Shown here: positions 1-42,380 of the stretch, one piece after another | How positions within the stretch are numbered: the stretch's first letter is position 1 | Layout: the number at the start of each line of letters is the position of its first letter | NCBI GenBank assembly: GCA_944389025.1 | Contig: CALXKU010000020.1 | Span: forward strand, 1 to 42,380 | Direction of reading: 5' to 3' | Origin: an uncultured Spirochaetaceae bacterium | GTDB taxonomy: Bacteria; Spirochaetota; Spirochaetia; Sphaerochaetales; Sphaerochaetaceae | Length of the DNA: 42,380 nucleotides | Notes under the pieces: generated by a model | What the model was told of the DNA's origin: nothing | The model's input: only the letters and a program-made list of their open reading frames with translations | Database searches by the model: none | Position numbers and translations under genes: made by a program

Positions 1-67
1 GCTCGACTTGCATGCTTAAAACGCGCCGCCAGCGTTCGTTCTGAGCCAGGATCAAACTCTCCGTCAT
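1..67 (-). rRNA. rrs: 16S ribosomal RNA, 5' end (partial)
   Basis: Read on the minus strand, this holds the universal 16S 5' sequence: AGAGTTTGATCCTGGCTCAG lies at 60-41, followed by the AACGAACGCTGGCGGC block and AAGCATGCAAGTCGAGC at the edge. The gene runs out of the window to the left. The 5' end at about 67 is set by the usual distance from the AGAGTTTGATC box. The combination AACGAACGCTGGCGGCGCGT fits spirochaetes of the Treponema/Sphaerochaeta kind, but so short a piece cannot place the organism further. Confidence 0.95.
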
Positions 68-72
68 CGATA

Positions 73-94
73 GCCGGCGCCCGAAGGCCCCGGC
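73..94 (-). other. GC-rich hairpin immediately upstream of 16S rRNA
   Basis: GCCGGGGCC-TTCG-GGCGCCGGC forms a nine-pair stem with one G-G mismatch and a UUCG tetraloop, ending about six bases before the predicted mature 16S 5' end. It may help processing or folding of the rRNA leader; that role is inferred. A second, weaker hairpin (CTGAAAA / TTTTCAG around 200-218) lies further up the leader. Nothing else is recognisable between 94 and 290. Confidence 0.55.
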
Positions 95-291
95 CTAACT
101 TCAATTATCTTGACCCTGCCATCTCGCTTTAACCTTGGCTTTATCAATCTTGCCTTTGTTGTTCTTTCTCGAATTGACAGAAGCACCACGCTTCTGCTTC
201 TGAAAAACTAGTTTTCAGTTACCTTCTCTCTTCCCTTCTCTGATATATCTGTTAAAAATCATCATGCATCGCATCATTTGCGTGCCCAATT

Positions 292-321
292 AACCTACAC
301 CAAAGAAAGGTCATTTGTCAA
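292..321 (-). promoter_or_regulatory. Predicted rRNA operon promoter
   Basis: On the minus strand TTGACA (321-316) is followed after 18 bases by TAGGTT (297-292). The -35 is a perfect consensus. This puts the start near 285, giving a leader of about 220 bases before the 16S. The stretch 322-371 is AT-rich and may act as an UP element. The -10 is not ideal, so the exact start is uncertain. Confidence 0.6.
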
Positions 322-371
322 CAAAAATTTTAAAATTTTTTGGATTTTTTTCTATTTCCCTACTATTTCCA

Positions 372-1154
372 TTATTCGCAAGAAGATAACAATTTCGATA
401 TCACATAAGAAAAGGAAGAGCCTCCATACATGTTCGTGATATATGTAGGCAGATATCTGAATGATGCAATATTGTCATACACCCTCTTGTTTCCAACAGA
501 GAGGGAGAAAGCAGAGAAAAGGGCCTCGTCATTTGTGCTGTCCCCAAGGGCGAGGGAGGAATAATAGAATGAAGCAATATCCTTTTTAATGCCTAAGGAA
601 TCGCTCAGGACAGGGAAAAAAGCATCAAGTCCTTTTTTCTTGCTTATGGGGGAAAAAAGAACATTAACATGTATGGAACTGACCAAGGCGGTACCGCCAA
701 GGTCCTCTATCATCTCAAAAAGCCTCTCTTCCCTCTCCTTGCTCAAAGCACGTTTCTCATAAGCCACATCATAGAGCCTTGCATACTGGTCCGAAGAGAA
801 AACATAGTTGCGAGTCATTGAAAGTAGCGTTTTTCTCTTCTTTTCAAAATCAGCATCCTCAGAGATTACGGGATTTGTCAGATATGTTATCCCCCCTTCC
901 TTCCTGTAAAGGAGAAGTGCACCGCTTTCGGCAATCACTGCATCGATTGGCCACTGTCTTATGTAAGTATCCGCCCAACCTGCGGACCCTCCTGTAACGA
1001 GGATTATCCTCTTTCCGTTTTTCTTAAGGCTATACAAAGCCTCAAGCGCCTCAGGATAGAGAAGACCATCGCTGGTGATGGTATCATCGACATCACTTAC
1101 GACGGCCTCCACCCTCTCCTTCTCTTCTGCGGTGAAATCTGAGAAGAAAGTCAT
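372..1154 (-). CDS. HAD-superfamily phosphatase (HAD-IIB / SPP-like)
   Basis: A 260-residue soluble hydrolase of the haloacid dehalogenase superfamily. Motif I is DVDDT with the nucleophile Asp21 and acid/base Asp23; motif II is LVTGG; motif IV is LGDSTND near residues 202-208, with Asp residues for Mg2+. The placing and size of the middle region fit a C2-type cap as in Cof-like and sucrose-phosphate phosphatase-like enzymes, which usually act on sugar or other small phosphomonoesters. The substrate cannot be read from the sequence. Its ATG lies 4 bases after the pgsA stop, so the two are surely cotranscribed; an action on phosphatidylglycerophosphate is possible from context only. No terminator is clear downstream before the rRNA promoter. 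Confidence 0.85.
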   Translation of the reverse strand: MTFFSDFTAEEKERVEAVVSDVDDTITSDGLLYPEALEALYSLKKNGKRIILVTGGSAGWADTYIRQWPIDAVIAESGALLLYRKEGGITYLTNPVISEDADFEKKRKTLLSMTRNYVFSSDQYARLYDVAYEKRALSKEREERLFEMIEDLGGTALVSSIHVNVLFSPISKKKGLDAFFPVLSDSLGIKKDIASFYYSSLALGDSTNDEALFSAFSLSVGNKRVYDNIASFRYLPTYITNMYGGSSFSYVISKLLSSCE

Positions 1155-1158
1155 TATA

Positions 1159-1755
1159 TCAGCGTGTCATGCCAGAGAGAGCATGGCTCTTGAATATTGA
1201 ATTAAGATATGTGATAAAGCTCATCAGAGAGGCAAGAGCCGAGAGTGCGAACGCAACATAAAGCACAGTAAGGCATGTTCCCTCAACAGCAGAGATGTCG
1301 AAGAACGTCTCGAAGACTATGTAGGCTATGGAGAGAATGCTGGTAGCGGCATAAAGACAGGTCTTGCTCTTACCCCAAATGTTTGCAGGCATCGCTTTTC
1401 CTACTTTCATCATCAGCATTCTTAAGAAAAGAATCGAGAACTCCCTCCACATTATGATAATGAAGCACCAGACAGGCATTATGCCCTTATCCATGAAACA
1501 GACGAAGAAAGTGAGGTGGGAAAGCGTGTCTCCGAACGGGTCCATGACCTTTCCAAGATCGGTAACAAGATTATGCTTTCTTGCAATCTTTCCATCCAGC
1601 AGATCTGAGAGCTCGGCAGTCGCGTAGCAAATCAGCATCAGAACCGTGCTGATGACACTGAAAGACGAGCCGAACCAGGAAGGAAGATAATAAGAGATGA
1701 AAAATACAGGAACCAGGCATAGTCTCAGTACTGTAAGCTTATTTGGTAAGTTCAT
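1159..1755 (-). CDS. pgsA: CDP-alcohol phosphatidyltransferase, probably phosphatidylglycerophosphate synthase
   Basis: A 198-residue integral membrane enzyme, expected to join CDP-diacylglycerol to glycerol 3-phosphate in the first committed step to phosphatidylglycerol. The complete family signature is present: Asp51 and Asp54-Gly55, Ala58-Arg59, Gly68, Asp72 and Asp76, matching D-x2-D-G-x2-A-R-x8-G-x3-D-x3-D. Several hydrophobic segments flank it, and the N-terminus (NLPNKLTVLRL) is typical of PgsA. The start has a purine-rich upstream sequence (CTAAGGAGAAACT) that acts as ribosome binding site. Phosphatidylserine or cardiolipin variants of the family share the motif, so PgsA is the best but not the only reading. 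It heads a two-gene unit with the HAD phosphatase. Confidence 0.85.
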   Translation of the reverse strand: MNLPNKLTVLRLCLVPVFFISYYLPSWFGSSFSVISTVLMLICYATAELSDLLDGKIARKHNLVTDLGKVMDPFGDTLSHLTFFVCFMDKGIMPVWCFIIIMWREFSILFLRMLMMKVGKAMPANIWGKSKTCLYAATSILSIAYIVFETFFDISAVEGTCLTVLYVAFALSALASLMSFITYLNSIFKSHALSGMTR

Positions 1756-1756
1756 A

Positions 1757-1950
1757 GTTTCTCCTTAGAGGAAAGCCCCGCTAGGTCTTCCATTTCTAAA
1801 TATTGAACTACCCCTACTTAGGAAGTGAGGGCCTCCGGCTTCGGCAACGGATCTTTGAGTGGGAAATCCCGTTCAAGTCCTACCATTCCACCGGAGTACA
1901 TATGTGTTCTACATACGTGCAGAGTTTATCTGCTCTGCAAGCAGATTATC
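1757..1950 (-). other. Structured leader or small-RNA candidate upstream of pgsA
   Basis: This is most of the gap between pgsA and thrS. On the minus strand it carries CTCCGGT (1898-1892) pairing with GCCGGAG about 50 bases on, enclosing AACGG/CCGTT. Then comes CCTA-AG-TAGG, and a GGAAG/CTTTCC hairpin just before the pgsA ribosome site. Nearer the promoter are ATCTGCT/AGCAGAT and TATGT/ACATA hairpins. I do not recognise a riboswitch class. The plus strand looks vaguely tRNA-like (GTTCAAGTCC followed by CCATTCCACC), but the T stem does not pair. No open reading frame here is credible. Confidence 0.4.
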
Positions 1951-1953
1951 TGT

Positions 1954-1962
1954 ATTATATCA
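1954..1962 (-). promoter_or_regulatory. Extended -10 promoter for pgsA transcript
   Basis: The minus strand reads TGATATAAT (1962-1954), a perfect extended -10 with a consensus TATAAT. No good -35 lies 17 bases upstream, which is usual for extended -10 promoters. Transcription would start near 1947, leaving a leader of about 190 bases before pgsA. Confidence 0.6.
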
Positions 1963-1980
1963 TACGATCCATCTCCATCC

Positions 1981-2013
1981 TATAGAAGAGGAACGGAGTC
2001 TTCTCGTTTTTTT
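1981..2013 (+). terminator. Possible plus-strand terminator
   Basis: AGAAGA and TCTTCT enclose nine bases and are followed by CG and a run of eight T on the plus strand. The stem is short, but the T run is strong. No plus-strand gene is visible upstream, so either it ends a small RNA from about 1760-1980 or it is an AT-rich coincidence. Confidence 0.35.
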
Positions 2014-2043
2014 TCGGCAAAGATTAATTCCACCACACGAGAG

Positions 2044-2080
2044 TGAAAAAGAAGAACCCACCCTCAAGAGAGCGGGCTCT
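2044..2080 (-). terminator. Terminator of thrS
   Basis: Just after the thrS stop, on the minus strand, GAGCCCGC and GTGGGTTC form an eight-pair stem (with G-U pairs) extended by CTC/GAG, followed by TTCTTTTTC. Confidence 0.8.
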
Positions 2081-2096
2081 GCTAATTTCAGGACAA

Positions 2097-3833
2097 TCAG
2101 AGCTGTTCCTTGCTATCGACCTTCTCCCTGATCTCGGAAAGGAAAGCATCATAGCTCAGCCCGAACGCCTGCTTGCCATTTCTATAACGCACGGATACGG
2201 TTCCTGCATTCATCTCCTTCTCTCCGAGAATGAGCATATAAGGAATCTTAAGCTGCTGCGCCTTACGTATCTTGGCATTCATCCTGTCATTTGAAAGATC
2301 ACTCTTTACCCTTATGCCATCCTTTTTAAGCTTCTTTTCAAGCTCTGCGGCATAATCATTGGCAACCTCGGCAACAGGGATGAGCATCACCTGCTCAGGT
2401 GCAAGCCATGGTGGAAATGCCCCGGCATAATGCTCAAGAAGCACACCGAAGAATCTCTCAATCGAACCAAGGAGAGCCCTGTGAATCATGTAAGGCTGCT
2501 TCTCAACGCCGTCCTTATCAACGAATGTAAGACCGAAGCGCTCTGGAAGGTTGAAATCGAACTGCACTGTCGAAAGCTGCCATTCACGTCCTATCGCGTC
2601 CTTGATCTTAAGATCGATCTTCGGGCCATAGAAAGCTCCGCCTCCCTCATCGATATCGTATTTAAGCCCTTCTTTCTCAACCGCTTTCTTAAGAGCCTCC
2701 GTAGCCGCATCCCACTTCTCCTTCGGACCAACGGACTTCTCAGGTTTTGTTGAAATATACGCATGGATTTCCTTGAAGCCGAAGGAATGGAGCATATGCA
2801 ATGAGAATCTGAGAACTTCCATGATCTCATCATCCATCTGCTCAGGGGTTACAATGAGGTGAGCATCATCCTGTGTAAATCCCCTGACCCTCATAAGGCC
2901 ATGGAGAGCACCGGCCTTCTCGTACCTGTATACCGTTCCAAGCTCAGCCCAGCGGCATGGAAGATCCCTGTAGCTCTTCTTGCTGTTCTTATAAATCATG
3001 ATATGGAACGGACAGTTCATCGGCTTCACGTAATAATCCATGTTGTCCATCTCCATCGGTGGGTACATGGAATCCTTGTAGAATCCAAGATGGCCGCTCG
3101 TCTCCCAAAGCCATGACTTTCCAACATGTGGGGTATATACCATCTCATACCCGTTCTCATAATGTTCTTTTCTCCAGAAATCCTCTATGATCTGCCTGAT
3201 CCTGGCTCCCCTTGGATGCCAGTATACGAGACCGGGACCTGCCTCCTCATGAAGGGAGAAGAGATCAAGCTCCTTTCCAAGCTTTCTATGATCTCTCTTT
3301 TCTATATCGGCAAGGTGATCAAGATAGAGTCTGAGTTCCTTAGGATTCTCCCATGCGGTTCCATATATTCTCTGAAGCATCTGGTTCTTCTCATCTCCCC
3401 TCCAGTAAGCACCAGCGATGGAAAGAAGTTTGAAAGCCTCAGGATTGAGCTCTTTCGTTGACTCGACATGTGGACCTCTGCAAAGATCGGTGAATGCACC
3501 CTGATTATAAAGGGATACATCCTCCCCCTCCGGGATGGCATCGATAAGCTCCAGCTTGTATTTCTGATTTTTAAAAATCTCCTTCGCCTCATCACGGGAG
3601 ACGACACTTCTGACGAATTTCCTATCACTCTTGATGATCTTCTTCATTCTCTCCGTAATCTCTTCCAGATCTGTCTCTGTAAGAGAACGAGGAAGTTCGA
3701 AATCATAATAGAATCCATTCTCAATTGAAGGCCCGATTGCAATCTCGGCATCAGGGAAGATCTCCAGGACAGCCTCTGCCATGACATGAGCCATCGAGTG
3801 CCTTATTTTTGCAAGTTTCTCTTCGTTTGCCAT
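2097..3833 (-). CDS. thrS: Threonyl-tRNA synthetase lacking the TGS domain
   Basis: A 578-residue class II synthetase that charges tRNA-Thr. The protein begins directly at the editing domain: His12 and His16 (RHSMAH), and Cys118 and His122 (DLCRGPH), correspond to the HxxxH...C...H editing site. The catalytic core follows with the zinc Cys in NCPF, motif 2 (RYEKAG...MRVRGFTQDDAH) and motif 3 (ALLGSIERFFG). A C-terminal anticodon-binding domain completes it. Typical bacterial enzymes are about 640 residues; the missing 60 or so are exactly the N-terminal TGS domain. The start is firm: GGAGG lies a few bases before the ATG, and the T-box leader ends just upstream, so no TGS is hidden. It is a single-gene unit between a T-box and a terminator. 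Confidence 0.97.
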   Translation of the reverse strand: MANEEKLAKIRHSMAHVMAEAVLEIFPDAEIAIGPSIENGFYYDFELPRSLTETDLEEITERMKKIIKSDRKFVRSVVSRDEAKEIFKNQKYKLELIDAIPEGEDVSLYNQGAFTDLCRGPHVESTKELNPEAFKLLSIAGAYWRGDEKNQMLQRIYGTAWENPKELRLYLDHLADIEKRDHRKLGKELDLFSLHEEAGPGLVYWHPRGARIRQIIEDFWRKEHYENGYEMVYTPHVGKSWLWETSGHLGFYKDSMYPPMEMDNMDYYVKPMNCPFHIMIYKNSKKSYRDLPCRWAELGTVYRYEKAGALHGLMRVRGFTQDDAHLIVTPEQMDDEIMEVLRFSLHMLHSFGFKEIHAYISTKPEKSVGPKEKWDAATEALKKAVEKEGLKYDIDEGGGAFYGPKIDLKIKDAIGREWQLSTVQFDFNLPERFGLTFVDKDGVEKQPYMIHRALLGSIERFFGVLLEHYAGAFPPWLAPEQVMLIPVAEVANDYAAELEKKLKKDGIRVKSDLSNDRMNAKIRKAQQLKIPYMLILGEKEMNAGTVSVRYRNGKQAFGLSYDAFLSEIREKVDSKEQL

Positions 3834-3842
3834 TTTTCCTCC

Positions 3843-4110
3843 ACTAAAAAATAAAGCCTTTCAAGTTTCATCCTCGCCTAATGCAAGGACGAAGCTTAAA
3901 AGGCTCCGCGGTTCCACCTTGCTTCCCTTCCCTTATGGAAAGGACGCTCAATTCTCTCTTAACGCAAGATTACGGCAGGATATACTCGTTTCCTTTCCAC
4001 CCTGCAGCTCAGAAGTGGTTTTCGTCACCCTATCCCTAAGTGTCTTCCTTCCAAGGACACTCTCTCAGGAGGGAATCAGGAGCTACTCGTCTTCGTCATA
4101 GCTGTTGGCT
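3843..4110 (-). promoter_or_regulatory. T-box riboswitch, tRNA-Thr responsive
   Basis: The minus strand has the canonical T-box core GGTGGAACCGCG at about 3918-3907, in the antiterminator. Upstream are the Stem I marks: GACGAAGACGAGTA at its base (about 4099-4086), AGAGAG, and GACGAAAACCACTTCTGAGC, in which ACC, a Thr codon followed by A, is the likely specifier. A terminator formed by AGCCTTTTTAAG and CTTGAAAGGCT ends in TTTATTTTTT (about 3905-3843). Uncharged tRNA-Thr should favour the antiterminator and raise thrS expression. The TGGA bulge predicts a tRNA ending UCCA. Confidence 0.9.
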
Positions 4111-4112
4111 TA

Positions 4113-4141
4113 AGGATAATGCTATTAAGGAATTTATGCAA
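4113..4141 (-). promoter_or_regulatory. Promoter of the T-box-thrS transcript
   Basis: Minus-strand TTGCAT (4141-4136), 17 bases, TATCCT (4118-4113). The start would fall near 4106, just before T-box Stem I. It lies within 40 bases of the cutC stop. ATATCC/GGGATAT at 4141-4163 could form a weak stem at the end of cutC, but it has no T run, so some read-through from the redox operon is possible. Confidence 0.6.
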
Positions 4142-4153
4142 TATCCCAAAATG

Positions 4154-4900
4154 TCAGGATATCAGAGCTTTGATTTTTCTGACCTTATCCTCTCCAGTAA
4201 TTGAAAGAGAAAACTCATCCTGCCTTAATAAGCCACCCATGAAAACCCTTCCTCCATGATATTCCATTTTTGATTTCACGGCGGAAGAAAGCCCCATATG
4301 GTACTCCTTTGCATGTACGATGCCATGAAGGCGGCTGAAATTCCTCTCGTTAATTCCTGCCCCAGGCATCACAATGATCTTATCCTCAGCCTTCTCAACA
4401 AGACCTTTAAGCGTATATGCCCCCTCAAGAGCCGAAGACTCAAGGCCGCTGGTAAGGACCCTCTCCACGCCAAGAGAAATGAGGTTATCAAGGGAGCGGA
4501 AAGCATCACGCGTCATATCAAACGCCCTATGGAACGTAACGGGAAGGGGACGGGCAATCTCAATAAGTTTTGCAGCCCGTTCCATATCGATTTCCCCATC
4601 TGATGTAAGAATTCCGAATACAAGAGAAGCAGCCCCGGCTTCTTTGAAAAAGCGGGCTTCCCTCATCATCACCTCAAATTCGATATCGCTGTAACAGAAA
4701 TCCCCTCCACGAGGACGGATCATCACATTTATTGGAATTGATGTCTTTTCTTTCGCAAGAAAGAATGTTCCGATTCCTGGAGTAAGCCCTCCCTCGAAAA
4801 GGTCCGAGCATAGCTCAACCCTGTCTGCCCCACCATTTTCTGCCGCTATTACGGACTCAACGGAGGCTGTACATATCTCTATCTTGATTTCTTTACTCAT
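4154..4900 (-). CDS. cutC: CutC family protein
   Basis: A 248-residue TIM-barrel protein, the same length as E. coli CutC. The N-terminus (EICTASVESVIAAENGGADR, then VELC and EGGLTPG) and the IRPRGGDFCYS block are diagnostic. The family was first linked to copper tolerance; its true biochemical role is unsettled. Here it is the last gene of the redox operon, 8 bases after the fRMsr gene. That suggests a part in protecting Fe-S or thiol proteins rather than dedicated copper export, since no copper gene is nearby; this is inference. Its promoter is that of the whole operon. Confidence 0.92.
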   Translation of the reverse strand: MSKEIKIEICTASVESVIAAENGGADRVELCSDLFEGGLTPGIGTFFLAKEKTSIPINVMIRPRGGDFCYSDIEFEVMMREARFFKEAGAASLVFGILTSDGEIDMERAAKLIEIARPLPVTFHRAFDMTRDAFRSLDNLISLGVERVLTSGLESSALEGAYTLKGLVEKAEDKIIVMPGAGINERNFSRLHGIVHAKEYHMGLSSAVKSKMEYHGGRVFMGGLLRQDEFSLSITGEDKVRKIKALIS

Positions 4901-4908
4901 GGGAATGA

Positions 4909-5415
4909 TTATATCATGTAAGAGAAAGACTCAGAAAGCAAAGAAGAAAGGGATGTAAGCATCTTTTTCTCATAATCAGAGAAACGGTTCAAAACAGGGC
5001 TGTCGATATCGATAAGGCCCCAGAAAGTACCATCTTTTCTGATTATAGGAATGACTATCTCGCTTCTGCTCTTTGCAGAACATGCTATATGACCCGGAAA
5101 CAGGGAGACATCAGGAACGATAATACTCTCCATTTTCTCCGCGGCTCTTCCACAGACTCCGCATCCTAGCCTTATTTCGATGCATGCAGGCTCCCCCTGG
5201 AAAGGACCGACAATCAGTTTATCTCCATCAAAGAGATAGAATCCCGCCCAGTTCAAATCGGGGAAATAAGAGAAAATGAAAGCACTTAGATTCGAAAGGG
5301 TCGCAATGAAATGGAAATAATCCTTCTCATTCTCAATATAAGAGGATGCCACCTCCAAAAAAGAAGTGACATCCCTCTCATATATTCCGCTAGCTGTTAA
5401 AGGCGATAGCCTCAT
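4909..5415 (-). CDS. msrC: GAF-domain free methionine-(R)-sulfoxide reductase
   Basis: A 168-residue single-GAF enzyme that reduces free Met-R-sulfoxide, normally using thioredoxin. The family blocks WAGFYLF, GPFQGEPAC, GCGVCG, FPGHIACSA and SEIVIPI are present. Cys78, Cys88 and Cys112 have the same spacing as the three redox-active cysteines of the E. coli enzyme. The ATG overlaps the stop of the hydrogenase gene (ATGA), so translation is probably coupled. Its place behind a hydrogenase and thioredoxin-fold ferredoxins suggests repair of oxidised methionine during oxygen exposure. Confidence 0.92.
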   Translation of the reverse strand: MRLSPLTASGIYERDVTSFLEVASSYIENEKDYFHFIATLSNLSAFIFSYFPDLNWAGFYLFDGDKLIVGPFQGEPACIEIRLGCGVCGRAAEKMESIIVPDVSLFPGHIACSAKSRSEIVIPIIRKDGTFWGLIDIDSPVLNRFSDYEKKMLTSLSSLLSESFSYMI

Positions 5416-6863
5416 GCCTTCTTAGCCGCTGCGGCTTTGTTTGCCTGTCTCAGGCGCAGTGCAACCTGAGGCTTTACTATCGTACCAGGTCCGGCGATAC
5501 ATCCACCCTGACATGTCATGACCTCCACGAGATCGACATCCGGGGCTTTTTTCTGCCATGTGCTCATCAGCCTTACCGTCTTCTTATCGATACCATCGAT
5601 ATTCATTATCTTCACAGAAGATGGATCCTTAAGGCGTGAAAGCACGCATCCTGCCACCCCTCCGGTTACAGCGTATTCCCTGCAATCACCGAACGAGGAA
5701 TCATCTCCGAGACTCTCCTCAGGCATCTCTCTGACATCGATGTCCTTAGCCATGAAGATTGCCGCAAGCTCTGCGAATGTGATGACACCATCGATGATAT
5801 CACGATACTTCTTGTTCGCCTCCACCCTCTTGGAAAGGCATGGCCCGATGAACACCGTCTTGCGCTCCGGATCCTCCTTCTTGCAGATTTCGGCGGAATA
5901 AGCCATCGGTGAATAAGCGTCACTGTACCTTTCTTTGAGGAACGGAAGATGCTTTGGAATAAGCTCCATATAGCTGGAGCAGCATGATGTGGTCATGTAA
6001 CCCTGCTTCGATTCTATCTTCTCGACAAGTTCCTCACCTTCCCTTACGCTCGTGACTTCCGCACCCTTGGCAACCTCAAAGACATCTGTGAACCCAGCAG
6101 CCTTGAGGGCGGATTTTATCTGGCCGAGCGTTCCTGGGAACTGGCCATCAATCGCAGGGGCAATCATGGCGACAACCTTGTCACCACTCTTAAGCATCTT
6201 CAGGACATGAAGCAGCTCACTGCGCTCAACAATCGCTCCGAACGGACATGAGCGTACGCACTTTCCACATCCTATGCACTTCTCGTGTTCAACCTCGACA
6301 AAGCCCTGCTCATTCTTATGGATTGCATTGACCGGACATGCTTCCTCACATGGGACAGGGATATGCACGACAGCATGGAAAGGACAGACCTCCATGCACT
6401 TTCCGCAACGAACGCATCTGTCATCCTGGATGTGAGCCTGTCCGTTGATGAAGACAATGGCATCACGTGGACAGTTGGCCATGCATGGGCGTGCGAAACA
6501 GCCACGGCATGCGTCACTGATCCTGTACTGATCTTTTGGGCAGCCATAACATCCGCTCTTTATGGTCGTAAGAAGAGGAAGGGACGGCTCATCCTTATCC
6601 AGAACCTCTTTCACATATTCTCCAAGAGGCTTGAATTCATCATCGTCGTTATCAAGATCAACACCAAGAAGTGTGAGGATCCTGTAACGGACCATCGCCC
6701 TCTCCTTGTATATGCAGCAGCGTGATGGAATTCTGTCCTTAGGGATGATCTCAATCGGAAGCCTGTCCGCAGTCTGAACAAGAGTATCATTAAAGAAGCG
6801 GCGTACGACTTCTGCATCGATTTTCCTCTTCATTAGCGTAAACTGGTTGTTCAGTTCAATCAT
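5412..6863 (-). CDS. [FeFe] hydrogenase, probably group B, with ferredoxin-like clusters
   Basis: A 483-residue cytoplasmic hydrogenase. A helical N-terminus contains RCCIYKERAMVRYR (about 48-61), which I associate with group-B enzymes. A Cys-rich region follows (105-206), including CVRCGKCMEVCP and CIGCGKCVRSCP for [4Fe-4S] clusters. The H-cluster domain has L1 TSCCSSY (Cys294, Cys295), L2 GPCLSK (Cys342) and L3 TCQGGCIAGPG (Cys451, Cys455). Both L1 cysteines, including the proton-relay one, are kept, so it should be catalytic, but the usual Pro after them is Ser. It overlaps the upstream ferredoxin gene by ATGA. No NADH-binding HydB or maturase genes lie in the window, so the electron partner is probably a ferredoxin. 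The group assignment needs a tree. Confidence 0.88.
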   Translation of the reverse strand: MIELNNQFTLMKRKIDAEVVRRFFNDTLVQTADRLPIEIIPKDRIPSRCCIYKERAMVRYRILTLLGVDLDNDDDEFKPLGEYVKEVLDKDEPSLPLLTTIKSGCYGCPKDQYRISDACRGCFARPCMANCPRDAIVFINGQAHIQDDRCVRCGKCMEVCPFHAVVHIPVPCEEACPVNAIHKNEQGFVEVEHEKCIGCGKCVRSCPFGAIVERSELLHVLKMLKSGDKVVAMIAPAIDGQFPGTLGQIKSALKAAGFTDVFEVAKGAEVTSVREGEELVEKIESKQGYMTTSCCSSYMELIPKHLPFLKERYSDAYSPMAYSAEICKKEDPERKTVFIGPCLSKRVEANKKYRDIIDGVITFAELAAIFMAKDIDVREMPEESLGDDSSFGDCREYAVTGGVAGCVLSRLKDPSSVKIMNIDGIDKKTVRLMSTWQKKAPDVDLVEVMTCQGGCIAGPGTIVKPQVALRLRQANKAAAAKKA

Positions 6864-7123
6864 TCCTTAACAGCCTCCTTGAGAAGTTTGCAGAACACAT
6901 CCTGCGTAACACCATCATAAATCTTGCCATTGATCTCTACGAAAGGAGCCTGACCTCCTCCGACCTTGCACTGCTCAAGGCATGAGCAACCCTCGATCTC
7001 GCAATCAGCAAGAACTTCCGGCTCCAGGAAATCGTTGTAAAGGAGCAGATCGGCTCCTCCCTGGACAAAACAAGCGGTGCCAAGACAGATTCTGACTTTT
7101 ACCTTTGGCTTCTTCATAAACAC
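6860..7123 (-). CDS. Thioredoxin-like [2Fe-2S] ferredoxin
   Basis: An 87-residue protein of the thioredoxin-fold ferredoxin family, also found as the C-terminal half of NuoE and as HydC-like subunits. Four cluster ligands are visible in the family pattern: two in CLGTACFVQGG and two in the GCSCLEQC segment (one extra Cys is present there). The ending VEINGKIYDGVTQD is typical. It overlaps the hydrogenase by 4 bases and lies 7 bases after the phosphatase gene. It most likely carries electrons to or from the hydrogenase encoded next to it. Its sister copy is the first gene of the operon. Confidence 0.9.
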   Translation of the reverse strand: MFMKKPKVKVRICLGTACFVQGGADLLLYNDFLEPEVLADCEIEGCSCLEQCKVGGGQAPFVEINGKIYDGVTQDVFCKLLKEAVKE

Positions 7124-7130
7124 TATCCTC

Positions 7131-8327
7131 CTACAGGTATTCTACTGAAGTTTCTTTTATGTAATTTTCCTCAAGAGCTTTTCTCAGACGTGCGATTATG
7201 GTTCGCCTGATACCGATCTCGAAAGGAATATTCGGATCCTGATGCGCTTCGTTGATCTTCGTTCCAACTATGATATGTATCTGATCGGAATCCAGAAGAA
7301 TCTCAACGAACTTCTTTGCGGGATCATTCGGCATGTCCGCAATATTCTCCTTCTTCTCAAGCGCGGTAACTACTTTGCTAAGGGTAAGCATACCCTCCGT
7401 CACAAGATCTATGCCTTCCATTTTGGATGCGGGAGGAACATCCGGGGACCAGCACGAGAGATCCACCTTGAGCTTTTTGCCGAAAAGACGAGCTACGATC
7501 TGAGCCGTCGTTCCACCGGAGACAATCTTCTTTCCATTGAAGTTCCTGATTTTCTCACCAAGAATCTCGTCCGCCTCCTTCGTAAACGGTGGTCCCGTGA
7601 CAATAAGCGTCCTCCTCGGCCTTCTTATATACACGACAACGCAAGTAATATCATCTTTGGATGAGAATCCATCGAGTGCACATGCCTTCTGCACTATCGC
7701 CCTACTGAGCTCACGGGATGAGATGTCAGGATTGGCAGAAATCTCCTCCTTAATAAATTTTCTCACCCCGTCAAGGCGCCATCCAAGGGGAAGACTCTTA
7801 CCAAGCCCCGACTGGGTAACACCATCTGAGAACATCACAAGGCGCTCTCCGATATCCATCTTGAAAGAAGACTGTGCGATCGTCTCCTTCTTGAACGCCC
7901 CTTCCCTCTTAAGCTCGGTCCTCGTCCTGTCCCATTTGATATCCTCCGCACCCGAAAAACGCAGCGATGCCGGGTTATCGTACTCGATGAGGTTCACGGC
8001 GATATTCTCCATGTCATCGTTGTAGTGTATATCGGCGATGGTGAATGTGGAGTAGCTGATCTTCCTCTCCTTACAGACAGGAAGGGTATCCATTATGATC
8101 TCAGCCGAGTGCTCAAGGGAAATCGGCGAGAATGACAGCTTATGAGCCATATGGGCAGTAAGGGATGCAAGAACGTTCGCCTTTACCCCGCTACCAAGAC
8201 CATCGGAGAGCGTTGCAACGATCTGATTGTTCTCAGGATTCCTGGAAAGGAGGAAGACATCTCCTCCGATCTTCTGTCCATGCTTATATATCTGCGCATA
8301 ATCCACGTCGATGAAGATGTTATTCAT
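7131..8327 (-). CDS. SpoIIE-type PP2C serine/threonine phosphatase with C-terminal extension
   Basis: A 398-residue protein. Residues 1-235 are a PP2C/SpoIIE phosphatase domain: the metal-binding motifs GGD (22-24), LSDGLGSG (about 41-48), FSDGVTQ and SKDDITCVVV are all present. About 160 further residues (from RRPRRTLIVTGPPF) form a second domain that I cannot name; it has a GGTTAQI motif and no membrane segment. The start overlaps the HydS gene by ATGA, a strong sign of a working pair. In other bacteria sensory [FeFe] hydrogenases are often encoded beside phosphatases or kinases, so this protein is probably the output of HydS. Its phosphoprotein target is not visible here. Confidence 0.9.
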   Translation of the reverse strand: MNNIFIDVDYAQIYKHGQKIGGDVFLLSRNPENNQIVATLSDGLGSGVKANVLASLTAHMAHKLSFSPISLEHSAEIIMDTLPVCKERKISYSTFTIADIHYNDDMENIAVNLIEYDNPASLRFSGAEDIKWDRTRTELKREGAFKKETIAQSSFKMDIGERLVMFSDGVTQSGLGKSLPLGWRLDGVRKFIKEEISANPDISSRELSRAIVQKACALDGFSSKDDITCVVVYIRRPRRTLIVTGPPFTKEADEILGEKIRNFNGKKIVSGGTTAQIVARLFGKKLKVDLSCWSPDVPPASKMEGIDLVTEGMLTLSKVVTALEKKENIADMPNDPAKKFVEILLDSDQIHIIVGTKINEAHQDPNIPFEIGIRRTIIARLRKALEENYIKETSVEYL

Positions 8328-10114
8328 GTGATATCCCTGTCATCCTCCATCGTGAAATCCTTGTCATCTCCTGCAGCGGAATGGACGCTGAATGCATCGA
8401 TGAGCGAATTAAGCATGATCTCGGTTTCAGCCGCATTCTCACCGAGCAGGCTTGCAATCTGCTGAACCGTCTCAAGAGATTTCTGTATTACGTCCTCAGC
8501 TTTCTTAACGACAGTCTCCCTCTTGATTGTCGGATTCGTGATATCATCGAACATGGCACCAAGGAGTCTCTTCTTCTCCACGAGGAAGAAGGTCACACGG
8601 ATGAACTTATCCTTGTAGTGCATCCTGTACTGTCCAGGGTGAGAAAGGTAGAACTGGTCCTTGAACTTGTCCGCAAACGGGACGAAACGCTCAACGGGAA
8701 GACCTCGTACGAGGGAGAGCATGCTCTGGTCGACAAAGCCCTCTTCCATGTCTCCGAAAAGATCCAGGAACTGGGTGTTGCAATCAGCTATCTTGAGATC
8801 GCTGTCCACGATTACGACGCCCATTGGAATCGTACGAAGAAGGACATCGACCTTACTCTGGGCCTCTTTCCTCATCTTGGTAACGCACATCTCCACCTCA
8901 GCCATTCCATCGAGGTATGCTATCGCCATACCACGGCATGTGGAATAGCCGCAGCCACCACAGTTAAGCTCGTCAGCTTTCGTAAGCTTTCCAAGCTCAA
9001 CAAGAGCCCTCTTTATATCATCCTCACTATGCTTTTTATGGAAAGAATCCTCTTTTCCTGGCTGACTGCCTCCAAGGATTGCATAGCCCTTCTCAAGCAG
9101 GAGATCGGAAAACTCATCATCCCCTTTGAAGAGATCCTTCTCCTCAAGTCTTCTCTGAACATAATCGCTTGAAGCCTTCTTTCTGAAAGCTATTGAGTAA
9201 TCCCTCTCGGTTCCAGGTCCGTTGACACAACCACCGTCACACCCTAACAGCTCAAGGAACGCAGTTGGCTCATGCTTATCCCCAAGTGCGGATAGAACTT
9301 GGTCCATACCAGAGAGAGCAATCGCTTTGGCATGAATCGGATCATGTCCCCAGATCTCACTTGATGTTATCTGTCCTCCCTCGATCGGATATAGGCTTGA
9401 AACTCCCGCTTTAGCCGGAATGAATTCAACCTGCTCCTTAACCTCGAGGGTATCAAGATCGATTCCCTCACTTGAGAGCCAGTTCTTGAGCTCTACGAAA
9501 GTAAGTGCATAATCAGGATAGCCTGGATACATATCTGCCTCATGCTTCTTTGCGGCACATGGTCCGATGAACACGATTATGATATCTTCTCCGTAAAGCT
9601 TTCTCAAATACGCACTGTGGCACTCGAGCGGAGATGGAATCGGAGAGAGCCGGTATAGACTATCAGGATAGTATTTCTTAACGAGCTCGACCACGGACGG
9701 GCAGGCAGTTCCAATCCAGTTACACTCCCCTCCATTGCGCCTGATATGCTTATCGATTGCTTCTGTCACCAGATGAGCTCCGATAGCGGTCTCACTGACA
9801 TCGGAAAAGCCAAGGAGCTTAAGAGCGTAAAGCAGCTTTTCCTCCTGAAACCTGAACTCCGATGAATAGGATGGAGCAAGGGAGCAGATTGCCCTCTTGC
9901 CACTTGAGAGCGCAAGCTTGACGCGTGAAACATCATCCCTTATCTTCTTCGCATTATTCGGACAGACATGAACGCACTTACCACAGAAAATGCATCTGTC
10001 CTTGATTATCATGGCATGGCCATCCTTGATCTGAATCGATTTCGTGGGACAGACTCTGACGCATTTGTAACAGTCCCTGCAGCTTGTAATCTCAGTATAA
10101 ATCGGATACTGCAT
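8324..10114 (-). CDS. hydS: Sensory [FeFe] hydrogenase HydS with Fes and PAS domains (group C)
   Basis: A 596-residue modular sensor. Two [4Fe-4S] motifs (Cys12-22 and Cys41-51) precede a hydrogenase domain of about 70-310 with L1 GTACPS (Cys138), L2 GPCAAKKHE (Cys186) and L3 GCDGGCVNGPG (Cys292, Cys296). Ala137 stands where catalytic hydrogenases have the proton-relay Cys; the same change is known in sensory HydS and goes with low activity. A Fes-type motif follows (Cys385, 388, 393 and 410), then a PAS domain (about 422-530) and a helical tail. It has no kinase domain, so the signal must pass to a partner, most likely the phosphatase encoded by the overlapping next gene. The H-cluster presumably senses H2 or redox state. 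Confidence 0.92.
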   Translation of the reverse strand: MQYPIYTEITSCRDCYKCVRVCPTKSIQIKDGHAMIIKDRCIFCGKCVHVCPNNAKKIRDDVSRVKLALSSGKRAICSLAPSYSSEFRFQEEKLLYALKLLGFSDVSETAIGAHLVTEAIDKHIRRNGGECNWIGTACPSVVELVKKYYPDSLYRLSPIPSPLECHSAYLRKLYGEDIIIVFIGPCAAKKHEADMYPGYPDYALTFVELKNWLSSEGIDLDTLEVKEQVEFIPAKAGVSSLYPIEGGQITSSEIWGHDPIHAKAIALSGMDQVLSALGDKHEPTAFLELLGCDGGCVNGPGTERDYSIAFRKKASSDYVQRRLEEKDLFKGDDEFSDLLLEKGYAILGGSQPGKEDSFHKKHSEDDIKRALVELGKLTKADELNCGGCGYSTCRGMAIAYLDGMAEVEMCVTKMRKEAQSKVDVLLRTIPMGVVIVDSDLKIADCNTQFLDLFGDMEEGFVDQSMLSLVRGLPVERFVPFADKFKDQFYLSHPGQYRMHYKDKFIRVTFFLVEKKRLLGAMFDDITNPTIKRETVVKKAEDVIQKSLETVQQIASLLGENAAETEIMLNSLIDAFSVHSAAGDDKDFTMEDDRDIT

Positions 10115-10116
10115 CT

Positions 10117-10365
10117 CTATTCTAGCTCCTTTTTCAACAGGTCGATAACATTATCCTCATCGAGCTCAGAGTACTCCTTTCCGTTTATCGCAACGTGAGG
10201 CCCCGTATTGCATCTGCCAAGACATAAATGACCTTCAAGCTCCACACGGTCCTCAAGATTATTCTCATTTATGAAATTCTCAATAGCAGACAGGACGCTG
10301 CTATTTCCTCTGGCAAAACAGCTAGAGCCCATGCAGAGCTCAACCTTGACAATATTATCAGCCAT
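10117..10365 (-). CDS. Thioredoxin-like [2Fe-2S] ferredoxin
   Basis: An 82-residue thioredoxin-fold ferredoxin and first gene of the redox operon. Ligands lie in CMGSSCFARGN and CLGRC, with the typical AINGKEYSEL ending. It is related to the 87-residue copy further down the operon, so one probably serves HydS and the other the catalytic hydrogenase. The start has a GAGGGAG ribosome site 7-13 bases upstream. Only 2 bases separate it from hydS. Confidence 0.9.
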   Translation of the reverse strand: MADNIVKVELCMGSSCFARGNSSVLSAIENFINENNLEDRVELEGHLCLGRCNTGPHVAINGKEYSELDEDNVIDLLKKELE

Positions 10366-10390
10366 TCAATATCTCCCTCTGTTCTAGTTT

Positions 10391-10419
10391 AGGGTAATTC
10401 AAGAAAGGAAAATAGTCAA
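10391..10419 (-). promoter_or_regulatory. Promoter of the hydrogenase-sensor operon
   Basis: Minus-strand TTGACT (10419-10414), 17 bases, TACCCT (10396-10391). Transcription would begin near 10384, leaving a leader of about 20 bases. No clear Rex palindrome (TTGT...ACAA) overlaps it; only a half-site-like TTGTAAG lies just upstream. Confidence 0.55.
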
Positions 10420-10440
10420 TAAAACACTTACAAGGAAAGA

Positions 10441-10498
10441 ATTAACTCCCATTTTACAGCTTATCGAGCAGATGAAAACCATAAAACGGGAGTTTAAT
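10441..10498. repeat. Long inverted repeat between rex and the hydrogenase operon
   Basis: ATTAACTCCCATTTTA (10441-10456) and TAAAACGGGAGTTTAAT (10482-10498) are near-perfect inverted arms around 25 bases. A second, perfect palindrome, GATATAGTC-ATCT-GACTATATC (10512-10533), overlaps the rex stop. Either may end the ispH-rex transcript, though neither is followed by a strong T run on the minus strand; the larger one could also be an operator upstream of the hydrogenase promoter. Confidence 0.6.
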
Positions 10499-10531
10499 GT
10501 GAAAAGTGGAAGATATAGTCATCTGACTATA

Positions 10532-11191
10532 TCAAATCATATCCTCATCGGAATCTAAATCATCGCTTTCCGCCAATTTCTTGCTCAGCTTTACAGAAAG
10601 AACTGCAAAACTGGTTGCAAGATCGGTCCTCTGAACAACGACGCTTTCAGGAACTTTCAGATCTTTGGGGGCGAAATTCCATATACCCCGTATACCGCAT
10701 TTCACAAGCAGATCACATACGGCCTGAGCCTGTATAGCGGGAACCGTTATTACGGCGATGCTTATCCTGTTCTCCATGATGAAACGGTTAAGACTCTCCA
10801 TGCTCTTTACGGTGAAACTTCCGACACTCGTGCCTATCTTCTCTGTGGATTTGTCGAATATGGCGACTATCTTAAGCCCATAAGAGGCAAAGCCATCATA
10901 GCGAGCAATAGCACTGCCAAGATTTCCAGCCCCTACTATGAGGGCATCGGTCGTATTATCCCAGCCAAGGACATGGGTGATATAGTGAATGAGCTCCTCT
11001 ATGTCGAAACCGATTTTCGGCTTACCCTCGATTCCGGTAGACGAGATATCCTTTCTTACCTGTATCGGGTTAAGCCCCAGCTCCTCCGCCAGGTTCGTTG
11101 CACTGATATATTTCTTTCCCGCGTCCTTTGCCTGATTAAGAATCCTCAGATAGGATGGGAATCTCTTTATCGTTGGTATTGGGATGCTCAT
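10532..11191 (-). CDS. rex: Redox-sensing transcriptional repressor Rex
   Basis: A 219-residue repressor that senses the NADH/NAD+ ratio. The N-terminal winged helix (IPTIKRFPSYLRIL ... NPIQVRKDISS) and the Rossmann motif GAGNLGSA (about 87-94) are diagnostic, and NFAPKDLKVP follows near the C-terminus. It overlaps the ispH stop by ATGA and lies just upstream of the hydrogenase operon in the same direction. Rex commonly represses fermentation and hydrogenase genes, so control of that operon is likely, although no textbook Rex operator is seen in the gap. Confidence 0.96.
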   Translation of the reverse strand: MSIPIPTIKRFPSYLRILNQAKDAGKKYISATNLAEELGLNPIQVRKDISSTGIEGKPKIGFDIEELIHYITHVLGWDNTTDALIVGAGNLGSAIARYDGFASYGLKIVAIFDKSTEKIGTSVGSFTVKSMESLNRFIMENRISIAVITVPAIQAQAVCDLLVKCGIRGIWNFAPKDLKVPESVVVQRTDLATSFAVLSVKLSKKLAESDDLDSDEDMI

Positions 11192-12018
11192 ATCTCTTCT
11201 AATCTCCTCACTGCCTTATCTATAACATCATCAGGGGTGCTGCTTCCAGCACTTACTCCGATGGTCTCATACCCTCTTATATCTTCAACTCTTATATCAT
11301 CGGCACTTTCAACCAATGATGAGCCGATACCGTTATCAAAAGCCTCTTTCACAAGCGCATTGGAATTAGCGCTTCTTGGATCCCCGATAACGTAAATGTA
11401 AGGAACAAGGCCCTTCATTGCCCTTATGGAGGCTCTTCTCCGCTCGCTCGCCATGCAGATTGAGTTTGAGACGATATATAGGATTCCTCTCCTATCCAGT
11501 TCTTCCAGCAGCATCTCATATCTGCGGGTCTCAAAAGTTGTCTGAACTATGACACGGTATTTCCTGTCATTCGGAACCTCAGCAAGATCGGAAACATCCT
11601 GAACAACATAATACTTCCTTCTAGCCGCGCCCTCGACAGCCACCGTCTCGCTATGACCTTTTATTCCGAAAAGTATCACATCAAGCTCGCTGGACCTCAT
11701 CAGATCCTGATTCTTAAGAACAAGCGGGCATGTGGCATCTATGATTTCGGAGCCTCTAGCCTCAAGCTCTTTCCTCTCGCTATCACTTATTCCATGCGCC
11801 CTTACAAGCACGACCGATCCCGGCTCAACATCCGATGCATGATAGACGGTATCAAAACCATAGCTGGCGACCCTGTCCATAACGCTCTGGTTATGAGCAA
11901 GATCCCCATAAACATACAGTTTTCTCCCCTGGTAATTCGCTCGGACATTCTCCACCATGGAGAACGCACGCTTGACTCCAATGCAGAAACCCATTTCCTC
12001 AGCTTTAATAACTTTCAT
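11188..12018 (-). CDS. ispH: 4-hydroxy-3-methylbut-2-enyl diphosphate reductase
   Basis: A 276-residue [4Fe-4S] enzyme for the last step of the MEP isoprenoid pathway, making IPP and DMAPP. Cluster cysteines are Cys12 (GFCIGVKRA), Cys97 (ATCPLV) and Cys188 (NSICMASERR); the active-site His42, His75 and His122 (AHNQ, RAHG, GHSE) are in place. I chose the ATG at 12018 rather than a TTG at 12066 because the conserved N-terminus MKVIKAEEMGFC begins there and because the TTG lies inside the predicted promoter. The resulting leader is only about 8 bases, with no Shine-Dalgarno sequence. Rex is coupled downstream. Confidence 0.95.
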   Translation of the reverse strand: MKVIKAEEMGFCIGVKRAFSMVENVRANYQGRKLYVYGDLAHNQSVMDRVASYGFDTVYHASDVEPGSVVLVRAHGISDSERKELEARGSEIIDATCPLVLKNQDLMRSSELDVILFGIKGHSETVAVEGAARRKYYVVQDVSDLAEVPNDRKYRVIVQTTFETRRYEMLLEELDRRGILYIVSNSICMASERRRASIRAMKGLVPYIYVIGDPRSANSNALVKEAFDNGIGSSLVESADDIRVEDIRGYETIGVSAGSSTPDDVIDKAVRRLEEI

Positions 12019-12032
12019 ATCAAATCGATAAA

Positions 12033-12061
12033 ATTTTACCCGTATCTTTAAAATATTGCAA
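12033..12061 (-). promoter_or_regulatory. Promoter of ispH-rex
   Basis: Minus-strand TTGCAA (12061-12056), 17 bases, TAAAAT (12038-12033). This fixes transcription near 12026, about 8 bases before the ispH ATG, so the mRNA would be almost leaderless. Confidence 0.65.
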
Positions 12062-12071
12062 ACCAAAGGTG

Positions 12072-12097
12072 AAAAAAAACTGGAGCCGAAGCTCCAG
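12072..12097 (-). terminator. Terminator of yajC
   Basis: Minus strand CTGGAGC-TTCG-GCTCCAG followed by eight T: a textbook intrinsic terminator about 20 bases after the yajC stop. Confidence 0.95.
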
Positions 12098-12117
12098 CAT
12101 CATGAAAACGTAAGAAA

Positions 12118-12570
12118 TTACTTGTCCTCTTTCTCCGTGGAGGATGTATCCTTCGCTTCTTCCTCACTCTCAGGTCCGACCATCTCAAGAACAGGTCCTT
12201 CCTTCTTCTCCTCTTCCTTCACTTCCTTCTTTTCAGCCTTCTCCTCCTTCTTCACATTCACAGCCTTATCCTTGCTGCTTACGGAAGAGATTGCAGACTT
12301 GGAGAATTCGATACGTGCGGAATCATCAACCTTCACAACAACCGTCTGCTCTCTTACGGCGACGATCGTTCCATGGATTCCACCGATAGTGACAACCCTG
12401 TCACCCTTCTTCATAGCGTCAATCATAGCCTTGGCTTCCTTATCCCTCTTCTTCTGTGGGCGGATAATAAGGAAATAGAAAATAAGGATGATAAGTACGA
12501 AAGTTATCAAAGTGGCTCCCATAGAACCACCTGCGGCGGGATCTGATGCCATTAATGCGATTGCGTTCAT
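12118..12570 (-). CDS. yajC: Preprotein translocase subunit YajC with acidic C-terminal tail
   Basis: A 150-residue inner-membrane protein that associates with SecDF in the Sec translocon. One membrane helix (about 18-36) is followed by the family hallmark IIRPQKKRDKEAKAMIDAMKKGDRVVTI (split here for description: RPQKKR near 37-42 and GDRVVTIGGIHG near 56-67). The core ends near residue 95. The last 55 residues are a highly charged Lys/Glu tail, longer than in most YajC proteins and probably disordered. SecD/SecF genes are not next to it. It is a single-gene unit with its own promoter and terminator. Confidence 0.93.
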   Translation of the reverse strand: MNAIALMASDPAAGGSMGATLITFVLIILIFYFLIIRPQKKRDKEAKAMIDAMKKGDRVVTIGGIHGTIVAVREQTVVVKVDDSARIEFSKSAISSVSSKDKAVNVKKEEKAEKKEVKEEEKKEGPVLEMVGPESEEEAKDTSSTEKEDK

Positions 12571-12600
12571 TTATTACCTCAAATTTATCAAACTAGTAAA

Positions 12601-12629
12601 AAGCTAACATGAAAGCGATTTCCAGTCAA
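12601..12629 (-). promoter_or_regulatory. Promoter of yajC
   Basis: Minus-strand TTGACT (12629-12624), 17 bases ending in TGT, TAGCTT (12606-12601), an extended -10 arrangement. It begins right at the T run of the groEL terminator. Confidence 0.6.
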
Positions 12630-12630
12630 T

Positions 12631-12657
12631 AAAAACAGGCCAGGATCTCTCCCGGCC
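12631..12657 (-). terminator. Terminator of groEL
   Basis: Minus strand GGCCGGG-AGAGAT-CCTGGCC (one G-U pair) followed by TGTTTTTATT, 20-50 bases after the groEL stop. Confidence 0.9.
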
Positions 12658-12679
12658 CGTTAAGCCCGCTATGGGTTTA

Positions 12680-14311
12680 TCACATCATGCCGCCCATTCC
12701 AGGATTGCCCTGTGGCATCGGAGGCTCCTTTGAAGGGATGTCCGTAACTGCACACTCCGTCGTAAGGATAAGAGATGCGATGCTTGCAGCATTCTGAAGA
12801 GCGGATCTCGTAACCTTGACAGGATCGAGAATTCCAGCCTCAACCATATTGCACCATACCATCTTATTGGCATCGAATCCAACACCGGCCTTCTCCTTCT
12901 TGCACCTGTCGGCAACGATAGAACCATCGACACCTGCATTCTCAGCAATCTGCCTGATAGGCTCCTCAAGAGCTCTCTTAACAATCTTGTATCCAACCTT
13001 CTCCTCCTCATCGAGAGCAGAGAGGTCCTTCTTGTCAAGAACATTGACAGCCTGGATGAGAGCAACACCACCTCCAGGAATTACACCTTCCTCGATAGCT
13101 GCCCTTGTTGCGGAAAGAGCGTCCTCAACCCTGTGCTTCTTCTCCTTGAGTTCCACCTCGGTTGCAGCACCAACGTTGATAACAGCAACTCCTCCAGCAA
13201 GCTTTGCAAGCCTCTCCTGGAGTTTCTCCCTGTCATAGTCGCTCGTGCAATCGGCAATCTGAAGCTTGATCTGTGCAATCCTGTCCTTAATCGCATCAGG
13301 AGATCCTGCACCATTGATAATAGTAGTATTCTCCTTTTCAACCTTTACGCTCTTAGCCCTTCCGAGCATTGAGAGATCGGCGTTCTCAAGCTTGAAGCCA
13401 AGCTCTTCCGTAATAACCTGACCACCTGTGAGAATTGCAATATCCTCGAGCATGGCCTTCCTTCTGTCTCCGAAACCAGGAGCCTTTACTGCAACGACAT
13501 TGAGAGCTCCGCGCACAGCGTTCACAACGAGGGTTGGAAGTGCCTCACCATCAACATCCTCTGCAATGATAAGAAGCGGCTTGTTGGTCTGAACAACCTT
13601 CTCGAGGATTGGAAGAAGATCCTTCATATTGGAAATCTTCTTGTCGTAAATAAGGATGTAAGGATTATCAAGAACACTGATCATCGTATCCTTGTTATTG
13701 CAGAAATAAGCGGAAAGATAGCCTCTGTCGAACTGCATTCCTTCTACGAAATCGACTGTTGTCTCAATCGTCTTTGACTCTTCGACTGTGATGACTCCGT
13801 CCTTTCCGACCTTGTCCATCGCGTTAGCAATCTCATCTCCGATTGCCCTGTCGTTATTCGCGCTGATTGATGCTACGCTTGCGATCTCTTCCTTATCCTG
13901 GATGATCTTGGCCTCTTTCCTTACCGCATCAACAGCATCCTTCACAGCCATGTCGATACCACGGCGGATACCCATCGGGTTCACTCCTGCAGCAACACTC
14001 TTCATTCCTTCCTTGGTAATCGACCATGCGAGAACGGTTGCTGTCGTGGTTCCATCTCCTGCAACATCATTCGTCTTTGTGGCAACTTCCTTCAGAAGCT
14101 GTGCACCCATGTTCTCAAACGGATCCTCAAGCTCGATCTCACGAGCAACGGATACTCCATCCTTTGTTACCGTAGGAGCACCATACTTCTTATCAAGAAG
14201 AACAAGACGGCCCTTAGGTCCGAGTGTCGTCATCACGGCTTTTGAAATCTTTTCTACACCATTAACGAGAGACTTGCGTGCCTCTTCGTTGAACTGAAGC
14301 TGTTTTGCCAT
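12680..14311 (-). CDS. groL: Chaperonin GroEL (60 kDa)
   Basis: A 543-residue group I chaperonin subunit of normal length. It has the [20 protein letters not shown] start region, [14 protein letters not shown] near 83-96 with ATP-site residues, and the flexible Gly/Met tail GNPGMGGMM. It folds cytosolic proteins together with GroES. The partner gene groES is not directly upstream, where it usually is; groEL stands alone with its own promoter, strong GGAGG ribosome site and terminator. No CIRCE element (TTAGCACTC-N9-GAGTGCTAA) is found in the 68-base upstream gap, so HrcA control is not supported. Confidence 0.98.
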
Positions 14312-14348
14312 ATGTTTATGCCTCCAAAATTAACTCTAAAATCTAAAA

Positions 14349-14377
14349 TATATATAAAAGGAAAAAACGGCAAGCAA
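14349..14377 (-). promoter_or_regulatory. Promoter of groEL
   Basis: Minus-strand TTGCTT (14377-14372), 17 bases, TATATA (14354-14349), giving a leader of about 30 bases. It starts 3 bases after the stop of the preceding gene, so part of groEL expression could come by read-through. Confidence 0.5.
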
Positions 14378-14379
14378 GT

Positions 14380-15819
14380 TTAGACTATAATGCCTAAAAC
14401 GCGCGTACCTTCACTCTCAAAAGAGATCTCGCCGCCTGCGTCGTTGAGGAGGAACACAACTAAACTGTACGGCTTCATGTTAAAATCATAGTCAGGAAGA
14501 TCAGGAAGAAGCAAACAATATGAAAGCATGTCAGACATATCGAAGCCTAACGAACCATCATAGAACTCCTTGACATCGTATCTTGGATCATCCGTCAGTC
14601 CCCGCCCCGTCGTTACAACCATCATGCAGAAGTCATAGAAAAGGGTACCGAAGTCCTCCCCTGTCGCATGCTCAATCATCCTGTAGTCATTGTATGGACA
14701 TGTGTAAATCTTCTGGATGATCTCTTCTCCGAATCTTGCTTTCAGATAATTGAAGAACATGGCAGAAAGAGCATAACTATATGCTTGTTCCTCATCATAT
14801 CTCCATTCTATCAAGGAATTGTCACCATCAACATCGATAAAAAACATTGCCAGATCACACACCCGTTTCTTGAATATTTCGTCTCTACCAGAGTATGCCT
14901 CCGCAAGGCTGGACAAGCCTTCTGTTATCCACATTGAGAAATCAAAAGGCTGGCTATAGATCCAACGGTTGGCACTGAACACCTGATGCTGAAGTTCATG
15001 GACCATTACAATCTTGGTTAATTCATTGAAATAAGAATCAGGACTCTGAACAGCATTCAGTGAAAGATAGATGACATCACCTTCATTTGACATCCCATCC
15101 GTCTCTTCATCATTAAAGAAATCTGCCGTAGACTGATAACCAATCACGGTCTCATCCCATTGTCCGAAAACGGCTATAAGCTTCCCATTTTTGTCAATAT
15201 CTGAATATGGTCCGAAAATCTCCTTGAACCTCGGATAGACTTTCTCGAAATCATCTACAAGCACTTTGATATCGTCCAGATCTTCCTGATCATATTCTAC
15301 GTCTTCCTCAATCATGACATATACGTTTTCTGTGATGTAAACGCATTTTACGTCTGCAGAACGGCTCTCAGGCAAGTACAAATATACATCTTCCCAGACA
15401 TCTCCAATTTCAAAGACGTGATCACCAGAGTGTACCAGATTTCCATTATTTTCATATGTTCCAGGAATTTTCGGTGTCAGGAGAGGAAGGGAATCTGAGT
15501 GTCTGTCACGAATGAATTCAGCTCCTTTAATTCTGGGAGAAGTAAAATGGAGACTGACCTTTGCAAAATCGGAGGAGGAAAACTCTGTTTCATTGCTTCC
15601 ATCGAACCCGTAATTCTGATCCTCCTGAGGCAGGCATAGGAAAAGAGCGTACATGGCATTCTCCGGCAACGTGTAGGTTCTATCCTCTTCAAGCAGCAAT
15701 ACTCCTTCAGGGACATCCAATCCCCCTGAGGGATTTTCCTCCTTTTGGGAATCTGGAGGAAGACAAGAGCAGAGCAGCAGGACAATACCGATACAGAAAA
15801 ATACTTTTTTGAAACTCAT
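14380..15819 (-). CDS. Putative zinc metallopeptidase lipoprotein (M30-like)
   Basis: A 479-residue predicted lipoprotein: signal peptide with lipobox L-C-S-C (Cys19). A gluzincin-type site is present: HELQH (His274, Glu275, His278) and a downstream WITEGLSSLAE that can supply the third zinc ligand (Glu300). The HELQH...TEG pattern resembles the M30 hyicolysin family, but the overall similarity cannot be judged without a search. The N-terminal 170 residues look like an all-beta module. It is the last gene of the lemA operon and overlaps the DUF92 gene by ATGA. Probable substrate: host or peptidoglycan-linked proteins at the cell surface, unproven. Confidence 0.7.
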   Translation of the reverse strand: MSFKKVFFCIGIVLLLCSCLPPDSQKEENPSGGLDVPEGVLLLEEDRTYTLPENAMYALFLCLPQEDQNYGFDGSNETEFSSSDFAKVSLHFTSPRIKGAEFIRDRHSDSLPLLTPKIPGTYENNGNLVHSGDHVFEIGDVWEDVYLYLPESRSADVKCVYITENVYVMIEEDVEYDQEDLDDIKVLVDDFEKVYPRFKEIFGPYSDIDKNGKLIAVFGQWDETVIGYQSTADFFNDEETDGMSNEGDVIYLSLNAVQSPDSYFNELTKIVMVHELQHQVFSANRWIYSQPFDFSMWITEGLSSLAEAYSGRDEIFKKRVCDLAMFFIDVDGDNSLIEWRYDEEQAYSYALSAMFFNYLKARFGEEIIQKIYTCPYNDYRMIEHATGEDFGTLFYDFCMMVVTTGRGLTDDPRYDVKEFYDGSLGFDMSDMLSYCLLLPDLPDYDFNMKPYSLVVFLLNDAGGEISFESEGTRVLGIIV

Positions 15820-16634
15820 ACCGCAACCACCGTTAAAATAAATGCAATCATAACTGAGAACAGGCCAGAAAGCAGATTGACCACATCATTGTCTATGAAA
15901 GATATTCCACGAGCCCTTTCATTCTTCCTGCCATCACTCTCCCCATGCTCGGTAAGACTTCCATCATCCCTCCTGTAATGCACCTGTACCGTTGCACCGA
16001 GGAAGGAGTCAAAGAGGGCCCCCAGGGTTCCGGATATCGTGATAACGGGAAGCATAAGCAAAGGAAGCGTGAAACACCCTACCGAAAGAAGCGCCACGAG
16101 AAATGAACCTAAGAGGCCTGAGAAGGTGCCAAGTGCGCTTACCCCGCCACTTAATCCTTTGGGAACTTTTGTGAAGGTTATTATCGAAACAGGATCACTC
16201 TTGCTGAGCGAGCCTATCTCCCCGCTCCAGGTATCGGCAACGGCCTCCGCGATTCCCGTGGAGAACATGACAAGACCGAGTGTGTCATACACAGTGAAAC
16301 GGAAGAGGAACAATCCGATCAATGCAGGGATGCTGTTCGCAAGTACCTGCATCGCATCCCTTCTTGCACCCTTCTTCTGTATTTTCCTTCTATTATCGGG
16401 AATGATCTTCCCGATAACGGCCGCAGATAAGAAGAAGAAAAGCATTATGAGGATGCCAGAAAGACCTCCGATGTATGTGATCACAGATCCTACGATGAAC
16501 GCTGCGATAAGCCCGCTTCCTGTAAGCTGCTTCTTCCTGATGGAAAACAGGACGATGAGCATCATCAGGATGAAGATGATCAGAAGCCGGACGGATATGG
16601 GCATGGAAAAAAAATAAGAATCAATATAAGCCAT
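15816..16634 (-). CDS. DUF92 membrane protein (VTE6-like)
   Basis: A 272-residue membrane protein of the DUF92 family, with about seven hydrophobic segments and the family motifs ADTWSGEIG, FTKVPKGLSGGVSALGT and GALFDSFLGATVQ. The plant and cyanobacterial member VTE6 is a phytyl-phosphate kinase that turns prenyl monophosphate into diphosphate. Here its start overlaps the VTE5-like gene by 14 bases, so the two probably act in sequence. Without chlorophyll or tocopherol pathways, a polyprenol or other isoprenoid alcohol is the likely substrate (inference). A start at Met11 would remove the overlap and cannot be excluded. Confidence 0.85.
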   Translation of the reverse strand: MAYIDSYFFSMPISVRLLIIFILMMLIVLFSIRKKQLTGSGLIAAFIVGSVITYIGGLSGILIMLFFFLSAAVIGKIIPDNRRKIQKKGARRDAMQVLANSIPALIGLFLFRFTVYDTLGLVMFSTGIAEAVADTWSGEIGSLSKSDPVSIITFTKVPKGLSGGVSALGTFSGLLGSFLVALLSVGCFTLPLLMLPVITISGTLGALFDSFLGATVQVHYRRDDGSLTEHGESDGRKNERARGISFIDNDVVNLLSGLFSVMIAFILTVVAV

Positions 16635-17277
16635 TGAAAGCTCCTAATGCAAAAGCGCTTATCAGGGGAACTGTTATATTATCAAAGCCGAGGGGGGTTA
16701 TGTTTTCAAGGAGAGTGGCGAAAATAGCTACAAGCAGGGAGACGTACCACGGCCCCTCAGGATAGACAACAAGAAGAATGGTAAGGGATACTGCGAACAT
16801 GGTAAGTGTTCCCTCAAGACTCTTCTTTCCTCCAATAAAGCTGTAGCCATGACGGCCGAAACGGCTTCCAATCAGGGCGGCAAGGCCATCCCCGAAGCCC
16901 ATCATCAGCACGGAAGATATGACGATCCTCTCATCGGCAAGGCCGTTATACATCATAATTACCAGGACAAGTATCGAGAGTGGATAGTATATCAGGCCGT
17001 TATCCCGCTTCCTGTTCCCCATGCCAAGGTATTTCGAGAATCCGGAATACACGAACGCGGCATTAAGGAATATGAAGGTCACAGGCCCGATAACAGCCCA
17101 GGCAAGGCTGTCATAGCAGTTCACAAGTATGAGAACCCAGCCTGAGACCAGGATATGGATGAACTTTCTCACACCCTCGCTGCCTATCTTCGTAAAGCGG
17201 TAAAGGACGAAAGCCACCGCTATAATCGCGAGAATATATATAAATGAATATATCGTTGCCAGAAGATTGGTGTTCAC
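16621..17277 (-). CDS. Dolichol/phytol kinase-like membrane protein (VTE5-like)
   Basis: A 218-residue integral membrane protein of the CDP-diglyceride synthetase/phytol kinase family. Characteristic pieces are VRKFIHI near 36-42, LMMGFGDGLAALIGSRFGR (about 125-143) and the GGKKSLEGTLTMF block. Members use CTP or similar donors to phosphorylate long-chain isoprenoid alcohols. The start codon is GTG, overlapping the DUF2207 stop as GTGA. With the DUF92 protein encoded next, the likely path is prenol to prenyl phosphate to prenyl diphosphate. Assignment as a phosphatidate cytidylyltransferase is less likely because that signature is not complete. Confidence 0.82.
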   Translation of the reverse strand: MNTNLLATIYSFIYILAIIAVAFVLYRFTKIGSEGVRKFIHILVSGWVLILVNCYDSLAWAVIGPVTFIFLNAAFVYSGFSKYLGMGNRKRDNGLIYYPLSILVLVIMMYNGLADERIVISSVLMMGFGDGLAALIGSRFGRHGYSFIGGKKSLEGTLTMFAVSLTILLVVYPEGPWYVSLLVAIFATLLENITPLGFDNITVPLISAFALGAFNGLY

Positions 17278-19142
17278 CAGCTCCTACCTCCTCCACCAGA
17301 GAACCCCCCTCCCGAGAATCCTGAGAAACCGCTATGGCTTCCAGAGCCCCCTCGGAACGTGTTTGACGGGGATGGTGCTATCAGATTCCTTTCATTTTCA
17401 TAACTTCTTCTCCAACGTGTGGAGAAAACATGCCACATGAGATACCCCCCTACAGGATCAAAACCTGAGTACCACTCTGGATAAGAGAGGCTCAACGCTT
17501 TGAATTTGGCACTGTACTTCTCTTCCAGATTCAGGGCTATCGCATAACTCAGGTTATGATAATAAAATTCAGGGTCTTCTTCTATCATGGCTCTCAGCTG
17601 GTCCATTTCAACGGTCTCCAGGAACTCCTTATAGCCCAGAATCTCCGCAAGCATCTCATCCGCATACTCGCTGCGCTTGTTAACAGCAAAAGAGAAGAAA
17701 GAGGTCGAGAATACACCGGCGGTATTAAAGAGAGCAAGAAGCAATGCAAACGGTATGGAAAACGATGCGAGGCTCAAGAGGTAAGCAGACACAGAAAAGA
17801 GAGCTGCCATAATGATGGCAAGGAAAGTGAACTGCAGAGCCACAATGGAGTTATGTACCGCACTGTTTGAGAAATACTTATGCCCGACCGCGGATGAAAG
17901 TGCGAACGAGAAAAGGGATGGGAAGAGCAAAAACAGCGTAAGATCCCCCACGTTCGGGATGGAGACGAAAAGGGAGAAGACTATCTGAAGGGCGATGCCA
18001 AACATCCTCAGAAGGGATGCCCGCCTGATACTCTTTCCTTCAAAGAGCGGGTGATTCTTCTCATAATACCGCTCCACATCTGGGGAGATCTTCGCAGTTG
18101 CCTTCTGGCAGAAATTCCTCCTTGCAAGGGACTCCATGTCACACTGGTCGGATGTGGAGAAAAGAAGGGAGAAAAGATTCCTCTCATATGGTGGCCTGTC
18201 CTCCTCAACCTCTTTGAGCTTGATGAATGTGAAACCATCCCCGCTCTCCTTTATCCTCATATATCCCTTATCTGCGAAATAAAAGAGCATTGAGAGTATA
18301 TCCTTCTCAAATGTGATGGCCCCATCGATTATATAGCCGACATCAAGACTGCTAAGGCCCTCTGGGGGATTAAAGCGCACAGGAGACACTATCTCCTTAT
18401 CACGACCAAGGTGGTAGTAGGAATAATAGACGAACGCTATGACCAAGCCTGCAATGATTATATAAAGCACAGGAAAAAGCGATCCGTAATCCTTCTTAAC
18501 CGCCTTTGTGCTGAAATACCCCTCATCAAACTCAGCCCGAAGCGTCACTCCACTATAAGGACCAAGGTCGTATACTATCCCAGAAACGGTTCTTAGGTCA
18601 CTTGAGATCATGTAATCCAACTCAGCAGTGGAGCCATAGCTACCGCCGGTGAGCCATATGCGCTGCGGATCTATCTCATGAGGGAATGTAACAGAGAATG
18701 AGAATGTGCCGATATCAGTATCCCATGCGGGAGAGAGGAGATTGACATACCACTCGTCATACTCCCTGTTCCCGTCATCCTCCAAAAGAAAATCATACAT
18801 TATGTGATAGTTGACGTGCCCGAAAACATACCTATCCGGAGAACCCAGGCGCAGAGAAAGGAAATCATCATTATAGCTCAGGCTCGACTCAACATTAGCC
18901 ATTATGTTCGATACATCCGCACTGAGGGTCACGAACGGCCTTGGATTGAAACGGTACTGTATGTCCCTGATAATCCCATGACTTGGGGATTTGAAATCGA
19001 GATCGAGGAACTCATTGAAAGTACTCTTGCTGTCATCAGCGACCATAACATCAACATGATAACTATCGACAACGAATGTTTCCCTGGAAAATAAGGGTGC
19101 TATGCATAGCAGTGCCGCGACTACGGCAAGAACCTTTCTCAT
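17274..19142 (-). CDS. DUF2207 membrane protein with Gly-rich tail
   Basis: A 622-residue protein: signal peptide, a large extracytoplasmic beta-rich domain (about 20-215, DUF2207), a membrane helix near 225-245, a cytoplasmic stretch, then two to four further helices (about 395-500). It ends in a tail of Gly/Ser/Phe repeats (FSGFSGGGFSGGGG). Such tails are typical of DUF2207 and TPM-domain proteins. Its biochemical role is not known. It is almost always encoded next to LemA, as here, where the two overlap as TGATG; together they are thought to act at the membrane. Confidence 0.85.
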   Translation of the reverse strand: MRKVLAVVAALLCIAPLFSRETFVVDSYHVDVMVADDSKSTFNEFLDLDFKSPSHGIIRDIQYRFNPRPFVTLSADVSNIMANVESSLSYNDDFLSLRLGSPDRYVFGHVNYHIMYDFLLEDDGNREYDEWYVNLLSPAWDTDIGTFSFSVTFPHEIDPQRIWLTGGSYGSTAELDYMISSDLRTVSGIVYDLGPYSGVTLRAEFDEGYFSTKAVKKDYGSLFPVLYIIIAGLVIAFVYYSYYHLGRDKEIVSPVRFNPPEGLSSLDVGYIIDGAITFEKDILSMLFYFADKGYMRIKESGDGFTFIKLKEVEEDRPPYERNLFSLLFSTSDQCDMESLARRNFCQKATAKISPDVERYYEKNHPLFEGKSIRRASLLRMFGIALQIVFSLFVSIPNVGDLTLFLLFPSLFSFALSSAVGHKYFSNSAVHNSIVALQFTFLAIIMAALFSVSAYLLSLASFSIPFALLLALFNTAGVFSTSFFSFAVNKRSEYADEMLAEILGYKEFLETVEMDQLRAMIEEDPEFYYHNLSYAIALNLEEKYSAKFKALSLSYPEWYSGFDPVGGYLMWHVFSTRWRRSYENERNLIAPSPSNTFRGGSGSHSGFSGFSGGGFSGGGGRSW

Positions 19143-19693
19143 CAGAACTGGACCTTCACATTCTCTTTCTTCTCATCAGAGACATCAACGTAGCTGAGTT
19201 TTGAGAATCCCATCGGCTTCGCAATCAGGGATGCGGGGAATACCATCATCCTGTCATTGAACATCCTAGCAGTGGCATTGTAGTACTTTCTCGCGTTAAG
19301 AATCTCACTTTCCACTTGATTAAGGCTGTTCTGCAGCTCGATGAAACTTGCGTTCGCCTTCAGATCAGGATAGCTCTCCGCAAGGGCAAAAAGACTCTTA
19401 AGAGTGCCTGAGAGTGCGTTATCCGCCTTATCCCTCTCATCAAGCCCCTTTGCAGAAAGACAGGCATTCCTAGCTTCTATTACCTGGCTGAGTGTCGCCT
19501 CCTCATGCTTTGCATAACCCTTCACGGTCTCAACAAGATTCGGAATGAGATCATAACGCTTATTGAGATGGACATCGATTCCGCTCTCGGCCTCCTCCGC
19601 TCTGTTTCTCGCCTTGACAAGTCCGTTATATATTCCAATCGCCCATATGGCAATCACTATGACTATGGCCAAAATGATGAAAAAGACAGTCAT
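19142..19693 (-). CDS. lemA: LemA family protein
   Basis: A 183-residue protein anchored by one N-terminal membrane helix (about 3-23), followed by a four-helix bundle exposed to one side. The family mark YNGLVKARNRAEEAESGIDV is present (shown in part), as is NKRYDLIPNLVETVKGYAKHE. First gene of the five-gene operon. The start has GGAGG four bases before the ATG. Function is unsettled in all bacteria; association with DUF2207 proteins is conserved. I find no convincing promoter in the 166-base gap shared with argR. Confidence 0.93.
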   Translation of the reverse strand: MTVFFIILAIVIVIAIWAIGIYNGLVKARNRAEEAESGIDVHLNKRYDLIPNLVETVKGYAKHEEATLSQVIEARNACLSAKGLDERDKADNALSGTLKSLFALAESYPDLKANASFIELQNSLNQVESEILNARKYYNATARMFNDRMMVFPASLIAKPMGFSKLSYVDVSDEKKENVKVQF

Positions 19694-19784
19694 GATTCCT
19701 CCATGTTCTGACTATATCATATTAAAACAGAAATTCCTTTCCCTAATTACAACAATCCTGGAAAAATATTAAGGATGAAAAGTA

Positions 19785-19813
19785 TTGATTATTGCAATTG
19801 TTTGGGCTATGAT
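19785..19813 (+). promoter_or_regulatory. Promoter of argR-pgi
   Basis: TTGATT (19785-19790), 17 bases, TATGAT (19808-19813). The start would be near 19820, inside the ARG box. Confidence 0.65.
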
Positions 19814-19829
19814 TGCATAAATATGCATT
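19812..19829 (+). promoter_or_regulatory. ARG box (ArgR operator)
   Basis: TGCAT-AAAT-ATGCA (19814-19827) is a perfect inverted repeat with the spacing of the ARG box (TGAAT-N4-ATTCA) and similar bases. A weaker second box, TGCAT-N5-ATTCA, lies directly downstream (about 19824-19838). Placed over the -10 and start, it should give autorepression of argR, and of pgi if they are cotranscribed. Confidence 0.65.
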
Positions 19830-19859
19830 TTATATTCATTTCTTATATGGAGGCAGGAA

Positions 19860-20330
19860 ATGCGCGAACGACATAACAGACTGTCAGTTATCAAGGAACT
19901 GATTAAAAATAACCGTATAGATAACCAGGACACTCTCCTTGAGATGCTGAAGAAGGAGGGTTTCTCTGTAACGCAGGCAACCCTATCCAGGGATCTCAAG
20001 ATGCTGAAGGTCGGAAAGATATCCGATGGCTGGTCGGGATACTATTACAGCCTTCCAGAAAATGATTTCGTATCTGAGAGCGAAAAGAGCTATATACAGG
20101 ACGTGAGGCGTGGTATCATATCCATTGAGTTCTCGGGAGATATCGGAGTAATCAAGACGAGACCTGGTCATGCGAACAGCGTATGTTTCGCACTCGATGT
20201 TCTGGCTCTACCGGAAATACTGGGATCCATTGCTGGAGATGACACGATTTTCATCATCCTTAGGGAAGGTATGACGAAAGAGGATCTTCTTGAAAGCTTC
20301 CAGACGAGAATTCCGGAAATAAAGGATTAG
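19860..20330 (+). CDS. argR: Arginine repressor ArgR
   Basis: A 156-residue hexameric regulator. The N-terminal winged helix includes TQATLSRDLKML with the Ser-Arg pair that contacts DNA. The C-terminal domain has GHANSVCFALD and SIAGDDTIFI, where the Asp pair binds arginine. It controls arginine synthesis and breakdown in response to arginine. Start: GGAGG six bases before the ATG. An ARG box overlaps its own promoter. The next gene, pgi, follows after 9 bases, an unusual neighbour that could bring glycolytic entry under arginine control. Confidence 0.95.
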   Translation: MRERHNRLSVIKELIKNNRIDNQDTLLEMLKKEGFSVTQATLSRDLKMLKVGKISDGWSGYYYSLPENDFVSESEKSYIQDVRRGIISIEFSGDIGVIKTRPGHANSVCFALDVLALPEILGSIAGDDTIFIILREGMTKEDLLESFQTRIPEIKD

Positions 20331-20339
20331 GGGAATAAG

Positions 20340-21902
20340 ATGGAGTACGTCAACTTGGACAGAACTAAGGCCTTCCAGGAACTGAAGGGCATGGAGAAGA
20401 AGAGCGTCAAAGAGCTTCTTTCGAAGGAACGAATCGGAAAATGCAATATAAAGCTGGGAGGAGGACTTACATACAACTACGCCTCTATGCCAGTCTCCGA
20501 TGATATAGTAGCTAAACTGAACGACCTCGCTCGAGAGATGGATCTTATCGGCAAGTATAAGAAGATTCTCAGCGGAGAGAGGATGAACACGGGGGAAAAC
20601 AGGCTCGTTCTTCACCATCTTACCAGAGGAAACGTACTTGGGGAGAAGGTAGAGGCCGACGGAGAGGACAAAGAGGCCTTTTATAAGGGAGAACTTGAGA
20701 AAATCAGACAGTTTTCAGCCGATGTGCACGAAGGAAAGATAAAAGGCAGCACAGGAAAGGCCTTCAAGACCGTATGCCAGATCGGAATCGGAGGATCGGA
20801 CCTCGGACCGAGGGCACTCTACCTGGCACTCAAAGGTAATGAGAGGAAGATGAACGCGGAGTTCATTTCCAATGTCGATCCAGACGATGCTGCCGAGGTT
20901 ATCAGCCATCTTGATTTCGAAACGACGCTCTTCATTCTCGTTTCCAAGAGTGGCACGACGCAGGAGACTCTTACAAACAGGGATCTCGTACTCGAAACAC
21001 TGAAGAAATCACCGGTAAAGGGTCTTGTTCCGAACAAGCACATGGTAGCTGTTACAAGCAAGACAAGTCCTCTTGCAAAGGATGAGAGCCTTCTTAAATC
21101 ATTCTTTATCGATGACTACATCGGAGGTCGCTACTCCTCTACAAGCGCAGTCGGAGGGGTCGTGCTATCACTGGCATATGGATATGACACATTCAAGGAG
21201 CTTCTTGAAGGTGCGCATGAGGAAGACACGCTCTCACTCAACACCTGCCCGAAAGAGAACGGTGCTCTCATGGATGCTCTCATCGGTTTCTACCTGAGAA
21301 ACGTCATGGGCTACCCTTCCACGGCAATACTTCCATATTCACAGGCGCTCTCAAGATTCCCGGCCCATCTTCAGCAGCTTGACATGGAATCGAACGGAAA
21401 ACATGTAAACAGGTTCGGAGAGAAAATCGATTACGTTACCGGCCCTGTGATCTTCGGAGAACCGGGAACGAATGGACAGCACTCTTTCTATCAGCTTCTG
21501 CATCAGGGAACAGATATCATACCGCTACAGTTCATCGGATTCAGAAAGAGCCAGTATGGCATGGATATCGAGACCGATGGCTCAATGAGCCAGACAAAGC
21601 TCAATGCGAACCTCTCTGCGCAGATCGTCGCATTCGCACTTGGAAAGGATGATGAGAATCTGAACAAGGAGTTTGACGGCAACAGGCCTTCCTCCTTAAT
21701 CTATGGAGAAAAACTTACCCCGAAGGCACTCGGAGCACTTCTCGCACATTACGAGAACAAGGTCATGTTCCAAGGCTTCTTATGGAACCTCAACTCATTC
21801 GATCAGGAAGGAGTACAGCTTGGAAAGATCCTTGCAAAGAAGGTCCTAAAGGGCTGTGAAGGAGATGAAGTGCTTAAAGCATATGCGGATCTGCTGATCT
21901 GA
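20340..21902 (+). CDS. pgi: Glucose-6-phosphate isomerase
   Basis: A 520-residue cytosolic isomerase linking glucose 6-phosphate and fructose 6-phosphate. The key blocks are present: GIGGSDLGPRA, VSKSGTTQET, GGRYSSTSAVG, GEPGTNGQHSFYQLLHQG and a Lys in the final NSFDQEGVQLGK. It has an AGGGGAAT ribosome site and a clear terminator. The short spacing to argR indicates one transcript. Confidence 0.97.
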   Translation: MEYVNLDRTKAFQELKGMEKKSVKELLSKERIGKCNIKLGGGLTYNYASMPVSDDIVAKLNDLAREMDLIGKYKKILSGERMNTGENRLVLHHLTRGNVLGEKVEADGEDKEAFYKGELEKIRQFSADVHEGKIKGSTGKAFKTVCQIGIGGSDLGPRALYLALKGNERKMNAEFISNVDPDDAAEVISHLDFETTLFILVSKSGTTQETLTNRDLVLETLKKSPVKGLVPNKHMVAVTSKTSPLAKDESLLKSFFIDDYIGGRYSSTSAVGGVVLSLAYGYDTFKELLEGAHEEDTLSLNTCPKENGALMDALIGFYLRNVMGYPSTAILPYSQALSRFPAHLQQLDMESNGKHVNRFGEKIDYVTGPVIFGEPGTNGQHSFYQLLHQGTDIIPLQFIGFRKSQYGMDIETDGSMSQTKLNANLSAQIVAFALGKDDENLNKEFDGNRPSSLIYGEKLTPKALGALLAHYENKVMFQGFLWNLNSFDQEGVQLGKILAKKVLKGCEGDEVLKAYADLLI

Positions 21903-21922
21903 GAAAAAAGAAGAAAAGCTAT

Positions 21923-21960
21923 GGGCAGAGGATAATAGCGTCCCCTGCCCTTTCTTATTA
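21923..21960 (+). terminator. Terminator of argR-pgi
   Basis: GGGCAG (21923-21928) and CTGCCC (21945-21950), extended by GG/CC across a mismatch, followed by TTTCTTATT. Confidence 0.8.
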
Positions 21961-21978
21961 AAAAAAGTGTTTAAACAC
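21959..21978 (-). terminator. Terminator of the YgiT-type gene
   Basis: Minus strand GTGTTTAAACAC, a 12-base perfect palindrome, followed by seven T. Together with the pgi terminator it separates the two converging units. Confidence 0.7.
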
Positions 21979-21997
21979 ACCTGAAACAATACTGCCT

Positions 21998-22222
21998 TCA
22001 AGCTACTTCATATTCAGCTACGAAGAATTCGCTATTCAGCTCCTTTGCTTTCGTTATAATCCTCTCGATATTCTGCATAACCTCATCGGTATAATACTTC
22101 TCTCCACACTTGACGCATTCCAGACAAGGAACATTCTTGATGATGAATGTGTAATCACCAATCACAGCGACATATGTTGTTATCGATTGTTGAAGTTCTT
22201 TTCCACGGCAATATGAACACAT
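21998..22222 (-). CDS. YgiT-type zinc finger protein (orphan MqsA-like)
   Basis: A 74-residue protein starting at the ATG at 22222, which has AGGAGG seven bases upstream; longer frames lack this. Two CxxC pairs (Cys2/Cys5 and Cys36/Cys39, with an extra Cys33) form the YgiT/MqsA zinc module, followed by GEKYYTDEVMQNIE. In toxin-antitoxin systems such modules belong to the antitoxin and follow a toxin gene; no toxin-like frame exists on either side, and the MqsA-type DNA-binding C-terminal helix-turn-helix is absent. It is therefore an orphan, perhaps a remnant. A 34-base tandem repeat lies upstream. Confidence 0.8.
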   Translation of the reverse strand: MCSYCRGKELQQSITTYVAVIGDYTFIIKNVPCLECVKCGEKYYTDEVMQNIERIITKAKELNSEFFVAEYEVA

Positions 22223-22276
22223 CTCACTTCCTCCTTGTCCTGAAATATGACTCAAAATAGTAACAAATCCAGAAAG

Positions 22277-22360
22277 CGCACATATGGAAAATATTGAATT
22301 TGCCACAATACGCACTTATGGAAATTATTTAAAATGCCAGAATACGCAGATATGAAGGAA
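22277..22360. repeat. 34-bp tandem repeat, about 2.4 copies
   Basis: Unit 1 (22277-22310) and unit 2 (22311-22344) are identical at 28 of 34 positions (CGCAC-TATGGAAA-TATT-AA...TGCCA-AATA); a third, partial and diverged copy starts at 22345 (CGCAGATATG). It fills the gap between the metallophosphoesterase and the YgiT-type gene and could be an operator or a slippage product. Confidence 0.8.
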
Positions 22361-22364
22361 AACA

Positions 22365-23183
22365 TTATATCTCAAAGCATCTCAAAGATGAGCGGAGGTG
22401 GTATGCAAGGTCCCTCTCATGTCCTTTTGCAAAACTCCATTCGCTATAGTAGCCAAGGCAGGGACAGATGTAGCTGACACCGTTTCTCTCCACCTCTTTC
22501 CTGTAATGCACATGCCCGGAGATAGACAAAGAGACGCCATGCTTTTCAAACAGTTCTCCGAATCTTGAAGAGCCAAGGAAAGCATTGAAGTATTCCCATT
22601 CAGGACGGGCATCAAGAACTGTGAAATCCCTTATCGGCAGCATATGAGTAACTGTGATAATCTTTTTGCCTTTTTCTTTCTCAAGTTTCTCTTCAAGGCT
22701 TTCAAGCTGCGCTTGGCATTTTCTCCTGTTATCCCTCGTCCAGGGATTTTTCAGAGCATCCTGCCAGGTACGGCCAGAGTATGTCATCTTCTCAAACATC
22801 TCATCGCTAAAACGCTCATGATTGCCAAACGAGTAATCGTACCAGCCAACATCACCGATGAATGTGACACCATCCAGAGTAACGCTTTTTCCTGAAAGGC
22901 ATCTCTCATCATCTTTGAAAGAAGAATAGATGTAATCTATTTTAAATTTGCTTGGCTCAGGAGACCATAAATCATGGTTTCCTGGAACATAGAGGACTGA
23001 GAACGATGATGAGTCTTCCAAGGCTCTCATCTTATCCTTTACAATGCGAAAATCCTCTGAGATATCACCGGCGACGATAAGGTATGAAGCCCCGCTTCTC
23101 TCTACCTCATCCCTCAAGCTCTCAAGTACAGGGTAGTCCCTGTTTATATCGATATGCAAATCTGAAATCGCAGCTATTCTCAT
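22365..23183 (-). CDS. Calcineurin-like metallophosphoesterase
   Basis: A 272-residue cytosolic phosphoesterase with all five metal motifs: DLHID, GDIS, GNHD, TH and GHVH. The substrate cannot be predicted; related proteins cleave phosphomonoesters, phosphodiesters or nucleotides. It is the last gene of the peptide importer operon and overlaps the ATPase gene by 4 bases (ATGA), so it could serve the same pathway, for example a phosphorylated or nucleotide-like substrate (inference). Confidence 0.88.
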   Translation of the reverse strand: MRIAAISDLHIDINRDYPVLESLRDEVERSGASYLIVAGDISEDFRIVKDKMRALEDSSSFSVLYVPGNHDLWSPEPSKFKIDYIYSSFKDDERCLSGKSVTLDGVTFIGDVGWYDYSFGNHERFSDEMFEKMTYSGRTWQDALKNPWTRDNRRKCQAQLESLEEKLEKEKGKKIITVTHMLPIRDFTVLDARPEWEYFNAFLGSSRFGELFEKHGVSLSISGHVHYRKEVERNGVSYICPCLGYYSEWSFAKGHERDLAYHLRSSLRCFEI

Positions 23184-24124
23184 TTTCTCTCCTCCTCTCC
23201 TAACGGGTAATGGCAGGCTACGAGATGGCCTTCAGAGAGGCTCCTGAGCTCTGGACATTCAAGGGAACACCTTTCACTTCTGTAGGCACATCTTGTATTG
23301 AACGGACAGCCCGAGGGCGGGTTCATCGGGCTTGGAATCTCCCCGCTAAGGGTTGCACTTATGTCTCTTGATGCCTTGAACAGTGCTTTCGTATAAGGGT
23401 GTGCCATCTCGCCAAGTATCTCTTCCGTCCGCCCTATCTCCACAATGGAGCCAAGGTACATCACCGCGATGCGATCCGCCATATATGATACCACATTAAG
23501 ATCATGGGAAATGAAAAGGTATGTAAGACCATGCTTCTCTCTCAGATCCATCAGAAGGTTCAGTATCTGGGCCTCGACCGAGACATCGAGAGCGGAGACC
23601 GGCTCATCGAGTACTATCAGGCGGGGACGGAGTATCAAGGAGAGGGCTATGGCCACCCTCTGCCTCTGACCGCCTGAGAGATTTGAGGGATAGCGGGAGG
23701 CATAGGATGGATCGAGACCGACCTCCTCAAGACTCTCGGCCACCCTTCTTTCTGCCTCATCCTCGCTAAGGTGCTTATCATGAATCTTGAGGCATTCCCT
23801 TAAAAGATAGCCTATCTTTTTACGTGGGTTTATCGATGAGTACGGATCCTGGAACACCATCTGGATTTCTCTCCTGTATTTCCTGAATTCCCGCTCAGAA
23901 AGTCCTGTGATATCTTCCCCGTTGAAAACTATCCTTCCACCATCGCTTCCTATAAGGCGGACGATTATGTTTGCAAGTGTGCTCTTTCCAGAGCCCGACT
24001 CACCGACAAGTCCAAGAATCTCCCCACGCTCTATTTCAAGACTCGTCTCTCTGAGAGCCTTGATACGACCATAAGGCGTCTTATATTCCTTGCTTATGTT
24101 CTCCATCTTCAGCAGGCTATCCAT
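23180..24124 (-). CDS. Peptide/nickel ABC importer ATPase (OppF/DppF type)
   Basis: A 314-residue ATPase subunit. Walker A GESGSGKST, signature LSGGQRQRVAIA, Walker B LIVLDEPVSALD and a switch His in FISHDLNV are intact. The C-terminal CPFNTRC/CSLECPE region matches the oligopeptide/dipeptide-type extension with its Cys residues. It pairs with the next ATPase as a heterodimer on the two permeases. Overlaps the gene upstream by 8 bases. Confidence 0.95.
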   Translation of the reverse strand: MDSLLKMENISKEYKTPYGRIKALRETSLEIERGEILGLVGESGSGKSTLANIIVRLIGSDGGRIVFNGEDITGLSEREFRKYRREIQMVFQDPYSSINPRKKIGYLLRECLKIHDKHLSEDEAERRVAESLEEVGLDPSYASRYPSNLSGGQRQRVAIALSLILRPRLIVLDEPVSALDVSVEAQILNLLMDLREKHGLTYLFISHDLNVVSYMADRIAVMYLGSIVEIGRTEEILGEMAHPYTKALFKASRDISATLSGEIPSPMNPPSGCPFNTRCAYRSERCSLECPELRSLSEGHLVACHYPLGEEERK

Positions 24125-25100
24125 TCATCCTCTCCTCAATCTCGCTCTCAGAATAGAAGCATGAATACGTATGACCATCATGTCCCCTTTTCTCAGGAAT
24201 CTCAGAGAAACAGTGCTCTGAGCATATCGCACAGCGTGGAGAAAACGGACAGCCTTGCTCACTCCGCTCTTCAAGAGAGGGAACGCTTCCCGGAATCGAA
24301 TAGAGTCTTCTTCCCCTATTTTTCACATTAGGGATGGACGCGATGAGGCCACGGGTGTATGGATGAATAGGGTGCGAGAGGATATCATCACTCCTGCCCT
24401 CCTCCACGATCCGTCCCGAGTACATGATATAAGAGCGATCCGTAAGTCCTTTCACAAGAGAAAGATTATGTGAGATAAGAAGAACGGCTGTCCCCTTTTC
24501 CTCATTCATCTTTTTAATCAGTTCTATTATCTCAGCCTGTATCGTTACATCAAGGGCCGTTGTCGGTTCATCCGCGATAAGAAGAGATGGGTTGTTTATA
24601 AGGGCCATCGCTATCATGATTCTCTGTCTCTGTCCACCGGAGAGCTGGTGAGGATAGCTCTTATATATCCTCTTCTCATCGGCAAGCCCCACGCTCTTAA
24701 ACATGTCAAGAACCATTTCTTTCGCTTCCGTTCTTGCAACTCTCTGATGGGTAAGGACCATTTCCAGAACCTGTGAGCCGGTAGGAAGCAGTGGGTTGAG
24801 AGCGGTCATGGGCTCTTGAAAGATCATTGAGATACTCTCCCCTCTTATCTTATTCCACTCACTCTCGCTAAGGGATGCGATATTCTTTCCTTCAAAGAGT
24901 ATCTCACCGGATGTGATCGCCCTCTCATTCTCAAGGCCCATCAGGGAAAGTGCAGTCACACTCTTACCGCAACCGGATTCTCCAACAAGGGCAACCATCT
25001 CCGATCTCTCGATATCCAATGCTATGTCAGAGACCGCATTGAGAACCCTTTGTCCCTCTTTGAATGAAATAGAGAAATCCTTAAGGCTGAGAAGACTCAT
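24117..25100 (-). CDS. Peptide/nickel ABC importer ATPase (OppD/DppD type)
   Basis: A 327-residue ATPase. Walker A GESGCGKS, signature LSGGQRQRIMIA, Walker B LLIADEPTTALD; the C-terminal CPFSPRCAIC segment is the family's extension. It overlaps the permease gene upstream by 4 bases. Cluster order (binding protein, two permeases, two ATPases) is that of Opp/Dpp systems. Confidence 0.95.
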   Translation of the reverse strand: MSLLSLKDFSISFKEGQRVLNAVSDIALDIERSEMVALVGESGCGKSVTALSLMGLENERAITSGEILFEGKNIASLSESEWNKIRGESISMIFQEPMTALNPLLPTGSQVLEMVLTHQRVARTEAKEMVLDMFKSVGLADEKRIYKSYPHQLSGGQRQRIMIAMALINNPSLLIADEPTTALDVTIQAEIIELIKKMNEEKGTAVLLISHNLSLVKGLTDRSYIMYSGRIVEEGRSDDILSHPIHPYTRGLIASIPNVKNRGRRLYSIPGSVPSLEERSEQGCPFSPRCAICSEHCFSEIPEKRGHDGHTYSCFYSESEIEERMNG

Positions 25101-25909
25101 CTTTCACCTCCGCTTACTTCCTGAAGTCCATCTCCGATAAGATTGAACGCAATAACCAGAAGGGCGATGGTAACAGTCGGGATGAGAACATACCAGGGAG
25201 CCCTGAGCATGTAATCCTGAGCCTCGCTGAGCATGATTCCAAGACTTGGAGATGGTGGCTGCATACCCAGTCCCAGATAGCTTAGTCCCGCCTCTGCCAT
25301 TATTGCAGATGCGAAAGAGAGGGAGGCTGTGGCAACAAGCTCACTCATGATATTCGGAAGAATATGAAGATACATAATCCTGAAGCTTCCGGCTCCCCTG
25401 ATCCTCTCCGCCTTTACGAAATCGGAATCCCTGTATTCCATGTAACCGCTGCGTGCAATTCTTGCAAAGCGTGGTATTGCCATCACGGAAAGGGCTGTCA
25501 TCGTGTTTAAAAGCCCGTTTCCGAAAACAGCTATCAGCATCATCGCGAGAAGAACCCCTGGAAAGGCCATGAGGGTGTCAATCACCTTCATCACCGCCTC
25601 ATCGAGCTTTCCTCCGAAATACCCCGAGACAGATCCTATCGCAAGACCTAAAAGAAGGCCTGAGGCAACGGCTGTAAGCCCTATCAGGAATGAGACCTCG
25701 ATTCCTTTCATCACACGGCTGAGGATATCACGTCCGAACTGGTCAGTACCCAGAAGATGCTCGCCCGATGGCCTCTCAAGCTTATGGGCAAGATCCATCG
25801 CGGTAACGTCGTACGGAGTATGGAAAAATGAGATAAAAAGCATGGCGAACATGATGGAAAGAATCACCACGCCGATAAGAAAACTCAGATTTTTTAAATA
25901 CCTTGCCAT
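25097..25909 (-). CDS. Peptide/nickel ABC importer permease (OppC/DppC type)
   Basis: A 270-residue permease with six predicted membrane helices. An N-terminal helix precedes HLLGTDQFGRDILSR, the signature of the DppC group, and the EAA-like coupling loop is MEYRDSDFVKAERIRGAG. The start lies 2 bases past the stop of the partner permease gene. Confidence 0.94.
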   Translation of the reverse strand: MARYLKNLSFLIGVVILSIMFAMLFISFFHTPYDVTAMDLAHKLERPSGEHLLGTDQFGRDILSRVMKGIEVSFLIGLTAVASGLLLGLAIGSVSGYFGGKLDEAVMKVIDTLMAFPGVLLAMMLIAVFGNGLLNTMTALSVMAIPRFARIARSGYMEYRDSDFVKAERIRGAGSFRIMYLHILPNIMSELVATASLSFASAIMAEAGLSYLGLGMQPPSPSLGIMLSEAQDYMLRAPWYVLIPTVTIALLVIAFNLIGDGLQEVSGGER

Positions 25910-25911
25910 AC

Positions 25912-26853
25912 CTACCTCAGCCTTATCCTCGGATCCACAAGGGAGTAGATGAGGTCAACAACGAAATTGCATATGACAACAATCAGAGCAAGGTAGAGCA
26001 CAAGCCCCTGGATAAGAGGAAGATCCCTACTTGAAATGGAAACGGTGATCAGACGCCCGATTCCGGGAAGGGTGAATATGTTCTCAATGATTATGCTTCC
26101 CCCGAGAATATCCGCAGTGAGAATTCCCAGTATCGTGATTACGGGGATAAGTGAGTTCTTCAGCACATGGGCATACATTATCCTGAATCGCGTCAGTCCT
26201 TTGCTACGGGCGGTTCTGACATAATCCCTGCCATTCTCCTTTAAAACGGAGACCCTGACATAGCGTATCAGGATGGCACTTGAGCCGATTGCTACAGAAA
26301 GTGATGGAAGAAGCAGGGATTTGAATGATTTGAAAAACCCCTCAGAGAGCGGAGTATAGCCAACAGAAGGAAGAAGTCCCAGGCGGACGGAGAATATGCT
26401 TATCAGGAATATTCCCATGCAGAAGGAAGGAACAGAAAGCGAGATCTGGGAGAGCACGGAAAGAGGAATCGAGTACTTCTTACGGCTGTGCGAGGCAAGA
26501 AAAAGACCCACGGGTATTCCTATGAGCACGGTAAGAATCATGCTGTAAAGGGCAAGTAGTGATGTAACTTTCAGCCCCTCTCCTATAAGGGATGATACGC
26601 TCTGTCCATATCTTATCGATGTGCCGAGATCCCCTGAGAAAAGCCCCCTTACCCAGGAAAGATAACGCATCAAGGGGCTCATATCCAGATTCAGACTCGC
26701 TCTGAGTGCCTCCAGCTGATAAGCATCGGCATCGGGGCCAAGGATGATAAGAGCAGGATCCCCAGGAAGGACCTGGAAAACCAGGAATGTCAAAAGGGAA
26801 ACAAGAATCAGGGTTATAAGGAGCCCTATGAGCTTTCTAAGATAATATCTCAA
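25912..26853 (-). CDS. Peptide/nickel ABC importer permease (OppB/DppB type)
   Basis: A 313-residue permease with six predicted helices. The N-terminus has LLTFLVFQVLPGDPA as in DppB; the coupling loop is LKENGRDYVRTARSKGL, and the C-terminus has FTLPGIGRL. It overlaps the binding-protein stop by ATGA. Confidence 0.94.
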   Translation of the reverse strand: MRYYLRKLIGLLITLILVSLLTFLVFQVLPGDPALIILGPDADAYQLEALRASLNLDMSPLMRYLSWVRGLFSGDLGTSIRYGQSVSSLIGEGLKVTSLLALYSMILTVLIGIPVGLFLASHSRKKYSIPLSVLSQISLSVPSFCMGIFLISIFSVRLGLLPSVGYTPLSEGFFKSFKSLLLPSLSVAIGSSAILIRYVRVSVLKENGRDYVRTARSKGLTRFRIMYAHVLKNSLIPVITILGILTADILGGSIIIENIFTLPGIGRLITVSISSRDLPLIQGLVLYLALIVVICNFVVDLIYSLVDPRIRLR

Positions 26854-28364
26854 CTCGTCTCTTCCTCATAATACAGTGAGCTTATATCGGTAAATGTGAG
26901 AGGATACGCCTTATAGCCTTTCAGATCCTTTCTCGTTGCGATTACGAGGTTAGGATCACATGTCCATACGCATACAGCGTCCTCTGTGAGTATCATCTGA
27001 CAATCCTTGTAGAGTCTTATCCTCTCGCTCTCATCACTCTCTACCATCGCCTCTTTAATAAGCCTGTCGAACTCACTGTTATCATAATGGAAGAAATTCC
27101 TGCTATAATCCGAGACGAAGCGGACGAGGATCTCATACGGATCAAGCTTTCCCGTAAGGCCGACGACTGTCGTCTCATAGTTGCCATTCGTATAGACATC
27201 CTCAAGCCATGCGCCCCACTCCACAAGCTGTAGGCGGGCATCAATGCCTACAGCCTTAAGATCCTCCGCTATTATCTGTGCGGTATTCACATGCTGCTGA
27301 TAGTTCGCTGGAACGGTGATCGTGAATGAAAAACCTCTCTCATATCCCGCCTCTGCAAGGAGCTCTTTAGCCTTTACGGGATCATAGGGGTAATAGTTCT
27401 CGACATCGCTGTTATAATAGAGGCCCATCACAGGTGAGAAGTTCGAATCGAGCCTTGTGGCATAGCCATCGAAAGCCCCGTTTATGATATTCTCCTTATT
27501 CACCGCGTAGTTCATAGCCTGACGAACTCTTATGTCATTAAATGGAGGAACGGCATTATTAAGTGCGAAAAGGCATACCATGTTCTGAGGATTTGAGTGT
27601 ATTGTGAATTTTCCTTCAAGAATCTCAGCATCCATTCCGGTAACCTGAGCCATATCAAGCTGCCCGGACTGAAGCGCGGTAACGATCGCACTCTCATCCG
27701 TCATTATGTACACTTCCGCCCTTTCAATCCTACCCGCTCTCGAGCTGTCATAATAGAGATCGTTCCTCTCAAGGACTATGCGCTGACCGGGGACATACTC
27801 TATGAACTTATAAGGGCCGGTTCCCACCGGACTCGTCGCACACTCTCTATAGCCGGAAGGGATGATTGCTATCCTTGTCGCCTCAAGAAAAGCGGCATTC
27901 GCCGAAGCAAGGCGGATTATCACGGTGTAATCATCAGGCGTATCTATTTCCGTTATCGTGCTGAAACGGGATGAGAGAGAAGAACCCGTGGTAAGCCCCG
28001 ATAAAAGGCCATAGGAATATGCCACGTCCTCACTGCAAAAATGCTTCCCATTATGAAATGTGACGCCTTCCCTTAAATGGAATGTGTACTCGAGCCCATC
28101 ATCGCTTATCTGCCAGCTCTCGGCAAGGCCGGGGACAATCTCTCCATCTTCATTGAAAAGGACAAGACCCTCATATACGTTATGCATAACAGCTTCGGTA
28201 TCACTTGCTGTCGAGATGTACGGGTCAAGGCTATCTGGTTCTGAGGGCATCGTCAGGCGAACGAGGCTGGGCTGAACGTATGACGACGGGCTCTCTCCAC
28301 CATCACTTTTAGAACAAGAAACGGCTAGCAGTACCGTAAAAAGGAAAATCAGAACCTTCTTCAT
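26850..28364 (-). CDS. Family-5 solute-binding lipoprotein of the peptide/nickel importer
   Basis: A 504-residue lipoprotein that captures the substrate outside the membrane. The signal peptide MKKVLIFLFTVLLAVSC ends in a lipobox with Cys17. Family-5 marks include EPDSLDPYISTASD, GLAESWQISDDGLEYTFHLREG (cited in part) and RQAMNYAVNKENI. I chose the ATG at 28364 because GGAGG lies 8 bases upstream and the lipoprotein signal starts there; the frame is open 65 codons further up without such support. The cargo, peptide or other, cannot be decided. First gene of a six-gene operon. Confidence 0.93.
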   Translation of the reverse strand: MKKVLIFLFTVLLAVSCSKSDGGESPSSYVQPSLVRLTMPSEPDSLDPYISTASDTEAVMHNVYEGLVLFNEDGEIVPGLAESWQISDDGLEYTFHLREGVTFHNGKHFCSEDVAYSYGLLSGLTTGSSLSSRFSTITEIDTPDDYTVIIRLASANAAFLEATRIAIIPSGYRECATSPVGTGPYKFIEYVPGQRIVLERNDLYYDSSRAGRIERAEVYIMTDESAIVTALQSGQLDMAQVTGMDAEILEGKFTIHSNPQNMVCLFALNNAVPPFNDIRVRQAMNYAVNKENIINGAFDGYATRLDSNFSPVMGLYYNSDVENYYPYDPVKAKELLAEAGYERGFSFTITVPANYQQHVNTAQIIAEDLKAVGIDARLQLVEWGAWLEDVYTNGNYETTVVGLTGKLDPYEILVRFVSDYSRNFFHYDNSEFDRLIKEAMVESDESERIRLYKDCQMILTEDAVCVWTCDPNLVIATRKDLKGYKAYPLTFTDISSLYYEEETS

Positions 28365-28682
28365 CCCAGACACCTCCACCATAAGGACGGCAAACTTCCA
28401 AAAACACCCCAATATCAGGGTCTCTGCCGTCTTTCCATGGTCATCCTTCCCTGTTAACTCGCGATATCGGAGATATGAAATCAATGTTAACCAAGTAAAT
28501 AGTATCAGAAATACGTCATTTATGGAAATCTTTGAGAGAACAAAGAGAGTACGAAACACATATTGGGTCTCTATACAAGAAAAAAGCTCATTATTTTTTT
28601 CTTATTTTACTACGTGGCTTACTTTAAAAAACATATGCCTTTATTTTATAATTCCATCAAGTTTTTTGAGGAGGAGATAACC
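28365..28682. promoter_or_regulatory. Divergent regulatory region between importer and gdhA
   Basis: On the left, GACGGC (28386-28391) pairs with GCCGTC (28426-28431) and encloses ACCC/GGGT, a possible leader structure of the importer mRNA. A weak minus-strand promoter (TTCCAT-17-TACTAT) lies near 28500-28530. TGTTAAC occurs twice (28452 and 28494) as a possible regulator site. On the right, TATAAT (28647-28652) is the -10 of gdhA, with no good -35; the gdhA ribosome site GAGGAGGAG is at 28669-28677. Confidence 0.5.
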
Positions 28683-30038
28683 ATGCACAGTCAGACTGAA
28701 CAGGTTTACCAGCAGGTCTTAGCAAGAGATCCTGGGGAGAGGGAGTTCCAGCAGGCGGTTTACACCTTTCTGCTTTCTATCGACAAGATCATCGATGAGC
28801 TTCCAGAAGTCACATATCACAGAGTACTTGAGAGGATGGTTGAGCCGGAAAGGGTCGTAATGTTCCGCGTTCCATGGGTGGATGACGATGGAAAGTGCCA
28901 GGTCAACAGAGGTTTCAGGGTACAGATGTCCTCAGCAATCGGCCCATACAAGGGAGGCCTCAGGCTGCATCCGTCAGTCAACCTCTCAATCATGAAATTC
29001 CTCGCGTTCGAGCAGGTTTTCAAGAACAGCCTCACAGGACTGCCGATGGGTGGTGGAAAGGGCGGTTCCGATTTCAATCCTAAGGGAAAGAGCGATAACG
29101 AGGTCATGCGTTTCTGCCAGTCGTTCATGACTGAGCTCTGCCGCCATATAGGACCGGACACGGACGTTCCTGCAGGAGATATCGGAGTTGGCGCACGCGA
29201 GATCGGATACCTTTTCGGACAGTACAAGAAAATCAGGAACCAGTTCAGCGGTGTTCTTACAGGAAAAGGACTTGAGTACGGTGGATCATACATCCGCCCT
29301 GAGGCCACAGGTTACGGTCTCGTATATCTTTCAGATGCTATTCTCCGTGACAAGAAGATGGGCTTTGAAGGAGCAACCTGTCTTGTCTCCGGAAGCGGTA
29401 ACGTAGCTCAGTTCACGGTAGAGAAGATCAACGCTCTCGGAGGAAAGGTAATCACACTCTCCGACTCTTCCGGAATGATTATAGACGAGGCTGGAATCGA
29501 TAAGGAGAAGCTGGCATTCGTGAAGATGCTCAAGAACGTGAAGAGGGGAAGAATCAAGGAATATGCGGAAAAGTACGGCGTCCCTTATATCGAGAGAAAT
29601 CCGAACGAGCCGAATCCACTATGGAACATCAAGGCAGATTACGCCTTCCCATGCGCCACGCAGAACGAGATTCTCAAGGATGATGCTCTCAATCTCGTCA
29701 AGAACGGTATCAAGCTCGTAGGAGAAGGAGCTAACATGCCATGCTCCATGGAAAGTGAGGAGATCCTCACCTCTTCCGGCGTTCTCCTTGCACCAGCAAA
29801 GGCGGCAAACGCGGGTGGTGTTGCAGTCTCCGGTCTTGAGATGAGTCAGAACTCTCAACGCCTCAGATGGTCTCCAGAGAGGGTTGATGAGGAGCTTAAA
29901 GGCATCATGAACAACATCTACAAGAACATCAGCGAGGCTGCTGAGACGTATTCCTCAAAAGACAACTTCATCGATGGTGCGAACATCGCAGGATTCATGA
30001 AGGTTTCTAAGGCAATGATCGCACAGGGGTACGTATAA
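28683..30038 (+). CDS. gdhA: NADP-type glutamate dehydrogenase
   Basis: A 451-residue hexameric dehydrogenase that interconverts 2-oxoglutarate plus ammonia and glutamate. The blocks KGGLRLHPSVN, KFLAFEQVFKNSLTGLPMGGGKGG (cited in part, with the catalytic Lys), PAGDIGVGAREIGY and SGSGNVAQ are typical of the about 450-residue bacterial GdhA. The start at 28683 has GAGGAGGAG six to fourteen bases upstream; the frame extends 40 codons further up but covers the promoter. First gene of the rightward operon, ending in TAATG with the DUF1846 start. Confidence 0.96.
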   Translation: MHSQTEQVYQQVLARDPGEREFQQAVYTFLLSIDKIIDELPEVTYHRVLERMVEPERVVMFRVPWVDDDGKCQVNRGFRVQMSSAIGPYKGGLRLHPSVNLSIMKFLAFEQVFKNSLTGLPMGGGKGGSDFNPKGKSDNEVMRFCQSFMTELCRHIGPDTDVPAGDIGVGAREIGYLFGQYKKIRNQFSGVLTGKGLEYGGSYIRPEATGYGLVYLSDAILRDKKMGFEGATCLVSGSGNVAQFTVEKINALGGKVITLSDSSGMIIDEAGIDKEKLAFVKMLKNVKRGRIKEYAEKYGVPYIERNPNEPNPLWNIKADYAFPCATQNEILKDDALNLVKNGIKLVGEGANMPCSMESEEILTSSGVLLAPAKAANAGGVAVSGLEMSQNSQRLRWSPERVDEELKGIMNNIYKNISEAAETYSSKDNFIDGANIAGFMKVSKAMIAQGYV

Positions 30039-31546
30039 TGCGCAAGATCGGCTTTGACAGCGCAAAATACATAAAGGAACAGACAGAATACATCCTGGAG
30101 AGGGTTAAATCCTCTTCAGGACGTCTTTATATCGAATGCGGGGGAAAGCTTTTACATGACAAGCATGCGTCAAGGGTTCTTCCTGGATTCGATGAGAACA
30201 ACAAGATGAAGGTGTTCAAAGAGCTCAAGGAGCACCTGGACATCATAATATGCATCTACGCGGGGGACATAGAACAGAGGAAAATCCGTGGAGATTTCGG
30301 TATCAGTTATGATGCCGATGTTCTCAAGATGATACACGACTTCGCCTCTTACGGCCTCAAATGCGACAAGGTTGTCATTACGCGGTTTGAGAACCAGGTC
30401 GCAGCGGTCCAGTTCAAGAGGAAGCTTGAGCAGAGAGGGATAAAGGTGTATGAGCATACTGCAACACCGGGCTATCCATCGGATATCGACATCGTAGTAT
30501 CCGAAGAGGGGTACGGCAAGAACCCTTACATCCCTGTTGACGCCCCGGTTGTGATCGTCACAGCCCCAGGCCCTGGATCTGGAAAGCTCGCGACATGTCT
30601 CAATCAGATGTATCATGAGGCGAAGATGGGACAGAAGCCGAACTATGCGAAGCTTGAGACCTTCCCTATCTGGAATCTTCCGCTCAACCATCCTGTAAAC
30701 ATTGCCTATGAGGCGGCAACTGTCGATATCGGGGATGTCAACCTCATAGACCACTTCCACCATGATGCATACTCAGAAGTGACTGTGAACTACTCCAGGG
30801 ATCTTGAGGCCTACCCTATTTTAAAGAGGATTCTCGAGAAAATCACGGGAGAGGAATGCGTATATAAGAGCCCGACCGACATGGGAGTCAACAGGTGCGG
30901 TTTCGGTATAATCGATGACGGGGTCTGCCGCCATGCCGCCAACATGGAAATCATAAGAAGGGTGTTCCATACGAAGACGGACTACCTCCAAGGGATATGC
31001 TCGAAAGAGGTTTATAACAGAGCTCTGGCACTGCTTGACAAGGCACACCTCAAAGAGGAGGACCGCCCCACGGTCGTTCCCGCGAGAGAAGCCCTGAAGA
31101 AAGCGATCATCGAGCACAAGGGAAAGGATGACGGGACGGTCTGTGCCGCGGCCATAGAGCTTGAGGATGGAAGAATCATAACCGCCCACAATTCGAATCT
31201 CATGCACGCTGGAGCTGCACTGATCCTGAACGCATGCAAAGCGATCATCGGCATCGATAAGAACACAGATCTCATACATAACGAGGTCATAAAGGCGGTC
31301 ACACATACAAAGAGGGATATTCTCTCAAGCAAGGGCGTATCGCTTAATGTCGATGAGATCCTCATAGCCCTCTCAATATCGGGAATATATGATGAAAATG
31401 CAAAGATGGCATCAGAAGCGCTCAAAAAGCTCAGAGATACTGATGTACATTTTACGCACATTCCATCGGCCGGAGATATCGACGGAATGAGGAAACTCGG
31501 GATAAACTATACATCGGAGCCTCAGTATCCTGGTCGCAGCATATAA
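30038..31546 (+). CDS. DUF1846 family protein
   Basis: A 502-residue soluble protein of the DUF1846 (UPF0371) family, function not known. Conserved pieces are GFDSAKYIKEQTEYI, VIVTAPGPGSGKLATCLNQ (a phosphate-loop-like GPGSGKLAT) and PTDMGVNRCGFGI. Family structures show a nucleotide-binding-like fold, so an ATP-dependent role is possible. It overlaps the gdhA stop by one base, which suggests matched synthesis; a link to nitrogen or amino-acid metabolism is inferred from that only. Confidence 0.9.
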   Translation: MRKIGFDSAKYIKEQTEYILERVKSSSGRLYIECGGKLLHDKHASRVLPGFDENNKMKVFKELKEHLDIIICIYAGDIEQRKIRGDFGISYDADVLKMIHDFASYGLKCDKVVITRFENQVAAVQFKRKLEQRGIKVYEHTATPGYPSDIDIVVSEEGYGKNPYIPVDAPVVIVTAPGPGSGKLATCLNQMYHEAKMGQKPNYAKLETFPIWNLPLNHPVNIAYEAATVDIGDVNLIDHFHHDAYSEVTVNYSRDLEAYPILKRILEKITGEECVYKSPTDMGVNRCGFGIIDDGVCRHAANMEIIRRVFHTKTDYLQGICSKEVYNRALALLDKAHLKEEDRPTVVPAREALKKAIIEHKGKDDGTVCAAAIELEDGRIITAHNSNLMHAGAALILNACKAIIGIDKNTDLIHNEVIKAVTHTKRDILSSKGVSLNVDEILIALSISGIYDENAKMASEALKKLRDTDVHFTHIPSAGDIDGMRKLGINYTSEPQYPGRSI

Positions 31547-31569
31547 TTATTTAGGAGAACTTTTTTCTT

Positions 31570-32940
31570 ATGGCAGAAAGAGAGTCACTTTCTTCACGCC
31601 TTGGCTTCATCCTGCTTTCGGCAGGATGTGCCATCGGACTTGGGAACGTATGGCGTTTCCCTTACATAACCGGACGTTACGGCGGTGCCGTATTCGTACT
31701 TATCTATCTTGGCTTCCTGCTCATCATGGGACTGCCCATAATGGTCATGGAATTCTCCATCGGAAGAGGTGGAAAGCAGAACATCGTAGGAGCCTACAGG
31801 AATCTTGAACCGAAAGGCAGCAAATGGCACATCGCAGGACCTTTTGCGATAATCGGCAATTACATGCTCCTTTTTTATTACATTCCAATCACTGGATGGC
31901 TGCTCTACTATTTCCTCTCTTCTATAGCGGGAACATTCTCTGGGCTTGGAACTGCAGAGGTTAACAGCTTCTTCCAAGATCTTCTTGCCCACCCTCTCAG
32001 ACAGTTCGGATGGGGTGCCATAGCACTTCTTGTCACCGCGGCAATCGCAGTCATGGGACTAAAGAACGGAGTTGAGAGGATATCGAAGATCATGATGGCC
32101 CTCCTTTTCATCCTCATGATATCCCTTGCAATCCACTCGGTAACGCTCGAAGGGGGCAAGGAAGGACTCTTCTTCTTTATTAAGCCCGATCCCAGTAATC
32201 TCGTGGAATACGGCCTTGGAGAGTCGATATTCGCAGCAATGGGGCAGTCATTCTTTACCCTCTCTCTTGGAATAGGTGCAATGTCAATCATGGGCTCATA
32301 TTTCAGCGAGGAGAGATCTCTTACAGGAGAGAGCATCAGGATCGTATGCCTTGATACTTCTATCGCACTCCTTTCCGGGTTCATCATCTTCCCCGCCTGC
32401 TCTGCATTCGGCATTGAAGCGGGAAGCGGACCAAGCCTTCTTTTCATAACTCTTCCAAATGTATTCTCACAGATGACAGGAGGGGTTTTATGGGCGACGC
32501 TCTTCTTCCTTGCGATGGCTTTCGCAGCCCTTACGACCCTGATCGCGGTATTTGAGAACATCCTCTCCTACTGGATGGACATAAGGGGAATGAGCAGGAA
32601 GAAGGCGACAATCCTCAATATCGTGATATTCCTAATCATGATCCTGCCTTGCATTTTCGGCTATAACATCTGGGCAGGCTTCACACCGCTTGGAGAAGGG
32701 ACCGGAATAATGGATCTTGAAGACTTCATCGTCTCTAACCTCCTGCTCCCACTCGGCTCTCTCGTGATGGTCTTCTTCTGCACTTCACGCTATGGTTGGG
32801 GCTGGGACAAGTTCATAAGAACGGCGGATATGGGAGACGGTCTCAAGTTCCCATCAAAGCTCAGATTCTACTGCGCATACATACTGCCTCTTATCATACT
32901 GTTCGTAACGGTGAAAGGCATAATCGACATACTGCTTTAG
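31570..32940 (+). CDS. Sodium-dependent NSS-family amino-acid transporter
   Basis: A 456-residue membrane protein with about eleven or twelve helices, of the neurotransmitter:sodium symporter (SNF/LeuT) family. Helix 1 reads GFILLSAGCAIGLGNVWRFP with the sodium-site residues, and GKQNIVGAY and SFFTLSLGIGAM follow. Bacterial members import amino acids or related amines using Na+. Its place behind gdhA suggests supply of amino-acid nitrogen. The ribosome site AGGAG lies rather far (about 13 bases) from the ATG. Confidence 0.94.
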   Translation: MAERESLSSRLGFILLSAGCAIGLGNVWRFPYITGRYGGAVFVLIYLGFLLIMGLPIMVMEFSIGRGGKQNIVGAYRNLEPKGSKWHIAGPFAIIGNYMLLFYYIPITGWLLYYFLSSIAGTFSGLGTAEVNSFFQDLLAHPLRQFGWGAIALLVTAAIAVMGLKNGVERISKIMMALLFILMISLAIHSVTLEGGKEGLFFFIKPDPSNLVEYGLGESIFAAMGQSFFTLSLGIGAMSIMGSYFSEERSLTGESIRIVCLDTSIALLSGFIIFPACSAFGIEAGSGPSLLFITLPNVFSQMTGGVLWATLFFLAMAFAALTTLIAVFENILSYWMDIRGMSRKKATILNIVIFLIMILPCIFGYNIWAGFTPLGEGTGIMDLEDFIVSNLLLPLGSLVMVFFCTSRYGWGWDKFIRTADMGDGLKFPSKLRFYCAYILPLIILFVTVKGIIDILL

Positions 32941-32950
32941 AGGGGAAAAG

Positions 32951-33286
32951 ATGAATATCAAGACTATTGCAAGCAGGATAGATATCGACTGGGAAGAAGC
33001 TTTGGAGTATTACGGAGGAGACATAGCGATGCTCAAGGATAAGCTTGCCTCCTTTGAAAGCGATACAGAGTTTGAAGAACTTAAGAAAGCAGTTGCTTCA
33101 AAAGATCCTGATGGTATCAGAAAAGGTGCTCACAGGATTAAGAAAGCATCTGAAAAGGTTGGACTCAAGAGTCTTGCAAAGATGGCGGAAACGCTTGAGA
33201 AAGATAGCACTGACAAAACAGAAGAACTCTTTTCAGACCTGAAAGAAGCATACGATAGCGTCATAAAAGCACTTAAAGAAGAATAA
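32951..33286 (+). CDS. Hpt-domain-like histidine phosphotransfer protein
   Basis: A 111-residue helical protein. It contains GAHRIKKASEKVGLKSLAKMA (cited in part), which fits the Hpt core A-H-x-[IL]-K-G-x-[AS]-x-x-x-G, with the phospho-acceptor at His61, though Gly is replaced by Lys. The first 40 residues resemble the Hpt entry helix (DWEEALEYYGGD). It would relay phosphate between a hybrid kinase and a response regulator, neither of which is in the window. It lies 10 bases after the transporter gene and precedes a terminator. Confidence 0.78.
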   Translation: MNIKTIASRIDIDWEEALEYYGGDIAMLKDKLASFESDTEFEELKKAVASKDPDGIRKGAHRIKKASEKVGLKSLAKMAETLEKDSTDKTEELFSDLKEAYDSVIKALKEE

Positions 33287-33301
33287 GCAGACAAAGAGAA
33301 G

Positions 33302-33330
33302 GAGAGGTCACTCGGCCTCTCTTTCTTATT
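33302..33330 (+). terminator. Terminator after the Hpt-like gene
   Basis: GAGAGGTC-ACTC-GGCCTCTC, an eight-pair stem, followed by TTTCTTATT. It ends the gdhA operon just before the next gene. Confidence 0.85.
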
Positions 33331-33342
33331 GAAGAGAAGAAT

Positions 33343-33717
33343 ATGAATGAGGAAGAGACGAACAGGTATCTTCTACGACTTGAGACAGTAATTGAAGCGC
33401 TAACACTCCTTTCCTCTCTCACGATAATATTCATAGCCGCCTTCCTCATTCTCGTGGGCATAGCCACATACATCCTCATTGCAATCGCCCTGATAATATT
33501 ACTGATTGGAACATACTTTGCATTAAAGATAGAGCACGATGCAGGATATTACGAATGCCAGCACTGCCATCAGAGTCACATTCCAACGCTGAAAACCGTA
33601 GTGCTCGCACCTCACATCGGAAGAAGCCGATGGATGAAATGCCCATACTGCCATAAAAGAAGCTTCATGAAAAAGACTCTGACAAAATCAATCCTGCCGG
33701 CAAAGCGACAGGATTGA
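33343..33717 (+). CDS. Small membrane protein with zinc ribbon
   Basis: A 124-residue protein, not of a named family that I know. Two adjacent hydrophobic helices (about 22-42 and 44-62) are followed by a cytoplasmic or external zinc ribbon with Cys72/Cys75 (CQHC) and Cys100/Cys103 (CPYC), then a basic tail. The start has a weak AAGAGAAG ribosome site. It follows the Hpt terminator within a few bases, so expression probably depends on read-through or an unseen promoter. It may act as a membrane-bound adaptor; no function is claimed. Confidence 0.75.
   Translation: MNEEETNRYLLRLETVIEALTLLSSLTIIFIAAFLILVGIATYILIAIALIILLIGTYFALKIEHDAGYYECQHCHQSHIPTLKTVVLAPHIGRSRWMKCPYCHKRSFMKKTLTKSILPAKRQD
33688..33717. 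terminator. Bidirectional hairpin between converging genes
   Basis: TCAATCCTG and CAGGATTGA enclose 12 bases, with the plus-strand stem overlapping the stop region of the zinc-ribbon gene. On the minus strand ATTTTG follows, so it may end the surface lipoprotein transcript; on the plus strand the tail is poor. Confidence 0.5.
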
Positions 33718-33742
33718 TAGCATTAAAACGAATCTAGGAGTG

Positions 33743-36703
33743 CTAATTTGTTGTTACAGGAATCAACTCAAATCTCATTTCTTTTCCTCCGACAGAACAA
33801 ATCACAAATATGGTTCCATCCTGATGCAAAGCAAATGAATATGTCATATCGCCCAAATATTCTGTTTCAAGCGTAATCATTTTGCATGGGTTTCCGGCAT
33901 CCGTTGCATTCCCATTATAAGAGAAACTGGTTACACCTAAAGTCTCTTTAAACGATTCGCCATCTCTGAATACATCATCAACGGTGATTACATACCGCAC
34001 GCTTTCTTCCATTTCTAATGATGTGAACGTTCCACAAAATTCTTCTGGAATTTCAAAGTCTACCGACTGTGTTGGCTCAATATACATTAAATTCAAAAAT
34101 GCATTCGCTGCAGCAAGTTCAGCCTCATTAGCATTTCCGAACCCGAGAATATTGAAATTGTAAATATCAAGATTCTGTATCTCCGGGTAATCAGGCCCAT
34201 AGTACACCTTAAAGCTTCCTTCTCCTGATATCGTATAATCGACATCACCATAGATATCGTTCAGCTCTAGACCAGAAAACTCGAAATTGGCACTTGTTTG
34301 TCCGCTGGTATTCTTTGTAATGCCTGAAATATCCACGGAACCGTTAAATCGGACCTGTTCCGTTCCTTGATTATTTAAATCCAATGTAAAGGTGCTCTCT
34401 TCAGTAGCTTGGAAACCAGGATAGGTCACAATACCGCCAACCAAGGTACTAACATAGGCGAACTGACCGAAAACCTTAAGCATACTCTTGAGCATGTCAT
34501 AGCTCAAGTATGAGTAATCCTCTCCGCCTATCTCCATTTTCACAATCTGAGCATCTGCTATATCATTGCTCCAAGCATATAAATGGATGGTCATATTTAC
34601 TGCACCATATTCAGATGTGACTGCACTTACATTTATGATTCCAGGATCTTCATATGACATAGGCATAGGCTGATCAGAAATGATATGATCACTGACATTC
34701 AAGCTGTAACTGCTAAATGTTATATCACCATCAAAGATAGTGGATGCAACTATATTCAGCATCGTAAGTTCTTCAGCTGTAAACTCATGAGAGTTTTCTC
34801 CCTCCCTCATCATGAAGATCATCTGGTAATATAAAGCATAGAACCTAGGTGCGAAATCACTTACGACAAACATGTCATCAAGACTCTTTTCCTCATCATC
34901 TTTGACAATTGGATTGGAAGAATCTTCTATCGCTCCCGCCTCCTCATCAACATCAGCCCAGCCGTCTATCGTAATCTGTCCTCCAATGGAAGACATCGTA
35001 TGCCACTGGTTATCAAGGTCTGGAATTCTGAATACAAGAATACCCTTACCGGAGGGAGAGAGTCCCGATTTCTGACAGTCTATGATGACAATGCCAATAT
35101 CTGGTACATCAAGACTCAGCTCCGTCATTGCAACACCAAGCTTATCCAGGTGTGTTACAGCTGTATGCAGTACATTACCAAGCCCGGAGAGAAGAGCTTT
35201 ATTTGAAAATGCCAGTGCAACAGGAATGAACGTATCACTGTCTATGTCAGAGACTATCGCGTTATCGACAGTGGCTGTTGTAGCTACTGGCTCGATGCCA
35301 ACTATTTCAGCGTTTTCAACAGTGACATTGCTCTCATAATCAAGGGTAATGTCTTTATTATCCTTATCTTTTGCCTTGGTGATGTTTATCTTCAGCTTTT
35401 GCTTTGAGGATGAATTCAGGCTCCTTGCTGTTATGCCACCATCACCTTCAACACTGATGATACCTTCTTCGACAGTTACCCCGTTTGAAAGCGTCATTCC
35501 GTTAAGAGTAACCGTTTCTCCATTTGCAAGGACATTCATGATTTCATCGGAAAGCAGATTGATCGTGCTTTCTATGAGGGACTTTTCCTCTGTAGTCTTC
35601 TCTACAAGCGTTCCCTCTTCCTTCAGCTCAGGATCTAATGGTGGCTCTGGAGCAAGTGCCTCCCAGTGTGCATATAATATGATTTCTTCTGTTATCGGAC
35701 TAGAAAAATCAAATTGCGTTTCAGCGTTCTCAAGATACCAGCCAAGGAACTTATATCCTTCAAGAACAGGGTCTGTCTCGGGCTTTGTGATAGTATCATT
35801 CACATACACTTCAACATCTTCAGGCATACCCGATACTTCTTCAGTCACACTCTCTCCTAGACCGTTATTGAATCTGACAAAGACTTTCTCTCTCTCCTTC
35901 CATTGTGCTTGGAGCGTTATGTTTCCTGTTATAGGGTCTTCAAAAGTGAATAAGGATCCGTTAAGATACCATCCTTCAAATACATATCCTTCGAGAGTCG
36001 GATTTTCTGGGGCTGTGACTTTGCTTCCCGCCTGTATGTTTTCGTATGCTTCTGGCATACCTTTTATCTCTGAAGCAGCCCCTGCTGGTTTGTTCTCTTC
36101 AAATGTAATTGTAAAAGTTTCTACAGGTTCCGATCCTTCTGTCCAATGAGCATAAAGCGTAATGTTATCCGTTATGGGAGTATCAAAAGAAAACTGTGTT
36201 CCGTCTTCTGTGAACCACCCTTGGAAAACATATCCGGGAAGCACTGGATCCGATGGCGTAGTTGCCTTATCCCCTTCTCCAACCTTCTGCACCTCTGGCA
36301 TATTCGTAACCTCAGTATCCGCAGGTGCTTCCTCAGGCTTATTCGCATCAAATGTTACAGTAAGCATCTTAACAATTGATATCGTAACCTCGTCTTTCAC
36401 CCCGCTTGAAGCAATCGCAGAAATGGTTACATCTCCTTCTGCAACACCAGTAAGAAGTCCTGTCTCGCTGACAGTTGCGATTTTATCATTCGAACTTACC
36501 CAAGTGATGCTCTTGTCTGTAGCATCTTCTGGCAATACGGTTACACTTAGCTGTACCGTATCCCCCTTTTCCACTCCCTGTGACTCCGTGATACCCGTGA
36601 TTGTCACACTTGTGACCTCAATGGTATCAGGAAGATTGTTATCACAGGAGATAATCGAGAATGCCATCAATGTGGCAAAAAGAATGATGATAGCTTTCTT
36701 CAT
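33743..36703 (-). CDS. Surface lipoprotein with Big2 domain and three InlB-type repeats
   Basis: A 986-residue predicted surface protein. Signal peptide with lipobox ending at Cys20 (FSIISC). A bacterial Ig-like group 2 domain follows (about 28-110; VTSVTITG... and WVSSNDKIATVS), then three Listeria-Bacteroides (InlB) repeats at about 113-188, 197-268 and 273-348, each with the GYVFxGW...F...PIT.NITLYAHW pattern. The last 630 residues show no family I recognise. Such domains serve display and adhesion. It has a strong AGGAGGGG ribosome site and shares its promoter-leader with the LRR lipoprotein upstream. Confidence 0.88.
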   Translation of the reverse strand: MKKAIIILFATLMAFSIISCDNNLPDTIEVTSVTITGITESQGVEKGDTVQLSVTVLPEDATDKSITWVSSNDKIATVSETGLLTGVAEGDVTISAIASSGVKDEVTISIVKMLTVTFDANKPEEAPADTEVTNMPEVQKVGEGDKATTPSDPVLPGYVFQGWFTEDGTQFSFDTPITDNITLYAHWTEGSEPVETFTITFEENKPAGAASEIKGMPEAYENIQAGSKVTAPENPTLEGYVFEGWYLNGSLFTFEDPITGNITLQAQWKEREKVFVRFNNGLGESVTEEVSGMPEDVEVYVNDTITKPETDPVLEGYKFLGWYLENAETQFDFSSPITEEIILYAHWEALAPEPPLDPELKEEGTLVEKTTEEKSLIESTINLLSDEIMNVLANGETVTLNGMTLSNGVTVEEGIISVEGDGGITARSLNSSSKQKLKINITKAKDKDNKDITLDYESNVTVENAEIVGIEPVATTATVDNAIVSDIDSDTFIPVALAFSNKALLSGLGNVLHTAVTHLDKLGVAMTELSLDVPDIGIVIIDCQKSGLSPSGKGILVFRIPDLDNQWHTMSSIGGQITIDGWADVDEEAGAIEDSSNPIVKDDEEKSLDDMFVVSDFAPRFYALYYQMIFMMREGENSHEFTAEELTMLNIVASTIFDGDITFSSYSLNVSDHIISDQPMPMSYEDPGIINVSAVTSEYGAVNMTIHLYAWSNDIADAQIVKMEIGGEDYSYLSYDMLKSMLKVFGQFAYVSTLVGGIVTYPGFQATEESTFTLDLNNQGTEQVRFNGSVDISGITKNTSGQTSANFEFSGLELNDIYGDVDYTISGEGSFKVYYGPDYPEIQNLDIYNFNILGFGNANEAELAAANAFLNLMYIEPTQSVDFEIPEEFCGTFTSLEMEESVRYVITVDDVFRDGESFKETLGVTSFSYNGNATDAGNPCKMITLETEYLGDMTYSFALHQDGTIFVICSVGGKEMRFELIPVTTN

Positions 36704-36727
36704 CTACCCCTCCTTTTGATACTGGAA

Positions 36728-36905
36728 ATATAATCCAGCTACCCCCCCCCAGAGACTTTTTGGCGGAGGGATCAGATGATGCTTCATCCTGTTGTACCAG
36801 TTGTTTTTCCCTCTGGGGTTACATTAAAAGTCTAGCATGAGACATAGCTGTTGGAAAGAGTTTTAATCTCTAAAAGAGACTAAATATTTCCTATAGTATC
36901 CTCAA
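36728..36905 (-). promoter_or_regulatory. Surface-protein promoter-leader module, copy A
   Basis: Minus strand: inverted repeat TTTAGTCTC-TTTTA-GAGATTAAA (36884-36862), then TTTCCA (36857-36852), 17 bases ending in TGC, and TAGACT (36834-36829), an extended -10. The start is near 36822. The leader holds CCCCAGAG (36818-36811) pairing with CTCTGGGG (36754-36747) around a 56-base loop, followed by a run of nine G (36750-36742) and a small CTGGA/TCCAG hairpin. About 97 bases match copy B at nearly 89 percent. Confidence 0.75.
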
Positions 36906-36918
36906 AATAGCTAAAAGA

Positions 36919-36961
36919 AATAAATTAGGGATGATACAGAAGCATAACTTTTGCATCATCC
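36919..36961 (-). terminator. Probable terminator of the LRR lipoprotein gene
   Basis: Minus strand GGGATGAT ... ATCATCCC with a loop of about 18 bases, followed by TAATTTATTTCTTTT. A smaller hairpin, TAGGC-N6-GCCTA, lies nearer the stop codon at 36988-37003. The rest of 36962-37038 shows nothing else. Confidence 0.65.
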
Positions 36962-37038
36962 CCATATGGTGTGGATTCCGTCGCTATTAGGCTTAAACGC
37001 CTACTGTTTTCTATTATCTTTTTCCATACACCCACGTG

Positions 37039-40000
37039 CTAATTTCCTTGATAAACAATAGTCGCATTGCAATCTCTATCCCAATTGGCTATCCATGTCG
37101 GTATCCCCAGCTCTCCTTCCTTCCATGGAACATGTATTTTCTGCTCACTTGTCCATCCTTCAAATGCACCCGTGCCAACTACATCTATTGTATCTGGCAG
37201 TGTAATGCTTTTTATGCTTGTGCAATTTGCAAATGCCTTCTCTCCGATGGATTTTACATTCTTACCGATGATGAGATTATCGAAAGAAAGATTCTCACAA
37301 TTATTAAAAGCATAAGCACCAATCTCTGTCACTCGGTTTGGAATATTTATCGTCTTAAGATTTGAACATGAATTAAAACTACCTCGAAGTTTGAGATGAA
37401 CATCTCCTTCATCTATAATAACTTCAGTAAGCTCATTGCAATAATAAAAACTATTGTAAATCATATTAACATTAGCAGGAATTCTCACTCTCTCAAGTTC
37501 TGTATTCGAAAACGCGAGATTCCCTATGGTCTCAAGAGTGTCCGGCAGCACGATCTCTTTAAGGCGATATGAGTCCTCAAATGCTCTATCTGGTATTTTT
37601 ATTGTACCTTCCTCGAATATAACTTTTTCAATAGCTGATGCCTCTGAGATATAGTTATTGGTTATACTTTTGGGGATATACACGACCTTGAGATCTTCAC
37701 AAGGGATGTCCATCACTCCGGGTTTGCCAAACCAGTTTCTAGCAAGTTCTGTTACAGGGTAACCCTTATATTCAGATGGAATTATGAAGATATCCAGCGG
37801 GCTTTTAAGACTTGTCTCTGTTCCTGTGACTGCATAATGCGTGATATTCCCATTTGTGTCTTCTCTGGCTGTAAGTTCAAAAGCACCCCATGAAGGCTCG
37901 TCTTCATCATCATATACTACATCCACATTCTCAACTCCAAGGTTCCACTCAGGATTCCACATCACTCTGGTTTTTCCCTCCTGCCATGGCACTGTTATCT
38001 TTTTAAGATTGTCAGAGCCTCTGAACACACCTGAGCCCATATCAATCACGCTTTCAGGAATCACAATCTCTGAAAGAAGAGTGTTCTCAAAGGCATAAGA
38101 GTATATCTCTTCAACATTTTCTCCTATTGTGATTTCCCTGAGCTTGGTATCTTTAAAAGCACTGCTTCCGATTATCTCAAGAGATTCAGGTAAGGTTATC
38201 TCTTCAATATCAAGACCTTCGAAAGCTGAAGCTCCAATGCTCTTGAGATTCTGAGAAAGTTTTACATTCTTGATACTTGAACCCATGAAAGCTTCACTAC
38301 CAAGTTCGGTAACGGAATCAGGAAGAGCAATCTCTGTCGCACTCGTTCCGCTGAACGCATTTGCATTTATTTTTGTAACCTTATCTCCGAGAGTTATCGA
38401 TGTGATATTCTCACAGCCTTTTATGAAGCTCTCTGGAATTATGCTTACATTCACACTCATCTCCGTAAGAGAAGTGCAACCACTGAAGCAGGAGGTACCA
38501 AGGGATACGACGCTTTGCGGTATGACTATCTCCGGCAGAGAAGCACAATCTTTGAAGCTTGAAGCCCCAATGGATTCAACCCCTGATGGAATAATTATCT
38601 CCTTAAGGGAAGTACATGAATTGAATGCATTGCTTCCTATAGTTTTCAGTCCACCATTTAAAACAACAGTCTCAAGAGATGAACATCCATTGAAAGCGCC
38701 AGCTTCTATTTCAGTAATATGAGACGGGATCTCTATGTGCTCAAGAACTGTACATCCACTGAACATTCCATCAGGAATTACGACACATTTTTCACTGAAA
38801 GTAACACTTGAGATATTGATACAGTCTTTAAATATATCGCTGTATCCATCCAGAGGACGATTCTCCAGATTCAAATAAGGGACGACAACAGAGGTAAGCA
38901 AGTTGCAGTCGCTAAATGCATTGTCTCCAAGGTATGAGAGAGAATCATGAAGTTTTACTTCTCTTAATCCACTTTGCCTAAAGGCATCCCTCCCTATCTT
39001 TGTAATATTCTCAAAAGAGAATTCCTCAAGAGAAATACATCCCATGAAACCCTTTTCTGGAATCTCTGTGACAGTATCCGGTAGTGAGATGCTGCTCAAT
39101 GATTCACAGTACAGGAAAACCCCAGATTCAAGAGTTTTTACGCTTGCTGGAATTTCAATTTCCTTAAGAGAGGTACAATAGCGGAAAGCCTGAATCCCTA
39201 TTTCTTCAATTCCATCATGAAGAACAATTCTCCCAAGATTCTGACACCCATTGAATGCCCATGTCTCTATTGTCTTTATGTTCCCCGGTACCACAACCTC
39301 AGTTATCTCAGTACCGTTAAAAACACCGCCCTCAAGAGTGGTTAGTCCTTCAGGAATTACAACCCTCTTCAATACTGTATTAGAGAAAGCACCCCCTCCA
39401 AGCCTAGTCAACGATGAGGGAAGATCAGCAACTCTAAGGCTCTCAGAATATTCGAATGCATCTACTCCAATTTCCAGAAGGGATAAAGGGAAATATACTT
39501 CTTCCAGATGACTGCCATAGAATGCGCTATCCCCTATTTTCTCAATCCCCTCTTCAATAACCACAACCTCAAGATGGGAATTATTATAGAAAGCATTTGA
39601 TGCTATCTCTTTCACAGGTAAGCCTTCGTGCTCTGAAGGAATTATAAGTTCTGTGATGTCTTTATAACCGCTATTCAGCCCTGATACTATATAAGCGGTT
39701 TTATCAGCATTAAGAGTAAATTTTATTGCCTCCAGATTGCCTTCAACGACAGGTCTCTTGCCATCATAGCCTATCGGGATATCATCATTACCAAGCCAGG
39801 AGGCGGACCATCCATCAGGCTTTTCATTTTCTTTCCAAGGAACAATCACGTACTCCATGGAGGAACACCCCTGGAAGATATCGTCTCCAACAGTGATAAC
39901 ATTATCCGGTATTCTCATGAATTCGAGAGCAGAACCCCCGCTAAATGCATAATCCCCAATTGATGTAACCGTGTAAGGGATGCTGATTGTATTGAGATTT

Positions 40001-41379
40001 GAGCACTGGTAGAATGCATTGCTTGTTATCCCTGTGACACTGCGCCCTTTAATCATTGAAGGAATCGTTATGCTTGTCTTTGATTTATCAAGAAGTCCTG
40101 TAATCGTATAGGAATCGCTTGTCTCATTATAAGAAAAAGAAAAGCCCTCATATTCGCTGACTACAAGAGGACCGAACGAATTATCTACTTCCGCATCACT
40201 TCCGTTCCAGCTCTCATTCCATCCCTCAGGAATGAACGCACCATCGATATTAGTCTTTATGACAGTAAGTTTAGTACAACCTAAGAAAATATTTTCTCCG
40301 ATAGTTATACAACTTGATGGGATCTCGATAGAAATGAGGGATGAACAGTCGGAGAAAGCCCCCTCCCCGATGCTTTCAAGAGAGGATGGAAGCTTTATTG
40401 ACACCAGTTTTTTACAGGAACTGAAAGCATTCTTTCCGATGCTTACAACAGAATCAGGAAGAGTAATCTCTATTAGATTAAAGCAGTCTTTGAAAGCTCC
40501 CTCAGGTATGACTTTCAGAGTTGAACCATCTTCAAAGATAACTTTCTTCAGACTCCCGCAATAAGCGAATGCCTCTGATGCAATCTCTGTAATTGTCGAA
40601 GGAATCTTGATAGATAATATGTTTCCAGTCAGGCTAACACCATCAATTCTGATGACTGGGAGATCAAGATGCACTGATGGAATCGCAATCTCAGCTTCGG
40701 TCTCACCAAGAGCTAATGAAGCATTAAATATGACAGCCCATGCATTCATGCCTTCAATGAATCTGTAAGTGTATGCGTTCTCGATTCCTGCATCCGGATC
40801 AATATATTTTCCAAAGAATTCCAGATCGCCATCTACTCTGTACGACCTCTCTTCTACTGGGATGGTTAGGTTTTCATAGCAATACCAGGAAGAAAACTCC
40901 ATGCCACCCTTGTTTTCCGGAATAAAGAACTCTTTGAGAGGATTATTGATCTCATAGAAACTTCTGGCCCCTTTTCTTACAGCATATCTGGCAACAGGAT
41001 TCCTCTCTCCCTCTGAAATATCATAGAGCGTGATGAAATAGTAGTCCTCGCTGCCTTTCACCTCATCGATTGGAGTCCACTTGGCATAGAAAACAGTATC
41101 TTTTGTAAGTTCATATGGGAAAGAGACAGGTGTCTCTCCTTCGGCGTCCAGAGCCCACCCTGAAAGAGCATACCCGTTTTTCAGCGGAATGCTTAAAGGC
41201 TCATCCAATATGGTCTTGTCAGCGGCCTCCATGGCCTCCATATAGCTCTGGGCAGTCCAGGTTGCACCATTCGGATCATATCTGTATGAGAACAGTTCCA
41301 CATCCGGCGAACAGGACGAGAATATCATGAGTATGATTGCAAAAAGAATTAATATGGCTGATTTCCGGAAAGCTGGCAT
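37039..41379 (-). CDS. BspA-type leucine-rich-repeat surface lipoprotein
   Basis: A 1446-residue predicted lipoprotein; the start at 41379 has AGGAGG six to eleven bases upstream, and the frame before it begins only with TTG. The lipobox is FSSC with Cys23. One InlB-type repeat (about 30-103) and a second related segment (to about 193) come first, then dozens of LRR_5 (BspA) repeats with LxxIxIPxxVxxIGxxAFxxC. The array is divided into four blocks: an entry motif with a DxxxYxVTGL-like strand and IPSxxxGxPV, then the LRRs, then a cap such as VPWKEGE...W...W near 380-405, 512-540, 1129-1155 and 1415-1446. BspA proteins bind host proteins and aid adhesion. Likely surface exposed; no anchor other than lipid is seen. 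Confidence 0.92.
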   Translation of the reverse strand: MPAFRKSAILILFAIILMIFSSCSPDVELFSYRYDPNGATWTAQSYMEAMEAADKTILDEPLSIPLKNGYALSGWALDAEGETPVSFPYELTKDTVFYAKWTPIDEVKGSEDYYFITLYDISEGERNPVARYAVRKGARSFYEINNPLKEFFIPENKGGMEFSSWYCYENLTIPVEERSYRVDGDLEFFGKYIDPDAGIENAYTYRFIEGMNAWAVIFNASLALGETEAEIAIPSVHLDLPVIRIDGVSLTGNILSIKIPSTITEIASEAFAYCGSLKKVIFEDGSTLKVIPEGAFKDCFNLIEITLPDSVVSIGKNAFSSCKKLVSIKLPSSLESIGEGAFSDCSSLISIEIPSSCITIGENIFLGCTKLTVIKTNIDGAFIPEGWNESWNGSDAEVDNSFGPLVVSEYEGFSFSYNETSDSYTITGLLDKSKTSITIPSMIKGRSVTGITSNAFYQCSNLNTISIPYTVTSIGDYAFSGGSALEFMRIPDNVITVGDDIFQGCSSMEYVIVPWKENEKPDGWSASWLGNDDIPIGYDGKRPVVEGNLEAIKFTLNADKTAYIVSGLNSGYKDITELIIPSEHEGLPVKEIASNAFYNNSHLEVVVIEEGIEKIGDSAFYGSHLEEVYFPLSLLEIGVDAFEYSESLRVADLPSSLTRLGGGAFSNTVLKRVVIPEGLTTLEGGVFNGTEITEVVVPGNIKTIETWAFNGCQNLGRIVLHDGIEEIGIQAFRYCTSLKEIEIPASVKTLESGVFLYCESLSSISLPDTVTEIPEKGFMGCISLEEFSFENITKIGRDAFRQSGLREVKLHDSLSYLGDNAFSDCNLLTSVVVPYLNLENRPLDGYSDIFKDCINISSVTFSEKCVVIPDGMFSGCTVLEHIEIPSHITEIEAGAFNGCSSLETVVLNGGLKTIGSNAFNSCTSLKEIIIPSGVESIGASSFKDCASLPEIVIPQSVVSLGTSCFSGCTSLTEMSVNVSIIPESFIKGCENITSITLGDKVTKINANAFSGTSATEIALPDSVTELGSEAFMGSSIKNVKLSQNLKSIGASAFEGLDIEEITLPESLEIIGSSAFKDTKLREITIGENVEEIYSYAFENTLLSEIVIPESVIDMGSGVFRGSDNLKKITVPWQEGKTRVMWNPEWNLGVENVDVVYDDEDEPSWGAFELTAREDTNGNITHYAVTGTETSLKSPLDIFIIPSEYKGYPVTELARNWFGKPGVMDIPCEDLKVVYIPKSITNNYISEASAIEKVIFEEGTIKIPDRAFEDSYRLKEIVLPDTLETIGNLAFSNTELERVRIPANVNMIYNSFYYCNELTEVIIDEGDVHLKLRGSFNSCSNLKTINIPNRVTEIGAYAFNNCENLSFDNLIIGKNVKSIGEKAFANCTSIKSITLPDTIDVVGTGAFEGWTSEQKIHVPWKEGELGIPTWIANWDRDCNATIVYQGN

Positions 41380-41404
41380 ACCCCACCTCCTTTTACTGCT
41401 GAGT

Positions 41405-41580
41405 CCCAAATCAAACTACCCGCCCAGAGCTTTTTGATGAGATATCAAACGGTTATTATTTCTCTGGGATACATTCAAAGTCTAGCATGACACATAGCTG
41501 TTGGAAAGATTTTTAATCTCCAGAAGAGACTAAATATTGCCTATGGTATCCCATAAATCGCTAAAAGAAATATTTATAAT
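41405..41580 (-). promoter_or_regulatory. Surface-protein promoter-leader module, copy B
   Basis: Minus strand: inverted repeat TTTAGTCTC-TTCTG-GAGATTAAA (41534-41512), then TTTCCA (41507-41502), 17 bases ending in TGC, TAGACT (41484-41479). The start is near 41472. The leader stem CCCAGAG/CTCTGGG (41468-41462 with 41429-41423) encloses 32 bases. The G tract of copy A is broken here (GGGCGGG), but both copies keep CAAAAAG before and GGGTAG after the stem. Confidence 0.75.
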
Positions 41581-42128
41581 GCGGGAATAGAGCAGAAGGA
41601 TGGCAACTTTCTAGGGACTTTTAGAGTTGAGGTATCGTAGCCTTCTAATGTAAGAAGTTTTATCTTGCGCTCTATTCCACCACCATACCCTGTGATATTC
41701 CCACAGCTTCCAATCACTCGGTGGCAGGGAACGATTATCGAGATCGGGTTATGCCCTACGGCTCCTCCTACCGCACGGGAAGACATTTTATCAAGACCTC
41801 TCTTTTCTGCTATTTCGTTCGCAATCTCACCATATGTCATCACAGAGCCATATGGTATCTTAAGAAGGATTTGCCACACTTCTTTCTGAAACGCTGTACC
41901 GATAAGATGCAAAGGAGGTGTGAACTCCGCCTCCTTTCCTGCAAAATAGATATCAAGCCATCTTCTGCCCTCTTTAAGAGAGGGAGTATCTGATTCCTCA
42001 TACTCAGAGCTGGTATCTGAATATGAGAAACGCTGGTTTTCAAAACCAACAGATGTGATGCCATCAGAGTCACATGTTAAAAACATCCTTCCCAAAGGAG
42101 AATCATAGAAACAGATGTAAACAGACAT
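41574..42128 (-). CDS. ogt: Methylated-DNA--protein-cysteine methyltransferase
   Basis: A 184-residue suicide repair protein that takes alkyl groups from O6-alkylguanine. The active-site PCHRV and the DNA-binding FQKEVWQILLKIPYGSVMTY region (cited in part) are intact, as is GGGIERK at the end. I prefer the ATG at 42128 because family members begin about there (SPLG near residue 10). Its GGAG is only two bases away; a TTG at 42179 is a weaker option. The extra 20 residues after the catalytic domain are unremarkable. Its stop region abuts copy B of the surface module. Confidence 0.9.
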   Translation of the reverse strand: MSVYICFYDSPLGRMFLTCDSDGITSVGFENQRFSYSDTSSEYEESDTPSLKEGRRWLDIYFAGKEAEFTPPLHLIGTAFQKEVWQILLKIPYGSVMTYGEIANEIAEKRGLDKMSSRAVGGAVGHNPISIIVPCHRVIGSCGNITGYGGGIERKIKLLTLEGYDTSTLKVPRKLPSFCSIPAL

Positions 42129-42380
42129 GTCTCCATTATAAAATTCAAAATGACAGTGTGTAAAAACATTTGCTATCAAAATGCAATATTTTGATTAGAA
42201 ATTTGTAATTTTTGATTACAAGTCTTTTTTTATTATTATCAAAATAATTTCTTTAAATAAAAATAATTATCAAGATTTTTTCCAATTTAAAACGCAATTT
42301 TTGGGCCTTTCGCTGTTTTTAGTGGGTAGGTAGGAAAACGAAGTATCTTGTATGTATACTTTGGATATGCAGACAGACCC
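42129..42380. other. AT-rich right edge without recognisable gene
   Basis: The first 170 bases are very AT-rich with T and A runs; a T7 run with ATTATTATC lies near 42224-42240. TTAGTGGGTAGGTAGG follows near 42320-42335. It probably holds the upstream region of ogt (minus) and of a rightward gene beyond the window, but I see no promoter good enough to call. Confidence 0.4.

Follow-up and report, generated by a model that had tools for sequence, protein, structure and literature searches.

What does a probable sensor built like an [FeFe] hydrogenase do when its gene overlaps that of a SpoIIE-type phosphatase and a second hydrogenase is encoded just downstream? The question is raised by a stretch of 42,380 nucleotides (hereafter the window) from an uncultured Spirochaetaceae bacterium, whose genome assembly amounts to 2.31 Mb in 39 contigs and is 97.6% complete. 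Its closest named relatives are Candidatus Ornithospirochaeta, with Sphaerochaeta more distant, which places this gut bacterium among the spirochaetes of that group. Seven open reading frames run along the minus strand from 10365 to 4154 (Table 1). A sequence-only reading of the window had placed the same seven genes there, with one ferredoxin ahead of the sensor HydS and another ahead of the hydrogenase. Our check of the reading frames, together with the Pfam and NCBIfam profiles by which families were assigned, bears out every gene and family, and both ferredoxins match 2Fe-2S_thioredx. The intergenic gaps within the operon range from -4 to +8 bp: HydS and the phosphatase share the 4-bp ATGA overlap seen in that reading (an overlap of this length recurs in 47 of 60 family loci), fRMsr is joined to HydB by an overlap, and CutC follows after 8 bp. 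Candidate ligand cysteines are invariant in both ferredoxins (11/16/48/52 in trx1, n=56 sequences; 13/18/48/52 in the family alignment of trx2), as are three cysteines (78/88/112) of fRMsr, whose PDB matches are YebR and methionine-R-sulfoxide reductase. We consider it likely that the locus is a sensory [FeFe] hydrogenase operon of the phosphatase-linked group C3, built along the lines of hfsABCD.

Table 1. Genes and upstream elements of the locus (positions in the window).
Feature	Coordinates	Strand	Evidence
trx1, thioredoxin-fold [2Fe-2S] ferredoxin	10117..10365	-	PF01257 (2Fe-2S_thioredx)
HydS	8324..10114	-	Fe_hyd_lg_C + FeS + PAS
PP2C/SpoIIE phosphatase	7131..8327	-	PF07228 (SpoIIE)
trx2, second thioredoxin-fold [2Fe-2S] ferredoxin	6860..7123	-	PF01257, 27.7 bits (cut-off 24.8)
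Group B monomeric [FeFe] hydrogenase (HydB)	5412..6863	-	TIGR04105, 510.2 bits (cut-off 450)
fRMsr, free methionine-R-sulfoxide reductase	4909..5415	-	GAF; PDB matches; invariant Cys
CutC family protein	4154..4900	-	PF03932, 228 bits; PDB CutC homologues
rex, NADH-responsive redox repressor, upstream neighbour	10532..11191	-	NCBIfam Rex, 257 bits (cut-off 130)
Promoter TTGACT-17-TACCCT before trx1	10391..10419	-	predicted; conserved TTGAC box
Terminator-like hairpin 3' of rex	10444..10494	-	stretch folds at -24.2 kcal/mol
Motif TTCACATTAA	10494..10503	-	conserved in relatives

HydS shows the features of group C3, namely the H-cluster cysteines, FeS and PAS domains, a proton relay that is mostly lost and an adjacent phosphatase. 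It is composed of a 2[4Fe-4S] ferredoxin domain, the H-domain (residues 74-300), an FeS domain (PF04060, 383-411) and a PAS domain (PF13188, 425-526; 24.0 bits for a cut-off of 21.8), and lacks any output domain. The H-cluster cysteines C138, C186, C292 and C296 are invariant. With respect to CpI, E279 is replaced by I, E282 by H and C299 by A, while R286 is missing and S319 retained; the alanine aligned with C299 is Ala137, the residue already assigned to the proton-relay site in the sequence-only reading. As an absolute marker of HydS this alanine had to be discarded, since distant HydS of the family carry Ser or Cys at the position. HydB retains E279, E282, S319 and C299 as well as the H-cluster cysteines, and the position of M353 is occupied by Gly in HydS and HydB alike. 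The earlier description of HydB as a catalytic [FeFe] hydrogenase is right as to a hydrogenase with its relay residues kept, but the enzyme belongs to group B and not to the prototypical group A. In a tree of H-domains (FastTree with local supports, trimmed alignment, rooted on group A), the 79 HydS sequences are monophyletic with a support of 0.857 and the 41 group B sequences form a clade with a support of 0.891, both apart from group A; HydS thus does not group with catalytic enzymes, the test that the earlier reading had set. One more [FeFe] protein, the third of this genome, is encoded on a different contig within a NuoE/NuoF/HydA (HydABC-type) set.

After the PAS domain, HydS ends in a helix (residues 535-575, VQQIASLLGENAAETE) with a mean conservation across phyla of 0.67, compared with 0.49 for the PAS itself and 0.14 for the tail beyond the helix, and this helix is likely a docking element, as far as conservation can tell. 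The PP2C metal site of the phosphatase (D23, D42-G43, D168-G169, D225-D226) does not vary among 65 sequences drawn from many phyla, and the catalytic domain resembles SpoIIE in sequence and fold, its nearest structures being SpoIIE/RsbU. The last 160 or so residues of the protein (236-398) form an alpha/beta domain in the AF2 model (pLDDT 90), with a conservation of 0.60 versus 0.55 for the catalytic domain. The window's protein gives zero Pfam matches in this region even at E=5, 13 homologues searched against Pfam yield two chance-level matches and nothing else, and Foldseek against the PDB returns nothing at E<=0.001. By VIA-align, the best structural match of the model is NuoG of complex I (Z 10.6, rmsd 3.5, 120 residues), followed by formylmethanofuran-dehydrogenase-type subunits (Z 8-10). 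At most, the domain may share a Rossmann-like fold with NuoG; other folds are possible, and we infer no function from the match. A conserved C-terminal phosphatase domain belonging to no Pfam family is new here.

The seven genes from trx1 to CutC are likely carried on one mRNA, because the gaps between them are close to zero, a promoter is predicted before trx1 and thrS, the next unit downstream, opens with a T-box leader of its own (106.5 bits). A TTGAC box is found between -100 and -25 of trx1 in 53 of 55 loci, compared with 7% of shuffles. Upstream, ispH-rex is probably a separate transcription unit because of the conserved hairpin after rex, which has homologues in five close relatives (L034-L037, L039) with matched changes in both arms. 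At least 9 of the 10 bases of the motif TTCACATTAA are matched in 35 of 56 loci (4% in shuffles), its position being roughly -130 to -185. The rex gene adjoins the cassette in most loci of the family and in several other phyla. We looked for a canonical Rex operator before trx1 and had to abandon it: the best matches reach 0.44-0.79 of the consensus and are scattered with no conservation, so that direct control by Rex is not supported. We also dismissed TTCACATTAA as half of a TGTGA-N6-TCACA palindrome (the CRP/Rex geometry); the arrangement is suggestive in some relatives, and the window's genome has no such site with up to one mismatch allowed.

The locus is not new in kind: such sets turn up in numerous bacterial phyla, which makes it a common form of a hydrogen-sensing system that is known but little understood. 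Within the family, 96 of 139 genomes encode the phosphatase, and trx1-hydS-pp2c-trx2-hydB is the standard order in 60 neighbourhoods, usually after rex and before thrS. We scanned 84,980 species genomes with the phosphatase as seed and examined the best 80 of the matches listed, whose titles include Spirochaetota, Bacteroidota, Planctomycetota, Verrucomicrobia, Acidobacteriota, Cloacimonadota, Riflebacteria, Nitrospirae, Clostridiales and gut 'Alphaproteobacteria', among others. Among these listed matches, hydS adjoins pp2c in 69 of the 73 named loci in which the phosphatase reading frame was called. A group B-type hydrogenase lies no more than 700 bp downstream in 39 of the listed loci, a group A (HydABC-type) enzyme is nearby in 14, and 19 have neither type. 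When eight hydrogenases from other loci were tested, seven scored above the TIGR04105 cut-off and the eighth (L141) was group A. The adjacency of hydS and pp2c in relatives is more than chance. What is new is that it is nearly constant across phyla in the loci examined, and that a group B hydrogenase directly follows in about half of them. The search for the gene order in other spirochaetes that the sequence-only reading had called for finds the core of five genes conserved in the family, but not the CutC tail.

That neighbourhoods of HydS and a phosphatase are known, as the same reading had it, agrees with two published systems. HydDB describes group C3 as putatively phosphatase-linked, with an 'undetermined' role: a HydS-type H-domain with a PAS beside a Ser/Thr phosphatase gene, as here, although no cassette is given there, whereas trx1, trx2 and a group B enzyme belong to the conserved set in our case (PMC5037454). 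The hfsABCD genes of Thermoanaerobacterium encode, in the same order, a PAS-containing sensor (HfsB), a Ser phosphatase (HfsC) and a ferredoxin-linked hydrogenase (HfsD) (PMC5707799, PMC11837493), a likeness drawn from the published gene order on one strand (PMC11837493). There, loss of hfsA or hfsB alters adhE expression and ethanol yield, and a high ethanol yield requires hfsC and hfsD (PMC5707799). Particular to the spirochaete locus are an additional ferredoxin gene ahead of the hydrogenase, the fRMsr and CutC tail and an adjacent rex; its enzyme is of group B, and the comparison with HfsD covers gene order and ferredoxin linkage. In Ruminococcus albus, a group C sensor is likewise co-encoded with a ferredoxin-only hydrogenase (hydS-hydA2), but the partner is of group A1 and the cluster includes an alcohol/aldehyde dehydrogenase; this cluster is down-regulated 111-fold when the bacterium grows together with a hydrogen consumer (PMC6776011). 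TmHydS of Thermotoga maritima, likened to our HydS by its description, is sensory, with an H-domain, a PAS and deviating residues around the H-cluster (PMC10055695). HydB shares its hydrogenase group with the Bacteroides enzyme for which passages of PMC12578642 report ferredoxin-dependent H2 production; the passages searched do not mention a linkage to HydS and a phosphatase.

If the locus is indeed a C3 sensory operon, HydS may react slowly with H2, or may equilibrate through trx1 with the reduced ferredoxin pool. The change would pass from HydS to its C-terminal Fe-S cluster, to the PAS and on to the C-terminal helix, which would dock on the phosphatase and switch it, a contact suggested by gene order and conservation. 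The phosphatase would then dephosphorylate Ser/Thr in a protein whose gene lies elsewhere, and this could tune the H2 output of the group B hydrogenase and the fermentation balance.

Other readings of the same genes have to be weighed against such a pathway. The sequence-only reading had joined sensing, catalysis and oxidative repair in one transcript, with fRMsr and CutC as the last two genes, and the three might form a single functional programme. The overlap of fRMsr and the 8-bp gap before CutC in the window agree with this, as does the presence of fRMsr after the cassette in some 31 of the 60 loci from the family; in relatives, however, the distance to fRMsr is usually 14-300 bp, CutC is limited to the window and its nearest relatives (L035/L094, L036, L095), and in other phyla the cassette includes neither of the two. 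The gain of CutC is recent and local, fRMsr is common only inside the family, and we find the programme improbable. A single hydrogenase complex, in which the phosphatase would act on HydB or the ferredoxins instead of a distant target, fits the conserved gene order with its two ferredoxins and the idea, voiced in PMC13277313, that HfsABC is able to form a hydrogenase. Yet hydS-pp2c occurs with no nearby hydrogenase in Mogibacterium/Clostridiales MAG loci and others, and elsewhere it adjoins HydABC instead, so we hold this reading to be unlikely, if somewhat less so than the repair programme. The resemblance of the phosphatase to SpoIIE/RsbU and its intact PP2C residues would suit classical partner switching, in which the phosphatase acts on a STAS antagonist and a sigma factor is thereby released by a kinase of the RsbW/SpoIIAB type. 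However, profile searches of the window's genome give no match for STAS, STAS_2 or Pkinase (Hanks-type kinase), which upholds genome-wide the earlier claim that a kinase or anti-sigma partner is absent, and the HATPase_c_2 matches are weak and fall in frames of 370-534 aa, the size of histidine kinases. Within the genus, STAS is found in 3 of 48 genomes (Pkinase in 6) as against 43 for the phosphatase. Since STAS is missing from this genome and nearly so from the genus, an antagonist of the RsbV/SpoIIAA type is an unlikely target, and the classical scheme as a whole is the least credible of the readings considered here. The genome does encode HPr kinase, which makes HPr-Ser-P a conceivable, if unsupported, substrate.

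The maturation of the H-cluster bears on a further alternative. HydG, the maturase that we searched for (with T. maritima as positive control), has no match at E<=0.001 in the window's genome, and therefore an intact H-cluster should not be taken for granted. HydG scores above cut-off in 35 of the 139 family genomes; in the 9 HydG-positive genomes examined, hydG adjoins hydF and/or hydE in varying surroundings. It was not found in about 61 family genomes bearing the phosphatase, the majority of such genomes, and among these are near-complete ones in 1-2 contigs (G090, G091, G093, G100, G110, G113-G115) and each phosphatase carrier of the genus g2. Such a pattern could reflect a divergent maturase that was missed, gaps in the assembly of individual MAGs, or a genuine lack of the gene. 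In the last case, we would tentatively envisage either an unknown route to the H-cluster, or HydS and HydB lacking the [2Fe] subcluster and serving as redox devices that act on the phosphatase, with an output other than partner switching. More specifically, where HydEFG is missing HydS could lack an H-cluster and report, through its Fe-S clusters alone, the ferredoxin potential and not H2, along an electron path of thioredoxin-fold and 4Fe-4S domains that needs no H-cluster. But none of 41 HydG-negative sequences departs from the four H-cluster cysteines in HydS or HydB, an argument for continued assembly of the cluster, and the cassette phosphatase is present in every one of the 35 HydG carriers (hypergeometric 2e-7, a value overstated by the relatedness of the genomes). 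We are therefore inclined to doubt a HydS devoid of its H-cluster, although we give it more weight than the single-complex reading. Earlier reported cases of [FeFe] hydrogenases outside the HydEFG rule are Rhodospirillum rubrum and some protists (PMC4967309).

A real absence of HydG would call into question the general requirement of [FeFe] hydrogenases for HydEFG. The absence of STAS, for its part, removes the textbook target of the phosphatase and makes the question of its substrate directly testable in these spirochaetes. More broadly, the cassette, conserved across many phyla, links C3 sensors to the group B hydrogenase, reported to be the main producer of H2 in the human gut, and it opens to genetics the ways in which gut bacteria may perceive the H2 that they produce themselves.

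The window's own genome carries a second hydrogenase set elsewhere, which is of the HydABC type, its HydA matching NF040763 (group A6, 810 bits). HydG, the H-cluster maturase, was found neither in this whole genome nor in about 61 family genomes carrying the phosphatase cassette, and [FeFe] proteins with intact ligands occur in those same HydG-negative genomes.

Features in the window and at the second hydrogenase locus
Feature	Location	Strand	Details
16S rRNA gene, 5' end	window edge, 1-67	minus	
T-box leader before threonyl-tRNA synthetase	window 3882-4108	minus	Rfam RF00230, 106.5 bits
Conserved motif TTCACATTAA	window 10494-10503		relatives: about -130 to -185 of trx1
NuoE-like, NuoF-like, HydA	L180 (contig C3 of the window's genome) 1902-6756		second hydrogenase set

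The motif upstream of trx1, the first cassette gene, occurs in both orientations across loci, and at some of them it sits inside a TGTGA-N6-TCACA-like palindrome. Downstream, the T-box leader, also present in three of nine relatives tested, has a spirochaete as its host; a 2008 survey found none in six spirochaete genomes (PMC2494555).

Among the matches listed, Marinifilum and a Riflebacteria genome have hydS-pp2c twice per neighborhood (L149, L152, L153, L163, L137); these are possibly duplicated sensors. Also among the matches listed, pairs in Mogibacterium/Clostridiales MAGs (L104, L105, L107, L108, L115, L155) share 51-59% identity with the window's HydS-PP2C, closer than many spirochaete homologues are, and no hydrogenase lies near them. 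Horizontal transfer may lie behind this.

Follow-up and report, generated by a model that had tools for sequence, protein, structure and literature searches.

The window, which is the whole 42,380-nucleotide stretch analysed from an uncultured Spirochaetaceae bacterium, carries a pair of genes predicted to encode a prenol kinase and a prenyl-phosphate kinase (Table 1). The two reading frames share 14 bases, as an earlier note on this DNA had claimed and as the ORF coordinates bear out, and purine-rich stretches resembling ribosome-binding sites were judged by eye to lie ahead of both starts. Across 24 loci, including this one, the overlap is 14 bases long at 4 loci, 13 at 3 and 4 at 14, and the remaining three have values of 1, -1 and -23 bases, all of these lengths depending on the choice of the nearest start. 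Purifying selection acts on both genes: when the window is set with three close relatives and all are compared with one another (six comparisons per gene), dN is 0.18-0.30 and dS is above 2 or saturated.

The pair lies within an apparent operon. The adjoining DUF2207 gene overlaps the kinase gene by 4 bases, and locus comparison reveals that its upstream position is repeated in many related loci. The lipoprotein-like gene is not a conserved operon member, having a relative at one of 87 compared loci (L026), and it scores 19.6 bits against an NCBIfam cut-off of 140 for NF045524. The ispH gene, which the earlier note placed nearby, is indeed present outside the pair.

Table 1. Features of the apparent operon and its surroundings in the window.
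Feature	Position	Strand	Details
LemA gene at the head of the apparent operon	19142..19693	-	PF04011 3.3e-53
DUF2207 membrane protein, adjoining the kinase gene upstream	17274..19142	-	PF20990 8.4e-22, PF09972 2.9e-12
Sec59/VTE5-like membrane protein, predicted prenol kinase	16621..17277	-	ORF of 218 aa, GTG start
Overlap of the pair, 14 bases	16621..16634	-	Bases shared by the two ORFs
DUF92/VTE6-family membrane protein, predicted prenyl-phosphate kinase	15816..16634	-	PF01940; ORF of 272 aa, ATG start
Lipoprotein-like gene with HELQH motif, at the end of the apparent operon	14380..15819	-	Weak NCBIfam match NF045524
ispH (lytB), final MEP pathway step	11188..12066	-	PF02401 E 2.3e-64; nearby, outside the pair

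Both genes fit the VTE5-like and VTE6-like families originally named for them, the first by motifs and the second by Pfam model. The DUF92 protein matches PF01940 with an E value of 4.5e-59 and 200.3 bits against a gathering score of 27.5, and the genome has one DUF92 match. We take COG1836 to be the same family. With 110.8 bits against a cut-off of 205.85, the protein falls outside TIGR00297, a narrower NCBIfam hypothetical equivalog inside DUF92.

For the Sec59/VTE5-like protein, searches matched nothing in Pfam at E≤0.1 or in NCBIfam at E≤1. A linked homologue (L059) and an unlinked one (L207) also lack a Pfam match, and thus Pfam coverage may miss this branch of the kinases. Its predicted identity comes from motifs and from a modelled fold for which CdsA is the best solved match. 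The motifs GDxxA...G (GDxxA at position 129), KSxEG and ExxxPxGxDN, which we take to be those of Sec59/VTE5/PolK prenol kinases, are all present. Invariant columns in an alignment of 23 pair-linked homologues (A1) include R37, K38, H41, D130, G137, G141, K152, G156, E191, P195, D199, N200 and P204; G129 and A133 are conserved at 90% or more, and the E of KSxEG lies outside this conserved set. A more diverse alignment of 33 homologues (A3) also keeps R, K, H and D, together with G155, E190, D198, N199 and P203. Thus, the R, K and H of the RKxxH clamp are invariant in 23/23 and 33/33 rows, and their spacing is identical to that of the clamp described as Arg29-Lys30-His33 for the Plasmodium prenol kinase PfPolK in the available text of PMC10849223.

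The two genes are tightly linked. The kinase adjoins DUF92 in all 24 DUF92-bearing genomes among 40 searched, this one included; in one case a contig end truncates the kinase, and one genome has an additional DUF92 fragment on a different contig. The same arrangement occurs in 20 of the 21 DUF92-bearing genomes among 296 sampled Spirochaetota, and at 29 of 30 loci (26 new ones plus L108, L111, L113 and L114) from a 61-genome family sample, where the exception, L179, has a DUF92 gene starting at a contig end. Nine phylum-sample genomes carry DUF92 outside the Sphaerochaetaceae-like family, and the kinase adjoins it in 8 of them. Moreover, the two genes form one reading frame in four Spirochaetota genomes (G167, G230, G318 and G261) and, among the matches listed, at loci labelled Heliobacterium chlorum, Saccharibacteria and two Marinimicrobia. 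Two separate matches in G351 suggested a possibly broken DUF92 gene, a suspicion that was dropped because the pieces flank a run of N.

In public genomes, the kinase is adjacent or fused at 46 of the 80 best loci, some of which are cut by contig ends. The matches listed include adjacent or fused pairs from Clostridium, Petrotoga, Mycoplasmatota, Marinimicrobia and Saccharibacteria MAGs, all of which are non-photosynthetic. Thus, other bacteria share the pair: the earlier note was right to single out a linked pair, which is sometimes even fused, but its occurrence in a non-photosynthetic organism is not special. Among the matches listed, the nearest genus-named loci to the window pair are from 'Candidatus Ornithospirochaeta' MAGs. 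We also rejected the idea that unlinked Sec59-like kinases are the same thing: when 50 selected linked sequences and 19 unlinked ones were placed on one tree rooted at its midpoint, the linked ones clustered with a single unlinked member, L212, although the node support was modest (0.71).

Plants and cyanobacteria have the same two families, as likened by motif and Pfam model, and the consecutive steps that we propose for the window pair parallel those of their phytol kinase VTE5 and phytyl-phosphate kinase VTE6; the Heliobacterium chlorum locus and several others carry the two as one reading frame. Unlike those systems, the window genome has no UbiA match and no evident tocopherol or quinone sink. 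UbiA (PF01040) is likewise without a match in 9 others of the 12 family genomes in the phylum sample. The quinone-like lipid role raised in the earlier note is therefore rejected for this genome.

The inventory of isoprenoid genes points elsewhere. The genome has ispG (3.2e-119), ispH and one UppS gene (2.8e-72), its evidence for the MEP pathway consisting of ispG and ispH. An HMM search of this draft genome returned no match and no candidate for PF00348, to which the trans-prenyl synthases that produce farnesyl diphosphate (FPP) belong. In the phylum sample, PF00348 is found in 277 of 296 genomes, yet in only 2 of the 12 from the window's family (f1, presumably GTDB Sphaerochaetaceae), whereas ispG is found in 12/12. 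The 61 genomes of the family sample show the same deficit: 19 have PF00348, 56 have UppS (one copy each) and 56 have DUF92. Of the 42 without PF00348, absences that again reflect HMM searches of draft genomes, 36 carry both UppS and DUF92, 2 only UppS, 1 only DUF92 and 3 neither, an association of UppS with DUF92 that has a Fisher p of 0.003 when kinship is ignored. UppS, PF00348 and DUF92 are missing together in all three genomes sampled from a single genus (g159), which is one clade and represents at best one event. One genome of good quality (G346; 96% complete, 210 contigs) has UppS, and neither PF00348 nor DUF92 was found in it.

Where PF00348 does occur in the family, 15 of the 19 positive genomes carry only an IspB/HepT-like form, and the form usually found as the only copy in families f18 and f20, which we take to be Treponema- and Borrelia-like, is present in 4 of the 61. 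These forms were distinguished by placing all 23 family matches on a tree that also included 21 further Spirochaetota sequences as well as IspA and IspB of E. coli. The long-chain form is defined by best score and tree place, and the 7 sequences scanned against NCBIfam are all below equivalog cut-offs. In genomes that have it, this long-chain enzyme might also be a source of FPP.

No PF00348 match was found in a genome that holds ispG, ispH and UppS, and therefore an allylic primer for undecaprenyl diphosphate is the salvage product that would be most needed. This supports and sharpens the undecaprenyl role suggested in the earlier note, and a lipid-alcohol salvage role fits the pair. We tentatively favor a reading in which the predicted kinases turn a salvaged prenol into a primer for UppS that replaces FPP. 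The Sec59/VTE5-like kinase would convert a prenol taken from outside the cell, most simply E,E-farnesol, to its monophosphate, and the DUF92 protein would add the second phosphate. UppS would then extend the product with MEP-derived IPP to form undecaprenyl diphosphate, using it in place of the FPP from the trans-prenyl synthase that most sampled family members lack. By analogy with plant enzymes, the nucleotide would be CTP, which the available text of PMC9782597 reports to be preferred by VTE5, VTE6 and FOLK. Consistent with this reading, the accessible portion of PMC7738495 reports murA-G, murJ and mraY in the studied Bullifex porci and Sphaerochaeta genomes, the detection of murotetrapeptides, and improved growth of B. 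porci with rumen fluid.

A related case is PfPolK, described as the first kinase for FOH/GGOH from an organism without photosynthesis, whose prenol salvage in an MEP-bearing organism resembles what we propose for the spirochaete; in contrast to the spirochaete, Plasmodium produces its own FPP and GGPP via the MEP route (PMC10849223, available text). The same text has no occurrence of DUF92 and mentions VTE6 once. In the open-access PubMed Central text covered by our search, we found neither FPP-synthase loss combined with prenol salvage nor a VTE5/VTE6-like pair reported for spirochaetes or other bacteria.

It is possible, if somewhat doubtful, that most of this spirochaete family makes its own IPP, has abandoned FPP synthase and depends on prenols from host diet or neighbours, with the pair as sole source of allylic primer for the lipid that carries cell-wall precursors. 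If true, these bacteria would offer a naturally occurring case of obligate prenol auxotrophy, and if the prenol were phytol or geranylgeraniol, the lipid carriers could have unusual starter units. Judging from MAG names, many family members are apparently from animal guts.

The pair could instead serve general salvage or recycling of farnesol, geranylgeraniol or polyprenol as a supplement, with the UppS primer coming from another source. The nine DUF92-bearing genomes outside the family all have PF00348 (eight also have UbiA, and at least two, G167 and G239, lack an ispG match), and thus the pair is not specific to FPP-synthase loss; its presence in distant phyla is also consistent with supplementary salvage. 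However, this explanation leaves the FPP gap in 38 UppS-bearing, PF00348-less genomes unaccounted for, and alone it explains neither why the pair is retained in 56 of the 61 genomes, including some as small as 1.2-1.5 Mb, nor its joint absence with UppS in g159. We therefore consider it unlikely.

Direct priming of the family's UppS by DMAPP would make FPP unnecessary and leave the pair for another use, such as re-phosphorylation of undecaprenol. Some cis-prenyltransferases accept short primers, and an alignment of 30 of the 56 family UppS matches reveals differences from E. coli at positions that we take to line the substrate pocket: L predominates at A47, I at A143 and V at L139, and D150 is always E, so a different primer is possible. 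However, D26, N28, R30, R39, H43, F70, S71, R77, R194, R200, S202 and E213 of E. coli, presumably the catalytic positions of UppS, are conserved in all 30, and a fixed difference by PF00348 status was rejected because, with the threshold set at 80%, no column tells the 13 positive genomes apart from the 17 negative ones.

An undecaprenol kinase role gains some appeal from the 12 genomes that represent the family in the phylum sample, this one included, in which neither a DgkA-type kinase (PF01219) nor a second Sec59-like kinase was matched. DgkA-type undecaprenol kinases (UdpK) likewise feed an alcohol into undecaprenyl-phosphate metabolism; they belong to another family and make only the monophosphate. 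The phosphate-adding DUF92 partner would thus be superfluous for re-phosphorylation, and we judge DMAPP priming with such a use of the pair to be improbable. Provision of an FPP-replacing primer remains our preferred reading.

Among solved structures, CdsA is the best or near-best match to the predicted folds of both proteins. The AlphaFold2 model of the Sec59/VTE5-like protein (pLDDT 94.0, pTM 0.90) finds CdsA in the first four Foldseek rows (best PDB match 4q2e/4q2g, E 0.047), and a second aligner gives Z 8.7, rmsd 5.1 and 163 aligned positions, a Z below the caution level for helical bundles. The kinase profile has no sequence relative with a solved structure at E≤10. For the DUF92 model (pLDDT 94.5, pTM 0.92), the first four rows are again CdsA (best E 0.039), and the second aligner ranks 5guf, which we take to be CarS, at Z 7.6, a TRIC channel at 7.2 and CdsA at 7.0; a sequence search for solved structures returned seven rows, all with E 0.26 or worse. 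That these are CdsA- or CarS-like CTP-dependent cytidylyltransferases producing CDP-activated lipids is nevertheless very improbable, since neither protein has the HGGxxDR motif that we take to be the CdsA signature, the clamp shared with PfPolK is invariant, and CdsA and Sec59/VTE5 kinases are related proteins in any case. Comparison of the two window families by hhalign gave a probability of 5.5% with narrow alignments and 52% with broader ones, which is only suggestive of homology between them.

The predicted prenol kinase gene and the DUF92 gene lie within a run of five minus-strand genes that succeed one another with small overlaps, as defined by the ORFs and Pfam matches of the window. 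The overlap of 14 bases between the pair, claimed in the earlier note, is exact by ORF coordinates, and both genes are under purifying selection. The lipoprotein-like gene that ends the run has a relative in one of the 87 loci compared.

Genes of the minus-strand run that carries the pair
Gene	Coordinates	Strand	Remark
lemA	19142-19693	-	
DUF2207 gene	17274-19142	-	
Sec59/VTE5-like gene	16621-17277	-	
DUF92 gene	15816-16634	-	
Lipoprotein-like gene, HELQH motif	14380-15819	-	weak likeness to MXAN_6640-type metalloproteases (19.6 bits vs 140)

The same note read these proteins as a VTE5/VTE6-like pair, after the plant phytol kinase and phytyl-phosphate kinase. The DUF92 (VTE6) half stands, and is certain by its Pfam match. 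Its partner has no Pfam or NCBIfam match at the thresholds used, and the Sec59/VTE5-like assignment is a reasonable one because, in an alignment with 22 linked homologues (kinases beside or fused to DUF92), the protein conserves the residues that a member of the dolichol/phytol/prenol kinase group should have (R37, K38, H41, D130, G137, G141, K152, G156, E191, P195, D199, N200, V203 and P204). The spacing of R37, K38 and H41 is that described for the charged clamp of the Plasmodium prenol kinase PfPolK in the available part of PMC10849223.

AlphaFold2 models of both proteins are confident (pLDDT 94.0 for the kinase and 94.5 for DUF92). With each model CdsA, a CTP-using enzyme, fills the top four Foldseek rows; the best E values are 0.047 (kinase) and 0.039 (DUF92), and no row is significant by itself. 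A second aligner gives CdsA a Z of 8.7 with the kinase model, and with the DUF92 model 7.6 for 5guf, which we take to be CarS, and 7.0 for CdsA, all within the chance range stated for helical bundles; TRIC channel (7.2) and MgtE-like (7.0) rows score like CdsA against DUF92. In a profile comparison the kinase family's GDG and KSxEG regions align with DUF92's ADT and SGGVSxLGT regions at 52% probability (5.5% for narrower alignments). A common CTP-binding origin of the two families is plausible, not proven.

The window's pair exemplifies an arrangement that is widespread among bacteria. DUF92 occurs in 24 of 40 related genomes (the window's own, 22 of the 23 others of its genus, and G039 from another family), and the search of these genomes places the kinase directly upstream in all 24, one kinase being cut by a contig end. 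Among 296 Spirochaetota, 21 carry DUF92. The kinase adjoins it by position in 19, and in G261 shares its frame, where it was detected only by searching the locus itself (E 9e-12); G237 is the sole DUF92-bearing genome of the 21 with no adjoining kinase. The pair forms a single reading frame in four of these genomes (G167, G230, G318 and G261). In 46 of the best 80 public-genome loci the kinase lies within 6 kb of DUF92, either next to it or fused with it; among these 46 are loci bearing the labels Clostridium, Petrotoga, Mycoplasmatota, Bacilli, Marinimicrobia and Saccharibacteria. In the loci of the 80 that come from Neobacillus/Bacillus, Enterococcus and Anaerolineae/Chloroflexi, DUF92 has no kinase beside it. 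The fusions and the conserved gene order argue for consecutive steps. Part of this conservation is general synteny, since the order pgi-argR / lemA-DUF2207 / pair / groEL is also kept in many related loci; the fusions and distant loci are not.

Because the kinase profile matches 173 of the 296 genomes, most of its matches are unlinked to DUF92. A tree was built from 50 selected linked sequences and 19 unlinked ones; in it the linked sequences cluster, joined by a single unlinked one, L212 (support 0.71). Each of the 12 genomes of the window's family in this sample has one match, the linked one. L212 (909-2291, genome G065) is a 461-aa frame that groups with the fused pair kinases and carries the kinase domain in its N-terminal half; the C-terminal half, with no Pfam match at E<=0.1, is perhaps a diverged second kinase. 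In L205, L211 and L213 (G099, G042 and G077), unlinked Sec59-like kinases follow an N-terminal HAD-hydrolase-like domain (PF00702, E 1.3e-4, 2.5e-8 and 3.6e-6, the first below Pfam's cut-off), and these are possible phosphatase-kinase proteins. Many genomes of family f20 (0.9-1.9 Mb, a size like that of Borrelia) have an unlinked Sec59-like kinase at nearly the same site (about 417-443 kb, contig 1).

The point deserving attention is the pair's setting: genomes that bear UppS, the undecaprenyl-diphosphate synthase, and have no match to PF00348, the trans-prenyl synthase family that makes farnesyl diphosphate (FPP). Isoprenoid enzymes were sought over the same 296 genomes, and PF00348 was found in 277. 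Ten of the 19 genomes without a match belong to the window's family, where they make up 10 of the 12 sampled and include the window's genome; of the nine others, only G061 and G126 are >=90% complete with <=5% contamination. All 12 have ispG, none matches DgkA, and UbiA is present in the same two that have PF00348. Among 61 genomes of the family, PF00348 occurs in 19, UppS (single copy) in 56 and DUF92 in 56. Of 43 of good quality, 29 are without PF00348: 26 have UppS and DUF92, G346 has UppS only, and G336 and G349 (genus g159) have neither. G361, the third sampled g159 genome (87% complete), also matches none of the three families; the g159 genomes are 1.2, 1.2 and 2.0 Mb in size, respectively. 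Fisher p values of 0.003 to 0.007 are too small because genomes were treated as independent.

The last MEP genes are present in the family. UppS of the window's genome is 37.5% identical to the E. coli enzyme over 232 positions, and the 30 of 56 family sequences aligned keep catalytic residues that are essential, and differ at several positions of what we take to be the substrate pocket. E. coli UppS carries an annotation of specificity for (2E,6E)-FPP. The family's enzyme could instead start from DMAPP. The available part of PMC7738495 places Bullifex in GTDB's Sphaerochaetaceae. If this is the window's family, as we assume, undecaprenyl phosphate is needed and its primer must come from something. 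A prenol kinase and a prenyl-phosphate kinase could together make the UppS primer from farnesol, which would require an outside source. Bullifex porci is described there as growing better with rumen fluid, an effect compatible with an outside prenol supply and with much else besides. Since DUF92 and PF00348 occur together in nine genomes outside the family (at least two without an ispG match), the use of the pair is not confined to this setting, and it may have permitted PF00348 loss rather than arisen for it.

All 23 PF00348 matches of family sequences were read. In the tree, 19 genomes hold a form clustering with IspB-like sequences; four of them (G260, G351, G362 and G366) hold a second form as well, which clusters with the copies of families f18 and f20. 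Genomes of those two families mostly have one PF00348 match each, and their form presumably makes the UppS primer. NCBIfam scores of seven PF00348 proteins, all below cut-off, agree in direction with the tree. Up to 57 of the 61 genomes may lack a dedicated FPP-type enzyme. The long-chain, IspB-like form could itself supply FPP, and the claim is based on the 42 genomes without any PF00348 match.

We found no report of the pair in a UppS-bearing, PF00348-less setting, in spirochaetes or other bacteria, in the open-access PubMed Central literature. According to the available part of the review PMC9782597, only plant and cyanobacterial enzymes of the pathway had been identified, CTP is preferred, and the first hint of VTE6 came from comparing bacterial genomes; that of PMC10849223 adds the Plasmodium kinase.

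Elsewhere in the window, the gene at 8324-10114 encodes, by Pfam, a protein that resembles iron-only hydrogenases and has ferredoxin and PAS domains; it is adjoined by what by eye are a phosphatase-like gene (7131-8327) and a second hydrogenase-like gene (5412-6863); the three are perhaps a sensory hydrogenase group. By eye, a 1456-aa protein (37039-41409) has many leucine-rich-repeat-like units and looks BspA-like.
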